Shown piece by piece: positions 1-64,000 of a stretch of DNA of 64,000 nucleotides. The position numbers and the translations under genes were made by a program. This DNA is from Chaetoceros tenuissimus (lineage: Eukaryota > Bacillariophyta > Thalassiosirophyceae > Chaetocerotales > Chaetocerotaceae): the NCBI GenBank assembly GCA_021927905.1, contig BLLK01000049.1, positions 326,836-390,835 of the forward strand, given 5' to 3'. The notes below the pieces were generated by a model that ran no database searches, was not told the DNA's origin, and saw only the letters and a program-made list of their open reading frames with translations. Positions within the stretch are counted from its first letter, which is position 1. Each line of letters opens with the position of its first letter.

Positions 1-755
1 ATGTGATATTTGTTCTAAAAGCAAAGAAAAAACTAAGACTACTTGACTATTTTGTCGGAAAGAATGCAAGGTTCGATTATCGGCTTTTCATGGAGATATT
101 CAAATCTAGTAGTAAACCTTGGTTTGAGGGTTTATCTTACCTGTTAGAAAAGGGGAAAGATGTGGAGAACTTTACATCACTCGAAGAAGTTTTTCGTATA
201 CGTCATGACATAGATGGAATCAAATATTTTCATAGTCTAGGATTGCCGTGGTGCTTAGACAGCTCAAGAAATACAATTTTCCTCTCACAAATTGCTTGCC
301 ACATTAAATTGGATGATGTCAAATGGGTATATGAGAATGGTTGCAAGGGAGGGAATTTAGTTCCTTACGTAAAAGAGGAATGGAATAAGTACGGAATCAG
401 ACATGAGAGCAAATGGAAAGCAAACCAGGCTTTCTTTGCAGAGAATGGATTATTAGATGAGTGCTTTCTTGAAAAGATTGGGTTGAAAAAACTTGATTCA
501 AAGAATGTTCAAGAGATTGGAGATGCTCAGCTTGCATTGTACCATGGTGTTTCTGTTTCACGAGAGAGGTCCTTTTTCGAGGTCGACTTTTGTTCCTTGA
601 AAAATCTTATAGCTCATGGATTTAAGTTTAGGTGCGAGAGAGAAAAAGAAATAATTTGCCAAGAAGCATACGAAGAATGTTGTGAATGTTTTCGAAACGA
701 AGAAGTTCGAAAGAGACTCGCGCTATTTGTGGGAATGGGGGTTCGAGATTTATAA
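1..755 (+). CDS. C-terminal part of ankyrin-like protein (5' end outside window)
   Basis: The reading frame is open from base 3 to a TAA at 753-755. The first in-window codon is GTG, not ATG, so the gene starts upstream of the window. About 250 residues are visible. Segments such as DVKWVYENGC and GIKYFHSLGLPW resemble the helix-turn units of diatom ankyrin-type proteins, in which a short lead helix is followed by a VKWLxENGCPW-like stretch. The repeats are divergent and no classical GxTPLHxA motif is seen, so the ankyrin assignment is an inference. Function and partners cannot be read from the sequence. Confidence 0.55.
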   Translation, partial: VIFVLKAKKKLRLLDYFVGKNARFDYRLFMEIFKSSSKPWFEGLSYLLEKGKDVENFTSLEEVFRIRHDIDGIKYFHSLGLPWCLDSSRNTIFLSQIACHIKLDDVKWVYENGCKGGNLVPYVKEEWNKYGIRHESKWKANQAFFAENGLLDECFLEKIGLKKLDSKNVQEIGDAQLALYHGVSVSRERSFFEVDFCSLKNLIAHGFKFRCEREKEIICQEAYEECCECFRNEEVRKRLALFVGMGVRDL

Positions 756-1167
756 ATACTTAGGTTAGAAATGAAGACTGACAGGAGCTATCGAGTTTTT
801 CTCTTTCCCTCAAATAAAATAGATTTATCGTAGAAAAGTTTTTACAATGATAATCTCCATAGGATTTGAACTTCACAAAATTTCCACTCTCTTCCAAAAA
901 AAATGATACAAATACGTAGATCAACAGATTGTCAAGTTTCGTACTACTAAACAGATAGATTTAGCTTGCTGAACATTTATGGACGTTGTGATGTTTTCTC
1001 TTCGAATCGAGATGTAAATACTCCAGACTTTGCAAAAGCCAGCAAAGCAGTATACAATTACAAAAAGCTTTCCGAGCAATTATCAATACGTAGTTAATAC
1101 AAGTATTCTTTGAGAAGCACTGTATTCTTTATCTGCCTTTGCTCTTTACCTTACAGATGGAAATGCA
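756..1167. other. Intergenic, nothing recognised
   Basis: A/T-rich spacer between two convergent genes. No repeat, RNA gene or extra coding frame is supported. Confidence 0.5.
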
Positions 1168-2365
1168 TCAACAATGTTCCTGTACTCGTGGGATAAAGAC
1201 TGAATTGAGCAACTCAGTAGTGTTCAGCTGATAATAGTGTAAAAAATTAAACCTCGGCTGTCCCCACTTGTTCCCATTGTTTTGTTCATAACGCTTACTC
1301 AGCCAATGAAAGGCCAAACACTTTTGCCCTAAGCATGTATTGCATTTACCACGATTTGGAGCTGTCCCAGAACTATGAGATGTAAGAGTTAGAATACTCA
1401 ATGATGAAAAAGACGTTATTCATATTCATCGCTTTACTTTGTACGTACCATGAATTCACATCACATCCCCATCGACAGGGTATCAATTCATAGTTATCCT
1501 TGTCTTCAGCATACATTCTATTCACGACATCTTGATCCGCAACGGCATACGACAAATCGTATTCTCTAGTCATTCGCCGCATCGCATGAATAGCATAGTG
1601 TGTAAAATTTGAAGACTGAGATTTAGAGTCAAGAGGAACACCCATTATCCCCGAGTTACAATATCGCAATGTATCTCCATTGTTTGGAGCATTTTTCCTA
1701 GTAAAGTAATGCAATACTCTTTCTTCATCTTGTGGACAATAGAGCGAAATATTCTTTGGATTGGCTGCGATTATACTCCAAAGTGGAGACATGTCTACAA
1801 AAAATGTAAAATCATCATCTAGAAGTAAAACTTTTGCCACTTGATCTTTGTGTGGAAATTCAAGTTGATTTATAAAGAGTTTCTGCATTGCAAAATGAGC
1901 TGAGTAATGCAAGGATTTGAAACCAGTTTCACTAATTGCTTTTCTCGATTTCTCTAAAAGAAGTGCTGGATCATGATAGTTGACACGGAAAAAATTTGAA
2001 TTTACTTCGTCTAAAAAATCAATGTTCTTTGATGTAACTACATTTAGTGTGATGGGTGTACTGGTATAGTTGAGGATCGAATTTACGAGAGCTTTGAGGG
2101 GATAATCAATCTTTTTCCTATCGCTAATGACAACCAAGTGTATTCGATTTGGGCACTCTTTGTCTTTTGAAGAATGAGTTGAAGAGTCAAGTTCTAATGC
2201 AAAATCTGAATCATCTTGTTGGAAATTATTGGATGTCGTGAGAGTGATGTTGCTATACCATGTGAGGCAGATACATATGAATATACATGCAAAAAGCATT
2301 CTGCCGTTCAAAGGGACAGATATCCCACGTCTCCTACTATTGACGGATGATGCTGCATTCTGCAT
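1168..2365 (-). CDS. GT8-like type II membrane glycosyltransferase, two exons
   Basis: Exon 1 is 2365-1449 and exon 2 is 1372-1168, joined across a 76-bp intron (1448-1373, GTACGT...TAG). The join keeps the frame and gives 373 residues. Residues 22-40 form a signal-anchor, so the enzyme should sit in the Golgi or ER with its catalytic domain in the lumen. Around residue 185 LLLDDDFTFF supplies the DxD metal/sugar-nucleotide site. It is followed by CNSGIMGVPL and VADQDVVN, the order seen in GT8-type enzymes. Exon 2 adds a Cys-rich end with AFHWLSKRY, which may stand in for the HxxGxxKPW motif. Without splicing the frame runs on into a TAG at the acceptor. The acceptor sugar is unknown. Confidence 0.7.
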
Positions 2366-2547
2366 TATAAATTGACTATTACATCAATGCTGTTGTAGTT
2401 CTAGCATGTGTAGGAAATATGCTGATGATAAAACCATTCTCTGATGCCCGTTATGAATTCTCCTGTTCCTTGTCCTCTTTCGTCTGTGCACAGTTCTTCT
2501 AAAGTGACCGTTTGTAAAAACGTTAAGAGATAGCCGTCATTGTTTCT

Positions 2548-2805
2548 TTAAATTTTGATGTTACTTTGTCTAAATAGGTAATCAACACCACGTTTAGTAG
2601 TTTGTATATTCATTCTCTTCAAAAATTCAAATCTCAGATAGACCTCGTGGCTGTTGACTGTTGATTCTTCATTCATATTCTCATCCGACCAACTCGAAAA
2701 TTGATTGTACTTGCTCAAATAAAGTTCTGAGGGGTGAAAATAGATTTTTTGTAAGCCCCCTTCATTGACACATGTCAAAAGATCGCTCATTTTCTCTCCT
2801 CTCAT
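2548..2805 (-). CDS. Small hypothetical ORF, 85 residues, doubtful
   Basis: An ATG-started frame divergent from the membrane-protein gene at 2867. No domain is recognised. The stretch GGLQKIYFHPSELY faintly recalls the NGLVTLFYDGSELYN N-terminus of the LRR family further along, so this may be a decayed fragment of such a gene. It could equally be chance. Confidence 0.25.
   Translation of the reverse strand: MRGEKMSDLLTCVNEGGLQKIYFHPSELYLSKYNQFSSWSDENMNEESTVNSHEVYLRFEFLKRMNIQTTKRGVDYLFRQSNIKI
2766..2777. promoter_or_regulatory. TGACA-CA-TGTCA inverted repeat
   Basis: A 12-bp inverted repeat with half-site TGACA, about 90 bp before the ATG at 2867. The same arrangement recurs before both GHKL genes. 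It resembles TALE-homeodomain type palindromes with an E-box-like centre. Function is inferred from recurrence only. Confidence 0.35.
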
Positions 2806-2866
2806 TCAAATCTCTTCATCTCATCAGTCATAATGTCATAATACCCTCTACCTTTCTTATGTCAAG

Positions 2867-3916
2867 ATGAGTAAAGCTATAACAGCTTTCAATCCCTCAC
2901 CAGCTCGCAAAGCAATCTTCTCCATCGCTTCAGTAGTTTTAGGCCTATGGACATTCAAAACAGTCAACGAAATCTCAGGACCAGCCTTTGAACCAATCCT
3001 ACAAGCATGTATGGATAAATCCATTCCTCAGGAACAATTTGCCGAACTAACAGGATATCACGCTTACGATCCTTATGTCGGCTTGAAAATATTTGATCCA
3101 CTCGTTTGTCTCATTACTCAATTTTTACTTGAGTTGAGAGAAACATTTCCAGCAGGGTTATTTGTATGGATGTCCATCATTACCATTGCTTTACCATTGG
3201 GAATGACACAACTTGTTGAAGCGGGTAGAAGTGATACTTCCAAAAAGAGTCCCATTTATTATCCCATCATCATTGGTCTATTAGGACAATTGTTTGGTAT
3301 CTCTGTGATTTTTCCATTGATTTGGGTTCCTTCTTATATTTTTGGATGTGGTTATGGGCCAGCTACACTATATAGATTTAATTTTCTCGTTCCCATCTTG
3401 ATTCCGACTGTGGCTTTGAGTTTGTTTGTGTTTATAGCACCAACGGAAACACAATGGTGGACTGTATCCGCTGGTATTCTTGGAGGACCGATTCCAGCAT
3501 TGGGCGGTATGGTCTATTGGAACGATAAGAATACTATTCCGACAACTGCAAAGAGTCTACAAGACAACATCAAGAATGTCAAGGTTTATTCGAGATTGCT
3601 CATGCCAACTGCCATTTTTGCATGGTATGCGCTTTTATTCGTCACCTTTGATAATTTAGAAGGGAGTCTATGGGATGCAATTTGGACGAATGCAGGACCT
3701 TCGGTGAGGTTCATGACGATTGATGCAGGGATTTTGTATCTTGCATACATCATGTGGTTTGCGTTTCATTCCGAGATTATCGCAATCAAAGTTTTGCTTT
3801 TGACGTTTGTGGTAGGTCCTGGAGGAGCTGGTTTGATCATGTTGGGGAAACTTGAAGAATTGAAAGCTAATTCAAATGGAATTGAGTTGGTGGGCGACAA
3901 AAAGAAGAAGGCGTAA
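2867..3916 (+). CDS. Multi-pass membrane protein of unknown function
   Basis: A single-exon gene of 349 residues beginning AAGATGAGT. Seven to eight hydrophobic segments are visible, near residues 17-34, 95-115, 131-160, 171-193, 196-215, 245-262, 285-300 and 303-325. There is no cleavable signal peptide, and the tail ends in a charged GDKKKKA. The lysine-rich C-terminus (KKKKA) resembles a dilysine-type ER retrieval signal, so an ER location is plausible. I do not recognise a catalytic motif or a named transporter family. Its neighbours, a glycosyltransferase and an LRR pseudogene, give no pathway clue. Reading frame and composition make it a real gene. Confidence 0.75.
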   Translation: MSKAITAFNPSPARKAIFSIASVVLGLWTFKTVNEISGPAFEPILQACMDKSIPQEQFAELTGYHAYDPYVGLKIFDPLVCLITQFLLELRETFPAGLFVWMSIITIALPLGMTQLVEAGRSDTSKKSPIYYPIIIGLLGQLFGISVIFPLIWVPSYIFGCGYGPATLYRFNFLVPILIPTVALSLFVFIAPTETQWWTVSAGILGGPIPALGGMVYWNDKNTIPTTAKSLQDNIKNVKVYSRLLMPTAIFAWYALLFVTFDNLEGSLWDAIWTNAGPSVRFMTIDAGILYLAYIMWFAFHSEIIAIKVLLLTFVVGPGGAGLIMLGKLEELKANSNGIELVGDKKKKA

Positions 3917-4192
3917 TCAATTTTTTTGTAATTGAAATAATACATTTAAAAATATAAATCATTTTTTTTCTTTGTGGCTTGGTTATGAGGTGATGAGTAG
4001 ATTTGATACAAACGAAAGCTGCTCGCTTCTTTTTGTAGATGCTATGGATATGAACGAGTTGCGTGAGTATCGTCTTTTGCGTGTGTGGAATATAGAATCC
4101 AACACTTTTGAGATTGAATTAAGATAACTTGAAAGAACAATAACAGTAGTAAGAAGAGGCTGGTAAGAACAACATGTTCTGTGTATTGCATA

Positions 4193-4782
4193 CTATTCAC
4201 TTTTATTGATATTCTTGAGTAGCCTTTTTTGATCTGCAATTGTTCCTCTAGTCCTTCTTCGTTTGTAATGGAATATTAAATCATCTAATAATGATGATCT
4301 AGAAATCACATTCTCTGCGAGCTCTGTATCATTCAGAATGTTGAATATTTTCAAGTTCATATTTCCCGAGAATGCAATCTTTTTGCAATTTGTTGGAATA
4401 TAGACAGTGTATAGATTGCATTCATCAAATGCATTAGGCTCGATACATTCCAGATGAATGGATAGCTTGACATATGCTAGACTTCTACATTCTAGAAATG
4501 CCCATTTCTTGATTCTAAGTACTGTGTTGGCAAATAGTATGCTCTGAATGTTCTTGCAAAAGGAAAAAGTCTTTTGAGGAATATCTGTGACATCTAATAA
4601 TTACTTGCTGCCATGATTTTCGTTCTTTCCAATATTCTGAACACTCATTTGAGATTTCGAACGAGCTGTTGGCTTCACCCCCTGTCGCAAACTTCAATTC
4701 ATCTTGTAGCTCATGGTTATAAAGTTCCTTAGATTCATTGTAAAAGAGAGTGACTAAAACCGTTTACATTTGCAACTCTCAA
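4193..4782 (-). pseudogene. BspA-like leucine-rich repeat pseudogene 1
   Basis: Translated on the minus strand across frames, this follows the same plan as the LRR copies at 7379 and 11966. The plan is an N-terminus like MRVAxVxGLVTLFYD, a YWKERxxWQQVII block, and repeats with the FANTVLRI, WAFLECRSL and CNLYTVYIP signatures. Three lesions are visible. The start ATG is a TTG at 4782-4780. One extra T near 4755 shifts the frame. A small deletion after the WQQVII block, near 4600, shifts it again. The usual C-terminal module is lost and replaced by a short basic end before a TAG at 4193. The family is probably a surface or interaction LRR protein. This copy is dead. Confidence 0.75.
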
Positions 4783-4881
4783 TTCTCACAATAGAAATAG
4801 TGAGGCAAAGAAAAGATTTTTTGAAAGGAAAAAGAAAAAAAAGTATGTCCCTCTCCAAAAGGGGAATAGAAATGTGATGCT

Positions 4882-4893
4882 TGACACATGTCA
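4882..4893. promoter_or_regulatory. TGACA-CA-TGTCA inverted repeat before first GHKL gene
   Basis: Identical in sequence to the element at 2766 and followed at once by ATGACGT, a CRE/bZIP-like core. It lies 261 bp upstream of the ATG at 5154. A regulatory role is inferred from the recurrence. Confidence 0.35.
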
Positions 4894-5153
4894 ATGACGT
4901 ATAGAGTTCTCATCCTTCAACGATGTTTCTGTCCAAAAAGATTTAGCGATACACAGCATCAACAACACAACACATGAGATCCTTTGTCGATAGATTTACT
5001 AGCTTAACTTTATAAACTCCTAGATTCATTGATTGGACGCTATAAAGTTAAAAGCCATTTGAAACGGTGCTATTTGGGAAAAGGTTTCAGCGATAAAATT
5101 GTTTCATTAGAAAATAGATACTTTTCAAGAAACCGAAACTCTTTTGAAGAAAT

Positions 5154-7286
5154 ATGAGTTCAGGAAAACAAATGAACAAACTGCAAGAGGTCAGGGAACA
5201 AACAATGCAAGCAACCCAAGTAAATCACAATAGACGGCATGAGGCACACGCTTCGCCTTCCAAGAAAGTTTCCAATATTGATGGAATTGGACTTTGGAAC
5301 TCATTCACTCGGTCCTTTAAATCACCTCTCATGGCCTGTTTTGATCTAATTGATAACGTATTTGATGCATCTTCTCAATTCCAAGGAAGACTTAATATTG
5401 ATGTCGACGTTGACGAATTTGAAGACGATGATCATCCTTTGAAATTAGACACTACAAATGGCTTTTACATTTTGAACAGCTGTCAGCATCCAGTGAAACC
5501 CATGACAGATGTGTTGACTGTCTTTAATAGTGATAAAGGAAGTGCTAGAAGTCAAATCGGTGAAAATGGAGTAGGAGTGAAACAAGGATGTGCTACTCTA
5601 TCGGATATCAATTTTGTCATGAGCAGAAATGAAAATGTGTATTCGTTAGGAATACTGGCGAGGACTTTGCAGAAAAAGACTGGCCCTTATATTCCTAGTT
5701 TTGACTTTCAATATGATTCGGAAAATGATGGCGACCTTAATCAATTTCTCATGCTCGAAATCACTGCTATTGTGAGTTCTGTCGGAAATGAGGATATAGC
5801 AGCTGTTATGAAAGAGTATGGGCATGGCGATGTAGAAAAAGGGAAATATCGTCTTATAAAGAACATGATGAGAATGAATGAAGACGAATGGTCCGAAGAA
5901 AAGTATGTCTTCTGTATTTGCGTTCATGATTTAAAACATGGCCACAATAATCAGCTTATCGATGACATGAAGAAAGGGTTGCCCGAGCATTATCTTCATG
6001 TTCCCCAATTTTTCCAAGTTTGGTTTGAGGAGCATAGAGTAAAATTTAATCACTGGCCGAATAGGTTAGCGAACTTGACGAGATTCAATGTAAGAATACC
6101 AAAAGATCAAGAAATTGATCAAGACATTCTGAATAGCATTTTGAATAGATCTGGAACTGATAACGGAAATAGAGTAAACGATCACAGTTTGAACATTTAT
6201 CTTGGTTTCGATGCTATTAAAATTGAAGAAAAGGGTCAAAAAGCAGCTAGTCTATACTTTTATAGTCGAAAGTTTGGTAGACTCATCAAGTCTGAAAATG
6301 ATGGTAGAGGTATGCTATGGCTCTCAGCTGGAAGCACCAACTATTGCCAAGCTCTTACTATTATCGTGGATGATATAAGTGGGGCACTTCCGCTGAACCC
6401 CACAAAGCAGGATTTTGCATTCGGTGAACATGATAATGGGCAAGTATGGAAACAAAACCTACTGAAATGGGTCTCGGCAGTAACAAAGGTATATTACAAT
6501 TACTATCTGATGGATGTATGCAAAAGGCAAAAGAAACTTCTTACAGACCTTGTAAAAAGTCTACATAATAGAGCAAAAGAGAAGCAAAAGAAATTCCTTA
6601 TGTCCGATCCAAACCATAGCAAAGCAATTGACGAAAGGAGAGTTTCAACCTTTGAAGGCCTTCAATGGGATTTCAAAAGTCATAAAATTGTTCTCACTCC
6701 ATCATCAAAGAAAGTTATGAAATATAACATCGGTGAAGATATTGACTTATTCTTTGACACAACTCAAGCTTCAAATAGAACACAGCCACAAAGAAAAAAT
6801 GTCAGTAATACTACTGCAACTGAAGAGATGCCTGAACAGAATAATGCTCAAAATGGTGACGATGAACGTTGCAACGCTGAAGATGAAACTTATGACCAAG
6901 ATATGACATTGGCTTTGGCTACAGCTACAGCTACAGCGATGGCGACGACAGCTGTAAAACGTGCAAGAAGAGAACCAATACGTTATGGTGAATATGTCGA
7001 ACCTGATGAAGAGGAAGAGCAAGTAAGCCCTAAAAAGTCTAGAACAATAGCCCCATCGAAAACAAGGAGGCTAGACGAAGAAAATGCTCAGTTCAAGCAA
7101 GAAAATGCCCAGTTGAAGCAAGAAAATGCCCAGCTGAAGCAAGAACTAGAAGGTTTGAGAGAAGAATTGAGGGATGCAAACATAGATATGAAGTATTTGG
7201 AAGATCAAAATAAAGAGAAGGACTCAGAAATTAGTAAGCAAAAAAGAGAAATCAACCGACTAAAAACAAGATCTATGGATCTTTAA
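5154..7286 (+). CDS. MORC-like GHKL-fold protein with C-terminal coiled coil
   Basis: A single exon of 710 residues. Residues 43-500 match the general plan of MORC/Hsp90-like ATPases. An N-box-like helix reads ACFDLIDNVFDA (61-72) and a second loop reads IGENGVGVKQGC (135-146). The catalytic Glu of the ExxDN motif is Asp64. The DxGxG box expected near residue 108 reads NSCQH, so nucleotide binding or hydrolysis may be altered or lost. Residues 575-640 are acidic and Asn/Thr-rich with an Ala/Thr run. A basic stretch (KRARRE) could be a nuclear signal. Residues 640-700 form a coiled coil containing three near-perfect ENAQxKQ heptads. By analogy with MORC proteins a chromatin or dimer-clamp role is possible, but this is inference. 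A paralog lies at 10233. Confidence 0.75.
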   Translation: MSSGKQMNKLQEVREQTMQATQVNHNRRHEAHASPSKKVSNIDGIGLWNSFTRSFKSPLMACFDLIDNVFDASSQFQGRLNIDVDVDEFEDDDHPLKLDTTNGFYILNSCQHPVKPMTDVLTVFNSDKGSARSQIGENGVGVKQGCATLSDINFVMSRNENVYSLGILARTLQKKTGPYIPSFDFQYDSENDGDLNQFLMLEITAIVSSVGNEDIAAVMKEYGHGDVEKGKYRLIKNMMRMNEDEWSEEKYVFCICVHDLKHGHNNQLIDDMKKGLPEHYLHVPQFFQVWFEEHRVKFNHWPNRLANLTRFNVRIPKDQEIDQDILNSILNRSGTDNGNRVNDHSLNIYLGFDAIKIEEKGQKAASLYFYSRKFGRLIKSENDGRGMLWLSAGSTNYCQALTIIVDDISGALPLNPTKQDFAFGEHDNGQVWKQNLLKWVSAVTKVYYNYYLMDVCKRQKKLLTDLVKSLHNRAKEKQKKFLMSDPNHSKAIDERRVSTFEGLQWDFKSHKIVLTPSSKKVMKYNIGEDIDLFFDTTQASNRTQPQRKNVSNTTATEEMPEQNNAQNGDDERCNAEDETYDQDMTLALATATATAMATTAVKRARREPIRYGEYVEPDEEEEQVSPKKSRTIAPSKTRRLDEENAQFKQENAQLKQENAQLKQELEGLREELRDANIDMKYLEDQNKEKDSEISKQKREINRLKTRSMDL

Positions 7287-7378
7287 GAACTATCTCAATA
7301 TCAAGAAACTACGGAGATAGATGGTTGCTTGTAAAATATTCTTTTACTTTGTCCTCGAAATGCACCCAAATAGCTTGT

Positions 7379-8167
7379 TTATTCCAATTCTCCCATCATC
7401 TTTAAAATATAATGTCGAATGATTTCCATCTGCGCAATATTTGCAAAAGTATTTTCTTTCAAGTAACGAGCAGGTGTAATATCAATACCATTCTTTTCAT
7501 TGAATATCTGTAATTTCTCTCTGTAATAACTTCATGAACTGCATCTAGTTGAGGTTGAAATGAACTACATATTCTATGCTTAATATTGACGTTTTTGATC
7601 CAATGGTGCAATTCTGCAGCTTCTTGTTCAGCAAAGGACGGCGCATAGGAAACTACTATAGTCCTCGCAATAATTTGAAGACCATTCATGATTGTATCCG
7701 AAGGAACGTTGAAAATCACCATCCTCGTATTTCCTGAAAATGCAACATTGTCAATTTCTTGACAACTGGGGGGGATAAATACACTCTCAAGATCGCAATC
7801 TGCAAATGCATGCCATCCTATGAATTGCAAGTGGATAGAGAGCTTAATAGAGACAAGGCTTTTGCAACAGTAAAAAGCCCATTGTCCGATTCTAATGACA
7901 CTATTCGAAAAGACTACCCTTTTGATTTTATAAGCAACGGAAGAAAGCATGACTTGGAACTTCAGTGACACCTTCCATAACTATTATTTGCTGCCAAGTA
8001 TTTCGTTCATTTATGTAGTCCTTGCAATCTTTCGAAAGCTCAAGTACGTCTTCATTCTGATCGTTCTCATAGTATGCAATCTGCCACTCCTCATGCAATT
8101 CCTCGTTATAGATTTCCGACCCGTCGTAAAAGAGAGTCACGAGACCGTTGACTATAGCGACCCTCAT
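7379..8167 (-). pseudogene. BspA-like leucine-rich repeat pseudogene 2
   Basis: The gene starts normally at ATG 8167 (MRVAIVNGLVTLFYDGSE) and faces the GHKL gene tail to tail. It holds the family layout: N-terminal cap, NTWQQIIVMEGVTEVP, LRR units (VVFSNSVIRI, WAFYCCKSL, DLESVFIPP), then the C-terminal module ending KMMGELE before a TAA at 7379. There are two 1-nt-type frameshifts. One is near 7935, inside the first LRR; the other is near 7510, just before the ITPARYL motif. A functional copy would be about 260 residues. The lesions differ from those in the copies at 4193 and 11966, so the copies decayed independently. Confidence 0.8.
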
Positions 8168-8282
8168 TTAAGATAGGTAAAATCGTGAAATTAAAATTGA
8201 TACATTATAGATGCATATAAGGTAATTTGCAATACAGTAATGAAAATATGCAAAAGAGGGTTCTCTACCAAAGAACCAAACG

Positions 8283-8345
8283 GTCAAGGTGGTGGATAGC
8301 TGGGAAGGTGGAAAATAGCTGGAAACCAGCTATTTCCCTCCAGTT
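8283..8345 (+). repeat. Left arm of inverted repeat, with perfect 10-bp hairpin
   Basis: The arm reads GGTGGTGGATAGCTGG... and is matched in reverse complement by 9955-10005, with the TAGCTGG units in the same order and spacing. Inside it, 8313-8335 is a perfect hairpin: stem AAATAGCTGG, loop AAA. The pair may be the ends of a nonautonomous element of about 1.7 kb. No target duplication is seen. Confidence 0.5.
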
Positions 8346-9250
8346 CCTCTCTTTTTATTGTCAAAAACTAATTTAGATGGTACACATAAGTTTCTGTTCC
8401 GTTGTGTCTTGTAAAGATCTAATCCTCCAACGGCTGCTTTATTTCCACATCTCCTATTCAACCAAATATTATGTAGCTTTGCGTCAGCGAATATTGACCA
8501 AATGAATAGTTAGTGACTGTTGGTGACTTCTGACCTCACTAAGCGGCATGTTCGGTACCCAGGCATATCCCCGCGATAGTGATTTTGCGTCGTAATGGGT
8601 ACGATAGGATGGCGGATGCGATGTCGATAGTGGTTTCACTTTGTTTTGCTGTTACCATTTCACTACCATGAATCTTTTGTGAAATAGGAGCTCCTTTCCC
8701 CTTTTGTTTCTCTAAATCCACTTGAGTTATACTTACATAAAGAGATAGACACACTTTGACGGCATGAAGCTACAGATAGACGTATGGATACGCTTAATTT
8801 CATAAGAGATAGGCATGCTTGGATGACATGAAGTTACAGCTACACATATAAATAGGCTATGAAAACACATGGCTAGACAAGGAACGAGAAGAGCTACTCA
8901 GCAGATATATTGTTACAATTAGTGGATTCTACATTGATAACACATTTTTTATACGTCCACCACAGGCTATTTCAAGATATGTTCGAATACGGAAAAGAGC
9001 ATAAGACACATGTATAGCTATAGATGGACTTGAGTATCGGTGAAATATTTCATACTCTGATCGCAATGCGCTCTAGTTACATAGAAAGGTGTAGATTGAT
9101 GTGCTATACATACGGATTTGGAATGTTACATCACGTCACAAAATTGCATTTCAATATACATCACAATCTGTCCATAACAATCAAGCACTTATACATCTAC
9201 TCACATTGAGATCACAACCCGAAAATAAGTAGACACTATAAAAAGTAATA
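8346..9250. other. Non-coding stretch with degenerate 65-bp tandem repeat
   Basis: No credible gene. Bases about 8736-8800 and 8801-8860 are two diverged copies of one unit: each has an AGAGATAG start, then GACRKCATGAAG and TACAGMTA. The rest is A/T-rich spacer lying between the two inverted-repeat arms. Confidence 0.4.
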
Positions 9251-9678
9251 ATGAATGACTCTAATACTAATCAACAAGGTTTCTCAATCGAGATTGTGAA
9301 AAGAAATAAGGATCGTACTCTAACTAATCTATATTTAAAAGGCACCAAGCTCATTGAGGAGCAATCTTCGCGAGGGACATACTCCGCTACCACTGAAAAC
9401 AATAGAATTCAATGGAAAACAAAAGATATCCCAGAACTTTCAAGTCGAACAGCTTTGCTTCGAGGGCTTCTAATGGTTCTTTTCGTGGAAAGTACCTGCT
9501 TGGGAATGGGCTTCCTCAGAAGATTTCGAAGAATGTTCTCTATTTGACTATGTTTATTCTGGAGATTTCATCGAAAAAAAGTGTACCAACTAGTTTTGAT
9601 TTTGTGCTTATTGGAGTTAAAAGAGTACGCTGTATGCAGTATCAAAACTGGATGGCTGAAAAGGGATGGACAGTATAG
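9251..9678 (+). pseudogene. Uncertain gene fragment with frame change
   Basis: Two overlapping frames (9251-9547 and 9412-9678) together could encode about 140 residues if the frame shifts near 9420-9480. The first begins at an ATG (MNDSNTNQQGF). The second contains FRGKYLLGNGLPQ and ends WMAEKGWTV. Neither matches a family I know. Position between the inverted-repeat arms suggests cargo or remnant of a mobile element, but it may be non-coding. Confidence 0.25.
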
Positions 9679-9954
9679 GCAGCACAAGATAGCCTCTTGT
9701 CAATACCAATTGTATATCACAAGAGAAGCTGGAGTTCGACCGATGTAGCAATGGTATTAGTATGCGAGGGTAGCAATGGAGATCGATAACAAATAGCAAT
9801 AGAAGTAGAAGAGGTAACTTGTACTGCAGTACGGTGCACTAAGTAACTAGTCAGGAAAAGTAATAAACTTCTATTTGCACATCTGTCCGTTGTAAGTTGC
9901 CGTTGATGTTTAATACATAAGATTCACATAGAATTAGCCAGTCAATGTCCTGGG

Positions 9955-10005
9955 ACTGACTTCCCAGCTATTTCCCACCCGTTCCAGCTATCACCCACCG
10001 CTACC
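9955..10005 (-). repeat. Right arm of inverted repeat
   Basis: The reverse complement reads GGTAGCGGTGGGTGATAGCTGG then GGGTGGGAAATAGC, aligning with 8283-8325 with a few substitutions and 1-nt gaps. It lies 230 bp upstream of the second GHKL start, so if it is a transposon end it has supplied part of that gene's upstream region. Confidence 0.5.
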
Positions 10006-10048
10006 GAACAAAACCCGTATCTACCAACCAATCCAACAAAGTTGACAA

Positions 10049-10060
10049 TGACAGGTGTCA
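10049..10060. promoter_or_regulatory. TGACA-GG-TGTCA inverted repeat before second GHKL gene
   Basis: The same TGACA-N2-TGTCA plan as at 2766 and 4882, with GG in the centre. It lies 173 bp upstream of the ATG at 10233. The paralogous GHKL gene has the equivalent site, which supports shared regulation. Confidence 0.35.
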
Positions 10061-10232
10061 ACATCAATCTCTTTTTCGCAGCCAAAATCTATTCCTACAC
10101 ATCAGTCACAAAATAGGAATAGAAACAGTCAAAAATCCAGTCGTTTTTCAACCTTTTTCCTTCGCAATCCTATTTCATTTTCTAGTTTCGTTAGAAAGGA
10201 ATCATTTTTATTAATTAAAGGAATCAATAATA

Positions 10233-11825
10233 ATGGATAATATTGAAAATAATCCTGCTCCTATCATTGATAGAGTCATTGACGGAGTTCAGCTTTGGAA
10301 CTTATTTACTCAATCCTTTCAATCACCTGTAAGGGCTTGTTTTGATCTCATTGATAACGTTTTCGATGCAGCACCATCATCAAATGGAAGACTTGCTATT
10401 AACATTGATAGTTACGAACAAGAGTTTAGAAATAGAAATGGAATTTACATTCTGAGTAATTGTCAGCATCCAGTGAAACCCATGAGGGAAGTATTGACTT
10501 GCTTCAACAACGGCGAACGTGACAGGAGTCAGATTGGTGAGAACGGAATCGGTCTGAAGCAAGCATGTGCTTGTCTCTCTGATATCAGTGTTGTGATGAG
10601 CAGAAATGAACATGTATATTCCCTTGGAATACTCGCAAGGAGTTTACAGACCCCTGCTGGGTTTTATTTGCCAAGTTTTGAATTTCAATTTGACCCAGCA
10701 AACAATTTGGATCTATACGAATTCCTCATGATGGAAATTACAACTATTGTAAACTCTTTTGAAAATATTGCAGCTGTTGTTCAGGAATTCGGTCATGGCA
10801 ACGTTGCAAGAGGAGTACTTCGCCTAGTGAAAAACATGATGAGAATGAATGGCGAAGAGAACCATGTATTCTGTATTTGTGCACATGGTTTGATACGTGG
10901 TTTGACACATGGTGAAACCAATGCTGATTTCCTCTTGAATGTAAAGAATGAATTACCTGAGCATTATTTTCACGTCCCACAGAGCTTTCAAGTGTTGGTT
11001 GGATCAGATCCTATCCATTTCAATCATTGGCCAAGCAGATTGACAAGAGTCACCAAGTATAATGTAAGGATCCCAAAGACAGTGTTGCTTAATGGTAAAA
11101 ATTTGAATGGAGCTGAGGATGATCACGCAGTGAGCGTATATCTTGGTTTTGATACTGTTCGAATTGCCCAGGATGGTCAGACACCAGCTAGCCTTTCCCT
11201 CTACAGTCGCAAGTTTGGCAGACTCGTCAAGTCTCTACCTGATTGTAGAGGCTCACTTCGCCTCTGCGCTGGAGGCACACAATATTGTCAAGCTCTTACA
11301 ATTATCATAGACGATATAAGTGGAGCACTTCCATTGAGCCTATTCAAAAATGATTTTGCATTTGGAGAACATGACCACGGGCTAGTATGGGAGCAAAATC
11401 TTTTCAAATGGGTTTCAGCAGTGACCAAGGTGTATTACAATTACTATCTAGGAAACGTATGTCATGAAAGAAAGAGTTCCCTTGCAGAGATTGTCAAAAA
11501 CGACCGTGCTTCTCAACTAGGTAAAATTTACGAAGTCGACGTTTCAAGATTCAGATGGAATTATCGAAATGACTCAATTAAAGCTGCAGACAACAGAGAT
11601 CTCCAGGAATACCCAACCCCATTGCATCGAGTATGCTCTTTGGACCCTCGACCAGATATTCTCGGAATGATCGAGGAATCAGGAATAGATGCTTTCAATA
11701 AAATGAATATCGTTGGCATAACTCCTGCGCAATATTTGATTGAAAACCCAAACTCGGTCATTATTTCTGAAACGGATATACTTCGAATGTACACTTTCCA
11801 CATGATCGGTGACTTGGACGAATAA
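10233..11825 (+). CDS. MORC-like GHKL protein fused to LRR-family C-terminal module
   Basis: A single exon of 530 residues. Residues 15-420 are a paralog of the GHKL region of the gene at 5154: ACFDLIDNVFDA at 35-46, IGENGIGLKQAC, and a conserved SRKFGRLVKS block. Again the ExxDN Glu is Asp38, and the DxGxG box is replaced by SNCQH. After a shared RWNY segment the two paralogs part. Here the last 75 residues read PLHRVC...GITPAQYLIENP...ISETDILRMY..., which is the C-terminal module of the LRR genes at 7379 and 11966 (LHRAC...GITPxxYLxENP...). LHRxC and GITPxxYL look like a degenerate ankyrin repeat. The fusion reads continuously in an intact frame. Function is unknown; a nuclear ATPase-derived scaffold is one possibility. 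Confidence 0.8.
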   Translation: MDNIENNPAPIIDRVIDGVQLWNLFTQSFQSPVRACFDLIDNVFDAAPSSNGRLAINIDSYEQEFRNRNGIYILSNCQHPVKPMREVLTCFNNGERDRSQIGENGIGLKQACACLSDISVVMSRNEHVYSLGILARSLQTPAGFYLPSFEFQFDPANNLDLYEFLMMEITTIVNSFENIAAVVQEFGHGNVARGVLRLVKNMMRMNGEENHVFCICAHGLIRGLTHGETNADFLLNVKNELPEHYFHVPQSFQVLVGSDPIHFNHWPSRLTRVTKYNVRIPKTVLLNGKNLNGAEDDHAVSVYLGFDTVRIAQDGQTPASLSLYSRKFGRLVKSLPDCRGSLRLCAGGTQYCQALTIIIDDISGALPLSLFKNDFAFGEHDHGLVWEQNLFKWVSAVTKVYYNYYLGNVCHERKSSLAEIVKNDRASQLGKIYEVDVSRFRWNYRNDSIKAADNRDLQEYPTPLHRVCSLDPRPDILGMIEESGIDAFNKMNIVGITPAQYLIENPNSVIISETDILRMYTFHMIGDLDE

Positions 11826-11965
11826 GATTCATGAAACTTTATACTGAATGCAAAACTCATGAGTTCAACGAATACGAAACAAACATTAAGTGATGTGTAT
11901 GACTGCAATAAGCTGCCCGAGTTTAGTATATAATTGCTATGATAATACACTATAGTATCACCACA

Positions 11966-12792
11966 TTATTCCAATTCTCCCATCATCTTTGAAATATAAT
12001 TTCGTACAATCTCCATTTCCGAGATATCTGCATACGGATTCTCACTCAAATATTTCGAAGGGGTAATACCAGCTTTGTTCTTTTGACTGAAAGCTGCTAG
12101 CCCTCTTTCTTCAACGATTCCCATAATGATTTCCTTGAGAGGCCGGTAGGAGCAGCATGCTCTGTGGAGGCTAAATTCTTCTTCACGATCAAGGTTCCTA
12201 ACCCAGTTTTGAAATATTTGACCGTAGCCGCGTTGGAAAATATTGAAATGTGGTGACTTCTTCATCAACGCAGTATGAACAAGAACTCCGTCTCCTCCAA
12301 GCTGTACTTCCTCTGGCATCTTGAAGATATTCAAGTTACTGTTGTATCGAAATGCATAGTTTCCAATGTATCTACAAGTTGGAGGCATGAATCCACTCGA
12401 GAGGTCACATTCATGAAATGAGCATTCTTCAATGCGCCTCAAGTAGATTGACCATTTGATGTGAACGAGACCATAACAGCGAAAAAAGCAAATCCGGAGA
12501 TTGTAATCACTGTATTTGAAAAGATGACTCTTTTGATGTTGATACATCTGTCAAAGGTACTGTGTGGAATTGTAGTAACGTCTTCGACAACTATTACTTG
12601 CTGCCACGTCTGACGCTATCTCCAGTATCTCTTACATTCTTCAGATATGTCCCAACATTCAAACAATTCTGGGTCATTGTCATAGTCAATCCTTGCCTGT
12701 TCAGCAGTCCATTCCTCATGTAGATCATAATTGAAGACCTTCGATCTGTCGTAAAAGAGAGTCACGAGGCCATCTACTGTAGCAACCCTCAT
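11966..12792 (-). pseudogene. BspA-like leucine-rich repeat pseudogene 3
   Basis: The frame begins at ATG 12792 with MRVATVDGLVTLFYDRSK. It reads to an in-frame TAG at 12618-12616, at the position where relatives read YWKERxxWQQ. It then continues in frame through TWQQVIVVEDVTTIP. A missing base near 12490 shifts the frame before CYGLVHIKWSIYL. The remaining 170 residues to TAA 11966 are intact, including FSLHRACCS, GITPSKYLSENP and MMGELE. The pseudogene is convergent with the GHKL gene at 10233, mirroring the 5154/7379 pair. Confidence 0.8.
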
Positions 12793-13264
12793 CTTGCTTT
12801 GTCGGTTATGTATTACACCTTTACCTAGAGGACTACTTTTGATTCCTTTTTGCTTTACAGCTGCTTTTGTTGTTGTGTTTCGTTGTTGGATAAAAGCTAG
12901 AGGTCGTTTTTAATTGACTAGCTCGTTGAGTATGCAAATAAGTCTCTGTCTTGAGGCTTCTTTTTCTACCTTTGATACCATTTTTTCTCGGATAAAGTAT
13001 AATCATAAGAAATTGACTTTGATGGATTCAGAAAAAAAATAAAAGAAAATGGCAGTTGAGAAAGGTGCAAGGAATTAAAAAGTGTCACCGTCATTTACAG
13101 TTATTTGCCAGTAAAGTTTGAAGAGGTTCTTATTGAAGCGGGCTTTTTTGTTGGCAAAGCCTCTCATCAATCACATTCCTATTCCACACATCATCATCAT
13201 ATCATCATGTGAACGAATAGCAGATACAAATATTGCTAAGTGCTTCCAATACAAACCAATAATC
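12793..13264. other. Divergent intergenic region
   Basis: Spacer between the LRR pseudogene 3 start and the LNR gene start. Nothing beyond A/T-rich stretches is recognised. The frame of the LNR gene extends upstream to 13118, but only through a TTG codon and non-family residues, so this part is taken as 5' leader. Confidence 0.4.
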
Positions 13265-16200
13265 ATGCCAAACTCAAATGAACCATCAGATACAAATGCA
13301 GGCTCTGACCATTCTATCGATGTTGATGAAGAGATTGCAGCGGAACAAAAAGATACGAAAGAAATAAGTCTATTCGATCAACTACAAGAAGATGTTGTTC
13401 TTGTACATAAGAATGAGAACCCACGAGATGCTGCTGTCCTTCTAAATGATAGATCTTCTTCTATTCATAATCCTCAACAAGTTATCGATCTTTCCATTGA
13501 TCCTCTTGGAAGAAACAGTGAAGAATATTATGCTCAAGAAAACCGAAAGAAGAGGATGAAGAGGTTCTTCTATATTTTCGTTGCTTTGTTTGGACTAGTT
13601 TTAGTTGGTGTTATTGTTGTTGTCTGGTACTATGTCACCGGCTACTCTAAATGCAAATATTCCGTCGCAGATCGAATTTGTAGTCTTGAATACAATAATA
13701 AATGGTGCAAGTGGGATAGGGGTGATTGTGAATGGTTCAATGAAAAATATCCTGATTGCAATGTAAAAACAGGAAGTATTAATCAATGGGGTAGGAATAA
13801 ATGTGATCAACAATTAAATTCAGAAGAATGTGGATGGCATGATGGATCTTGTGTCGCACAGAATGAGTTTTACGAGAAATATCCAAACTGTGAAATTTCA
13901 ATAGACGATATAGAGGAACTTGGGAATGGATATTGTGAATTGATGCCGTCATATCCGCATGGTTCTGAATATAATACAGAAGCATGCGGATATGATGGCG
14001 GAGATTGCATTGAGTTTAATGAAAAATATCCAAAGTGCAAAGTGCAGTTTACCGAATGGATTGGTGATGGTCAATGTCATAGCCATATACCAATGTACTT
14101 CAATGAAGACTGTGAGTGGGACGGAGGAGATTGCGAGGGATTAGGACTTGAGGAATATCCACGTTGTATAGTAGATTACCCTTTGAGAATAGGAGATGGC
14201 AATTGTGAACCAAGGTACAACAATGAACTCTGCGGTTGGGATGGAGGGGACTGTCTTTGGTTGAACGAGAATTATCCTAATTGTGATCTACAGGATGTTA
14301 GTAAAATAGGTGATGGACGATGTCATAAATATGGCAACATAGAAAAATGCGGCTTCGATGGGGGGGATTGCATTGAGTTTAATCGAAAATATCCTAATTG
14401 TTCCACATCAGATCCTATCCGGATCGGCAATGGTCACTGCAATCGTTACGGTGATGATTACAATACGTATGACTGCGGTTGGGATGGTGGAGACTGTTAT
14501 GCATTGAACAAGATTAAGGCAACTTGTCCTCCCAATCGTTGGGATTGAATTAACAATGGCTATTGCGATCGTGATAACAACAATGAAGAATGTGGTTGGG
14601 ATGGTGGAGACTGTGAAGGAATGGGTTTAGAAGAGTATCCACATTGTGTACCAGACATTCTAGAAGAAATTGGAAATGGCTCTTGTAGGAATGATAACTT
14701 GCATAACAGTGAACTTTGCGGGTGGGATGGAGGAGATTGTCTTTGGTTCAATGAACAATTTCCGAAATGTGTGGAACGATTTCCAAATTCATCTATCGGA
14801 AACGGAGTTTGCGACTATAGTTACAACAAAGGACCCAATACAGAAGAATGTGGTTGGGAGGGAGGAGAGTGTATTCAATTCAATGAAAAGTATCCAAATT
14901 GTACAGAATCTCCTGCTTATCTTGGAAACGGTATTTGTAACAATGGGGGAGAATATAATACAGAAGAGTGTGGGTGGGACGATGGCGATTGTATTGTAGA
15001 CGGATATCCTGATTGTCGCGTAGACCCTCAATGGATTGGTAACGGTCGTTGTGAAAGTTTTGCAGGTCAAAATACAGAGGAATGTGGTTGGGATGATGGC
15101 GATTGCATTGAACTGAACGAAAAATATCCAAATTGTATCGGCGTCAGCTTCGAGCTTGAGAATGGCATTTGCAATTATCTTTTTAGCAGCGAAGAGTGTG
15201 GCTGGGATGGTGGGGACTGTTTGTTTGAAGAATATCCGTATTGTAGAGTTGAATACCCAGGATCGATTGGAGATGGCTTTTGCTATCGCCAATACAACAC
15301 TACCGAGTGTGGTTTTGACGGGGGAGATTGTGTAGTGGAAGGATATCCGGAATGTATTGTTGAAGAATACAAATCAATTGGAAACAGTGTCTGTGATAGA
15401 AACTACAACACAGAAGAGTGTGGATTTGACGGTGGAGATTGTGATGACTTTAATAAGAAGTATCCGAACTGTATCTTTTCTCATAATATTGGGAATGGCT
15501 GGTGTAGTAGTCGATATAATACAGAAGAATGCGGTTGGGATGGTGGTGATTGTGTTGAGTTTAATAATAAGTACCCAAACTGCATGACTGAACATCCTGA
15601 AGCAATTGGAAATGACTATTGCCAGGTGGAATTAAATACGTTGGAATGTGGCTGGTGTAGTAGTCGATATAATACAGAAGAATGCGGTTGGGATGGTGGT
15701 GATTGTGTTGAGTTTAATAATAAGTACCCAAACTGCATGACTGAACATCCTGAAGCAATTGGAAATGACTATTGCCAGGTGGAATTAAATACGTTGGAAT
15801 GTGGCTGGGACGAAGGAGATTGTATTGTAGAAGGCTATCCTGATTGTAATGTCACACCCCCATATTATATTGGAGATGGTTATTGTCATTCTTATGGTGG
15901 TTATAACGTGTCTGAATGTGGCTACGATGGAGGGGACTGCATTGTCGAAGATTATCCTTCTTGTTTTGTATCTGATCCTCCATCAGTAGGTGATGGTTAT
16001 TGTCTTGGAGAACCATATAATACCGAAGAATGCAGATGGGACGGTGGCAATTGTATTGAGTACAATGAAAAGTATCCAAACTGTACAGCTGATGACCAAC
16101 CTGGTTCTATTGGAAATGGCTATTGCAACTATAAATATAATACCGAAGAATGTGGGTGGGATGGAGGAGATTGTTTGATAGAGGGTTATCCTGACTGCCA

Positions 16201-16438
16201 TGTTATTCAAGATTGGGAAAGAATTGGAGATGGTAAATGCCAATATTGGAAAAAGGGATACAACACTGCTGAGTGTGGTTGGGACGGTGGAGACTGTATA
16301 CCCGATGGTTTTCCTGATTGTCACGTAGATTTTCCAAAGTGGATTGGAGATGGTGATTGTCAGGCTGCATCTAGTCCTGTTTTTCAACACTACAACACTT
16401 CAGAGTGTGGGTACGACGGAGGTGACTGTCTTTTTTAA
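13265..16438 (+). pseudogene. LNR (Notch-type Lin-12) repeat membrane protein with in-frame TGA
   Basis: The frame starts at ATG 13265 (MPNSNEPSD). About 100 polar cytoplasmic residues precede one membrane segment (residues 99-126, FYIFVALFGLVLVGV...), giving type II topology. The outside part is a run of about 23 LNR units, each with an IGNGYC-like first Cys, a Cys in the ECGW position and a closing DGGDC. These Asp/Cys patterns bind calcium and form disulfides in known LNR modules. A TGA at 14546-14548 interrupts the frame, but the same frame then continues with INNGYC and 16 more units to TAA 16438. CGA or TGG to TGA would explain it. Full length would be 1057 codons. The upstream part alone still gives a seven-unit protein. 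The downstream part has no signal or membrane segment of its own. Confidence 0.75.
15497..15802 (+). repeat. Perfect 153-bp tandem duplication inside LNR gene
   Basis: 15497-15649 and 15650-15802 are identical, and the identity runs 6 bases further. The unit is 51 codons, so the frame is kept. The junction makes an abnormal ECGWCSSRYN, cutting one LNR unit before its DGGDC. Confidence 0.9.
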
Positions 16439-17013
16439 TATAAATCCATGTGCATTTTTCTTTTTCGTCTACTTTTGCAAATATGAATTTGTTCTTCTTT
16501 ATAGCTTGATGCAAAATGATATTAAGAATTGTTGAATCGTTTGTCGTACTAAGGAGTAAGATGTAGAAAGTATATTGAAGAAGAATGTTCCTACGTACAC
16601 CCCACTCGAAAATGAATGGATTTCGAAGTGTAAATGAAATGTGAAATTCTTTCAAGACGCTAAACTAACGTTAAAAAAGGCCTGTCTCATTTTTGTCACA
16701 AATTTAGCATTTTACGATTCAGATCTGGGATCGATTCTTTACAGAACACTTATTGTACTGCTGCAGTAGTACTATCAGCAATCCACTTCACATGTGCCTT
16801 CTTTATATGTTATCAGAGTGCAGCTTTACAACAAATTCATTCATTCGAATTCACATTGAAAGCGAAATCAGAAGAAAGCTTTTTATGATTACATCTAATA
16901 TATACAATATACATAATCTCAATACATTACGAACGAAGAAAACAGAGAGCAGCAAAAAGAAGCAACAGCTAATCACAAGCAACTAAAGCAGTCACATTCA
17001 AGAACCTCTAATT
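16439..17013. other. Intergenic, probable promoter of 17014 gene
   Basis: No coding evidence. The final 150 bases before ATG 17014 are A-rich, in keeping with a 5' leader. No repeat was found. Confidence 0.35.
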
Positions 17014-18360
17014 ATGAGCAGCTTATCCGACGAAGAAGATGATACAATTAGCAGTAACAGGTACACCTACAAAGATGTCGTATTTTTCGACGTAACGAAA
17101 GAACGAAGACTCAATCTTCAAATACAAAGAAGATATCCATCCTATCTAGAAAGTAAAGTGTCAATACCTGTTTGGAATACATTTTGCGATCGTGTAGATG
17201 CAGCTTATGTACCTGTTCTCGAAGCAACACAGTATGAATGTCTTATACGGTCCATTATTCTATTCTCATGTATAGGAGGATGGATTGCCATTGCTTTACT
17301 ATGGAGTGTCTTCAATCTTGTCACTATGCCTCTGTGGGGATTTGGAATCTTATCCTTTGGAATGTTATTGGTGATACCATTTGGAACGACTTATTTATTC
17401 TTCATCCGAGAAGAACAGTATGAATTGAATCTATGGCCACACCGCATTCAATCTATATGTGATGATGTAAACGACTGGGTACCGGAAGTATCGTTTCATT
17501 TCATCTACTGTCAAGATCAATTTTATCTGAGTTATTTTGAAATTATAGTTGGTGAACATGAAAAAGTAACGAGGAATAGAGATGGACAGTGGACTGGTTG
17601 GGATAAAAGTTTGGCAGAACATAGATTCACTACTGTTTCTTCAGAACATGCCTTGGTGAATGGTTCTGATCGGGCAACGTCTCCATATCAAGTTTTTGCT
17701 GCTAGTCATTACGATGAAGAGGCTGCGGAGAGACGAATTTTACAGAGTGATTCTGCCACTCGATATGCCGGTAACAGAGAGCAAATGGAAGAAGTTGAAT
17801 TTCGAGAGGATTCCGAATCGGAGGATACTTCTTCGGGATATGAGCAACATTCCAGATCTTCTCGTTCAACTGAAACGAAGAAATCTTGGATCAGTATTCC
17901 AAGTTTTAAGAATACGAAATTGAATGCGATTTTCAAAAAGAAAGGTGATCGACGGAATGTAGATGATACTCTTTTCAAGAAACATCGAAGAAAGCATTCA
18001 CAAGAGGAAGGCTTTCATGATGATGAGAATCACAAACATTTGGGAAAAGCTATGGATGAGGTATACAAAGGGATCCATAGGCAGTCAAGCAAGAGACGAA
18101 ACAAACCTGTTGAACCTCCGCAGAAAATTAAGAGTATCTACAAACCAAAATCGTCACTTGATAAGAACCCAGTTCGAGAAGATGCGACAACACGTGTATC
18201 ATTTACTAGCCCTGTTTCAGAAGCGGCGAATGAAGAACGTGCGAGGAGAATAGGTCGAGAATTGAGTACATTGGCATTGATGAGAGGCAAGTTGACAGAA
18301 AAGCAATATCAAGCAAGGAAGAAACAAATCATTCAAGGGAAAGTTGATTTAATGTTGTAA
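17014..18360 (+). CDS. Two-TM protein with SHOCT-like C-terminus, unknown function
   Basis: A single exon of 448 residues starting ATGAGCAGC. Two adjacent hydrophobic segments lie near residues 82-105 and 110-132, separated by a short turn (MPLWGFG), giving a hairpin with both ends in the cytosol. The region 200-380 is polar, Ser/Glu/Lys-rich and probably disordered. Residues 415-445 (IGRELSTLALMRGKLTEKQYQARKKQI is the pattern, in two halves) match the SHOCT type: a helix, then G-x-L/I-T-x-x-x-[FY]-x-x-K-K. SHOCT domains are oligomerisation or localisation tails, mostly bacterial. I know no named family for the whole protein. Confidence 0.65.
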   Translation: MSSLSDEEDDTISSNRYTYKDVVFFDVTKERRLNLQIQRRYPSYLESKVSIPVWNTFCDRVDAAYVPVLEATQYECLIRSIILFSCIGGWIAIALLWSVFNLVTMPLWGFGILSFGMLLVIPFGTTYLFFIREEQYELNLWPHRIQSICDDVNDWVPEVSFHFIYCQDQFYLSYFEIIVGEHEKVTRNRDGQWTGWDKSLAEHRFTTVSSEHALVNGSDRATSPYQVFAASHYDEEAAERRILQSDSATRYAGNREQMEEVEFREDSESEDTSSGYEQHSRSSRSTETKKSWISIPSFKNTKLNAIFKKKGDRRNVDDTLFKKHRRKHSQEEGFHDDENHKHLGKAMDEVYKGIHRQSSKRRNKPVEPPQKIKSIYKPKSSLDKNPVREDATTRVSFTSPVSEAANEERARRIGRELSTLALMRGKLTEKQYQARKKQIIQGKVDLML

Positions 18361-18543
18361 AAGGGTTGTTGTAAATTCTTTCGCATGCTACTGTATTTAA
18401 GTTTCGTAGGATATTGCTTATCTTTAAAAAGAAGGAGATAGTCTAACCTACATCAAACGTACCTCAAGTATATACTTTCAATTCGATGGATCAATAAGTC
18501 TACAAAAGTTTATAATGCATTTTTATTAGTCCCCAGTTAGACT

Positions 18544-19936
18544 TTAGAAATTATAATGCAGTTTCCCCTTGAATGAAATATCTGAATGCATGTCGGAACT
18601 ATTGCTAATACCAAAGTTGGAAAACTTTCCATTTGACTTTGACTGATCAAAACTCAAATCAATATTTTCCATGTCATCAATGTTTAATACATTCTCTTTC
18701 CTTTTAGAGAATTCTAATCCATCAGACTTGTTTTCATTTTCTTTATTTTGACTAGTACAATCTACGAATTCAATGTTGGAAAAGTATGCGTGATCATCCG
18801 CACCATCTTTGTCTGTTAAGAGAGATTTCAAAGCTTCAATTGTTGTTGCTGTGGGCTTTCTCAATCGTATCCCATATATTTTACCCCAAACAAAGATGAT
18901 AAGATTGAAGAAGCCATGTAAAGGAGAAAATATCAAAGTCAATGATCTCGTAGTGGGTGTAGGATTTCTTGCACTCTGGTTCAAAATGGAAGGAACTTGC
19001 GTTACAACCAATGCCATGATGTAGAGAAATGAATGTTTGACGACAATTTTGCTTGTCTCCTTTCGAAAGTTGTATTCATCTGCTTTTTCACTACTTTCTG
19101 ATGCACTCATCTTGCTTTTATACATCGCTCTACATAAAGTGAAACATACAATACTCAGAGAAAGAATGATGAAGGCAACGTTCAACAGATTGAGTACAAT
19201 GACCATCTGAGATCCAAGAGACAGTACTTCCGAGCTTCCACGGATACATTTTTCGTTTTCGCATCCATTTGGTAATGTATCAGGCCAACAAAATGGAAAA
19301 TCCTTGGAAGGGTTCATCATGTCGTTGAGCAGCATATAAACGGAAAAGGCCAAGGCAGTACCTTGAGGAAACAAATGAAGAAACCACTCAATTCTCCTCT
19401 GAATAAATTGTTGAGTTAGGCCAAATGTTAAAGAACATGCATAGTATATACATAATGATGAAACATAGGCTCCCGATGCAAATGTGCCGCATGTAAATGC
19501 AAATCCCTGGTAGTTGCATGTATACGTATTACCAAATATAGTCCATGTGTCTGGGAACAGCTCTGCCAAGTCTGATGGAAGCATAACCGTTCCAAGTGCA
19601 ACTGCACTATGAGCTAAGATATCATATATACTCATTGCAAATAGAATGCGATGGTAAATTGATTGCAGCCCTGATTGACTTCGAAGGATGATGTAAATGA
19701 TGATAGCTGAACAAATTGTGGAGAGACTTCCAGAAAACCTATAGTAGAAGAAGTTGTAATCAATCGTGGTTTAGCAAGGTAAAAACTGAAAAAGAGATGT
19801 TCTTGTACTCTAGTAGTAGCAAAGAGGAGAAAGAACTAGCTACTATCAAATAACCACATCATGAACTGAACGACAGTAGCACTCACCTTGGCATCATGGT
19901 CGCAAAACCATCAGACCACCATTTTGAATCTGTCAT
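18544..19936 (-). CDS. Family-2/cAMP-receptor-like GPCR, two exons
   Basis: Exon 1 (19936-19887) is only 50 bp and encodes MTDSKWWSDGFATMMP plus two bases. A 148-bp intron (19886-19739, GTGAGT...TAG) follows, then exon 2 (19738-18544). Together they give 414 residues in one frame. TM1 is completed only by this join (RFSGSLSTICSAIIIYIIL). YHRILFAMSIYD matches the TM1-TM2 loop of the second GPCR at 57408 (YHRIMFGMSIGD). Six to seven membrane segments fill residues 20-290, with the TCNYQGF and FCWP cysteines in loops. The tail of about 110 residues is polar. Ligand unknown; this type signals through heterotrimeric G proteins in other eukaryotes. Confidence 0.75.
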
Positions 19937-20907
19937 GTCTTGTTGTAACTTGTAACTTCTCCTCAGAGCCTCCGATTTTACGCTGCTGTTCTTCGTATCT
20001 AAGCCGTGATTTGCTTTTGACTTTTATTCCTAAGTATGATGAGTTGAGTCAGTCGACACTTTCATGAGTAGACCACAACTTCAACTTCTCAACGTGCAAT
20101 AAATTGTCGGAAGAAAGTACACCTTCTATGACTTTTGTGGATCTAGATTACACTCCAGCACCACAAATAAGAAGTACATTTTTTTCCAGCAGGGCTCGTG
20201 TACATCTAAAGTCTGTGGAGATCTGAACCCTTGCCGTAACATCTTAAACTTGGCCTAGGTAGTACTTAGTCCCTCAGTATTCTTCTTCTTTGATTTAAGT
20301 TCGGATTGCTTTTGTAATTTTTGGCTTGTTATGCTTTTGGTTTCTTATTTTGTTTCATAGTTGGGATCATATTTATGTTCAATAAGGTTTATACGTATAT
20401 TGTGGGCTTATATTGCAAATGGAGTACTTTTCCAACGATTAGTAAGGAGGAAATTGAAATATAAATTCCTGGAATTTGAACTCCTTCACCTATGACTGTA
20501 CTAAGCTCTAATCACCTTCTTAGGTTTTCAGAAATCTGAGCCTCCAACTTCTTATTCGGTGAACTTCTTAAACCTGATGCTGGAGTGTAGTACTACTTAC
20601 ATCGGTCAATTTTTTTTTTTAAAAAGAGAAATGAATACTAATTATGGCTTTAATGAAAGGTGTAAAAGAATCGTAGATTGATTCATAATATGAAATTATA
20701 TCTTAATCGCCATAGAAATACTTCTTACATTTGCCATGGCCCAATGGACTAATGCTAATGTCAATGGTGCACAAAATTTCCTTCAGCCACCTGCCTTCTT
20801 ATTTAGAAAAAGTAAAATCTTCACAGAAACAAAATAATAAGTTAACAAGTTTACCTAGTACTATGTTGTAAAATTTTAAAAAAAAAATTCTTCATACAAG
20901 TTATTTA
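19937..20907. other. Intergenic region carrying a candidate MITE
   Basis: No gene is supported. The only structure is the inverted-repeat element at 20149-20589, described separately. The rest is A/T-rich with homopolymer runs. Confidence 0.4.
20149..20589. repeat. Candidate MITE with TACACTCCAGCA ends
   Basis: TACACTCCAGCA at 20149-20160 is matched by its exact reverse complement at 20578-20589, and weaker inverted similarity runs inward (for example GGAGATCTGAA against the complement of the other arm). Length 441 bp, no coding frame. No clear target duplication is seen, so the element type cannot be named. Confidence 0.45.
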
Positions 20908-21738
20908 CTAGTCAAATACATCACAAAGAGTTCTTGGATCGTCAGGTAAAACAGCTTTCATTTGCTCTAAAAGCTCGGGCTCAAAGTCGATATATGGGAT
21001 TTTTTCTTGCACATGAAAAGCTTTTAAATCATCTGGTTTTACCATGACACTCAAAATACTACTAAAAAGTACCCTTTCAGTAATATTCTCAATCATACTA
21101 TTTCTTGAATCATTTCTTTCAGATACTATTTGGTTGACATAGATATTCATATTTGTCGGGTCAGTGATTTGGTCCTCTTGACAATTTCGTAGAGTCAGAA
21201 GAAGGTTTCTACTTGAACATTCTGAGGAAAAATATCCGTGTTCTTCCTGTGGCTTTGAAGAAGAAGAAGGAATGCCTTCTGGTACCATTCGAGACTGGTG
21301 GTTGTATGATGGCATAGGTGGCAAGCTGTGAAACATGGGCTCTTGATAACAAGGCAGCACTTGCTCGGAGCCATTATCATCGTGGAAGGAAGAAGAAGAA
21401 AAAGAAGAAGTACTACTGATAGTGTCTTTTCTTTTGATTGACGCACATAACTCATACTGTGTACGGAGGAACATGGGATGATAGTACCAACCTTTGTCGG
21501 GATTTTTCAGCCCTTGTATTTGTCGAAAGCCCCAATGGTTGAGGCTTCTACGAAAAGAACTGTATTTTATCGTATTGAAGAAGAGGTGTAGTAGCTCTTC
21601 TTCTAATCTCTTCTTGTCATGAATACGGAAGCAGCGGCCGTGGTGCTGCCATGTGATGATGGAGTCATAATGTTTGCTGTGCTTGTCAGCAAGCTCTAAC
21701 AAATGGTAAAGTTTGACTGGAAATGGATTTGTAATCAT
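20908..21738 (-). CDS. Heat-shock-factor-type DNA-binding protein
   Basis: A single exon of 276 residues from ATG 21738. Residues 5-92 are an HSF-type winged-helix domain. FPVKLYHLLE is followed by ITWQHHGRCFRIHD and then the recognition helix region KYSSFRRSLNHWGFRQI. The remainder is Ser-rich with a FSSECSSRNLLLTLRNC segment and an acidic end, and lacks an obvious long HR-A/B coiled coil. HSF genes are strongly expanded in diatoms, and many probably do not act in heat shock. Shorter than classical HSFs. Target genes cannot be inferred. Confidence 0.85.
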   Translation of the reverse strand: MITNPFPVKLYHLLELADKHSKHYDSIITWQHHGRCFRIHDKKRLEEELLHLFFNTIKYSSFRRSLNHWGFRQIQGLKNPDKGWYYHPMFLRTQYELCASIKRKDTISSTSSFSSSSFHDDNGSEQVLPCYQEPMFHSLPPMPSYNHQSRMVPEGIPSSSSKPQEEHGYFSSECSSRNLLLTLRNCQEDQITDPTNMNIYVNQIVSERNDSRNSMIENITERVLFSSILSVMVKPDDLKAFHVQEKIPYIDFEPELLEQMKAVLPDDPRTLCDVFD

Positions 21739-22888
21739 TTTGTTGCGTTACAGCTTTCTGTAGACCTGGAATGTGGAAAACAAATTTGAGAATTACAGCG
21801 TCCAAACCTGAATGAATACTGATCAGCAAACGAAAATCAAGATTTCAATCCCGCCGTGCTCTCAAACAAATCATGTCAACTTCAAACATACCTTTTTGCT
21901 CAACAACTAGTGTCTAATACGTTCTGAAAGCTATAAATAATAGAGCAAATTTTGTTGTGAAGTAACGAAGTGTTTGATACTGCAGCCCTAAAACCAAAAA
22001 CATGCCATCGCTAGATGGCAGATGGCAGAACACCTGCACCATCTTTGGAAAAGAAGGGGAAGAAGGAAAAGAATGGGAAGGATTCCAGAATCCGGGGAAA
22101 TTACATGACGAAACAAGGTAGCATCAATGCATCGAAAGGGATGCAAGGTAAATAATACTGTATTACTGTTATTCTCGTGACTCGGCGGGCTAAACTCTCG
22201 ATTCTACGTTCTTTTCTAATCTGTGAAAACCTTATGAACATCGCGATTTTCGATACCGACGTACGTATTAGTTTGCAAATACCGCACGGTGCCACCTTCG
22301 CCATATTTCCTATCTTTTTTCTCAATTATTGATTATTCCTCCCTTTCCGGCACGTGGCAAGCAGCGTCGAGGATAAAGTTTTCTAGGACGATTTCTGTAG
22401 ATTTGTCTGCGAACATTGTTGGACCGCATGAAGAACATCCAGACGAGAACCTGTTCCTTTTTTTATTGCCCAAGCCCTATTCTGCTCTATTATCAATAGC
22501 TTTCAGAACGTTCCAAAGAGATTGCAAGCAGGTCTGTTGGGAAATTTGTAACACATTAGGAAGGACACAGGACCGCTCAATAACAGTGTGTCCAGGACAG
22601 CTGGCAGAATGCTCAGCAAGTCTAATGCATTGGGAACAGCTGTCGCAAATAGGGTTTCTTCGTTTCTCCGATGGCAGCTAGCTAGCTAGATAGATTGGCC
22701 ATTTGAAGATTCGTTGTATGAATCTTTTCTCACATGCCAAAGTAGCAATAGACCCTAGCCAAATGGTCCTCCTCCACCAAAAGTCACGTTTCAACGCAAG
22801 CCAACACACACATCCTTCAATTCAAATTCAACACAAACTTTCACTCACCTTTGACGGCATCCTTCGTCATTTTGAAACCATTTCAAAA
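21739..22888. other. Divergent intergenic region between HSF and CDF genes
   Basis: About 1.15 kb. A long frame at 22289-22681 starts only with GTG and has no family signal, so it is not called. A short CTAG/GATA run occurs near 22677-22692. The region probably holds both promoters, but no element is recognised. Confidence 0.35.
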
Positions 22889-24279
22889 ATGACTTCCACT
22901 CCAGAAACTACTAAACTAACATCAGAGGAATTCTTTGCACAAGATGATTTATCAATGGTCAACTCTGTCAAAAGTTCTACTTCAAATTCTTCCTCTATAG
23001 ATTTCAACGACACATCCCACATCTCCATGCCATCTCAACATTTAAATAACGGCATTTCCAACAGCCACAATTTGAAAGATTACGGCAGTCTTCCAAGAAT
23101 CACAGATGAATCCGATCTCTCAACATTAAAAGATGACAATACATTCTTTTCCGAAGCAGAATCATCAGCTGCGAATAAAAATACTCCATTGAGACGTTTG
23201 GCAATTGACATGAGTCTCTATCTCAATCTCATTATTTTAGCTTCGAAATTGATTGCTTACATTCAGACTCTTTCCTTGTCGGTATTGGCTGCACTTACGG
23301 ATTCTTTACTAGATGTCATTTCACAGCTTGTTTTAAATTATACTGAAAAGCATTCGACGAAATCGCGATCGTCGGCTTTGTATCCAGCTGGTGCGGCTCG
23401 ACTTGAACCTGTCGGAGTATTGACATGTGCGGCCTTGATGGGTAAGTTATCTATTTTATAAAATGACATATTTTGTACAAATGAGAGATTTTCTTGCTCA
23501 TCTTTATCGCATTAGGAATGGCTTCCTTCGAAATTCTCAAGGAAAGTATTGAATCACTCTTGTATGATGGAAATGTCATGCATGAACATTTACAAGATGG
23601 TCAGAATCTTTCGTCCGTTTATGGAATGACATTTATTGTATTTATCAAACTTGGATTATACTATTTATGTGAATACAGTCGACCACTCAAGACATCGAAT
23701 ATTGGTGGGACAGTCGTGAAGCAATCCATGAAAGTTTCAGATCCGACTTTGGAAGCTTTGGCGCAAGATCATTGGAATGATGCGCTTTCGAATGGTGTGG
23801 CTGCTATCGCTTTGTGTGCGGCGCTTTGGTCCAAGGATTTGTGGTTTTTAGATCCTATTGGTGCAATTATTATTTCGGTATACATTATTTATTCGTGGTA
23901 TGAAACTGGCAAGGAACAGATTGAACAATTGACTGGGAAATCTGCACCGGATGATTTTATTGATGAATTGTATGATATCGCGAGTAACTTTGATAAACGT
24001 ATGATAGTAGACGTTGTGAGAGCATACCATTTCGGACCAAAGTTCTTGGTAGAGCTTGAAGTTGTGCTTCCAAAGGATACTCTTTTGATGGAATCTCATG
24101 ATTTGGGCATGGAGTTGCAGTATGAAATTGAAGGAAGAGAAGAAGTAGAGCGGTGCTTTGTTCATATTGACTATGAAATGAGGCCTTATGATGAGCACGT
24201 TGTGAGTAAAGTTCCAGAACTTAGAGCCAAGTATCGTCCAAGTGCCAGTCATATGAGTTTTGGCAATCATTCTGTATAA
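22889..24279 (+). CDS. Mn-type cation diffusion facilitator (CDF) transporter, two exons
   Basis: Exon 1 is 22889-23441 and exon 2 is 23516-24279, separated by a 74-bp GTAAGT...TAG intron. The product has 438 residues. The ATG at 22889 is preferred over earlier in-frame codons because the family N-terminus is polar and follows it (MTSTPETTK). The first 100 residues are Ser-rich and cytosolic. Six membrane segments follow. The two metal sites read DSLLD (TM2) and DHWND (TM5). The DxxxD form, rather than HxxxD, is typical of the manganese-type MTP8-11 group, so Mn2+/H+ exchange at an internal membrane is likely. The C-terminal cytosolic domain is present (VVRAYHFGPKFLVELEVVLP). Confidence 0.88.
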
Positions 24280-24424
24280 ATATCTACTACATTTTCATTG
24301 GGTTAATCTAATTTTGCACAAATACGATTTTGTTAAAGTTTAATATAGAATGTACATGAGAATCAATCGTTTTGACTATCAAAGGCTTAGATGTTCTTGT
24401 AGCATCTCGTTCGTTCGTTAATTC

Positions 24425-27400
24425 TCAACTCTTCTCTCTACTGTCTTCCTCTTCGTCCTCTTGGCCACATACTGCCTTTGCTATCCTCCCAAACAACTCA
24501 TCTCGACGCAAATCACGCTTACTTGTTATCCGTGCTCTGCATATCGGGCATTCCTTTCCGCATTTTGCAATTGCATCTTCTATGCATACATAGCAAAAGC
24601 GATGGCAGCATTCCGGAACTATGCATGGATCTTTCATAGGATTGAAACAAATTGGACATTGAAGGTCTTCTTGCAAATCTTTCGCAAATGCTTGCATTTC
24701 TTGTAGTTGTTTGTTCATTGCCAATTGCTGTTTGAGTCTTTCAATTTCGTTGTTTTTCGCGTCTATGATTGAGTCCTTTTCCTTTACTATCTTATCCATT
24801 TTCTTCTTATATTCATCGTCAATTCTACCAGATGCAGGTCCACAATCGATAGAGTCTATTTTCAATGCAGCAAACTGTTTGTACTTTTTATCTTGTATCA
24901 AAGGCTTCGCCTGAAATACAGTTTCCATAAGTGCAATCTCAAAATGATGCAATCCTTTTGATGCTGTATTCTTGAGCTCGTCATGGCGATCTTCGTCTGT
25001 ACATTTCTTAGTACCTTTGTTGAACCATGCCTCATCATAGGCTCCAATATTGTATTGTCTATTGTAGCTGTTAAGGAATCTCTGTAAATCACTATATAGT
25101 CTTTCAGAATTGACATCCAAAGAGCAGTCTAAGTAGCCATCTTCTAGCTTCAACTTGAATATTCTTTGCAAACGAACCCACTTCGTCCAATTAATGAAAG
25201 TTGTCTGCATGCAACGAAATTTGTTGTAAATCTCCAAGTTAAGACCATCATTGTCGAATGTAGGGTCACAACAAGATAATTGGAAATGATTTGAAAAACG
25301 AGTGACATACCACCAAGGAGGTATCCCATCGCACCTTAATTCTTCTGGTAGCTTATCGTGATCCTGGTATTTGATGAAAAGAATGAGAGCTGAGAAGTAG
25401 TTCAGGTATCGCATTGCTCTTGTTCTCCATATGTTCTTTGATCTGAGTTCAGATGGTGCTTGAGGGTATGCAAATACTTTCAATATTGTAAACATGAAGT
25501 TCCACATTTTGTCTTCCGACGCACAACAATTGGTGCTAATATCATAGTTCTTGATGAAGTCTACTGATATGGGATATAGTAAAGCTTGTGGTATGACAAT
25601 CTTGCTTGGAAATCCTTTTAGTTGTAATTTTTCTTCTTCCCTGGATATATTTTTGGCTCGTTTCTCTTTGGTGCTCTTCACATTATTATCATCTTTACAA
25701 GCTAAGCTCCGTTTCGAAACTTTAGTGATGTTATTCAAATCATTGCTGTCATCACTATCTATGCTTTGTGTCGTTATTCCTTCAATCAAATTACGATCGT
25801 CAGTACTACTTGATCTGCCTTGCTTTGTACTTGCATTAGTACTCTTTGAATCTACATGCTTCTTGGCACCCGAAAGTAGCAGATGTTTGATAGACGCTGC
25901 ACCATTGAATCTATTTTTGACATCATTATCTGTTCTTCCATTCATACACTTGGCAATCTCGGCCCAACTATTTCCTTTTTCTTTTTGTAACTTCACCAGC
26001 AACAAGTCTTCTTCTTTTGTCCATGCATTTTTATTAATGTTTGGATCCAAATGATTACACCATCTATCTCGACACTGAGGGGCTGTCTTTCCTTCGAACT
26101 CTTTTGCAATTAAAGTCCACTTCTTTCCATGTATCTTGATTAATGTAACCAACTTTGCATCCTTTTCAGGACTCCATCTCTTACTGCTTATTGGACCTTT
26201 TCTATTCACACTGATTTTCATATTATTTGGCGGTATATGTTCCGACCACCGTTCTTCACATTCTGCAGCTGATCTTCCTTCCATCTCGTTAGATATTACA
26301 GTCCAATTTAGTTCGAAACCATATTTTTCAACAAGTTCGCGAAGCTTTGTATCCTCATGTAGCTTCCATGGAATGAATGTTGTTGTGAATTGAGAATTCC
26401 ATCGATATTGACATTGTTCACTTGTACGATTTGGGACTTCTTCTGCAATCCTTTTCCAGTTGCTTCTACCTGTGTTTGTCCTTCCATGCTTTTTAACTGA
26501 TGCAAGAAGAGCTTTGTCTTCTTCCGCGGTCCACGTGGTCCAATGCTTCACTTTCAAGCCGACATGTTCCTCTTCTTCGGTAATCCATCTCTTTCTTTTT
26601 AATGATTCCGATTTCTTGTTTGGAGTATGGTTGACTTTGTTATTCCCTGTCTTCTCAGCTGCTTTATGTGACACTCTCTTTTTACAGTCGTCGTCTTCAT
26701 CATATTTCAATGGTTCTCTCATATTAACATCCTCTGCTATGTAATTTGGGCTAGCTCTCTTCGGAGTTTCAGACCTAATTTGATTCTTATTCTTTTCACT
26801 GGCTGTTCTTGCAGACTGTGTATTGTCTTCTCTTGGTGTATTAATCAATGTAGCAGGTTTGAATGTCATTGATTTATGATCTTCTTCATTACGTCTGGGA
26901 GTTCTTCTCTTCCCAAGCGAGTATGGCTTGTCAACTGGTCCTACCCATCCATATTTTTTGTGTGCAAACTCTTTTATATCATCTTCTGTTTCAAAGTAAT
27001 GTACATTTCTAGTAAGAGTACTCTTCTTGAAACCTATGAATTCTTTCATGTATCGAGTGGTGCTAACAGCTGAAGGGTACTGCAATTGATTAACAAATTC
27101 AAGTACAGAGTACATAACTTGCCAATCAGAATTCTTGTCAGGGAAATCTATCTGTGGACCGGTCCAACCATAAATTTTGTGTACAGCTTTTATAGCTGCT
27201 TCCTCCGTCACATAATAGTCTACATTTTCAATCCAAGTCTTTTTTACATACTCTAGACCATTTTCTTCATATTCAAGGCCACCAGGAATGTAGTAAGTAG
27301 AAATAAAACCTCCTTGACCAGGAACTACATTCCAACCAAAATGATTTACAAGAATTTCCAAGGCATTAGACCATGGCTCTAACTTTTCCTCTCTGCTAAA

Positions 27401-28723
27401 CTTCCTCTTTTTGGAAGAGCGTTTTTCCTTCTTTGACGAAGAACCGGTCACTTTTGATGGCACAATATCCTTAGCATCTGCAGTAGTGACTACTTCTTTC
27501 TTTGCATTCTCATCTTTTTGTCGTTTCGAAGTGGTAGATATTACAGTAGCTCTATTCAAAGAATCACTTTTTCTACTAGCTAATCGATCCCTACGATCCA
27601 CTTTTGCATTTCTGACAGGTGGTCGCTTGAGTTTCTCGAATTGATATTTGGAAAGTCGAGTAGTTTGTCCGGATGATAGAGAGTCCCTAGTATCATTTTT
27701 CTCTATCGAGACAACTTGCTTTCGCTTGAAAGAAGCCGAATTGAATCTATTTTTGACATCATTTTCTGTTCTTCCCTTCATATATTTGGCAATCTCTACC
27801 CATTTATTTCCTTTCATTTTCTGCAACTTTTCAAGCAACAAATCTTCTCTATCAGTCCATTCACCTTTCTTGATATTAGGAGCTAAGTGGTTAAGCCATC
27901 TCTCTCGGCACTGTTTGCCTGCCCGTTTCACGTTGGATTGTTTCATTAATACTTTTGCTATAATTGTCCACTCATGATGACCATGTATCTTCACCAATTT
28001 CATCAACTTTGCATCATCTTCAAGAGACCAACGCGTAAAATGCCCACTCTGAGCAGTCTTTCTGTTTTTACTTGGAGGTTGCTTATGGTCAATCTCGCGC
28101 CAACGTTCCTGACATTGTCTAGCCGATCTTCCTTTCATCTCTTTAGATATTACGGTCCATTTTCGTTTGCAACCATGTTTTTCAACAAGTTCGCGAAGCT
28201 TCGAATCTTCTAACCTTTTCCATGGATTGGGCGATATTTGTTTCAATTTTGTCATCCATCTATGGTAACATTGATTGGGTGTTGCACCTTGGACTTCAGT
28301 AGCAATCTCTTCCCAGTATCCATAACCATACTTGTTGACAGAATTTCTAAGCGCTTCATCATCCTGGCTTGTCCACTTCTTGTATTTCCCTCGTGACTTT
28401 TTTGTTTCATGTATTGTAGTTGCTTCGAAAACTTCTGTCCCACAATCTTCTTCTTCTTCTTCCTCTGCTATGTCCATTTCTTCTGCCTCTGATAGATCAA
28501 TATCTTCTTCCTCTGATAAATAACTTGCATCTTCTTCGTTACCATCTTCAAAATCAGAATCTGAATATTCCTCGTTAAACATGCCTTCCGATCCATTCAG
28601 ACGTTTACGTAGACGCATGTTGAATCTTTGCCTCTTTCTAGGTAAAGATTCTTTCTCGACTTCAACTTCGCTTTCTTCTCCAAGTGATACTTCACTTTCA
28701 TCGTCTTCTTGGTATTGAAACAT
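24425..28723 (-). CDS. Eight-repeat Myb protein with C-terminal RING finger (array gene 1)
   Basis: A single exon of 1432 residues from ATG 28723 with the array's MFQYQE start. Myb/SANT repeats 1-4 occupy about residues 115-330 and repeats 5-8 about 720-930; each has the W-x(18-21)-W pattern. Between them, 440-600, are two copies of a module ending KxYGWxGP. Residues 1010-1300 hold a helical domain shared with array genes 3 and 4 (NYFSALIL.IKYQDHDKLP; GIPPWWYV). A short coiled coil precedes a C3HC4 RING at about 1354-1395 (CPIC...CHRFC...CPIC). DNA binding coupled to ubiquitin E3 activity in the nucleus is the natural inference. The two four-repeat Myb blocks look like an internal duplication. 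Confidence 0.8.
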   Translation of the reverse strand: MFQYQEDDESEVSLGEESEVEVEKESLPRKRQRFNMRLRKRLNGSEGMFNEEYSDSDFEDGNEEDASYLSEEEDIDLSEAEEMDIAEEEEEEDCGTEVFEATTIHETKKSRGKYKKWTSQDDEALRNSVNKYGYGYWEEIATEVQGATPNQCYHRWMTKLKQISPNPWKRLEDSKLRELVEKHGCKRKWTVISKEMKGRSARQCQERWREIDHKQPPSKNRKTAQSGHFTRWSLEDDAKLMKLVKIHGHHEWTIIAKVLMKQSNVKRAGKQCRERWLNHLAPNIKKGEWTDREDLLLEKLQKMKGNKWVEIAKYMKGRTENDVKNRFNSASFKRKQVVSIEKNDTRDSLSSGQTTRLSKYQFEKLKRPPVRNAKVDRRDRLASRKSDSLNRATVISTTSKRQKDENAKKEVVTTADAKDIVPSKVTGSSSKKEKRSSKKRKFSREEKLEPWSNALEILVNHFGWNVVPGQGGFISTYYIPGGLEYEENGLEYVKKTWIENVDYYVTEEAAIKAVHKIYGWTGPQIDFPDKNSDWQVMYSVLEFVNQLQYPSAVSTTRYMKEFIGFKKSTLTRNVHYFETEDDIKEFAHKKYGWVGPVDKPYSLGKRRTPRRNEEDHKSMTFKPATLINTPREDNTQSARTASEKNKNQIRSETPKRASPNYIAEDVNMREPLKYDEDDDCKKRVSHKAAEKTGNNKVNHTPNKKSESLKRKRWITEEEEHVGLKVKHWTTWTAEEDKALLASVKKHGRTNTGRSNWKRIAEEVPNRTSEQCQYRWNSQFTTTFIPWKLHEDTKLRELVEKYGFELNWTVISNEMEGRSAAECEERWSEHIPPNNMKISVNRKGPISSKRWSPEKDAKLVTLIKIHGKKWTLIAKEFEGKTAPQCRDRWCNHLDPNINKNAWTKEEDLLLVKLQKEKGNSWAEIAKCMNGRTDNDVKNRFNGAASIKHLLLSGAKKHVDSKSTNASTKQGRSSSTDDRNLIEGITTQSIDSDDSNDLNNITKVSKRSLACKDDNNVKSTKEKRAKNISREEEKLQLKGFPSKIVIPQALLYPISVDFIKNYDISTNCCASEDKMWNFMFTILKVFAYPQAPSELRSKNIWRTRAMRYLNYFSALILFIKYQDHDKLPEELRCDGIPPWWYVTRFSNHFQLSCCDPTFDNDGLNLEIYNKFRCMQTTFINWTKWVRLQRIFKLKLEDGYLDCSLDVNSERLYSDLQRFLNSYNRQYNIGAYDEAWFNKGTKKCTDEDRHDELKNTASKGLHHFEIALMETVFQAKPLIQDKKYKQFAALKIDSIDCGPASGRIDDEYKKKMDKIVKEKDSIIDAKNNEIERLKQQLAMNKQLQEMQAFAKDLQEDLQCPICFNPMKDPCIVPECCHRFCYVCIEDAIAKCGKECPICRARITSKRDLRRDELFGRIAKAVCGQEDEEEDSREKS

Positions 28724-28830
28724 CTTTCCCCGTCAAGTATACATGTATTGTAATATATAGAGAAACAGATTCTCATAGCAGCAGGAAAGGTTTTGTATTA
28801 TGATTCCATATGATGTTATATGTTTTCGAA

Positions 28831-28934
28831 GAACAAAAATGTGTGGTGAAAAGAATGAGGGACGTGTCACGTGTCATAGTAACCAAGCTATGGTCCCTAT
28901 CCACATAGAAATTTACATGGAAACAATGACGACC
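28831..28934 (-). promoter_or_regulatory. Conserved upstream block of array gene 1
   Basis: Contains AACAAAAATGTGTG, AATGAGGGA, GTGTCA, CATAGTAACCAAGCTATGG, CCTATCCACATAG and CAATGACGA in fixed order on the plus strand, 110-210 bp upstream of the start. The same series occurs before array genes 2-5. Confidence 0.6.
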
Positions 28935-29023
28935 CGAGAAAAGGCGAGAAAAATGATTCAATAGATGTATGCATTTATATTTTATTATTCAATCTTAAAG
29001 CATTCTTCTTTTTAATTCTTCTC

Positions 29024-30850
29024 TCAATTGTATTCTTCTACATCTTGGTAACATACTATCTCTGCTATCTTCCCAAACAACTCATCTCGACGTAAACTCC
29101 GCTTACTTGTTATCCTTGCTCTGCATACAGGACACTCCTTTCCACATTTTGCAATGGCATCTTCGATGCATGTATAGCAGAAGCGATGACAGCATTCAGG
29201 AACTATACAAGGGTCTTTCATTGGATTGAAGCATATTGGACATTGAAGGTCCCGTTGCAAATCTTTCGATAATGCTTGTTGCATTTCTTGTACTTGTTTG
29301 CTAATGCTTTCTTCTCTATTTTTCTCCTTCACCGGACTAGTCTTCAAACCGCCAGGTGCATTCATTTCAGCGGCGCTACTGTTTCCAGATGACTTTTTCG
29401 TCTTGATACTCTTCATCTTCTCCACAAATGCTTTGTTCACTTTTTCTAATGCAGCCTTAGCAGCAATTCTATTTCGATAGAGTTGACATAAACTTTCGTG
29501 ATAACATGCTTCGTCGTAAGAGTAGAAGTAAGCCTCTTTACAAACATCACAGCAATAACATTTACCATCAAGGATAGTTTTGGAGCCGAGAGGGAAATTA
29601 GAATGGGGATCTACCTCTACATCTACCTTTGCCCTTTTCGCTGCATCAATTTGCATTTCTACTTCCATCCGTTTCATAGCAACTTTCTTTTTTTCCAATT
29701 GTAGTTTGAGTCTTTCAATTTGCATGTTTCGTACATCTATCTTTTTATTTAGAGCTTCTATTGGTGAGTCCTTTTCATTCTTTTTCTCCGGCAATTGCTT
29801 TTGCAGTCTTTCAATTAGTGCAACTATGACTGATTTCCTTTCGGTCTTATTTGACAACTGCTGTTTGAGTCTTTCAATCAGTTCATCTATTACCAAGTTC
29901 TTTTCATTCTTCTTTGATAGTTTCTGTTTCAGTCTTTCAATCTCTTCCATTTGTGAAAAGATGACTGTGTCCTTTCCGCTGTTGGCCAAATTTAGGAATT
30001 CTATTACTGAGTTGTTCTTTGCCAATTGCTCTTTCAGTCTTTTAATTTCTGTATTTCGTGCCTCTGTTGCTGTTTCCCTTTCGTTCAACTGTGCCAATTG
30101 CTCTTTTATCTCTTTCTTGAGGGCTTCTATTACTGAGTCCTTTTCATCGTTCTTTGCCAATCGCTCTTTCAGTCTTTTATTCTCTTTCTTAAGAGCTTCT
30201 ATTACTGAGTCTTTTCCATTCTTCTTCTGCAATTGCTTCTTCAGACTTTTAATCTTTTTCTTTGGAGCTTCTATGATCGAATCTTGTTCATAAATTTCTT
30301 TTCCCATGCGCCGTTTTGACCTTGTATTATTAATCCCGTTGCTGCCATCATTAGTAGCTGTACCTTGCGTTGATTTTCCTTCTATTAAATTACAAGTGGT
30401 AGTAATACTTGATCTGCCTCGCTTTGAACTTGTATTGGTACTCTTTGAATCTACTGTCAAGAGTACATGATTGATTGAAACTTCTTCATTGAACCTATCA
30501 ATACGTCGACTAGCTAACCGATCTTTACGATCCACTTTTGCATTTCTGACAGGTATTCGTTTTTGTTTCTCCAGTTGATATTTGGATATTCGAGTGGTGG
30601 GTTTTGTAGGTGATTTATGTTTCCTTCTGTCGGCGAGGAAAGCACTGGGTATCTTTACACTTTTGCTGCATTTACTTTTCACTTTAGGTTCTTTTCTCAA
30701 AGGAATCTCTTTAGATCCCTTCAGGAGATGTTTCTTCAAACGTACATTAAATCTCTGTCCGCTCCTAGTTAAAGATTCTTTCGTCCCTTTCTTTTTACTC
30801 TCTTCCACAATCGATGCCTTACTATCACTTTCTTCTTGGTATTGAAACAT
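29024..30850 (-). CDS. Coiled-coil, small zinc-finger and RING protein without Myb repeats (array gene 2)
   Basis: The start is the ATG at 30850 (MFQYQEESDS), matching the paralogs; a longer upstream frame exists but is unlike them. Length 608 residues. The N-terminus (RFNVRLKKHLLKG) is shared with genes 1 and 4, but no Myb repeat follows. Residues about 200-400 are repeated coiled-coil units of the form DSVIEALKKEIxRLKxQL. A Cys/His module (CDVCKEAYFYSYDEACYHESLC) sits near 435-460 and a C3HC4 RING near 530-575, nearly identical to that of gene 1. It may be a dimerising E3 ligase that acts with, or competes with, the Myb-bearing paralogs. Confidence 0.75.
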   Translation of the reverse strand: MFQYQEESDSKASIVEESKKKGTKESLTRSGQRFNVRLKKHLLKGSKEIPLRKEPKVKSKCSKSVKIPSAFLADRRKHKSPTKPTTRISKYQLEKQKRIPVRNAKVDRKDRLASRRIDRFNEEVSINHVLLTVDSKSTNTSSKRGRSSITTTCNLIEGKSTQGTATNDGSNGINNTRSKRRMGKEIYEQDSIIEAPKKKIKSLKKQLQKKNGKDSVIEALKKENKRLKERLAKNDEKDSVIEALKKEIKEQLAQLNERETATEARNTEIKRLKEQLAKNNSVIEFLNLANSGKDTVIFSQMEEIERLKQKLSKKNEKNLVIDELIERLKQQLSNKTERKSVIVALIERLQKQLPEKKNEKDSPIEALNKKIDVRNMQIERLKLQLEKKKVAMKRMEVEMQIDAAKRAKVDVEVDPHSNFPLGSKTILDGKCYCCDVCKEAYFYSYDEACYHESLCQLYRNRIAAKAALEKVNKAFVEKMKSIKTKKSSGNSSAAEMNAPGGLKTSPVKEKNREESISKQVQEMQQALSKDLQRDLQCPICFNPMKDPCIVPECCHRFCYTCIEDAIAKCGKECPVCRARITSKRSLRRDELFGKIAEIVCYQDVEEYN

Positions 30851-30933
30851 GTTCTCCGTCAAATAGACATGCAATCTAACTTGAACATGTATTAGAAAAA
30901 GAGTTGTCAAGTCAGTACAAGATATATTTTAAA

Positions 30934-31039
30934 AGAACAAAAATGTGTGGTAAAAGATGAGGGACGTGTCACCACGGGTCAGTCATAGTAACCCAGCTAT
31001 GATCCCTATCCATATAATTTTGATTCAACAATGACGACC
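30934..31039 (-). promoter_or_regulatory. Conserved upstream block of array gene 2
   Basis: AACAAAAATGTGTG, GAGGGACGTGTCA, CATAGTAACCCAGCTATG, CCTATCCATATA and CAATGACGA appear in the same order as before gene 1. It starts about 84 bp before the ATG. Confidence 0.6.
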
Positions 31040-31119
31040 ATAAAAGAGGGCAGGAATAATTTAATAAGTACATTTATGCATTTATACTATATTGCTTCAA
31101 ATTTATAGCTTTCTTTGTC

Positions 31120-34100
31120 TTAGTTCTTCTGACTGTCTTCTTCTTCGTCGTCCTCTTGGTCACATACTACCTCTGCTATCCTCCCAAACAACTCATCTCG
31201 CCGTAAACCACGCTTGCTCGTTATCCTTGCTCTGCAGATCGGACATTCCTTTCCGCATTTGGCAATAGCATCTTCGATGCATGTAAAACAGAAACGATGG
31301 CAGCATTCAGGAACTATGCATGGGTCTTTCATGGGATTGAAACAAATTGGACATTGAAGGTCTTCTTGCAAATCTTTCGAAAAAGTTTCCATTTCTTGTA
31401 ATTTTTTATTATGCAGTTTGAGTCTTTCAATTTCGATGTTTTGTGCATCCATGATGTGGTCCTTTTTCTTGTTTTTTGACACTTGGTGTTTGAGTCTTTC
31501 AATTTCCCTTTTTTGTGTATGTATGATTGAAGAGTACTTTCCCTCGTTCTTCAATATTTGTTGTTGAACATTTTCAATCTCCTCCAGTTGTTTTCTGAGT
31601 CTTTCAATCTCCTTACTTTGTGCGTCTACAGTTGAGTCCATTTCCGTAATATCATCTGCCTTCTTCATTTCTACCTTCTTGGTCTCAACTTCATTATGCA
31701 TGATATCTGTTGCAGGTCCAAAATTGACAGAGTCTATCTCCAAAGTAGCAAACAATTTGAATTCTTTACCTTGTATCAAAGGCTTCGCCTGAAATACTGT
31801 CTCCATAAGTGCTATTTCGAAATGATGCAATCCCCTAGATGCTGTTTTCTTGAGTTCATCATAGCGCTTTTCGTCTATACATTTCTTCGTATCTTTGTTG
31901 AACCATGTCTCGTCATAGGCTCCATAACGGTATTGCGAGTTATAAGTATCCAGGAATTTTTGCAAATCACCATAGTAACTTTTCTTGTTCTTATTGATCA
32001 CGCATTTGGTGAATAGCGGTTTCAAATACCCATCTTCTGATCTGTAATTATCACTACAAACTGAATGAGCACTATGTGCATCACACCAGCTGTAATTTAT
32101 CCATTGTCTGAAGCTTAAGTTCATTTCACGATATTCACTGCGAATGATTTTGCCAAAATGATCATCGTTGTTATCATTGGCATTCCTGGTGGGAATTGAT
32201 GGAGATGGCAATTCAAAGCGATTGAAGAAACGGACTACATACCACCAAGGAGGTATGCCATCATGTCTTAATTCTTTTGGTAGTTCATCATGATCCTGAT
32301 ACTTGATCAAGAGGATGAGAGCCGAGAGATAGTTTAGATAGTGTTTCGTTTTGTTTCTCCACCTTTCTATAGATGTAAGTTCAGCGGGTGCTTGAGGGTA
32401 AACAAATACTTTCAATATTGAAAACATGAAGTCCAACATCTTCGCCTCGAGTTCATCATAGCTACTTGTGTACTTCTTTATAAAATCTATCGATAAAGGT
32501 CTTTGAAGCGTTTCTGGCATGGCAATCCTTCTTTCAAACCCTTTCAGCTGTCGATCAGCTCTCTTTAATTTGCGATTAAATCGATTTCTAACCTCCTGAG
32601 CCGTTCTACCCACTTCATTCGCAATCACTGTCCATTTATTTCCTCTTTCCTTATGAAGTTTGATGATACTCAAATCTTCTTCAATTGACCAATTTTGTTG
32701 TGGCGCACTGACTCTCAGCGGCTCACTAACTTTTAAAGAGTCATTCCATCGATGGTAGCATTGCTGCTCTGTCCGACAAGGCATACCTTTTGCAATAGTT
32801 TTCCAATCTCTTTCTTTATTCTTTTCAACAGCTGAACGAAGCGCTTCATCTTCCTCCACACTCCAATTCTGCTGAGGACTTTTCTTTGTATTACTATCTT
32901 GTGTCTTATTTCTTGAAGCAACTTCAGTACTTTCTTCTTCGTTTTCTTCTAGCTGCAATACTATATCTTCATTTTCAGGTTGCATATATCTTCTGAATTT
33001 CAAAGTGCTATGCCACCGTTGGGTACATTGGTTCATTGTGCGACTAGGTACTTCTTTTACAATGGTTGCCCAATCTTTTTCCCAACCTTTTTCTTTATTC
33101 TTTTTGACAGCTAAGCGAAGTGCTTCATCTTCTTCCACAGTCCATTTCCTTCCATGTGGTCTCTTTGTATTGCTACCTTTTGTTTTGTTTGTTTTAGGAA
33201 TTGGAATATCATCCTTTTCGTTAATGCCCTCGATATTAGATTCTATATCTCTTGATTTTACGCTCAGTCTTTGCTCTTTATCTGATGCATTTTGTACTGA
33301 TCTTGTTTTTGATCCTTTGCGATGTCTACGTAATTTATTGCCCACATCAATCTGTGCTACGAGATCCTTGGTAGTTGCTACACCTACTCTCTTTGGTCTT
33401 TTTTTGGTGCCATTATCATCAGTGCCATCGTGACCAGCTAAGCATCGTTTCGACCTTGTATTGGAATTATTTGAATCACCACCGTCGTTACTAGCTGTGC
33501 CTCGCGTTAATTTTCCTTCTGTCAAATTGCAATCAGCAGTAGTAACTACTGTAACTCGTCTTGATCTTGTACTGATATTATTCGAGTCGACTCGTCTCAG
33601 CTTACTTACTCTCATAACGTTTACTGAAGAACTCCTATTCCTTCTCTTGACCGATTCTAATTTTTTAGGACGTTTTCTATTTACAATCTTTTTCTTCTCC
33701 TTTTTCTTTGGAGGTATATGCTCTAACCAACGTTGCTCACATTCTGTAGCTGATCTTCCTTCCATCTCTTTAGATATTATGGTCCATTGTAGTTCAGAAT
33801 CATGTTTCTCAACAAGTTCGCGAAGCTTTCTGTCCTCATACAGTTTCCATGGAATCATAAATTTTCTATTCCATCGACAGTGACACTGTTCAATTGTACG
33901 ATTTGGGACGTCTTCTGCAATCCTTTTCCATTTGTTTCTACCCGTCCTAGTCTCCCCATGCTTTTCGACAGATTTACGAAGTGCTTCGTCTTCTTCCGCG
34001 GTCCATTTCTTGAATTTCGCCATTTGATAATTCCATCTATTGTTACATTGTACCCCATTACGATTTGGGACTTCTTCTGCAATCCTTTCCCAGTTTCCCC

Positions 34101-34182
34101 TTGTCTCCCCATATTTTTTAACAGACGCACGAAGTGCTTCGTCTTCTTCCGCAGTCCACCAATAGTGATGTTTTACTTCCAT
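31120..34182 (-). CDS. Six-repeat Myb protein with RING finger (array gene 3)
   Basis: 1020 residues from ATG 34182 (MEVKHHYWW). Repeats 1-3 lie in residues 5-165 and repeats 4-6 in about 335-525, separated by a basic, Ser/Asn-rich linker. The helical domain with GIPPWWYV lies at about 540-840, then coiled coil, then C3HC4 RING near 940-985. The paralogous start MFQY is present just upstream (34204-34193), but a TAA at 34192-34190 closes it and the Myb frame is offset. Translation must therefore use the second ATG. The gene has lost the N-terminal module but keeps DNA-binding and RING parts, and probably still works. Confidence 0.78.
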   Translation of the reverse strand: MEVKHHYWWTAEEDEALRASVKKYGETRGNWERIAEEVPNRNGVQCNNRWNYQMAKFKKWTAEEDEALRKSVEKHGETRTGRNKWKRIAEDVPNRTIEQCHCRWNRKFMIPWKLYEDRKLRELVEKHDSELQWTIISKEMEGRSATECEQRWLEHIPPKKKEKKKIVNRKRPKKLESVKRRNRSSSVNVMRVSKLRRVDSNNISTRSRRVTVVTTADCNLTEGKLTRGTASNDGGDSNNSNTRSKRCLAGHDGTDDNGTKKRPKRVGVATTKDLVAQIDVGNKLRRHRKGSKTRSVQNASDKEQRLSVKSRDIESNIEGINEKDDIPIPKTNKTKGSNTKRPHGRKWTVEEDEALRLAVKKNKEKGWEKDWATIVKEVPSRTMNQCTQRWHSTLKFRRYMQPENEDIVLQLEENEEESTEVASRNKTQDSNTKKSPQQNWSVEEDEALRSAVEKNKERDWKTIAKGMPCRTEQQCYHRWNDSLKVSEPLRVSAPQQNWSIEEDLSIIKLHKERGNKWTVIANEVGRTAQEVRNRFNRKLKRADRQLKGFERRIAMPETLQRPLSIDFIKKYTSSYDELEAKMLDFMFSILKVFVYPQAPAELTSIERWRNKTKHYLNYLSALILLIKYQDHDELPKELRHDGIPPWWYVVRFFNRFELPSPSIPTRNANDNNDDHFGKIIRSEYREMNLSFRQWINYSWCDAHSAHSVCSDNYRSEDGYLKPLFTKCVINKNKKSYYGDLQKFLDTYNSQYRYGAYDETWFNKDTKKCIDEKRYDELKKTASRGLHHFEIALMETVFQAKPLIQGKEFKLFATLEIDSVNFGPATDIMHNEVETKKVEMKKADDITEMDSTVDAQSKEIERLRKQLEEIENVQQQILKNEGKYSSIIHTQKREIERLKHQVSKNKKKDHIMDAQNIEIERLKLHNKKLQEMETFSKDLQEDLQCPICFNPMKDPCIVPECCHRFCFTCIEDAIAKCGKECPICRARITSKRGLRRDELFGRIAEVVCDQEDDEEEDSQKN

Positions 34183-34189
34183 TCTCTTC

Positions 34190-34204
34190 TTAGTATTGAA
34201 ACAT
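34190..34204 (-). pseudogene. Remnant MFQY-stop start of array gene 3
   Basis: ATG TTT CAA TAC TAA on the minus strand. Paralogs read MFQYQE here, so CAA has become TAA. The next codons (EENGSK) still resemble the family. Now it would act as a five-codon upstream ORF. Confidence 0.65.
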
Positions 34205-34262
34205 GTTACCGATCAAGTAGCTGATCGTCGTGTCAATTGTAAAGATATGTGTTTTCAAGTTA

Positions 34263-34366
34263 GAACAAAATGTGATGAAAAAGAATGAGGGAGGTGTCAG
34301 CAGTCATCAGTCATAGTAACCCAGCTACGGCCCCTATCCAAATAGGCGAATCAAAACAATGACGAT
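34263..34366 (-). promoter_or_regulatory. Conserved upstream block of array gene 3
   Basis: GAACAAAATGTGATG, GAATGAGGGAGGTGTCA, CATAGTAACCCAGCTACGG, CCCTATCCAAATAG and CAATGACGA in the shared order. Two small substitutions relative to genes 1 and 2. Confidence 0.6.
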
Positions 34367-34458
34367 TGATTCTATAATGATGAGAGGAATGAAGAAGGAA
34401 TAGAGACAAAATCAACTAATGGGCGCACATTATTATTTGGTATACAATTATCATATAA

Positions 34459-36759
34459 TTACATCAAATTCTTCTTGCCAACATCTTCTTTGTCCTCTTG
34501 GTCACATACTACCTCTGCTATCCTCCCAAACAACTCATCTCGACGGAAGTCACGCTTACTCGTTATCCTTGCTCTGCAGATCGGACATTCCTTTCCGCAT
34601 TTGGCAATAGCATCTTCAATACATTTATAGCAAAAGCGATGACAGCATTCGGGAACTATACAAGGGTCATTCATAGGGTTGAAGCATATTGGACACTGAA
34701 GGTCTTCTTTTAAGTCTTTCGATAATGCTTGCATTTCTTGTAATTTTTTATTATGCAGTTTGAGTCTTTCAATTTCGATGTTTTGCGTATCTATGATTGT
34801 GTCCCTGTTCTTGATTTCCTTTTCCATTTTCTTCTGAAACTCAATATTTACAGAATCCTGCGTAGGCCCACAATCTATAGAGTCAATTTTCAATGCAGCA
34901 AACTGTTTGTATCTTTTATCTTGTATCAAAGGCTTCGCCTGAAATACTGTTTCCATAAGTGCTATCTCGAAATGATGCAATCCTCTTTTGGCTATTTGCT
35001 TGAGCTCGTCATGGCGATCTTCGTCTGTGCATTTCTTAGTATCTTTGTTGAACCATGCCTCGTCATACGCTCCGACGTTGTATTGTCTATTGTAGCTGTT
35101 AAGGAATCTCTGTAAATCACCGAATAGTCTTTCAGAATTTGTATCCAAAGAGCAGTCTAAGTAGCCATCTGCTGCCTTGAAAATAAAATTCCCCGTGAAC
35201 ATCCAAATATTTGTCTCGATGATAAAATACACATTCAGGACATCATATGCGACGTTAATCTCTTTGCTAAAATTGTCATCATGTGGATTATCATATCTTG
35301 ATTTGTGATTTCTAGTTAATTTGAAATGATTGAAGAAACGAACTACATACCACCAAGGAGGTATGCCATCGCAACTTAATTCTTCTGGTAACTCTTCGTG
35401 ATTCTGATATTTGATTAGAAGAATGAGCGCTGAGAAGTAGTTCAGGTATCGCATTGTTCTTGATGTCCATATTGTCTGTGATCTGAGTTCGACAGGTGCA
35501 TGGGGGTATTTAAAACCTTTCAATATTGAAAACATGAATTCCCACATTTTTGTATCTTTCAATTTGTTTTCATTACTATAAATCAAATTTTCGAAGGTAA
35601 TATCAACATTATAGTTCTTGATGAAGTCCACTGACATGGGACTCTGTAAAGCTTCTGGTACAACAATCTTTCTTGTGAATCCCTTCAACTGTACATTTTC
35701 TTCGCTTGATATATTTTTGGCTCGTTTCTTTTTGGTGCTCTTCACATTATTATCATCTATACCAGTTAAGCGTCGTTTCGAACCTTTGGTGATGTTATTC
35801 AAATCATTGCTGTCATTACTTTCTAAACTTTGTGTCGATTTTTCTTCTATCAAATTACGATCAGCGGTCCTACTTGATCTACCTTGCTTTGTACTTGCAT
35901 TAGTACCCTTTGAATCTGCACCTGCAAGGAGCTTATGTTTGATAGACGTGAACTTATTTTTGATATCATTTTCTGACTTTCTGTTAGTTTCAGTAGCACT
36001 ACTTGATTTTCCTTGCTTTGTACACATATTGGTAGTACTCTTCAAGTCAACATGCCTCTTGGTATCTGTAAGGAGCAGACGTTTGATGGAAGCTCCGTTG
36101 AATCTATTTTTGATATTATTTTCAGTTCTTCCATTCATACACTTGGAAATTTCTGCCCAACTATTTCCTTTTTCTTTCTGTAACTTTATAAGCAACAAGT
36201 CTTCTTCTTTTGTCCATGGACTTTTATTAATATTTGGATCTAAATGATTACACCATCTTTCTCGACATTGAATGGCTGACTTCACTTTGAAGACCTTTGC
36301 TATTGAAGGCCACTTCTCTCCATGTTTCTTGACTAATCCAACCAACCTTGCATCCTCTTCAGGAGTCCATCTCTTCTTACTTATTGGACCTTTTGTATTC
36401 ACACTGATTTCATTATCCTCGTCGGCTTGATGGGCTCGTCTACTAGCCAACCGATCTTTACGATCAACTCTTGCATTTCGGACAGGTGGTCGCTTTTGTT
36501 TCTGCAATTGATATTTGGAAATTCGAGCAGTAGATTTTGCAGATGATAGGTTGTTCTTTCTATCGGCGAGGGAAGTACCGCGTTTCTGTTTGGCTTTAGG
36601 CCGTCTTTGTATGCCTTTCAATCCCTTCAGGAGATTTTCCTTCAAACGTACGTTAAATCTCCGTCCGCTCCTGGTCAAAGATTGTTCTTTCGCCTCTTTC
36701 TTTTTACTCTCTTCTGCATACGATGCTTCGCTTTCATTATCTTCTTGGTATTGAAACAT
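34459..36759 (-). CDS. Two-repeat Myb protein with RING finger (array gene 4)
   Basis: A single exon of 766 residues, ATG 36759, start MFQYQEDNES. After the shared basic RFNVRLKENLLKG region, two Myb repeats fill about residues 125-230 (RWTPEEDARL... and PWTKEEDLLL...). They are closest to the last two repeats of gene 1. A Ser/Lys-rich linker, the helical domain (GIPPWWYVVRFFNHF), a short coiled coil and the C3HC4 RING near 685-728 follow. It is the simplest complete example of the family layout, and might resemble the ancestral form. Confidence 0.8.
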   Translation of the reverse strand: MFQYQEDNESEASYAEESKKKEAKEQSLTRSGRRFNVRLKENLLKGLKGIQRRPKAKQKRGTSLADRKNNLSSAKSTARISKYQLQKQKRPPVRNARVDRKDRLASRRAHQADEDNEISVNTKGPISKKRWTPEEDARLVGLVKKHGEKWPSIAKVFKVKSAIQCRERWCNHLDPNINKSPWTKEEDLLLIKLQKEKGNSWAEISKCMNGRTENNIKNRFNGASIKRLLLTDTKRHVDLKSTTNMCTKQGKSSSATETNRKSENDIKNKFTSIKHKLLAGADSKGTNASTKQGRSSRTADRNLIEEKSTQSLESNDSNDLNNITKGSKRRLTGIDDNNVKSTKKKRAKNISSEENVQLKGFTRKIVVPEALQSPMSVDFIKNYNVDITFENLIYSNENKLKDTKMWEFMFSILKGFKYPHAPVELRSQTIWTSRTMRYLNYFSALILLIKYQNHEELPEELSCDGIPPWWYVVRFFNHFKLTRNHKSRYDNPHDDNFSKEINVAYDVLNVYFIIETNIWMFTGNFIFKAADGYLDCSLDTNSERLFGDLQRFLNSYNRQYNVGAYDEAWFNKDTKKCTDEDRHDELKQIAKRGLHHFEIALMETVFQAKPLIQDKRYKQFAALKIDSIDCGPTQDSVNIEFQKKMEKEIKNRDTIIDTQNIEIERLKLHNKKLQEMQALSKDLKEDLQCPICFNPMNDPCIVPECCHRFCYKCIEDAIAKCGKECPICRARITSKRDFRRDELFGRIAEVVCDQEDKEDVGKKNLM

Positions 36760-36836
36760 CTTTCCCTGTCAAGTAGAATATATTCTACTGTATAGAAACA
36801 TAGTGACTGTCTTCAGTTGAAAAGATATATTTTCAA

Positions 36837-36928
36837 AGAACAAATGTGTGATGAAAGAATGAGGGAAGTGTCAACATAGTAATCCAGCTATGGTCGCTAT
36901 CCACATAGTTCAATGAACCAATGACGAT
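36837..36928 (-). promoter_or_regulatory. Conserved upstream block of array gene 4
   Basis: GAACAAATGTGTGATG, GAATGAGGGAAGTGTCA, CATAGTAATCCAGCTATGG, GCTATCCACATAG and CCAATGACGA in the shared order. Almost identical to the block before gene 5. Confidence 0.6.
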
Positions 36929-37090
36929 CCTGAAAATGACGAGAGGAATAAATTGAGGAGATAGAAAATTGAAAGCATTTCAAAAATTAATTTTCATATA
37001 GATATTATATAAGTGCATCAAATTCTACATAGTTTTCATATACTCGTATTCAACATTCCAGCTTGAAATGCTTTGCCTCTTATTCTTTTT
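36837..37090 (+). repeat. Direct repeat, copy 1 (with 39133-39393)
   Basis: About 255 bp, nearly identical to 39133-39393. It spans the promoter block and the A/T-rich spacer down to CCAGCTTGAAATGCTTTGCC. It marks the duplication that made array genes 4 and 5. Confidence 0.7.
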
Positions 37091-37238
37091 TACATGCAGT
37101 GACAGCATTCAGGAACTATATATGGATCTTTCATAGGAAGCAAAGTGGACATTAAGGTCCTGTCGCAAATCTTTCAAGAATGTTTGCATTTCATGTACTC
37201 TTTTGTTCATGCTTTCTCTTGCATTCTTTTCAACCTGG
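37090..37238 (-). pseudogene. Decayed RING-finger end of array gene 5
   Basis: Downstream of the TAG that ends gene 5, a shifted frame reads SQVEKNARESMNK and FLKDLRQDL, matching the linker before the RING in gene 2. After another shift come PMKDPYIVPECCH and a stop. The first Cys pair and everything after CCH are gone. The RING was lost by several small changes. Confidence 0.75.
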
Positions 37239-39047
37239 CTAATCTTCAAAGTTGCAAGGTACATTGTCATCGTTGCCAGATGACTTTTTCATATTGATAC
37301 TTTTCATCTTCTCTGCCAATGCTTTGTTCACTTTTTCTAATGCAGCTTTAGCAGCAATTCTATCTCTATAGATTTGACATAAACTTTCGTGATAACAAGC
37401 TTCGTCGTAAGAGTAGAAGTAGGCCTCTTTACATACATCACAGCCATAACAATCACCAACAAGGATAGTTCTTGAGCCGAGAGGAAAATTAGCGAGGGGA
37501 TCTACCTCTACATCTACTTTTGCCGTTTCGGTTACATCAATGTGCGTTCTTAATTTCTGCTGTTGTTTGAGTCTTTCAATTTGAATGTTTCGTGTATCTA
37601 TCTTTTTACTGCAGGTTTCTATTATTGAGTCCTTCTCATTTTTCTTCAGTAATTGCTTCTTCAGCCTTCCAATCAGTGCAATTATGTCTGATGCCCTTTC
37701 GGTCTTATTTGACAATTGCTGTTTCAGTCTTTCAATCATTTCATCTATTACAAAGTTCTTTTCGATCTTCTTCAGCAATAGCTGTTTCAGCCTTTCAATC
37801 TCTTTGTTTTTTGCATTGATGGCTAAGTCTTTTCCGGTCTCATTTGCCAATAAATGTTTCACATCTTTCTCAAGCTGTTCTATTGCACAGTCGTTTTCAT
37901 TCTTCCTTTGCAATTGCTGTTTCAGTCTTTTAATCTCGTCGTTTAGGGGTTTCTTCTGCTTCGACAGTTGCTTCTTCAGCCTTTCAATCAGTGCATATAT
38001 GACTGATTCCCTTCCGGTCTCGTTTGCCAATTGCTCTTTCAGTCTTTCAATCATTTCATCTATTACAAAGTTCTTTTCGTTCTTCTTTGGTAATTGCTGT
38101 TTCAGCCTTTCAATCTCTATGTTTTGTGCATTGATGGCTAAGTCCTTTCTTTCAATCTCTTTCGCGAGGGCTTCTATTTCCGAACCCACTCCATTCTTCT
38201 CTGGCAGTTGCTGCTGTTTCAGTCTTGCAATCAGTGCATGTGCAACTATGATTGATTCCCTTTCGTTCTTGTTTGACAATTGCTGTTTCAGCCTTTCAAT
38301 CAGTGCATCTATGACTGATTCCCTTTCGTTCTTATTAGCCAATTGCTGTTTTAGTCTTTCGTTCTCTTTGTTTAATGCGATTATTATCAAATCTTTTTCA
38401 TTAATGTCTTCTTCTGTGAGTAGTGTGCATATTTGAGAAGTTTTCATTGAAGTTGCTACACCTGTACCTCCTCTCTTGGGTCTCTTTTTTGTGATATCTG
38501 TATCAATGTCATCTGTACTAGTTAAGGGCCGTTTCAACCTTGTATTTGAATTATTTGAATTACCACCGTCATTACTAGCTCTTGATTTTCCTTCTGTCAA
38601 ATTACCAGCAGCACTACTTGATCTACCTTGCTTTGTACATATGCTAGTATTCTTTGAATCTACATATTTCTTGGCATCCAAAAGGAGCAGACGTTTGATT
38701 GAAGTCCCATGGAATCTATTTTTTACATCATTTTCTGTTCTTCCATTCATACACTTGGCAATCTTTGTCCAACTATTTCCTTTCTCTTTCTGTAATTTTA
38801 TAAGCAACATGTCTTCTTCTTTTGTCCATGGACTCTTATTAATGTTTGGATCCAAATGATTACACCATCTATCTCGACACTGCATTGCTGACTTTACTTT
38901 GAAGACATTTGATATTAAAGTCCACTTCTTCCCATGTAACTTGATTAATCTAATCAACTTCGCATCCTCTTCAGAAGTCCACTTCGTCCCGTGGTTTCTT
39001 GGACCTTTTCTTTTTATATCCTTTTGTTTCGGAGCTATATTCTTCAT
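37239..39047 (-). CDS. Two-repeat Myb, coiled-coil and zinc-finger protein lacking RING (array gene 5)
   Basis: 602 residues from ATG 39047. The upstream TTG in the frame is not a plausible start. There is no MFQYQE module: the conserved promoter end is joined directly to the segment just before the Myb repeats. Two Myb repeats cover residues 20-120. A very long coiled coil fills about 205-490, built of units like NERESVIxALIERLKQQL. The CDVCKEAYFYSYDEACYHESLC module lies near 520-545. A TAG at 37239 comes before the RING, whose remains follow. It could bind DNA and dimerise without ligase activity, acting as a natural dominant-negative form. That is inference. Confidence 0.72.
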   Translation of the reverse strand: MKNIAPKQKDIKRKGPRNHGTKWTSEEDAKLIRLIKLHGKKWTLISNVFKVKSAMQCRDRWCNHLDPNINKSPWTKEEDMLLIKLQKEKGNSWTKIAKCMNGRTENDVKNRFHGTSIKRLLLLDAKKYVDSKNTSICTKQGRSSSAAGNLTEGKSRASNDGGNSNNSNTRLKRPLTSTDDIDTDITKKRPKRGGTGVATSMKTSQICTLLTEEDINEKDLIIIALNKENERLKQQLANKNERESVIDALIERLKQQLSNKNERESIIVAHALIARLKQQQLPEKNGVGSEIEALAKEIERKDLAINAQNIEIERLKQQLPKKNEKNFVIDEMIERLKEQLANETGRESVIYALIERLKKQLSKQKKPLNDEIKRLKQQLQRKNENDCAIEQLEKDVKHLLANETGKDLAINAKNKEIERLKQLLLKKIEKNFVIDEMIERLKQQLSNKTERASDIIALIGRLKKQLLKKNEKDSIIETCSKKIDTRNIQIERLKQQQKLRTHIDVTETAKVDVEVDPLANFPLGSRTILVGDCYGCDVCKEAYFYSYDEACYHESLCQIYRDRIAAKAALEKVNKALAEKMKSINMKKSSGNDDNVPCNFED

Positions 39048-39132
39048 CAAGTAGACATGTATTGTAATATATAGCAGATCCTCATACCAATGGGAAAAGT
39101 AGTTTATGATACTTATTGTGTGTTTTCAGTTC

Positions 39133-39222
39133 AAAGAACAAATGTGTGATGAAAGAAGAATGAGGGAAGATAGTAATCCAGCTATGGTCGCTATCCACAT
39201 AGTTCAATGAACCAATGACGAG
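39133..39222 (-). promoter_or_regulatory. Conserved upstream block of array gene 5
   Basis: GAACAAATGTGTGATG, GAATGAGGGAAG, ATAGTAATCCAGCTATGG, GCTATCCACATAG and CCAATGACGA. The GTGTCA part present in the other four is deleted here. Confidence 0.6.
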
Positions 39223-39393
39223 CCTGAAAATGACGAGAGGAATAAATTGAGGAGATAGCAAAGAAAGATGGATGAAAGAGATTGAAAGCATTTCAAAATT
39301 AATTTTCATATAGATATTATATAAGTACATCAAATTCTACATATTTTTTATATATTCAACATTCCAGCTTGAAATGCTTTGCCTCGTATTTTT
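39133..39393 (+). repeat. Direct repeat, copy 2 (with 36837-37090)
   Basis: Second copy of the promoter-plus-spacer segment, with a short extra stretch near 39258-39282. Similarity ends at GCTTTGCCTCGTA. Confidence 0.7.
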
Positions 39394-39490
39394 TTCTGTA
39401 CGTTTCGAAATGGATCTAACCGACAAGAGGAATTGCTTCTACAACCTTCAAGCTGCTCAACTTGTCCCTATTATAATTTCGACTTTACTT

Positions 39491-40591
39491 CTAGAAATTA
39501 CAGCACTTTTCTGTGCAAAAGGCTGAACATCGTTTCTTTTTCAATAATATCTCATCATGATCAGTAACTTGCAACAATGATCTCTTGCCTGGAGTAACCA
39601 ATGGATTCCGAAATCCCAGCACTACTCCATTTTGATGAGGCGTGAACTGAAACGAGAAAAATCTATGAGCATGAGGTGGCTGTGGCGGTGGAGAAGGAGA
39701 AGATGCACATGCCTCTACATCTCCATGAGACTCATCATCCGCACCAACACAATCATCACCATGTTTCTGCTTCCATCTCTGTCGACATTGCGTTGGCATC
39801 CTTCCTTTCATTTCAAGTGCAATTTTGGACCATTTCTTGATAGATCCATATTTATCCACAAGCTGTTCCAATTTCTCATCTTCTCCATCCGTCCATGGTT
39901 CAAAGGAAGTATGTTTGAGAGTCCCCACCCATCGACTTTGACATTGACTCCAAATGGTTCCTGGTATCTTTTTCGCAACCTCTTGATAATCAATGACTTT
40001 TCCTTGATTCGTATATTCCAAAACAGCTTGTCTCAATAATTCATCTTCTTCCGGCGTCCATCGCTTGTATCCACCCCTCGGACACAATCCTCGATGGTCT
40101 TGTTCTTGCCTCTCACATTCACTTTCACTTTCATCTTCTTCCAAACTCTCGATATGTTTCAATTTACATTTTTTCTGCAACTTTTTGATAAATCGATGTT
40201 TCACTTGATAATCTGTCTTTTGTAAAGCCCTACCAATCTCATTCCATTTCCTTTTCTCTTGCACAAATTTCTCCAACAATATATCCTCATCTTGACTCCA
40301 ATCCTGTTGTAAATTCAATAACAAACATTTCCGCCATCGATCTCTACATTTCGAAGCATTACGATTATGAAAGTGTGTAGAGATTGTATGCCATTTCGTG
40401 CCATGTTTTTGAATTAAATTGTAAAGTTTATAATCTTCCCTTGCTGACCAGGCAGAACGGACTTGCTTTACTTGTTTTGTCGTTTGTTTCGTTTGTTTCT
40501 TGTGTGTGTTGTTTTCTTTGGAGGAACAAGAAGAATGAGATGGTGATTCTCCATCTGCTTGTTCTTCACTTGTTTGTTGGTATTGAAACAT
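39491..40591 (-). CDS. Four-repeat Myb protein (array gene 6)
   Basis: A single exon of 366 residues with start MFQYQQTSEE. Repeats lie at about 45-95 (AWSAREDYKL), 97-143 (DWSQDEDILL), 178-232 (RWTPEEDELL) and 234-283 (PWTDGEDEKL). The tail holds NGVVLGFRNPLVTPGKRSLL and ends Cys-rich. There is no coiled coil, helical domain or RING, so this looks like a plain DNA-binding regulator. Its MFQYQ start and position at the head of the array link it to the other five. The upstream region keeps CAATGACGA near 40756 but not the full conserved block. It may be the outgroup from which the Myb-RING genes arose, or a truncated member. Confidence 0.82.
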   Translation of the reverse strand: MFQYQQTSEEQADGESPSHSSCSSKENNTHKKQTKQTTKQVKQVRSAWSAREDYKLYNLIQKHGTKWHTISTHFHNRNASKCRDRWRKCLLLNLQQDWSQDEDILLEKFVQEKRKWNEIGRALQKTDYQVKHRFIKKLQKKCKLKHIESLEEDESESECERQEQDHRGLCPRGGYKRWTPEEDELLRQAVLEYTNQGKVIDYQEVAKKIPGTIWSQCQSRWVGTLKHTSFEPWTDGEDEKLEQLVDKYGSIKKWSKIALEMKGRMPTQCRQRWKQKHGDDCVGADDESHGDVEACASSPSPPPQPPHAHRFFSFQFTPHQNGVVLGFRNPLVTPGKRSLLQVTDHDEILLKKKRCSAFCTEKCCNF

Positions 40592-40998
40592 CTTTGTGTA
40601 TTGTACTAGTGCTTGTTATTTCTTATTCATATTCTATGTATGGAATTACTATTTTGGAACAAACATAGTACATCTCCACCAATCTTATATTGTAATCAAG
40701 AAGCGTCGTTGTAATATTGTTTGTTCTGACATTGGGCTTCTGGTTTCATTATTGCCAATGACGACGATGAACGATGACGACAATGACACTTCTGTATCTA
40801 GCCGTATAACTCCCTAGTCAAGTAAGAAACGAACGTCCTACCGTTTCTAGTTTCAGGCTAAATTCTTATCAGAGGCTTAAGTAATCATCCAATGGCACAG
40901 ATTGACACTATCAAAATGTCTATTTTTATATGAAACATTGATTCAACGGCTTGTATCGCTAAAATCAAGCTCACTTTTCTTCTTCCTAATAATACATG
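40592..40998. other. Upstream region of array gene 6
   Basis: Contains CAATGACGA followed by several further GACGA/GATGACGAC copies (40755-40790). No other feature up to the transposon end. Confidence 0.35.
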
Positions 40999-41001
40999 TA
41001 A

Positions 41002-41018
41002 GGCCTTGTCCAAACACA
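41002..41018 (+). repeat. Left terminal inverted repeat of Harbinger element
   Basis: GGCCTTGTCCAAACACA, exact complement of 44475-44491, preceded by target duplication TAA. Confidence 0.92.
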
Positions 41019-41105
41019 GCAAAAAAAAAAAAAAAAGTAAAAAATCACACCTCATAACCCATTCATTTTCTGATCATGACATGTTTTTTTTACTTTTTTT
41101 TTTTG

Positions 41106-41136
41106 CGATGCCAGCTCCCCACCGAGGCTGGCATCG
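41106..41136. repeat. Subterminal hairpin in Harbinger element
   Basis: CGATGCCAGC and GCTGGCATCG pair as a perfect 10-bp stem around an 11-nt loop, bounded by T and A runs. Possibly a transposase-binding or termination structure. Confidence 0.6.
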
Positions 41137-41269
41137 GAAAAAAAAAAAATGTAGATAGGACGATCGGCCATCCTCGTTTCTGCGGACGGAGGGTAGTAAG
41201 AAGAGAGAAGACTGCACCATAGAACTGCATGTTTATGTTACAACTATCACTCTTTCCATATCATCTACT

Positions 41270-42589
41270 CTATGTTACTGATGGTCTAACAAACCCACTA
41301 TCACTAACTTGGATCATCAATTGTTCACGTGGAAGCATATTTTCCAAGCCGCGTGGCACAGTAGATCTTCTCGTTCTCTGAGTATCATCATCAAAATGCT
41401 CACCTCCTCCACTTAGATCATTTGGTACCAATGGATATCCATCACGTCTCTCTGACACATCTACTTGACCTTCGCAACTTAAATGATATGCATCTCGTGG
41501 TGTTGGAGCAAGCATGCTAGAGCCATACATCGGATTCTGATCAATGAGAAAGTTATGCAAGCGACAGAGACAGGATACGAACGCCATGATCTTCTTGATG
41601 CTGTATTTCTTTGGAGCAGGTTTTCGTAAGAATCCCCATCGCTGACAGAGAATACCGAATGCACATTCAATATTAATACGCAACTGTGAATGGTAAAAGT
41701 TGTAGTTATCATGAAGATCAGACCAACCTCTATGAGATTTCACGTATGGTGTAGCCATGAATTTTGTGTTGACGTATGCATTGTCTCCAAATAGACAGAG
41801 ACCATCTGCTAAGAAACCTGGCTGCTCAAGCTTTTGGCGGATTGGAGAAGATTCAAATGCAATGAGATCACTGGAAGATCCACCAAAAAGAATGGATAAA
41901 TCTAAGAATCGCTTTCGGGAATCACAGATTGCTTGTAGATTTAGGCCGTATTTATTCTTCCTGGAACAAAACCATTTTCGTTCGTCTACCTTTGCTTCTT
42001 CACATTCCTTCTTAGATGGTTTGTGTATCCAGACCAACATACCGTCAATTGCACCACAACAATTGGAAAAGCCAACCCTTGACTTTGTTTTGAACTCAGC
42101 AGCAATTCGACGCTGTTCATCATGATCGGTAGGAAACATGATTTTGAACCTATCGTGACTGTTAATAGCATCGACGACAGCATCGACAGTATCAAAAACA
42201 GAAGAATGAGAGACTCCATATGATATAGATATATCATACGGATCTCCTCCAGCAAAGTATCTCACACCGATTCCAAGTCGGCTATCAAGAGGTATTCTAC
42301 CATTTGGCGCTTCCCTACCTTCGGTCTTGTATAGTTTCTCATACAAGACTTGTTTTATCTCTCGAAATAGAAGTCGGAAGGAAGTGTAAGACATACGATA
42401 TGCTCGTCGAAAATATAACTCACCCATTTCTCGGTAAATAGAAGGCATTGTTCTTCTTGTGCGAGGAATGGTGACAGAACCGAGTCTTGTACCAACTACA
42501 CTGGCTTTTCGTTCGATGCATAATTTTCTATGCACAGAATATGAAGAAACTGTTTTCAAATATGTAGCAGCTATAGAATAAATTGTCAT
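41270..42589 (-). CDS. Harbinger-type DDE transposase
   Basis: A single exon of 439 residues from ATG 42589. The DDE_Tnp_4 plan is complete. The first Asp is in CCGAIDGMLVWI (about residue 195), the second in LFGDNAYVNTKF (about 282) and the Glu in RINIECAFGILCQRWGFLRKP (about 322), followed by the RLHNFLID helix. The N-terminal region has a helix-turn-helix-like SISYGVSHSSVFDTVDAVV stretch (in two halves around residues 145-163). It cuts and joins the element's ends in the nucleus. The reading frame is unbroken and the catalytic residues are present. Confidence 0.92.
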   Translation of the reverse strand: MTIYSIAATYLKTVSSYSVHRKLCIERKASVVGTRLGSVTIPRTRRTMPSIYREMGELYFRRAYRMSYTSFRLLFREIKQVLYEKLYKTEGREAPNGRIPLDSRLGIGVRYFAGGDPYDISISYGVSHSSVFDTVDAVVDAINSHDRFKIMFPTDHDEQRRIAAEFKTKSRVGFSNCCGAIDGMLVWIHKPSKKECEEAKVDERKWFCSRKNKYGLNLQAICDSRKRFLDLSILFGGSSSDLIAFESSPIRQKLEQPGFLADGLCLFGDNAYVNTKFMATPYVKSHRGWSDLHDNYNFYHSQLRINIECAFGILCQRWGFLRKPAPKKYSIKKIMAFVSCLCRLHNFLIDQNPMYGSSMLAPTPRDAYHLSCEGQVDVSERRDGYPLVPNDLSGGGEHFDDDTQRTRRSTVPRGLENMLPREQLMIQVSDSGFVRPSVT

Positions 42590-42892
42590 TTTTCTCTCTT
42601 CTTATTATTTTATGGAATTGTAGGCGCACATCTTGTGTTTGGCTTTGACCACTGGAGTTGCTTCGTCAGCAATTCGAGGAATTGCATTCTTCATATTCTT
42701 AGTCAGGAAGGAACGCTTTCTTCATTCTTCGTCAAGAAAGAACGCTTTCTTCGGCTTTGAACCAATCAGAAGATGCCAACCGAGATTTCCCTCCAAAATG
42801 AAATGTATTCTACGTCAGTCTATCTCTAGGTGATCTCTGAAATTCAAAAATCTACTCCGAATGGAAGCTCATTTTTCAAGAAATTACGCAAA

Positions 42893-44257
42893 ATGAACTC
42901 TTCTCCAACATCATCTGTTTCTCCATCTGATTCTGAACTTACTGTTTTTGTTCAGTGCAAAAGTTGTAAACAGTATCATGATTGCACTGAACACTACAAG
43001 GTCAATGATCATAGCAACAAGACTCTGCTGGCTATGGCAGTGGGAATCAGATCTCCGACTGGTAAAGTTGTTGTAGATCTTAACGACGAAACGCTTTGGA
43101 ACAAGACTGTTGGTAGCAGTAAAAAAACCGACTACATGCCGACCAAGACACACCTCGTGCGTGAGATGAAACGTCGCAAATGTATTTTGAACATTAAAAC
43201 CAGAACAGGTGTTAAAGACAAATCTAGTTTACTTGCGTGGTTGACTGATAATCCCATCGACGATCCGGCTGACATCACTTTTCTTACTGATAATGTCCTT
43301 TCATTTGAAAGAACACTTCGTGCTGTCCGTGCTGCAGAGGAAACTGCCCCCAATGATAGGAACCATGCAAACTTTTGGAGAGGACAAGAGCCCTACCTTC
43401 GTCTGATTCACTGCATTCTGGACACTCCAGAGATGCGTAGAAAATTCCAGCAGTCATACGCTGCACTTACTCGAGAGAGCATTGACGCAAGAAACTCCAC
43501 CGAGGTTGCTCCAGTCTCTTTCTGGATTGATGCTGCTGAAATGTTCAAAAATCCAGAATTCCAACCAAACAGCTTACCATACGGGTATTTGCATGATGAT
43601 TTTGATCAAGTGCTAGACCTGTCATGTGCAGATATCGAAATTGATGCGCAAAAAGCAAAAAGTAAATTCATCCACTTGCAATCATGTGTCAATAGAGTGA
43701 AGGCCCGCCATGATCTCAGTGGGAATGGTGATGGAAATATGGTTGATGGTGAGGAGGTCGGTTCAGATAAGCATTGTTTCCTCAATGGTGAGCCAAGCGC
43801 TTGTCTATATCTTTGGGAGTATGCGGACAGCTTGGGATTTCTCCCAACAGTGATGCAGCAAATCGATCCAAGCATCGCTTTGAGTGAGAACAATATTCCT
43901 TCTGCTGTCAACTCTTCTGGAACCAAAAGAAAGATCTCAATTGAAGTGAGTAAGGAAGATAAAGAGTTGATGAAGAGATTGGCACGTTCAACTTACGTCA
44001 TGGAAGCATCTGTTCTCAAGAGTGAGATTCGTGCAAGTGAATCTACTCTTCTCGACTTAAAAGGTCGGAAGATTGAAGCGATGAAGGAACTTAGAAAGAT
44101 GCAGAGAGATGAGCATATCCCTGCTGAAGAAATTGAAGAACAGAAGGTATGGACTGATCAAATTGAAGCACAGATTCTGGCACAAGCTGACGCACTCATT
44201 GAGCTAGAGGAACAGTTGGATACCTTACGTGCACAGGAACATGAAAGTGAAGAATGA
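42893..44257 (+). CDS. Second protein of Harbinger element
   Basis: 454 residues from ATG 42893. The open frame extends upstream to 42830, but that codon is GTG. Residues about 15-40 contain CKSCKQYHDC, a possible small zinc site. The C-terminal 110 residues are strongly helical and charged (coiled-coil-like), with a KRKISIEVSKED lead. PIF/Harbinger elements usually need a second, Myb/SANT-type DNA-binding partner for nuclear import and end recognition. I do not see a clear SANT repeat here, so the role is inferred from position inside the element. Confidence 0.7.
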   Translation: MNSSPTSSVSPSDSELTVFVQCKSCKQYHDCTEHYKVNDHSNKTLLAMAVGIRSPTGKVVVDLNDETLWNKTVGSSKKTDYMPTKTHLVREMKRRKCILNIKTRTGVKDKSSLLAWLTDNPIDDPADITFLTDNVLSFERTLRAVRAAEETAPNDRNHANFWRGQEPYLRLIHCILDTPEMRRKFQQSYAALTRESIDARNSTEVAPVSFWIDAAEMFKNPEFQPNSLPYGYLHDDFDQVLDLSCADIEIDAQKAKSKFIHLQSCVNRVKARHDLSGNGDGNMVDGEEVGSDKHCFLNGEPSACLYLWEYADSLGFLPTVMQQIDPSIALSENNIPSAVNSSGTKRKISIEVSKEDKELMKRLARSTYVMEASVLKSEIRASESTLLDLKGRKIEAMKELRKMQRDEHIPAEEIEEQKVWTDQIEAQILAQADALIELEEQLDTLRAQEHESEE

Positions 44258-44474
44258 ATGTATTTGGTGGAGAAGACGGCTCGCGTGAGTGGTGGAGAGG
44301 TCATATGAAAGAAGCGTAGGACAGCCGAGTGAAAATGAAGAGTATTATAATAATCTAGCTAAAATTGACATAACCTTTTTTTTTCTTTTCGAAAGTTGTT
44401 TGGACAGGTGCGTTGAAAAAAATAAACGTCCTTGTCGACGTCATCATCACTACTTTTTTTTTTTTTTTTTTCAA

Positions 44475-44491
44475 TGTGTTTGGACAAGGCC
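44475..44491 (-). repeat. Right terminal inverted repeat of Harbinger element
   Basis: TGTGTTTGGACAAGGCC, exact complement of the left end, followed by TAA. Confidence 0.92.
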
Positions 44492-44605
44492 TAAAAGGGA
44501 AGTAACTTTCCAATCTACCCTTCCTCTTTTTCCAAAACGTATATTTTATATTCATATACACTACATTATCGTAACTAGTATCTAGTATCAACATCTATTT
44601 TCAGA

Positions 44606-45682
44606 ATGAAGGTAACAAGTGCGATACTCTCTGTCCTTCTCTTGGCATCGACAGTTTCCTCCATGGAAACCTCCTCTTCCATCTCAACTTCATCACATTT
44701 CATTGCAAACGTTCACGACAGTCGAGACCTTGCACAAGACGATGACTACGATAGAGAATTGAAATCTGGATCAGGATCTGGAAGTGGATCAGGATCAGGT
44801 TCCAATAAAAACAAAAACAAGAATTATAGTAATTACAATTACAACAACAACTACAATCAAAACAGTTATTGGGCCAATCTTGACAACAACAGCAATGGGT
44901 ACAACAATGGATCCTCTTCTTCTTCTTCTTCTTCTACTAGTACTACTGACAGTCATGGATTCTTTTATAAATTGTTTCATAAAGATTCTTCTGCAAGTAG
45001 TAGCAGTAGCAGTGGTACTTCTTCTTCTTCTTCGTACTACTCTTCTTCTTCTTCTTCGAGTAATGGATACAATTCTGGAAGCTCTTATAATCAAGCCAAG
45101 TCTTATAACAACAATAACTACAGCAACAACAATAGCAACAGCAACAATTACAACAAATATCACACCTACGACGATGATGACACTACAACATCCAGCTCAA
45201 CCAGCTCAAACTCTTATTCTTCAAGCAGTTCTACCAAGTCCAACAAGAATGCACTCTATATAAGTTTTGTAGGGTTGGCGGGTATAGCACTCGTTTTCGG
45301 TATATTATTCGATAGTGCTGCATCCGACTCATCTCCAAGAAAAAAGAGTTCCAGAAAGGATAAAAAGAGATCCAAATCAAAATCGAAAAAAGATAAGAAA
45401 AAAAAGAAGAAAAGGGGTAGATCCTCCAACAGACAAGAAGGATTGGCTTTCGAGGATCATCGTATTGGTGAATATGGTGAATATGTTGATGAACCGGAAC
45501 GGAGAAGTCGTTCGAGAGGAAGGAGTCATAGTCGACAGCCTGTACGGGATGAGTATTATGAGGATGGGGGGTATTATACTCCTCAAGTTGTGGATCAGCA
45601 GTATCATGAACAACAATATTATGAAGATGCTGGAAGAGGTGGAGCACAGAATCAATATTATGGTGATGATTATTATGTGTAG
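44606..45682 (+). CDS. Secreted Ser/Asn/Tyr-rich single-pass membrane protein
   Basis: A single exon of 358 residues. Residues 1-19 are a signal peptide (MKVTSAILSVLLLASTVSS). Two RxL-type sites (RDL and REL, about 40-52) precede an SG repeat. Residues 55-210 are low-complexity Ser, Asn, Tyr and Lys. A membrane segment lies at about 215-236 (ALYISFVGLAGIALVFGIL), followed by a strongly basic Ser/Lys patch and a Tyr/Gln/Glu-rich tail. Signal peptide, RxL processing sites, Ser/Tyr-rich lumenal part and single TM recall diatom silica-associated proteins, so a silica-deposition-vesicle role is possible. That is inference from composition. The Harbinger element ends only 112 bp upstream of the ATG. 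Confidence 0.7.
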   Translation: MKVTSAILSVLLLASTVSSMETSSSISTSSHFIANVHDSRDLAQDDDYDRELKSGSGSGSGSGSGSNKNKNKNYSNYNYNNNYNQNSYWANLDNNSNGYNNGSSSSSSSSTSTTDSHGFFYKLFHKDSSASSSSSSGTSSSSSYYSSSSSSSNGYNSGSSYNQAKSYNNNNYSNNNSNSNNYNKYHTYDDDDTTTSSSTSSNSYSSSSSTKSNKNALYISFVGLAGIALVFGILFDSAASDSSPRKKSSRKDKKRSKSKSKKDKKKKKKRGRSSNRQEGLAFEDHRIGEYGEYVDEPERRSRSRGRSHSRQPVRDEYYEDGGYYTPQVVDQQYHEQQYYEDAGRGGAQNQYYGDDYYV

Positions 45683-46044
45683 TGTGTGTAGTGGAGAGAC
45701 TAGCGTGGGGATATAAGTAGTGCAATTCGATATGGGTTGTGCTTTTTTTGATAAGAGTCGTAAATACTCATTCTATTTATAAATATAATTCAAATACAAA
45801 TGCTTACAAGACTGAGCCGTGATTCATGTATTGTCTATAGTGATTGACTGTCTTTTGAATAAAAGAGAGGGAAACGGACATAGAGTCGAGGAATTTTCTT
45901 TTCATGTGCAAGTCGGTCCACGATGGACGTCGATTCCATTCACCGTTTTGATTCAAACCAATATGGCGCCATACAGTCTACATATATTACAACACCTTTT
46001 CACCATAGATTCAAACCTTTTCATATATTCTACAAACAAAAACT
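45683..46044. other. Intergenic
   Basis: Tandem-oriented spacer of about 360 bp. No element recognised. Confidence 0.35.
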
Positions 46045-47157
46045 ATGAAGGAATGCAACCAAGACAAACTAATCTCCAATACTACTGCAAGAGACTATGA
46101 CACTGAAAGCTTATCAAGCCTCGAATTTGACTTTCCATCTACTTCCTCTGCAAGTGCATTCAGTTCTTTGGCATTTAGCATGAGTGATGAAGAAGATTCC
46201 AACATCCTAGAGCAAGTGGAAGAAATGCATCAAGTCTTTGTAAAGGAATATAATGATTTGACGGAATTAGATAATGCTTCTCTACGCAAAGAACTCGTAA
46301 AATACAAGGAACAAGTGAAACTACTACAAGATCGTATTGTAGAGCAGGAAGATGAAAAGGCCAAGTATATTTTGGAACGTGATTTGGCAGATGCGGAAAA
46401 GGAGCTTGCGAATCGTTATTGTGTCGAAATGAAAATGATGGTGCCTAATAGTAGTGATGAATTGGAAGCTGTCATTGCTCATCAATTCATTCCAAGTTTT
46501 GTTCCAAACTTTGAGTCATTTGAGAAGGTCGATTCTATGTTTGCTGTATCAAGACTTGAAACTACTACGCAGGGAGAAAATGGAGATGATGAGGAATACT
46601 TGGAAATAGCAAACGGTCTTTTGCACGGATGGAGAAAGGAACAGAAGCTATACCAGGCTCTTTTCGAAAAGAAGGTTGTTGTTTCAAGTGATGAAACTAC
46701 TCTGGACCTGACAGAAGTACCTCTCCGTCGTAAATCAAAAGCTAGAAAATACATGGGAGGTAAAGTCCTTCAAAAGGTGTCCGTTTACTCTATTCGAAAG
46801 TTGGTATGGTTCAAAAAGTGTTTCAAAAAGAGAAAGAACCTCAAGAGACTGTACGAGGTTGTAGATGATGCAAATACTACTGACCTCTGCGAGTCCACCA
46901 TTTCCAATGAGAATGAGAATGTCATGGAATCCTCTCAAGAATGCAAGTCTACAAAAGAGATTCTTGGAGATGCACATCACGCAAACCATGAACATATCCT
47001 CAAAGCACATGCGTGCATCATTGATCAAGCAAATACAATCAAGAATCTACGCATGGAAGTAGCAAACATCTCGAATGCAAATGTATACACCACTTCTTCT
47101 TCCGATGGTGATTCTTTCTTTTCAGCTTTTGACGATGGCTTTTCCATCGATGCATGA
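46045..47157 (+). CDS. Coiled-coil protein of unknown function
   Basis: A single exon of 370 residues beginning ATGAAGGAATGC. After a Ser-rich acidic N-terminus, residues about 50-130 form a coiled coil (EEMHQVFVKEYNDLTELDN, then KYKEQVKLLQDRIVEQEDE). A basic patch near 225-270 (KSKARKYMGGKVLQK; KKCFKKRKNLKRL) could contact membranes or nucleic acid. There is no membrane segment and no recognised domain. A few HILKAHACIIDQANTI residues near 325-345 suggest a second short helix pair. The role cannot be stated. Confidence 0.6.
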   Translation: MKECNQDKLISNTTARDYDTESLSSLEFDFPSTSSASAFSSLAFSMSDEEDSNILEQVEEMHQVFVKEYNDLTELDNASLRKELVKYKEQVKLLQDRIVEQEDEKAKYILERDLADAEKELANRYCVEMKMMVPNSSDELEAVIAHQFIPSFVPNFESFEKVDSMFAVSRLETTTQGENGDDEEYLEIANGLLHGWRKEQKLYQALFEKKVVVSSDETTLDLTEVPLRRKSKARKYMGGKVLQKVSVYSIRKLVWFKKCFKKRKNLKRLYEVVDDANTTDLCESTISNENENVMESSQECKSTKEILGDAHHANHEHILKAHACIIDQANTIKNLRMEVANISNANVYTTSSSDGDSFFSAFDDGFSIDA

Positions 47158-47253
47158 GGATTGAGTTGATCAAGTGGTATTCACGAAAATAAATGAAAAG
47201 TAGGATTAAATTTATAACATACATAGTTTTGTCCGTAGGAAAGAATATTTTCC

Positions 47254-48393
47254 TTAGGAAGAAAGTACTCTTACAAGAGCAGTAACAGTAAGAACATATA
47301 CCGCAGTGAGTTTGAGTATAAAAGGTGAATGTAGGGCAACACCAGTGACGAAACCAATGAACATGATGAGCAACGAGGATCCATTAGTCAACACCAATCG
47401 AGGCAAATACGGCCCACCTATTCGAAGAAGAGGGGCAGATAAAGCCCAACCTATTTCAAATCCTGTATATTCATCTGCAATCAATGTGGGTAGGTATCTT
47501 CTCCAGACATGTACAAATCCACCTATCGTCGTATCTTCATTCGTTTGCCATGCAATGAGTGGATGGATTGCAACAATTTCCAGCTGTTTCTTTCCCAAAG
47601 CAACCACATCGACATGAAAGGAAGCCTTTGGGCATAACTCCAGTAATCGTTTTGCTCCTGTAGGATGTAGCACATATGCATGACAACCATAGGGACACAA
47701 GGGTACATGTATAAATGAATCATCATCATCATTCTCCAAGTCCAAATCAAGAATCCGCCTAGGCCTTCTCCACTTCCCTCCCACCAAACTTGCAATAATA
47801 TTCAAACCAAATTTCAATTGCGGATGTACACATCCAAGTGCACCTAACAAAAGTATATCCCACTCTTGCTTCTTATCCAAGTCATAAATCGCCTTGGAAG
47901 CAATTTCCCAAAAGTTATCTTTCAGTACAACATCATCTTCCAATATCAACAGTGGTTCATTCAACTCTACACAAGTTTGCCAACATTTTCTACCATCACA
48001 TATCTTGTCAGTACTTTTTGACTATCAATTGGAATGTGGAATGTGGCAAGTGACGCACCTATGAGATAAAAAACATCCAATCATTCCATCCGTCATGAAA
48101 TACCTCCCCAAAGCCGTCGTATTCTTTTGTAAATCTTGTTTGGAGAGTAAAGATCCATCTACAGCTTCACACCATTTATAATTTTGATTTTGAAGAATTT
48201 CCTTCATTCGTTCTCGTCGTTTGAAATGTTTGGGTAGATTAATGACAGATACCCTTGGAACTCTTTGATATGTAGCTGCTGATACGAAAGATGTACATCC
48301 CCATGTTGTGATAATGAGTATGAATGTATACGTACAGTACGAGAATACAATTGTGAACCACATACTCAGCAGTATGGAAGCTATTCGTTGCAT
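47254..48393 (-). CDS. GT25-family glycosyltransferase, two exons
   Basis: Exon 1 is 48393-48059 and exon 2 is 47989-47254. The 69-bp intron (48058-47990, GTGCGT...TAG) joins SHR to KCWQTC without breaking the frame, giving 356 residues. A signal-anchor lies at about 9-35. VINLPKHFKRRERM starts the GT25 domain, GMIGCFLSHRKCW is the conserved donor-fold segment, and LLILEDDVVLKDNF carries the metal-binding DD. The C-terminus has one or two membrane-like segments (residues 310-350). GT25 enzymes include collagen and LPS galactosyltransferases. A Golgi enzyme adding a hexose to protein or glycan is likely; the acceptor is unknown. Confidence 0.85.
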
Positions 48394-48907
48394 CTTAAAT
48401 GTGACTGATGGAAGAAGCTAGTTTTTTAGAGACACGAAAGGATGAAAGCTTTGAGTGAGTGATGGGTGTGATGAAACTTCTTGGACTTGTCTCGTTTCCA
48501 AAGCTACAAATCTTGAAATTTTCTACAATTCTATTCTCCCTTTTTCGTTCTCTAAAAAATACTTCTTACTCTAAAAAGATTGCTGTTCTCGTAGAATAGA
48601 AGGTTTAAGGGTATGAATGGAATGGATGGTATCTTCTTGATGTTCGATGATGGATCTCTGTTCTCTCTTTCTATTGAAAGGAAGGCGAGAACATGACTTC
48701 AAGGAAAAACATGTGAATTTGTCTTTGAGAACTCTAACGTTGAAGTTACGACCCAATCCAAGAGGATAATGATGAATCATCATCGCATACGAAGAACTGC
48801 CACCAACACATCACAATCAAAGAGAAAAGATATTCCATCCACCAACGAAATGTGAAGTAGAACCACTTGATATATTCATTATTCACATTCTCAACTCCAT
48901 CACCATC
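48394..48907. other. Divergent intergenic region
   Basis: Promoter region between the GT25 gene (minus) and the plastid gene (plus). A TATA-like GATATATTC lies about 40 bp before ATG 48908. No gene is supported. Confidence 0.4.
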
Positions 48908-49606
48908 ATGAAGGTATCTGCAACTAACATCATTGCTCTTGTAGCACTCACTCTTGCATCTTCTGCCAATGCATTCGTGGCTCCACAAAGCAACTCATTT
49001 GTAGCGAGAAAGCCACTCGTTCCATCCTCAAATGCATTCCAGACAACTTCATCTCCTCGTGCAGCAACTGCTATGCAAATGTCAATCTTTGATGGAGTCA
49101 AGGCTCCTATCCAATCCTATGTAGACATCTGGACACCAATGTTTAAATCAGCACAAGCATCAGGATTAGCACCTGATTTTCTCCTTCATTGGGGACATGG
49201 AGCAGCTATGGCTTCCGTTCTTCTTTCCATGGGAGTCATTGGTGCATACATGGGATGGCAAATTCGTCTTGGGAATGGTGAAGAAGTCAATCAATTGACA
49301 CTTGGTGATACTATCCGTGAAGCACATCCGAAAATTATTGGAGGAGCATTCTTTTTCTTTTTGTTGGGTGGACAAGGTGGTTTAGTGCTTTTGGATACAC
49401 AGGGACAGAGTATTTTGGAGAGTCCACATGCCATGACTGCTTTGTTGAGTGTGGTACTTTTGTCTTGTCAGGCTTTGCTTCCGAAATTGTTTAGCAGTGA
49501 GAATGGACAGACTGCGAGAGATGTACATGCTTACCTTGGAAGTGCAACTATGGTGGCTCTTTTTGCACATTTGGCGACTGGTGTGAATCTTGGATTGTCT
49601 TTTTAA
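48908..49606 (+). CDS. Plastid-targeted DUF4079-like membrane protein
   Basis: A single exon of 232 residues. The N-terminus is a bipartite diatom plastid signal: signal peptide MKVSATNIIALVALTLASS, then the ANA^FVAP motif with Phe right after the cleavage site, then a Ser-rich transit part. The mature part has four membrane segments with conserved-looking His residues (LLHWGHGAAMA, REAHPKIIGG, SPHAMTALL, DVHAYLGS, FAHLATG). The layout fits the cyanobacterial/plastid DUF4079 family, which recalls b561-type heme proteins. It is probably in the thylakoid or envelope. Heme binding and redox function are inferred. Confidence 0.85.
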   Translation: MKVSATNIIALVALTLASSANAFVAPQSNSFVARKPLVPSSNAFQTTSSPRAATAMQMSIFDGVKAPIQSYVDIWTPMFKSAQASGLAPDFLLHWGHGAAMASVLLSMGVIGAYMGWQIRLGNGEEVNQLTLGDTIREAHPKIIGGAFFFFLLGGQGGLVLLDTQGQSILESPHAMTALLSVVLLSCQALLPKLFSSENGQTARDVHAYLGSATMVALFAHLATGVNLGLSF

Positions 49607-49709
49607 TTTGAATAGTTGGGAGTGGAGTCTATTTATGGAAATGAAATACTATATTTGATGCTTGTATCAATTTATTATTATGTACTTATTGAAACTTATA
49701 TCAACATAC

Positions 49710-50329
49710 TCAATATAAAGCTAAAGTTCCATCTCTCTCATTGCAATGACGTAACATAGATATCCTCGTTTTGACTTCATATTCTGAAAAAGCTATTGGG
49801 ATTGCTAAGGTTTGAAGGTCACTCTTCAATGTTTCCAGTGAAGGTGAAGTGTATGTGAAACTGTTTCTTTCTGTTTCAGCAGTGACGTTTTGAATACATT
49901 TTTCTTTGGTATTCAATCCTTTTAAACAGGAGTGAATGTTTCCATTGTACTGATCTACGGTTGCCTTTTTGTAGTCATCAGTGTTTCTTTGTATTTCGAC
50001 AATGATTTGCTGAACGCACATTTCAATGCTCTTCATACCTCTAGACACGATCGAATTTTTCCCTCGTAAAGGTTGAAATATAGTGCACTTTCTAATGACA
50101 GTTGAAGGTTGATAATGTCATTTCTTTGGATTACGGCAATCAGTTTCTCAAGACATGGCTCAATGCTGGTGTTTATACTGAAACAGGATCGAATATTTCC
50201 TTCGTAATAATTTACAACTGAGGTCTCAACTTCTTGTTGTAGAATTGCGTTCCTTCTGTGATATTCTTTTGTTATATAATATGGCAGTCCCTTCATGCGA
50301 GGATCATTTTGAACTATCATTTCCACCAC
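49710..50329 (-). pseudogene. Three-repeat hypothetical protein with one frameshift
   Basis: Two minus frames (50329-50033 and 50048-49710) make one product if a missing base near 50041 is allowed. It contains three units of about 50 residues with the pattern Y-x-G-x-I-x-SC, then C and QRN/ERN: YYEGNIRSCF, YEGKIRSCL and YNGNIHSCL. The paired cysteines suggest a repeated disulfide hairpin. No family is recognised. The 5' end is uncertain, because the region upstream is better explained by a plus-strand ShKT remnant. A 29-bp GT...AG stretch would also restore the frame but is too short for a normal intron. Confidence 0.45.
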
Positions 50330-50643
50330 AAAGGGTGGGCGATGCTATGACACATTAGGTGAGCCAAAAAGATACAAAACTGAAATAGGGTACTCGTTTG
50401 AAGCTTACCTCGTCAAAACTTTGTGTCCGCTTACCTGTGACTTTTGTGAGTGTAAAGATGATTCTACTTTTACTTTTACTCTTGTGAAAACAGGAGTGAC
50501 TGTGGACTGTAGCTGGCTTACTAAAAACAAGTCCAAGATGGGAACAGCGTATTGCAAACTATTGTACTGAAGATTTTGATGGAGGTATGTTGCTCGACGC
50601 CTGTACTAAAAGTTGCGGAAAATGCCTCGCTGTTGATTCATAA
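50309..50643 (+). pseudogene. ShKT-domain gene remnant
   Basis: After a TGA at about 50306 the plus frame reads LVKTLCPLTCDFCEC, the end of one ShKT unit. It continues DDSTFTFTLVKTGVTVDCSWL, the start of a second. A shift near 50535-50545 is needed to continue RIANYC, DACTKSCGKC and the stop at 50641-50643. The Cys spacing (C-x2-TC-x2-C and CTKSCGKC) is the ShKT signature. The N-terminus is missing. These domains are common in secreted diatom proteins, often joined to prolyl hydroxylases or proteases. Nothing here indicates a toxin. Confidence 0.6.
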
Positions 50644-50891
50644 GTGGTTGAATCAATGATAATATATTCACAAAATGCAAAATAGTTAATTTGGTTCCAA
50701 GGAGATGATGGCCTTATGTTTATTTTTAACTTCTATGGTACAGAGAAATGGAATCAAAGAAGTCGATAGGTAAAAAGAAAGAAAGAAATTGACGAATAGC
50801 ACAGCAAAGAATATGTAGATCGGCAAGTAGACATCAACAGTCAATATAGAAATAAGAAAGACGAAATTAGCAATGAGTTGACAATAGTTGA
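50644..50891. other. Intergenic, nothing recognised
   Basis: A/T-rich spacer where the missing 3' half of the TMEM43-like gene would be expected. No similarity to that half is seen in any frame. Confidence 0.35.
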
Positions 50892-51782
50892 CTAACTTTT
50901 CACTACCTCGGCATCATGGCATATACTCTTCTTGAAGCTGAGGTTTGGAGTGCTATCCAAAGGGAAAGTATCAATCATATCTTTTGGGAGATCGAATGAT
51001 CCTAAAGTCACATCAGTAATATATGTTGCATCATGAAATGGCCATGGTGGGTTGTAATGTCCATAGCTTCTTTTAAATGCAGAGGATCTCACGTAGTAAT
51101 CAACCCATCGTTTATGGTACGAGTAAGTTGTAATAGTGGTAGTACCACCATCTGCGGTTTTCTTTTTTTTCGTTTTAGAAGTTTCGTACCACTGATAAGA
51201 AGAAATATCTCTTGACAGTTTAACTTTGAGGAATGCATTCACTCCAAAATCAGGGTCTCTCAAGTTTTGAGTTGGTATTGCTATTCCTGTCAAATAAACA
51301 AGCTATCCTTCGTTGAAAGGGTTGATAGTGGTGGATCGAACTGTCACAACGTTTTCTTTTCCCTCTTGGACTGCATGATAAAAATTTACAGCACGATACT
51401 CGTTCCAACATAGTAGAGCGAATGCACCAACAAACATGACAAGACCGAAACAAACACTTTCAAATGATTTCCCAAGCGAAGAGAAATATCCTTGATGCTC
51501 GGTCTCAGTGAATTCATTATCATATTCATTGCTTCCATCATCTACATCCTGCTCTTCGACGTCCTCAGACATACTTGTTCTTTGATACTCGGTCTCAGTG
51601 ATTTCATTATTAGACTCATTGTTGTATCCGTCGTCGATAATATCATAGAGCACATCCTGTTCTTCGATGTCAGACATGCTTGATCTTTGATGCTCAGTCT
51701 CAGTGATTTCATTACCATACTCATGATTGGCTCCATCGTCGACACTATCATAGACCACATCCTGCTCTTCTACATCAGACAT
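50892..51782 (-). pseudogene. TMEM43-like membrane protein, broken
   Basis: From ATG 51782 the frame encodes three acidic repeats of about 35 residues (MSDVEEQDVVYD, MSDIEEQDVLYD, MSEDVEEQDV). A membrane segment and the TMEM43 hallmark FALLCWNEYRAV follow. A TAG at 51305-51303 interrupts INPFNEG|LVYLTG, where relatives have Gly-Lys-Leu. The same frame continues with FGVNAFLKVKLSRD and YQWYETSKTK, the next TMEM43 block. It then stops at 50892, well before the usual C-terminal half. TMEM43 (LUMA) is an inner nuclear/ER membrane protein in animals. This copy has both a nonsense codon and a lost 3' half. Confidence 0.7.
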
Positions 51783-51974
51783 ATTTCTTCTTCACTCTAT
51801 TTTTGATGAAAGTGGCAATTTAGAAGATAGAAAGATGTACAGTCTAGTGGTATTTATTGGTCGTGACCTTTTACGATCTTCGCGATCTCATTTTTGTTTG
51901 AAAAAGTGATGAGGAATGGAAAAATGAGAAGCCGATGTCTCTCTTATCAGCTATTCTAGCTACTGACAGATCAT

Positions 51975-52191
51975 TGATACAACGAAGGATTCAAAGTAAT
52001 TAGATTGGAATTAATGTTACTATTCGCTACCTAAAAGAATGTTTGTTCCGAATACAAAGAAGAAGAATTCTTTACAGAATTCTGCTGACGTAGGATTAAA
52101 GAAGAACAGAATAGAATATTCGGCCAATGCTAGCGCATTGTCCATGTCAGGTCCGGATACGTTGCCTAACCGTTAGCTACTATCTGTAGCA
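51975..52191 (-). repeat. 3' LTR of Ty3/gypsy element
   Basis: 217 bp, TG...CA ends. An internal hairpin AGAATTC-TTTACA-GAATTCT is present in both LTRs. Confidence 0.92.
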
Positions 52192-52230
52192 CTCTTCTCC
52201 TCATGACTGACCAATGCTGGACAGTCATCA

Positions 52231-53298
52231 CTATCTACGATATGGTCTTATTCTACGGATATTCACTCTTTCCAAAATTCCTGGTCTGCGACGAATGGTA
52301 ACAGTTCCATTAACATGAACTTGCGTTATCTGAAATGGACCCTCAAATCTTACATCCAATTTGCTTGTGGTTCGATATGAATATGAATCAGCAATTATCA
52401 ATACCCAATTTCCAACTTGATAATTATAATCAATTCGGCTGTCATTTTCTCTTTGATTGCTTCTATCAACTATTTCTTGTCTTCTAGCTCTGAGATTATT
52501 CAAATCAACTACGAAAGGTAAATTCAAAATCATATTCCTTTGAAATGCTAATGCTCCTGGAGATGCATTCATTGTCGAATGTACCGCAGTTCTCAAAGCA
52601 TAAACTGTATTGGCAAGCAAAGTATCTATTGCTTGAGTTGCTTGTGCTACTGTCTGTGGTGGATTTTGACGAAGTAAGGATCGAATTTGATTGAGCATTG
52701 TTTGATGCATTCGTTCACAAATACTATTACCCTGTGGATTTCTTGTAGTGATTTGTGCTGGTCTGATATTGAATCTATTCAACATTTCTTGAAACTCTGA
52801 TCCTGTAAATTCACCTCCTTGATCATGGATGCACTTAACCGGTCTAGGATATCTTGAAAGCCAATTATTCTCAAACAGCGTTGCTATATGACTTGCATGC
52901 TTGTTTTGAATACGTACTGCTTCGACAAGGTTAGTATCTTGATCCACCATTGTCAAGGCATGAAATTCCAATGTTACTCCTTGCACTTTGAATTTCCACG
53001 GTCCAATTAGATCTACTGCTACCGTATGCCAAGGATTCATAGTAACTGTTCTTGGAGGTAAATGTCCATACTGAACACTTGCTGTCTTGTTCACTTGACA
53101 TATTTTGCATTTAAAGCAAATCTCTTTAATAGTTTCTGCAGCTCTGGGACTAAAGAAGTTTTCGTTGAAGGTTTTCTTCAATTTTTCTTCACCGCAATGA
53201 TTAAGAGCATTATGATACCACCGCAAGATACGTACAGAATACTGCTTTGGTACAAATATCCTATCTTTGTACATCACAAGTTGCACTTGAGGATTCAT
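52231..53298 (-). CDS. Ty3/gypsy integrase
   Basis: About 355 residues, in frame with the RT but separated from it by a TAA at 53307-53305. The zinc-binding N-domain is visible (HNALNHCGEEK; CFKCKICQ). The catalytic triad lies in AVDLIGPW, CIHDQGGEFTG and QGNSICERMH, matching D,D(35)E. A GPFQITQV...RRIRPY C-terminal domain for DNA binding follows. No chromodomain is seen. The catalytic domain itself is unbroken; it lacks an independent way to be translated because of the upstream TAA. Confidence 0.85.
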   Translation of the reverse strand: MNPQVQLVMYKDRIFVPKQYSVRILRWYHNALNHCGEEKLKKTFNENFFSPRAAETIKEICFKCKICQVNKTASVQYGHLPPRTVTMNPWHTVAVDLIGPWKFKVQGVTLEFHALTMVDQDTNLVEAVRIQNKHASHIATLFENNWLSRYPRPVKCIHDQGGEFTGSEFQEMLNRFNIRPAQITTRNPQGNSICERMHQTMLNQIRSLLRQNPPQTVAQATQAIDTLLANTVYALRTAVHSTMNASPGALAFQRNMILNLPFVVDLNNLRARRQEIVDRSNQRENDSRIDYNYQVGNWVLIIADSYSYRTTSKLDVRFEGPFQITQVHVNGTVTIRRRPGILERVNIRRIRPYRR

Positions 53299-53304
53299 CT
53301 GTTG

Positions 53305-54693
53305 TTAAGAGTAATCAGCTGGGCTTCTCTGTCTTAGTTGAGCTAATTGCACGTCCTGTTGTTGTGCTAAGGCTATTCTGTTGTAATCCAAAGGAAAAAT
53401 AGCGTTTTCAGCGACATTAATAAACATCTCAGACAAAGGTAAATTTGCAAAACATTCTGCTAACCGAAGATCATCAAAAATTAAATCTTGAAAGAAAGAT
53501 TCTTCCAAATCTCTTTTTGTACTTGGTCCATCACTCTTCTCCTCAAGAATCTTACTGTCCACTTCCATACGTGAGAAATAATCTGCACAAGTATTGACTT
53601 TGCCCGGAATAAAATGCAATTGAGGTCCAAATTCCTCTATGTACATTCTCCAGCGTAGCATTCTCTGGGATGAGATATTCTTGTATGTAAGATTTTTATG
53701 ATTGGTGTAAATGTGGATTTGAGCACCGAGAAGCATAGTACGGTAAGTCTTTAACGTCTCAAAAATCGACAAAAACTCCTTTTCACCTGTTGGGTAATTG
53801 CGTTGAGCTGCATTAAGTTTCTTGGAAAAGTAGGCCACTGGTCGAAGGTTTCCATCAGTATCTCGCTGAGCCAGTGTAGCTCCCAACTGATAGTCTGAGC
53901 TGTTGGTATAAATAAAAAAAGGTTGGTTATGGTCAGGGTAAAAAAGTAAGACATCTTTTGCCATTGTTGCTTTAATCTGATCAAATGCTTGTTGTTGCTG
54001 TGGGCCCCACTGAAAGTTGTTTGTCTTCAAAAGATCTGTTAGCGGCTTCTGGAGATGCGCTCTGCATTGCCCCATATCTTTGTAAAAATTCACTGCCCCA
54101 ATGAAACTCCTTACTTGTTTGACATTTTTAGGAGGTTGCATAGCTAGTAGTGGTTTAATTTTCTTGGACCAAGGTTTTAATCCAGCTGGAGTCAACCAAT
54201 GTCCAAGCCAATCAGTTTCTTGCACTGCCCATTCACATTTGAGCGGATTCATAGTAAATCCGTGATCTTGTAGCTTCCTCAGTATGCGTTGAATCTTACC
54301 AACATGTTCGTTCCAATCATCGGAGAAGATACCAATATCATCGATGTATACTTCACAGTCCTCGTCACGTAGAATATTTTCCATGATTTCTTGTGCAATG
54401 TCTGGCGATTCTAGAATACCCATTGGAAGTCTGTTGTATTGGTACATCCCAAAAGGAGTAGTGATGGTACAAAATTTCTTGCTCTCATCATCCAATTCAA
54501 AGGTATAATACTGCATTGAAATATCAAGTTTTGTAAAGAACTTGTACCCTTTTCTCCTTTCCAAGATATCCTTAATCCTTGGCAGTTCATATTGCTTGCG
54601 TTGTAGATTCTTATTTAAATAACGAAAATCGCTTACCCAGCGTACCCTACCGTCTTTCTTTGGAATGATAAACGTTGGTGCAGTCCAGATAGA
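53305..54693 (-). CDS. Ty3/gypsy reverse transcriptase-RNase H, bounded by nonsense codons
   Basis: The RT begins directly after a TGA (54696-54694) with WTAPTFIIPKKDG and VSDFRYLN. It holds LDISMQYYTFEL, FGMYQYNRLPMG and the catalytic VYIDDIGIF. RNase H begins FFIYTNSSDYQLGATLA, where most relatives have TDAS, so its first catalytic Asp is Asn. GEKEFLSIFETLKTYR and the TNHKNL segment follow. The frame ends at TAA 53305, where ...QQ MNPQVQL continues in frame into the integrase, so CAA to TAA is likely. The enzyme may be inactive as RNase H. Confidence 0.85.
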   Translation of the reverse strand, partial: SIWTAPTFIIPKKDGRVRWVSDFRYLNKNLQRKQYELPRIKDILERRKGYKFFTKLDISMQYYTFELDDESKKFCTITTPFGMYQYNRLPMGILESPDIAQEIMENILRDEDCEVYIDDIGIFSDDWNEHVGKIQRILRKLQDHGFTMNPLKCEWAVQETDWLGHWLTPAGLKPWSKKIKPLLAMQPPKNVKQVRSFIGAVNFYKDMGQCRAHLQKPLTDLLKTNNFQWGPQQQQAFDQIKATMAKDVLLFYPDHNQPFFIYTNSSDYQLGATLAQRDTDGNLRPVAYFSKKLNAAQRNYPTGEKEFLSIFETLKTYRTMLLGAQIHIYTNHKNLTYKNISSQRMLRWRMYIEEFGPQLHFIPGKVNTCADYFSRMEVDSKILEEKSDGPSTKRDLEESFFQDLIFDDLRLAECFANLPLSEMFINVAENAIFPLDYNRIALAQQQDVQLAQLRQRSPADYS

Positions 54694-55662
54694 TCAACTT
54701 GCAGGAGAAAGAACACCTTGTTGCACTAAACGATCAAGTTCTTCTTTGAAAACTTTCTCGTGTGCATAAGGAACCTTGTATGGGCGACTCTGACGAGGCT
54801 GAGCATCAGGCTTGAGATGTAGATGTACCTTGCTGTCTGGATAGACTTTTAATTGGCCATCAAATAGCGTAGTGAACTCGTCCAATACACGGTGAAGGTC
54901 TTTTCGCTGATCCTCTGACAAGTGCTGTTGAGTATCCGCGACTTGTTTTCCTGAAACCTTATCATACTTGGACTCAAGAATAAACGATTCATCTTGCTCT
55001 TCCGTTTCATCATCATATCCATATTCAGCGTTCATACGGTTGTTCCAATGACGACGAGACTTCATGGAAACCGTAATGTCCATCCAAGACATTGTTTGAT
55101 CCTGATAGTTCAACACTAATCCCATTGCTGCCAAAGTTCTCTGACCCAAGATGATATCATGAGGACACTCTCCATCATGCACAAGTGCAAAGATCTTTTC
55201 AATACTATGCTTTCTTCCAAACTCGGGCAATACACTATTTTCTAAAATCACATACTGCTTGAAATGCACTGTTCCACCTATGCCAATAGACAGAGATGCC
55301 TCTGGTAAGTTATACACTGGACAATTCTTCGGTAAAGCACGTCGATGAATGATGTCACAGGTCCCACCGGAATCAAAGAGAGTTCTACATAACTTTGTAT
55401 CGCGATGTCCATTAATCATGTGAGGTTGCAATAGTGAAACTGGAGCGGTGAACGGATCCTTTTTCATTTGGTCGGCTTGCACACTGAGACTAGCTTCCAC
55501 TTCAACTGGTGGAGAGGAAATAAAATCATAGACATCCATTGGAATTGAAGTTGCAAAGTATTCTTCCCATAGGATTTCTTCCTCCTGCTGAGGAGTCTTC
55601 CAGAATTGCTGTTCTGCTTCTTGTTCCCAGAAACATTCTCCAAGTTCCAAAGGTGAGTTCAT
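54694..55662 (-). CDS. Retropepsin-type protease and start of pol
   Basis: From ATG 55662. The active site is LFDSGGTCDIIHRRALP, with DSGGT in place of the usual DTGA/DSGA, and DIILGQRTLAAMGL is the flap-end motif. It then enters the connection to RT (QSRPYKVPYAHEKVFKEELD; VQQGVLSP), where a TGA at 54696-54694 stops it. The same frame continues into RT. 184 bp separate this ATG from the end of Gag. Confidence 0.82.
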   Translation of the reverse strand: MNSPLELGECFWEQEAEQQFWKTPQQEEEILWEEYFATSIPMDVYDFISSPPVEVEASLSVQADQMKKDPFTAPVSLLQPHMINGHRDTKLCRTLFDSGGTCDIIHRRALPKNCPVYNLPEASLSIGIGGTVHFKQYVILENSVLPEFGRKHSIEKIFALVHDGECPHDIILGQRTLAAMGLVLNYQDQTMSWMDITVSMKSRRHWNNRMNAEYGYDDETEEQDESFILESKYDKVSGKQVADTQQHLSEDQRKDLHRVLDEFTTLFDGQLKVYPDSKVHLHLKPDAQPRQSRPYKVPYAHEKVFKEELDRLVQQGVLSPAS

Positions 55663-55846
55663 AATGGAAACAACTCCTGTTGATTAATTAATAAAGAAAA
55701 CAAAAGAAAAGATTGGATGAGACAAATTGAAATTACATAAAATGGCTCACTTAGTGAGTACTTGTGATATTAAATATCCAGATGTGGAAGTTTTCGCTTC
55801 CAACAAGTCCTCACGAAGCGACCTTAAGTCTATTTAATCGTGGACT

Positions 55847-57031
55847 TTAATTGAACGCACCATGATGTGCTCCCCAGACGTTATTGTTGTCCATGAGGAA
55901 ATGTTGTTCATTGCTACCATTCGCACCCTGCTGGTTTGAACCGCTTTCTGGATTGCTACGAGAGTTATTGTTGGTATCATTCTGAGTTCCTTGATAATTG
56001 TAGTTCTGATTCTGACCATGTCCTTGATTGTTACCGGAGTTATAGGACTGTCCTCCATTATTGTTGCGGTTGGAGTGGTTATGATAACCTCTTCCTCCAC
56101 CGTTACCACAACCTCTGCTGCCATAACCATTGCCACGGCCTCTTCCTCCTCGGCCTCTGCCACCTGTATCACCACGGAAGTTGGCACTTCTTGGATTAAG
56201 AATGCAGTCCTCCCATTCATGATTATTATGTGGAGGCTCATGTCTGGTACACTGGTTTCTGAAACCTCCAGTTTGACCACGTCTGTTCCCTTTCTTGCGC
56301 TGCTTGAACTTCTGAGTCTTCAAGTCTTGATGACGAGCACGTTTCTTGGAAGTATCAGCATCCGCAGTACTCTTCTGGCGCTCCATATACTCACTAATCT
56401 CATTGATAGACTTTTCATGATACACAGCTCCGGAATTGGTGAAATTCAACTTCCATTGATATGGGAAGGAATCAAAAACAAGCTTCTTCTCAAGGTTATC
56501 ATCAGGTCTTGGCGCTACGATTCTTAGGAGTTCCTTGGCATATCCTACAAGAGTACAGAATCTCCCTACATGCTCAGCAACACTCTTGTTCTTTTCCTTT
56601 CTCACTTTATCGGAATGCAGGTACTCTAGAAGAGCATCCCCTCCAGAACGTCCTCCGCAGAACCTAATCATCATAAGGTTCACTGCAACTTGAAACTTAT
56701 CTGCATTTGCTGCTGCCACTACATCTGCATGGGTATAAACGGTATCAGTCCAGTAGTGCTGCGCAGGTCCTTTAAGCACATCCTCAAAGTTATCAAACTT
56801 TTCCAGATCACCCCACTGTAGCTTACGGTTGGCTGCGGAGACAAAGCGCTCGCGTACATGGAGAAAAGCTTCCGCGTTTCCAGTGCTTCCACCTTCTCCA
56901 TCAAAGGTTGGCAAATTCTCTTTGCAATAGGAACCATCATCAAACTCTTGCTGGAGCTTGGCGGTTACGAACTCTGCGTAATCAAGAGCTGGCCACATTT
57001 TGATTGGTGTGTTTGCAATAGAATCACTCAT
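55847..57031 (-). CDS. Ty3/gypsy Gag
   Basis: 394 residues from ATG 57031. A helical capsid-like region fills residues 30-220 (EAFLHVRERFVSAANRKLQWG; FCGGRSGGDALLEYLHS). A basic stretch is followed by a Cys/His site (CTRHEPPHNNHEWEDC). The C-terminus is Gly/Arg/Asn-rich, RGG-like, suited to binding RNA. The frame is intact, in contrast to pol. Confidence 0.82.
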   Translation of the reverse strand: MSDSIANTPIKMWPALDYAEFVTAKLQQEFDDGSYCKENLPTFDGEGGSTGNAEAFLHVRERFVSAANRKLQWGDLEKFDNFEDVLKGPAQHYWTDTVYTHADVVAAANADKFQVAVNLMMIRFCGGRSGGDALLEYLHSDKVRKEKNKSVAEHVGRFCTLVGYAKELLRIVAPRPDDNLEKKLVFDSFPYQWKLNFTNSGAVYHEKSINEISEYMERQKSTADADTSKKRARHQDLKTQKFKQRKKGNRRGQTGGFRNQCTRHEPPHNNHEWEDCILNPRSANFRGDTGGRGRGGRGRGNGYGSRGCGNGGGRGYHNHSNRNNNGGQSYNSGNNQGHGQNQNYNYQGTQNDTNNNSRSNPESGSNQQGANGSNEQHFLMDNNNVWGAHHGAFN

Positions 57032-57050
57032 TGTGAATAGTAATTACTAG

Positions 57051-57267
57051 TGATACAACGAAGGATTCAAAGTAATTAGATGGGAATTAATGTTACTATT
57101 CGCTACCTAAAAGAATGTTTGTTCCGAATACAAATGAGAAGAATTCTTTACAGAATTCTGCTGACGTAGGATTAAAGAAGAACAGAATAGAATATTCGGC
57201 CAATGCTAGCGCATTGTCCATGTCAGGTCCGGATACGTTACCTAACCGTTAGCTACTATCTGTAGCA
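57051..57267 (-). repeat. 5' LTR of Ty3/gypsy element
   Basis: 217 bp, differing from the other LTR at four positions: one near the start, two adjacent in the middle and one near the end. Confidence 0.92.
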
Positions 57268-57407
57268 AACCTTTGTTTCTGATCTTTTCCCTAACTCAAT
57301 AATCACCTCCCCGTAATATAACGGCATCGGGAGGTTTCATATTTTATACGAACTTTTATGATCAAGATGAATACGTTTACAGTCCCACTTCATTTTTATT
57401 TTACAAA

Positions 57408-58874
57408 TTATCTACTTTTATTGCTTAGATCTTCTTCAAAAGATTCTTCTTCTTCCACACTATGCAAGCATCTACTTTGAAGTTGACTCTCTTCACTTAC
57501 GAAATCACCGTTAGTAGCGTCTTGTTTTCTTACTTCATTGTAATAGTAATATCCACTGTCATCTTCGATTGAACTTGCCAAACTTTCCCCTTGTGATAGT
57601 GATAAATGAAACTTGTCTGTTTCATTACGATTGATACCACGAGAAGAACTAGCTAGACTTGTCATTCCAAGATCTGAATATAAGTTCATTTTACTAGGTG
57701 ATAAAGATTCATCAGGTTTTTCTTCACTTGGCGTGATGGCATCTTCGGGTAGTTCGGTTTGTTCATTGGATGCAGAAGAAATGCCAAGCATTGGAAGATT
57801 TGAAATAACCATTCTCTTCTCTTCAAACGCTTCCCCTGGATGCAAAACTACCAACTTGAATCTCGCTCTCATAGATAGACTCTGATTCTCTTCTTTTCCT
57901 TTCAAGATCTCCATTTTGTGATAAAAGAATATCAACATATTCAAGAAACCTTGAAGTGGCTGAAAAAAGAGACGTAAGGCAGCGAGTACTGGAATATCCT
58001 TGAAGCTATCTTTGCTCTCGACTAAATCAGCATAGACAACAGGGAATATCCAAATAGCAAAGAATGAAGCAATATACATCAAGGCTTCTTTTGTGATTCT
58101 TCTCTTGTCTCTTCTGGTCTTGCTTAATTCGCCGTCCGTAAATTCATCTCTGTCAGCCACAGCAGTGGTGTCATGTTCTTCCTTTAGTTCTTTCAACTTT
58201 CGCTCTGCACGATAGAAGGAGAAGACAATGAGGCACATATCAATAATCAGGAATGCAAAGGTTGCAAGTGTAATCGTAATCCACACGGCAGTGAAATCTC
58301 CTCGACCTCCCTCTCTACAATCAGGATCTGTGTCCTTTGTACATTTATCTGGATAATCTCTTCTGGTGCACCAAACAATAGATGGACTAGGATTGAGGCT
58401 CTCTACATTATGCAAATAGAGAAGGGGAGAAAATAACAGAAGTATAAAAAAAGTAACCATTGGCGTTTCAATCCATTTACGGAATGTAACATCTTTCATA
58501 TGAAAGACTAATGAGCAGCCGTAATATATATACAAAACCAAGCTCATCCAAAATGTAGCCCCTTGACCACCAATGGACGCATATGCTTGTGCATTGCATG
58601 TATGAATATTTCCATAGGAACTCTGCGCGAATGGATATATCACATCTCTCGGCATCGGAATCGTTGTCAAAGCTATCGCAAGCGAGACAATGCAATCTCC
58701 TATGCTCATACCGAACATGATCCGATGATAAGGCGTGGAAAACACTAGCTTTGGACTCTTGAGGATGACATACTATATAATCAGCATCGACGAAAGGAAT
58801 GATATCGAGCCGGAGACTGTAGGAATCATGATTGCTGGTTTTGTGAAGTTAAAGTTGGTATTGAAGTCTTCCAT
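57408..58874 (-). pseudogene. Family-2/cAMP-receptor-like GPCR with TAG in TM1
   Basis: A frame from ATG 58874 reads MEDFNTNFNFTKPAIMIPTV then SGSISFLSSMLII, a glycosylated N-terminus and the start of TM1. A TAG at 58775-58773 follows. The same frame goes on YVILKSPKLVFSTPYHRIMFGMSIGD and through TM2-TM7. The tail is long, Ser-rich and acidic. Without the TAG the product is 488 residues. A start at the internal MFSTPYHR (58745) would give 445 residues lacking TM1. The paralog at 18544 has an intact TM1 made by splicing. CAG to TAG is the simplest explanation. Read-through or editing cannot be excluded. Confidence 0.72.
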
Positions 58875-58957
58875 GATGCCGGTATCTTAATAATCTTTAA
58901 TGATTGAAAGGAAGAGCTATCTTGGAATGAGCAGTCTACTTTTGTACACTAAAGTAT

Positions 58958-59096
58958 GTGGTTACCACCACTGCCATTCGTCACTTTCTCTTCTAGTGTC
59001 TATAGCTAATTTATAAGAGCATTGGCGAAAATTGATGTTTACTAGGAAACCTCAACCATGCCGCCAAGGTAAGATGCATTTGAGAATCATCTTGCC
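58958..59096 (-). repeat. Split direct repeat, B2 copy
   Basis: 139 bp, identical as far as I can compare with 59314-59452 (offset 356). It is the presumed 3' end of the element. Confidence 0.85.
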
Positions 59097-59313
59097 AAGG
59101 CGGGGGTGGGTGGGAGAGGCTTTTTAATTTTTCTATCTTATCTACTAAGCGTGAATTAAGAAACAACTGAGAACAACCATTAGGTAGTTGTTTCCTTTCA
59201 ACATTCAAGTGTTGCTGGTGATGAAGAATATCTCGTTGAGGGGTACACGTGGATGTACATTGAAGGATGATAACCTGGTGTCTAACCCCTCTACGAGACG
59301 TTCCACATTTGCC
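59097..59313 (-). repeat. Presumed A2 segment between the B repeats
   Basis: 217 bp unique within the window. Predicted to match the element's 5' end (A1) outside the window. Confidence 0.5.
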
Positions 59314-59452
59314 GTGGTTACCACCACTGCCATTCGTCACTTTCTCTTCTAGTGTCTATAGCTAATTTATAAGAGCATTGGCGAAAATTGATGTTTACTA
59401 GGAAACCTCAACCATGCCGCCAAGGTAAGATGCATTTGAGAATCATCTTGCC
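59314..59452 (-). repeat. Split direct repeat, B1 copy
   Basis: 139 bp, directly after the recombinase gene. Confidence 0.85.
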
Positions 59453-59480
59453 TGCCACCAAAGCCATAGACGGGTGGGGT

Positions 59481-60650
59481 TTAAAAGAGAGGGACTTCTT
59501 GGTTTGGAATTAAGGTGAAATTGCCACCAGTCAGCATGCGTTGACTGAAGTGTTGCATAAGTTGAGAATTTTGCAGATGTAGGTATCGTAGCATTTCATC
59601 AGATCTCCAGCGTCCAAGAAGACGGATGACATCAGAATCGACATTTGCGCACAGCAGAGCATTTGCACCAGCAGCTCGCAAGCAGCGTGCGCTAACATCG
59701 GATGGAAGGAAACCAAGGGCGGGACCAAGAGCAGCAACATTTGTGCGAAGAGTGTTTGTTATATCAGATGGACAAACATGCACAAGACGTTGTCGTTCTT
59801 GGCAAAAATATGTACACAGTGGTGTATTTGGTGCAGCGTTATGCTGTTTCAAATGAATGACTCTACGTGCCAGCGCTTTGACTGGACAGAGGTAGAATTC
59901 TCCACTGCATGAGAGTCCAATGACTTCTCCACGAACTCCATTCTTTTGCGTAGTGAATGTTAATGAAACAAAAGTGGCTTGACGGAGTTGTGTGGGTGTA
60001 GCTGTCATTGTATTGAGTCGCTGATGGCCAATCCAAAATTGAACATCAGCAAGAAGAAAGGGATCACTATCGGTGTTGGAGTAAGAATATTCTCCAGGAC
60101 GAAGAAGAAAGAAGAAAGCAATGATTATCATGTCGGCTGTGGCATGTTGATTGAAGCTGTTGCCAGAGAAAGCAATTTGTGCAATTCGACGGATGACTGA
60201 AAGAGGAACTGGCTTCACTCTATTTGGAGGCGGGTCCTTTTTCTTGTAAGACTTGATCATCCTTGCCAAACGAAAATCAATGTTATCATGACAATTTAGT
60301 CTTGGGTCCTGTTCACCCAATTCAAGGTACGTCTGTCCAATGCTCCGTAGGTAATCTTCAGCTGATCGAGCGCGTATTGAATTCTTGTTGGCTGCATAGA
60401 ATCCGTGTCGTACTCTGTGGAGGAAGACTTGTAGGTACGGTACTTTGTCCTCGACGGTTTGGAGTAAGGGATCTTGGCCCAGGACACTTGTGAACTCAAT
60501 CCACTTTTCCCAGTGTGTGTCAGAGGCGGCGGAACGTCCAGTAGTAACTCCTTGTCGAACTTCTTGTTCCGCAAAGCCGAGATCACGCCAGAAATCAGCT
60601 TTTGTGTCGGGTGCACAATTTTGAAGGTGTATTTCTGTTTGAATTTGGAA
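59481..60650 (-). CDS. Tyrosine recombinase of the retroelement
   Basis: The frame is open from 60650 to a stop at 59481. The first part (EVRQGVTTGRSA; HWEKWIEFTS; SAEDYLRSIGQTYLELG) is the core-binding domain. The rest is the catalytic domain with LRAAGANALL and GRWRSDEMLRYLH, which supplies Arg and the Tyr nucleophile. It replaces an integrase and inserts a circular cDNA. There is no ATG in frame before the catalytic domain, and the first 355 nt overlap the RT frame. Translation by frameshifting or a fused product is therefore likely. Confidence 0.78.
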   Translation of the reverse strand, partial: FQIQTEIHLQNCAPDTKADFWRDLGFAEQEVRQGVTTGRSAASDTHWEKWIEFTSVLGQDPLLQTVEDKVPYLQVFLHRVRHGFYAANKNSIRARSAEDYLRSIGQTYLELGEQDPRLNCHDNIDFRLARMIKSYKKKDPPPNRVKPVPLSVIRRIAQIAFSGNSFNQHATADMIIIAFFFLLRPGEYSYSNTDSDPFLLADVQFWIGHQRLNTMTATPTQLRQATFVSLTFTTQKNGVRGEVIGLSCSGEFYLCPVKALARRVIHLKQHNAAPNTPLCTYFCQERQRLVHVCPSDITNTLRTNVAALGPALGFLPSDVSARCLRAAGANALLCANVDSDVIRLLGRWRSDEMLRYLHLQNSQLMQHFSQRMLTGGNFTLIPNQEVPLF

Positions 60651-62770
60651 TTAAAGTGAGTGAGAAGTTCGCAATTGGATAAATGGAATAAACGAGAAGA
60701 GTCATCAGCAAGAGGATTGGATGGTCCGGAGATGTAATCATGCCTAGGAACGTATCTATGAAAGCGCTGATGAATTCCAAAGAGTCTCAAGAGTTGATGT
60801 GTTACTGCTGCATTTGTTGCACTTCCTTTCCTTTCCCAGAAGAGAGTAGCCAGATTATCCGTCTTGCTGACCAGTGTCCTTTCTCGAACATCCAAACAAT
60901 GTGCTATCACATCCAAGTGTAGTAATCCTCCAGCTAATTCTAAATCGGAATTTGTAATCTTTCCTTGAGGATTGTCTTTGGTGACCAAGTCATCAATGAT
61001 GTCTTGAGGCCACTTGTATCTCCACAGTAACGGATGCAATGTGTTTTTGTTTTTCATACGACTTCCAATTGTGTGAGAAGGGAACCAAACACCGCCTGCT
61101 CCTTCACCTGACGCATCATGAAAGCCTAAAGCTGATGGTAAAAGTGGCACTAGCTCGGCAATACGAGTTGGTCTCTTTGAAATGTCTTTGAGCATCCATT
61201 GAAAATCTGCAATCGATTGATGTACACCCTTCCGCAAAGAAATTCGACTTCTCTTATCCAACGATCGCAACGCTTCTTGCATCATTCCAAACATACATCT
61301 TGCACCAGGTAGTGCTAAAGCCATAGACCGCAATTCACCAAGAAGCTTATGCCATTTCTTGACACCTATGCGTTTCTGTGTTGAGGGAATACTCGATAGA
61401 ATGGCGCCAAGTCTTTCCTGACGATGCTGTGGAAGCTCAATGGTCATTGCTACTGTATTTATGATCCACCCAAGCACTAGCTTGATTGTGCTCCAAGAGC
61501 AATCTCCCTTTCTCAACTTTTTGAGTGACACTGGTTCGCGTCTGTGTTCACTGTCATAGAAGTCATTGGGACGGAACACTGTATCAATTGCGTGTAACAA
61601 TGTGTCTCGGACGTAATTTCGATTACCAGTTTGTGCAAGGGCAATGAAGTCATCAACAAATACGTCGATATACTGTAGTAATGTCATAGGGAAGGGTAGA
61701 GACGGATCTCTAACAGTAGGAATATCAGTTTGTGATAGTGATGAATTCAGCGTGGTAGCTGAAACAAATGGGGGCTGCAGCGCAGTAGCTGTAGCAGTTG
61801 GGGGTGATATTGGGCCATCCATAGGTGCAGCATGTTTAGAAAGTGGATGAGCTGCAGAAGGACTTCCAGCTTGTAGTGAACGATTGGCTAGGTCAGCAAT
61901 TGTTTCAGTGGCAGTACAGAACGCTGGAGGAGAATTCTTCCAGCCCATTGGCAATACTAGTGGAAAGGCTACAAGGTTGTTGTGTGTTGCAGAAGGGAAG
62001 GTCACTCCCAGCTTGGGTATATCGTCAATGTTGAGGCACAACCGATAAAAGCCATCGGATAAGTCTACCTTCATAAGCTGGACTGGTCCATGATTGGGAT
62101 TGGAAAGCAATATTTCGCGAAGTATTCTATCCAAAGCATGACCAAATTGCATGGAATCCAAGACCAGTGGCAACGTGTCTTCATTTATATTGTAGAAGCT
62201 ATAATCGACAATCCATCTAGGTCTTCTCTCGCGTTGTGGAACAACTCCAGGTGGTGATAGGCGTAGGTTTGGCAATGACTGAACGTCTTCGAATGGCAGG
62301 ATGATCCACTGCCCTTTCTGCATCATATCCACAAACTCTTCCTCCAGAAAATCAAGATACTCGAAGCAAGACCGATGACTGCCTCTTTGCAGCGCTTCAT
62401 CAATACGTTCTTTGCTCCACGGCTTGGTTTTGAAACGAACTGGAACTCCTCTCTTTCTGTACTGGTTCAGTACATGACCAGCAGGATGATTTATATTTGT
62501 AGTTGCTAAGTCGACTCTGCCTCTTTTAATCTGTATGAACTTTCTCCAACCCACTTTCCTAAACAAATCAGCATCCGATTCAATTAACTTACCAATATCA
62601 CGGTGATGTGGAAGTTTAGTGTTTTTTACACTAGTTTCCACATTCACCTTGATGCGTTTTGCATCGTTATTTGATGGGGGTTTTGTTTGAAGGGGGTTGG
62701 TTGGCGAGACCGAAGGAATTGGAATAGAAGTAAGGGTAACTGGGCTTAAATTAGGCGCTACACTATTCAA
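60296..62770 (-). CDS. Reverse transcriptase-RNase H of the retroelement
   Basis: 824 residues from ATG 62770. RT motifs: RWIVDYSFYNIN, LMKVDLSDGFYRLCLN, FPLVLPMGWKNSPPAFC and the catalytic FVDDFIAL. RNase H residues follow in LGFHDASGEGAGGVW, NSDLELAGG and SKTDNLATLF. A Thr/Ser/Pro-rich insertion of about 55 residues sits between the PPAFC and FVDD motifs. The C-terminal 110 residues are read in a different frame from the recombinase over the same DNA and remain open. The start lies 19 bp after the Gag-like gene. Confidence 0.85.
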   Translation of the reverse strand: MNSVAPNLSPVTLTSIPIPSVSPTNPLQTKPPSNNDAKRIKVNVETSVKNTKLPHHRDIGKLIESDADLFRKVGWRKFIQIKRGRVDLATTNINHPAGHVLNQYRKRGVPVRFKTKPWSKERIDEALQRGSHRSCFEYLDFLEEEFVDMMQKGQWIILPFEDVQSLPNLRLSPPGVVPQRERRPRWIVDYSFYNINEDTLPLVLDSMQFGHALDRILREILLSNPNHGPVQLMKVDLSDGFYRLCLNIDDIPKLGVTFPSATHNNLVAFPLVLPMGWKNSPPAFCTATETIADLANRSLQAGSPSAAHPLSKHAAPMDGPISPPTATATALQPPFVSATTLNSSLSQTDIPTVRDPSLPFPMTLLQYIDVFVDDFIALAQTGNRNYVRDTLLHAIDTVFRPNDFYDSEHRREPVSLKKLRKGDCSWSTIKLVLGWIINTVAMTIELPQHRQERLGAILSSIPSTQKRIGVKKWHKLLGELRSMALALPGARCMFGMMQEALRSLDKRSRISLRKGVHQSIADFQWMLKDISKRPTRIAELVPLLPSALGFHDASGEGAGGVWFPSHTIGSRMKNKNTLHPLLWRYKWPQDIIDDLVTKDNPQGKITNSDLELAGGLLHLDVIAHCLDVRERTLVSKTDNLATLFWERKGSATNAAVTHQLLRLFGIHQRFHRYVPRHDYISGPSNPLADDSSRLFHLSNCELLTHFNSKFKQKYTFKIVHPTQKLISGVISALRNKKFDKELLLDVPPPLTHTGKSGLSSQVSWAKIPYSKPSRTKYRTYKSSSTEYDTDSMQPTRIQYALDQLKITYGALDRRTLNWVNRTQD

Positions 62771-62788
62771 TTCCTTCCAGCCAAGTTT

Positions 62789-64000
62789 TCACTGGTGAGG
62801 CCAGTGCTCCGAGCACAACTGCACCATCGGTGCATATTGGCTGGCAGAATAAGGGACATGATCATAAGAAGAGTTGCAACCTTCATTGCAGGTACCCTTC
62901 ACATGGTAAGCAAGGCACATCGTCTTGTTGGAGTCTACACGGGATTTGGGCAACTCTAATCCTGCTGCTAACCATCTAGATCTTACATCTCTAGCTCGCA
63001 TGGATCTATCCTCTCTGTATTGGTTGAATAGGTCGGCATTGAAGGTAGGATTTGTGATAGTACGGTTTCCTCCAGGTGTGGCTCTGCTATCACTGTCATC
63101 ACGTCCTTGCAATCCTCCAGTAGTAAGTGAAGGTGATGGATTTACATTGGTTAATCCCAACTGCTCCAGAAAATGAGATCCCATGACTGGCTCCCATTGC
63201 TGATGCAGACGAATGGATTGGAAAACTCCATGTGTATTCAGAGTGGGAAGATCTGCAGGCTGAACATTTGGGTAAGAAGCCATATCGAACCAATAATCTA
63301 TCTCCGTCTGCAGTTTGAACTGAAGCCGAGGCCAAAAGAGGAGTCTGCCATTCAATTCACAACCCGCTTGATACATCTGAAGCTCTACCTGCTTCTGGTT
63401 TAACATACGATAATAAGTAGCAAGATTGGTTGTTACCGGATGTGCACCTCCCCAGAGGCACTGATGATAGATGAGATATTTCTGAATCAGGTGCAAATAG
63501 CTGACAGTATCCGTGGAGGCCTTGATGTCCAAACCTGAGATGAGCTGAAGGTCCGCAGCCGAAGGTGCTGCTCCACCCGAGTGTAACGTTTCGTACAAAG
63601 TAGCTTGCTGTACTACGCTGGAATTGCTGGTATCAAGAAGGAAGGAATTAAAATATTCCTTAAAGTCACCTGCAGCGGAGGCTGAGTGGAATTGCAGATT
63701 CAAGATTTTCTCCAAGATCCCTGGAGTGGTATCAACTTTCACATAGGTGAGATGCAACTGCTGTTTGGCGAGTTCCAAGTGCTGGCTGAGGATTCTGATC
63801 CGATCCCCCTTTTTAGACCTAGCCAACTGGTTCCAAACAGGTTGCAATAAGTTTCCATTTTGGACTTGTGCATAAGTAAGAAGTTTGTCATACGACGCTG
63901 GATACTCCGACTGGAAAGTCTTGTTCCTTGCCCTATCCCTTTCCTGTTGACTCTCGATTCTTCCCAAATGTACCTCTTGTGTCAAGGCATGAATGCCTTG
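62789..64000 (-). CDS. Gag-like protein of the retroelement, 5' end outside window
   Basis: The frame is open from the window edge; the TTG at 63985 is not taken as a start. About 400 residues are visible. A helical region (residues 20-210 of the visible part) includes SYLHLIQKYLIYHQCLWGG. Near the end, CLAYHVKGTCNEGCNSSYDH is a CCCH-like Cys/His site (C-x8-C-x3-C-x5-H), probably for nucleic-acid binding. The arrangement matches the first ORF of YR retroelements. Confidence 0.72.
   Translation of the reverse strand, partial: QGIHALTQEVHLGRIESQQERDRARNKTFQSEYPASYDKLLTYAQVQNGNLLQPVWNQLARSKKGDRIRILSQHLELAKQQLHLTYVKVDTTPGILEKILNLQFHSASAAGDFKEYFNSFLLDTSNSSVVQQATLYETLHSGGAAPSAADLQLISGLDIKASTDTVSYLHLIQKYLIYHQCLWGGAHPVTTNLATYYRMLNQKQVELQMYQAGCELNGRLLFWPRLQFKLQTEIDYWFDMASYPNVQPADLPTLNTHGVFQSIRLHQQWEPVMGSHFLEQLGLTNVNPSPSLTTGGLQGRDDSDSRATPGGNRTITNPTFNADLFNQYREDRSMRARDVRSRWLAAGLELPKSRVDSNKTMCLAYHVKGTCNEGCNSSYDHVPYSASQYAPMVQLCSEHWPHQ

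Follow-up and report, generated by a model that had tools for sequence, protein, structure and literature searches.

A tandem Myb and RING array in Chaetoceros tenuissimus suggests silencing enzymes that may locate target DNA by themselves

What would a diatom do with ubiquitin ligases that carry their own DNA readers? The question is raised by a tandem array of six long open reading frames, all on the minus strand, at positions 24425-40591 of a 64,000-nucleotide stretch of Chaetoceros tenuissimus DNA (the window), in which five of the six genes hold Myb repeats and four (genes 1-4) hold a RING. The initial annotation saw here a possible DNA-targeted ubiquitin ligase. This is still the best reading of the sequence, and we sharpen it to a ligase with a RING1-like, possibly nucleosome-anchoring RING.

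Modules of the six-gene array

The frames are not due to chance, since the largest runs to 1432 codons, Pfam matches reach E 3.5e-98 and dN/dS is 0.05-0.45 across the modules compared (Table 1). Pfam together with an HMM built on 12 repeats of the array itself counts 8, 0, 6, 2, 2 and 4 Myb repeats in genes 1-6, which bears out the series of 0, 2, 4, 6 or 8 first described; adjacent repeats with the W spacing of R2R3 and 3R Mybs are found in the array genes, gene 2 having none. The Pfam RING scores of genes 1-4 lie near the cut-offs, above 21 bits for zf-C3HC4 in all four and below 27 bits for zf-C3HC4_2. Genes 1, 3 and 4 share the GIPPWWYV domain, and genes 2 and 5 the CDVC zinc module. The MFQYQ start was also correctly assigned, as it opens genes 1, 2, 4 and 6, is left as a relic at gene 3 and was not seen in the stretch examined at gene 5. 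The frame of gene 2 spans 29024-30910, with the MFQYQ ATG at 30850; a weak SMC coiled-coil match in this gene is all that NCBIfam gave. The frame of gene 5 starts with TTG, and an ATG follows at 39047.

The GIPPWWYV domain is modelled by AlphaFold from three sequences at a mean pLDDT of 43.9. No relative was found in viral contigs, in phage records (tblastn of gene 4) or, beyond the array, among 5.8 billion proteins in a search that reaches relatives sharing 5-residue words; elsewhere in its own genome there was none among the 59 scored of 165 candidates.

The first proposal, that the array was built by module shuffling, now has good support, and the genome contains candidate source loci for two of the modules. 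The locus would have grown by tandem duplication and by swapping modules with genes at other sites of the genome. Gene 5 was not built without a RING, since RING remnants lie directly downstream of its stop; it appears to be a RING gene that was truncated, which weakens the suggestion that Myb-only and RING-only members pair through their coiled coils. A transposase of DDE_Tnp_4 (PIF/Harbinger) type adjoins the array.

Table 1. Features of the array (positions in the window, all on the minus strand)
Feature	Position	Description
Gene 1	24425..28723	MFQYQ start, 4 Myb, shared GP module, 4 Myb, GIPPWWYV domain, short coiled coil, RING
Gene 1 RING	24539..24658	
Gene 1 GIPPWWYV domain	24836..25624	Helical
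Gene 1 module	26788..27478	86% DNA identity to C14:693819-694500 (candidate source locus)
Gene 2	29024..30850	MFQYQ start, no Myb, long coiled coil with 63-bp units, CDVC zinc module, RING
Gene 2 RING	29123..29242	
Gene 2 CDVC zinc module	29390..29620	231 bp, 83% DNA identity to C27:193336-193566
Gene 3	31120..34182	6 Myb, GIPPWWYV domain, coiled coil, RING
Gene 3 RING	31234..31353	
Gene 3 GIPPWWYV domain	31714..32550	
Relic start	34193..34204	MFQY then stop, just upstream of gene 3
Gene 4	34459..36759	MFQYQ start, 2 Myb, GIPPWWYV domain, coiled coil, RING
Gene 4 RING	34576..34695	Inside model of mean pLDDT 90.4
Gene 4 GIPPWWYV domain	34864..35691	
Decayed RING	37100..37212	Downstream of gene 5 stop, broken, out of gene 5 frame
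Gene 5	37239..39050	2 Myb, long coiled coil with 63-bp units, CDVC zinc module, RING absent from the frame
Gene 5 CDVC zinc module	37281..37511	231 bp, 88% DNA identity to C27:193336-193566
Gene 6	39491..40591	MFQYQ start, 4 Myb, without RING

The RING and its putative nucleosome anchor

By sequence, profile and Foldseek, the array RING is most like that of RING1B, of the Polycomb complex PRC1. As a single sequence, it scores 57 bits with RING2 chains and 42 bits with TRIM21; among chains with several RINGs, a two-RING RING2-BMI1 chimera reaches 71 bits and an RNF4 double RING 45.9. A profile of 15 RINGs gives 85 bits for RING2, 53.6 for TRIM25, 52.1 for RAD18 and 45.9 for BMI1, and for RNF4 80.5 bits only as a two-RING chain, its single RING scoring 45. 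The model of the gene 4 RING (mean pLDDT 90.4) has 3rpg_C, RING1B, as its top Foldseek match (E 3.1e-6, 38% identity), with RAD18, TRIM69 and TRIM21 close behind. All eight zinc ligands are kept in genes 1-4, and dN/dS in the six pairs among these RINGs is 0.05-0.10. A TRIM reading was dropped, as the Pfam domain lists hold no B-box and the RING is C-terminal; a search of viral contigs gave no support for a viral origin of the RING.

The array RINGs are not orthologs of the PRC1 RING1, because Pfam finds no RAWUL in genes 1-6, the N-terminal arm is absent from gene 4 (the one gene tested, whose whole protein matches RING2 from the RING onward only), and the RING tree puts a RAWUL gene of this genome together with human RING2, apart from the array. 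Descent from RING1 is thus without tree support. The RAWUL gene, a RING1 at C48:2354686 with the single RAWUL match in the genome (E up to 0.1), matches RING2 from the N-terminal arm onward, unlike gene 4. The genome also has a VEFS-box match, the mark of the PRC2 subunit SUZ12, and its H2A genes end in VLLPKKSSK or VLLPKKSGK, with the lysine pair (K118/K119) that PRC1 targets.

According to PMC4693283, K93, K97 and R98 of RING1B touch the acidic patch, and R98A costs 50-fold. Their equivalents are R, K and R in all four array RINGs. In a set of 28 further first RINGs from the family, mostly picked for likeness to gene 4, both R98 and K/R97 are kept in every one and K/R93 in 21, whereas 11 sampled RINGs from the rest of the genome have R98 in four and K/R93 in none. 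R98 and K/R97 are thereby kept in 32/32 first RINGs of the family set, including ones distant on the tree. Docking on the acidic patch is also found in the RING E3s BRCA1 and Bre1 (PMC10959955) and RNF168 (PMC4693283).

We propose, at odds somewhat short of even (about 0.45), that the array encodes DNA-tethered RING1-type E3 ubiquitin ligases acting on H2A. It is possible, though rather unlikely, that the tethered ligases have another substrate, in which case they would ubiquitinate and remove other promoter proteins or themselves, giving short-lived transcription factors, and the RING1-like loop would be inherited and unused for nucleosomes. A hint of general substrate recruitment is that such RINGs also occur fused to ankyrin, LRR, PAH and HA domains in proteins that lack Mybs, and the missing RAWUL and the place of the array RINGs outside the RING1 orthologs fit this too; however, the anchor pair is kept in every first RING of the family set, even in the tree-distant ones.

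Myb repeats and the wider family

The Myb pair of gene 4 matches c-Myb (E 4.2e-36) and is 61% identical to the three-repeat Myb of the genome (C27:2270044). As a reference we used the base-contact positions of c-Myb, which we take to be a Lys in R2 and Lys-Asn-Asn in R3. At these presumed positions the R3 residues are kept in genes 1 and 4, gene 5 has His for the last Asn, and the R2 Lys is replaced in three of four compared pairs (gene 1, second half; gene 4; gene 5).

DNA-contact positions are diversified in a sister class on C14, C22 and C48, not in the window's own repeats. The class comprises 17 SHAQKYF-type repeats, 12 of them in a frame with a RING; at the four equivalents of the c-Myb contacts, which were presumed and applied to sequences already inspected before testing, mean entropy is 2.66 bits against 0.59 elsewhere (0 of 20,000 permutations) and pN/pS is 1.15 against 0.33 (Fisher p 4.3e-5). 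For the Mybs of the window itself, diversifying selection was rejected by a codon test on matched repeats, with pN/pS 0.38 at contacts against 0.40 (p 0.83; seven comparisons in five sets, set E, a single pair, being skipped for unequal length). A raised column entropy in the window (p 0.0023) was discounted because the anchoring of two rows was wrong and repeats of more than one class had been mixed.

The sister class brings to mind the arms race of KRAB zinc-finger proteins, with arrays diversifying their DNA-binding repeats, tracking transposons or viral minichromosomes and silencing them through the built-in RING. All 11 protein matches at E 1e-20 or better are from C. tenuissimus, which also suits it, but the window's repeats have no such excess, the contrast in the sister class depends on presumed positions in sequences seen beforehand, and no target is known; we consider such an arms race improbable. 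Least probable is a largely non-functional expansion with tandem copies kept by chance and an inactive RING, for which the decayed RING behind gene 5, the broken original start at gene 3 and the adjoining transposase could speak, but which the low dN/dS of the RINGs, their intact zinc ligands and the long open frames oppose.

The array belongs to a larger family of RING fusions in the C. tenuissimus genome, which also has a nine-repeat protein at C48:391755 and an array on C16. At least 46 further RING matches lie outside it, and each of the 21 RING proteins that were scanned beyond the window has Myb, HSF, MYND, HA, PAH, ankyrin or LRR domains. The RING tree, whose groups were named after a first tree had been inspected, rejects a single clade of all Myb-RING fusions (21 rows, AU p 0.0115) and does not reject it without C22:264587, where the RING precedes the Myb (p 0.524). 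By the tree, therefore, Myb and RING were joined at least twice, and the Myb classes may point to a third joining. Long-branched and degenerate rows of the first tree (L053, L055, L057, L059, L062, L063, BMI1, the second RINGs and the C59:637878 fragment) were left out. The statement in the initial annotation that no such system has been described in diatoms fits the literature searched; the genome paper had noted elevated numbers of RING, HSF, MYND, ankyrin and LRR in C. tenuissimus (PMC8613185).

Proposed mechanism and known systems

We propose the following for the H2A-directed ligases. The Myb pairs, related in sequence to the three-repeat Myb of the cell, would bring the protein to DNA. 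The coiled coil beside the RING may form dimers, replacing the RING1-PCGF pairing, while the RING would load an E2 and dock on the acidic patch of the nucleosome through the observed Arg/Lys anchor. It would then monoubiquitinate the C-terminal tail of H2A at the lysines seen in the genome, and the site would be repressed. Myb copies without a RING (gene 6, and gene 5 after its RING loss) could compete for sites, and gene 2, with a RING and no Myb, would need another recruiter.

The closest comparison is with RING1/RING1B (RING2), the catalytic subunit of PRC1, which the array resembles in RING sequence, predicted fold, anchor residues and the H2A tail lysines of the genome. It differs in lacking RAWUL and, in gene 4, the N-terminal arm, in having no identified PCGF partner, in its own Myb repeats and coiled coil, in the C-terminal position of the RING and in its separate place on the tree. 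KRAB zinc-finger repressors with KAP1 also form tandem arrays with a variable number of DNA-binding repeats and a RING-bearing silencing effector; there the effector is recruited, whereas here it is built in, the DNA-binding domain is a different one, and diversification is confined to the C14/C22/C48 sister class. MSL2 is a single gene, its RING is not known to be of RING1 type, and its ligase acts on H2B. As described in PMC3447885, it has a RING and a DNA-binding domain (CXC) in one polypeptide, as in the array, but that domain is unrelated to Myb and MSL2 is part of an activating complex. Three-repeat Mybs of the c-Myb type, such as C27:2270044, share the R2R3-like pairs, whereas the array has up to eight repeats and most members are joined to a RING. 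The enzyme of MYSM1 is not known to be related to the RING. MYSM1 (SANT, SWIRM and deubiquitinase) likewise joins a Myb/SANT-type domain to an H2A-ubiquitin enzyme, but removes the mark that the array would add.

A bolder proposal, to which we give little weight, is that a Polycomb-type H2A ligase has turned into a plug-in module, its RING1-type RING being joined repeatedly to Myb, HSF, HA, PAH and ankyrin domains. The products would be lineage-limited, single-chain, DNA-addressed PRC1-like silencers, one class of which may be diversifying its DNA-reading residues against transposons or viruses, as KRAB zinc-finger proteins do.

It has long been asked how Polycomb complexes are led to their sites, and our analysis suggests that the array proteins are silencing enzymes that may locate target DNA by themselves. 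In the array, putative chromatin proteins have been put together through the exchange of modules, and candidate source loci can still be recognised. Proteins with a RING1-type ligase on one chain with varied DNA readers would make it possible to ask directly whether targeted H2A ubiquitination is enough for silencing, and a small-genome diatom that keeps a RAWUL-bearing RING1 and a mark of PRC2 would provide the setting for it.

Make-up and growth of the array

An ORF scan of the window places the array on one strand, with the module order tabulated below; Myb repeats were counted with Pfam and with an array-specific HMM trained on 12 repeats taken from the array itself, and the Pfam scores of the RINGs lie close to the cut-offs. 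The initial annotation had described an MFQYQ start that is kept in genes 1, 2, 4 and 6, survives as a relic before gene 3 and is lost in gene 5, and this pattern was borne out, relic included. The GIPPWWYV domain has no match outside the array in this genome (41.03 Mb, 68 contigs), where 59 of 165 candidates were scored, nor in a search of 5.8 billion proteins that reaches only relatives sharing 5-residue words. The region of the Notch/LNR ORFs carries a perfect 153-base repeat at 15496-15808, and its GC skew is 0.34 between 14 and 16 kb.

Features of the array and its neighbours
Feature	Position	Strand	Content
Two ORFs	13118-16435	+	Notch/LNR domains
Gene near array	20911-21738	-	HSF-type DNA-binding domain
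Two adjacent ORFs adjoining array	22703-24279	+	second ORF (23494-24276): cation efflux domain
Array	24425-40591	-	six long open frames
Gene 1	24425-28723	-	8 Myb repeats, GIPPWWYV domain, RING at end
Gene 2	29024-30850	-	0 Myb repeats, long coiled coil with 63-base units, CDVC zinc module, RING at end
Gene 3	31120-34182	-	6 Myb repeats, GIPPWWYV domain, RING at end
Gene 4	34459-36759	-	2 Myb repeats, GIPPWWYV domain, RING at end
Broken RING	37100-37212		behind gene 5 stop
Gene 5	37239-39050	-	2 Myb repeats, long coiled coil with 63-base units, CDVC zinc module
Gene 6	39491-40591	-	4 Myb repeats
DDE_Tnp_4 (PIF/Harbinger-type) transposase and divergent ORF without Pfam match, beside array	41273-42589 and 42830-44254	- and +	

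Neighbouring array genes have upstream and coding blocks in common at 64-88% DNA identity. The 231-base zinc block matches C27:193336-193566 on another contig (gene 5 88%, gene 2 83% identity), where the ORF holds one further zinc finger of the same type, with yet another encoded on that strand in a different reading frame; a gene 1 block of 693 columns is 86% identical to C14:693819-694500. We infer that these loci are candidate sources of the two blocks, not fellow copies. In gene 4, the final pair of Myb repeats is similar to the three-repeat Myb of this genome (61% identity). By module, dN/dS is 0.05-0.10 for the RING, 0.14-0.32 for the linker, 0.24 for the zinc module, 0.30-0.38 for Myb pairs and 0.18-0.45 for the GIPPWWYV domain.

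Likeness of the array RINGs to RING1B

As a lone query, the gene 4 RING scored 57 bits with RING2 (RING1B) chains versus 42 with TRIM21, and it reached 71 bits with a RING2-BMI1 chimera and 45.9 with the RNF4 double RING. A profile from 15 RINGs gave 85 bits for RING2, 53.6 for TRIM25, 52.1 for RAD18 and 45.9 for BMI1, with RNF4 at 80.5 only as a two-RING chain. In the predicted model (mean pLDDT 90.4) a 46-residue helix precedes the RING, and Foldseek placed RING1B chains on top (E 3.1e-6, 38% identity); RAD18, TRIM69 and TRIM21 were close behind, thus the structural comparison on its own supports this likeness less strongly than the sequence does.

K93, K97 and R98 of RING1B touch the acidic patch, R98 counting most (PMC4693283). 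At these positions all four array RINGs have R, K and R. Across 28 other family RINGs (first RING per ORF; the RAWUL gene and P0005 set aside), R98 and K/R97 are kept in every one and K/R93 in 21, a conservation that in part reflects selection, since these RINGs were mostly chosen by likeness to gene 4. R98 is also kept in 3/5 second RINGs. Of 20 other RING loci retrieved for control, the 11 that yielded a RING by pattern keep R98 in four cases and K/R93 in none.

The array is like RING1, the PRC1 catalytic subunit, in RING sequence, predicted fold and acidic-patch equivalents, but it differs in other respects: Pfam detects no RAWUL in the array proteins, gene 4 (the sole member examined) has no RING1 N-terminal arm, and on both RING trees the array RINGs form their own group (99/98 and 93/85), apart from human RING2 and the RAWUL gene, which stand together (96/86 with BMI1 in the first tree, 93/79 in the second). 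These trees, with 82 columns, long branches and little resolution, do not show that the array RINGs descend from RING1. The single RAWUL match in the genome, C48:2354686, lies in a protein whose RING bears the arm, and this protein is likely the true RING1 of the genome; De Potter et al. report a RING1 ortholog in Phaeodactylum (PMC10638273).

The RING family across the genome

The gene 4 query returned at least 46 RING matches outside the window, a lower bound from 59 of 165 scored candidates in which not all matches need be separate genes. Pfam scans of 21 RING proteins or ORFs located beyond the window, the RAWUL gene excluded, show in each of them one or more of the domains Myb, HSF, MYND, HA, PAH, ankyrin and LRR_5. 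Contig C16 holds nine RING ORFs within 3,232,132-3,270,330; all five scanned have Myb, RING and HSF (E 0.001 or better, one HSF under the curated cut-off), and four have MYND. At C22:264587 the order is reversed, RING then Mybs. All 11 proteins found at E 1e-20 or better with a C16 gene are from C. tenuissimus, in a database that may miss other Chaetoceros.

Two-RING ORFs occur at C14:63697, C14:73904, C48:391755, C48:621378 and C22:53629 (loci L016, L017, L019, L020, L022). Their second RINGs all carry Lys at the RING1B I53 position, presumably E2-facing, and at the R91 position; the first RING at C22:53629 misses one zinc ligand. On C66, RING matches of equal E-value at 4365/7857 and 25344/28836, on opposite strands, suggest a duplicated inverted unit.

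Base contact was considered at four repeat positions, which we take to be those of c-Myb. In a sister class of 17 SHAQKYF repeats (C14, C22 and C48; 12 in ORFs that also have a RING, five in neighbouring ORFs), these positions, named after the sequences had been seen, have a mean entropy of 2.66 bits versus 0.59 elsewhere and a pN/pS of 1.15 versus 0.33 (repeat spanning tree, Fisher p 4.3e-5). The window's own matched Myb repeats show no contact-position excess (pN/pS 0.38 versus 0.40, p 0.83).

The genome paper reports RING-type, MYND, HSF, ankyrin and LRR genes as more numerous in C. tenuissimus and, in its accessible text, does not discuss Myb/RING fusions (PMC8613185). The main text of a virus infection study of this species (PMC12305248) has no words starting with ubiquitin, RING or Myb, and the titles and abstract openings returned by searches of open PMC papers describe no Myb-RING1 fusion family in diatoms.

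Proposed action on H2A

The H2A genes detected in the genome have C-termini VLLPKKSSK or VLLPKKSGK, and the genome also contains a VEFS-box, which is characteristic of SUZ12. The main rival, which we consider less likely, keeps the DNA tethering and directs a putative ligase activity to other substrates or to self-turnover. We propose as the likeliest reading, with a probability of about 0.45, that the array products are putative DNA-tethered RING1-type ligases acting on H2A: a predicted array protein would be tethered to DNA, and its RING1-type RING would act on H2A.
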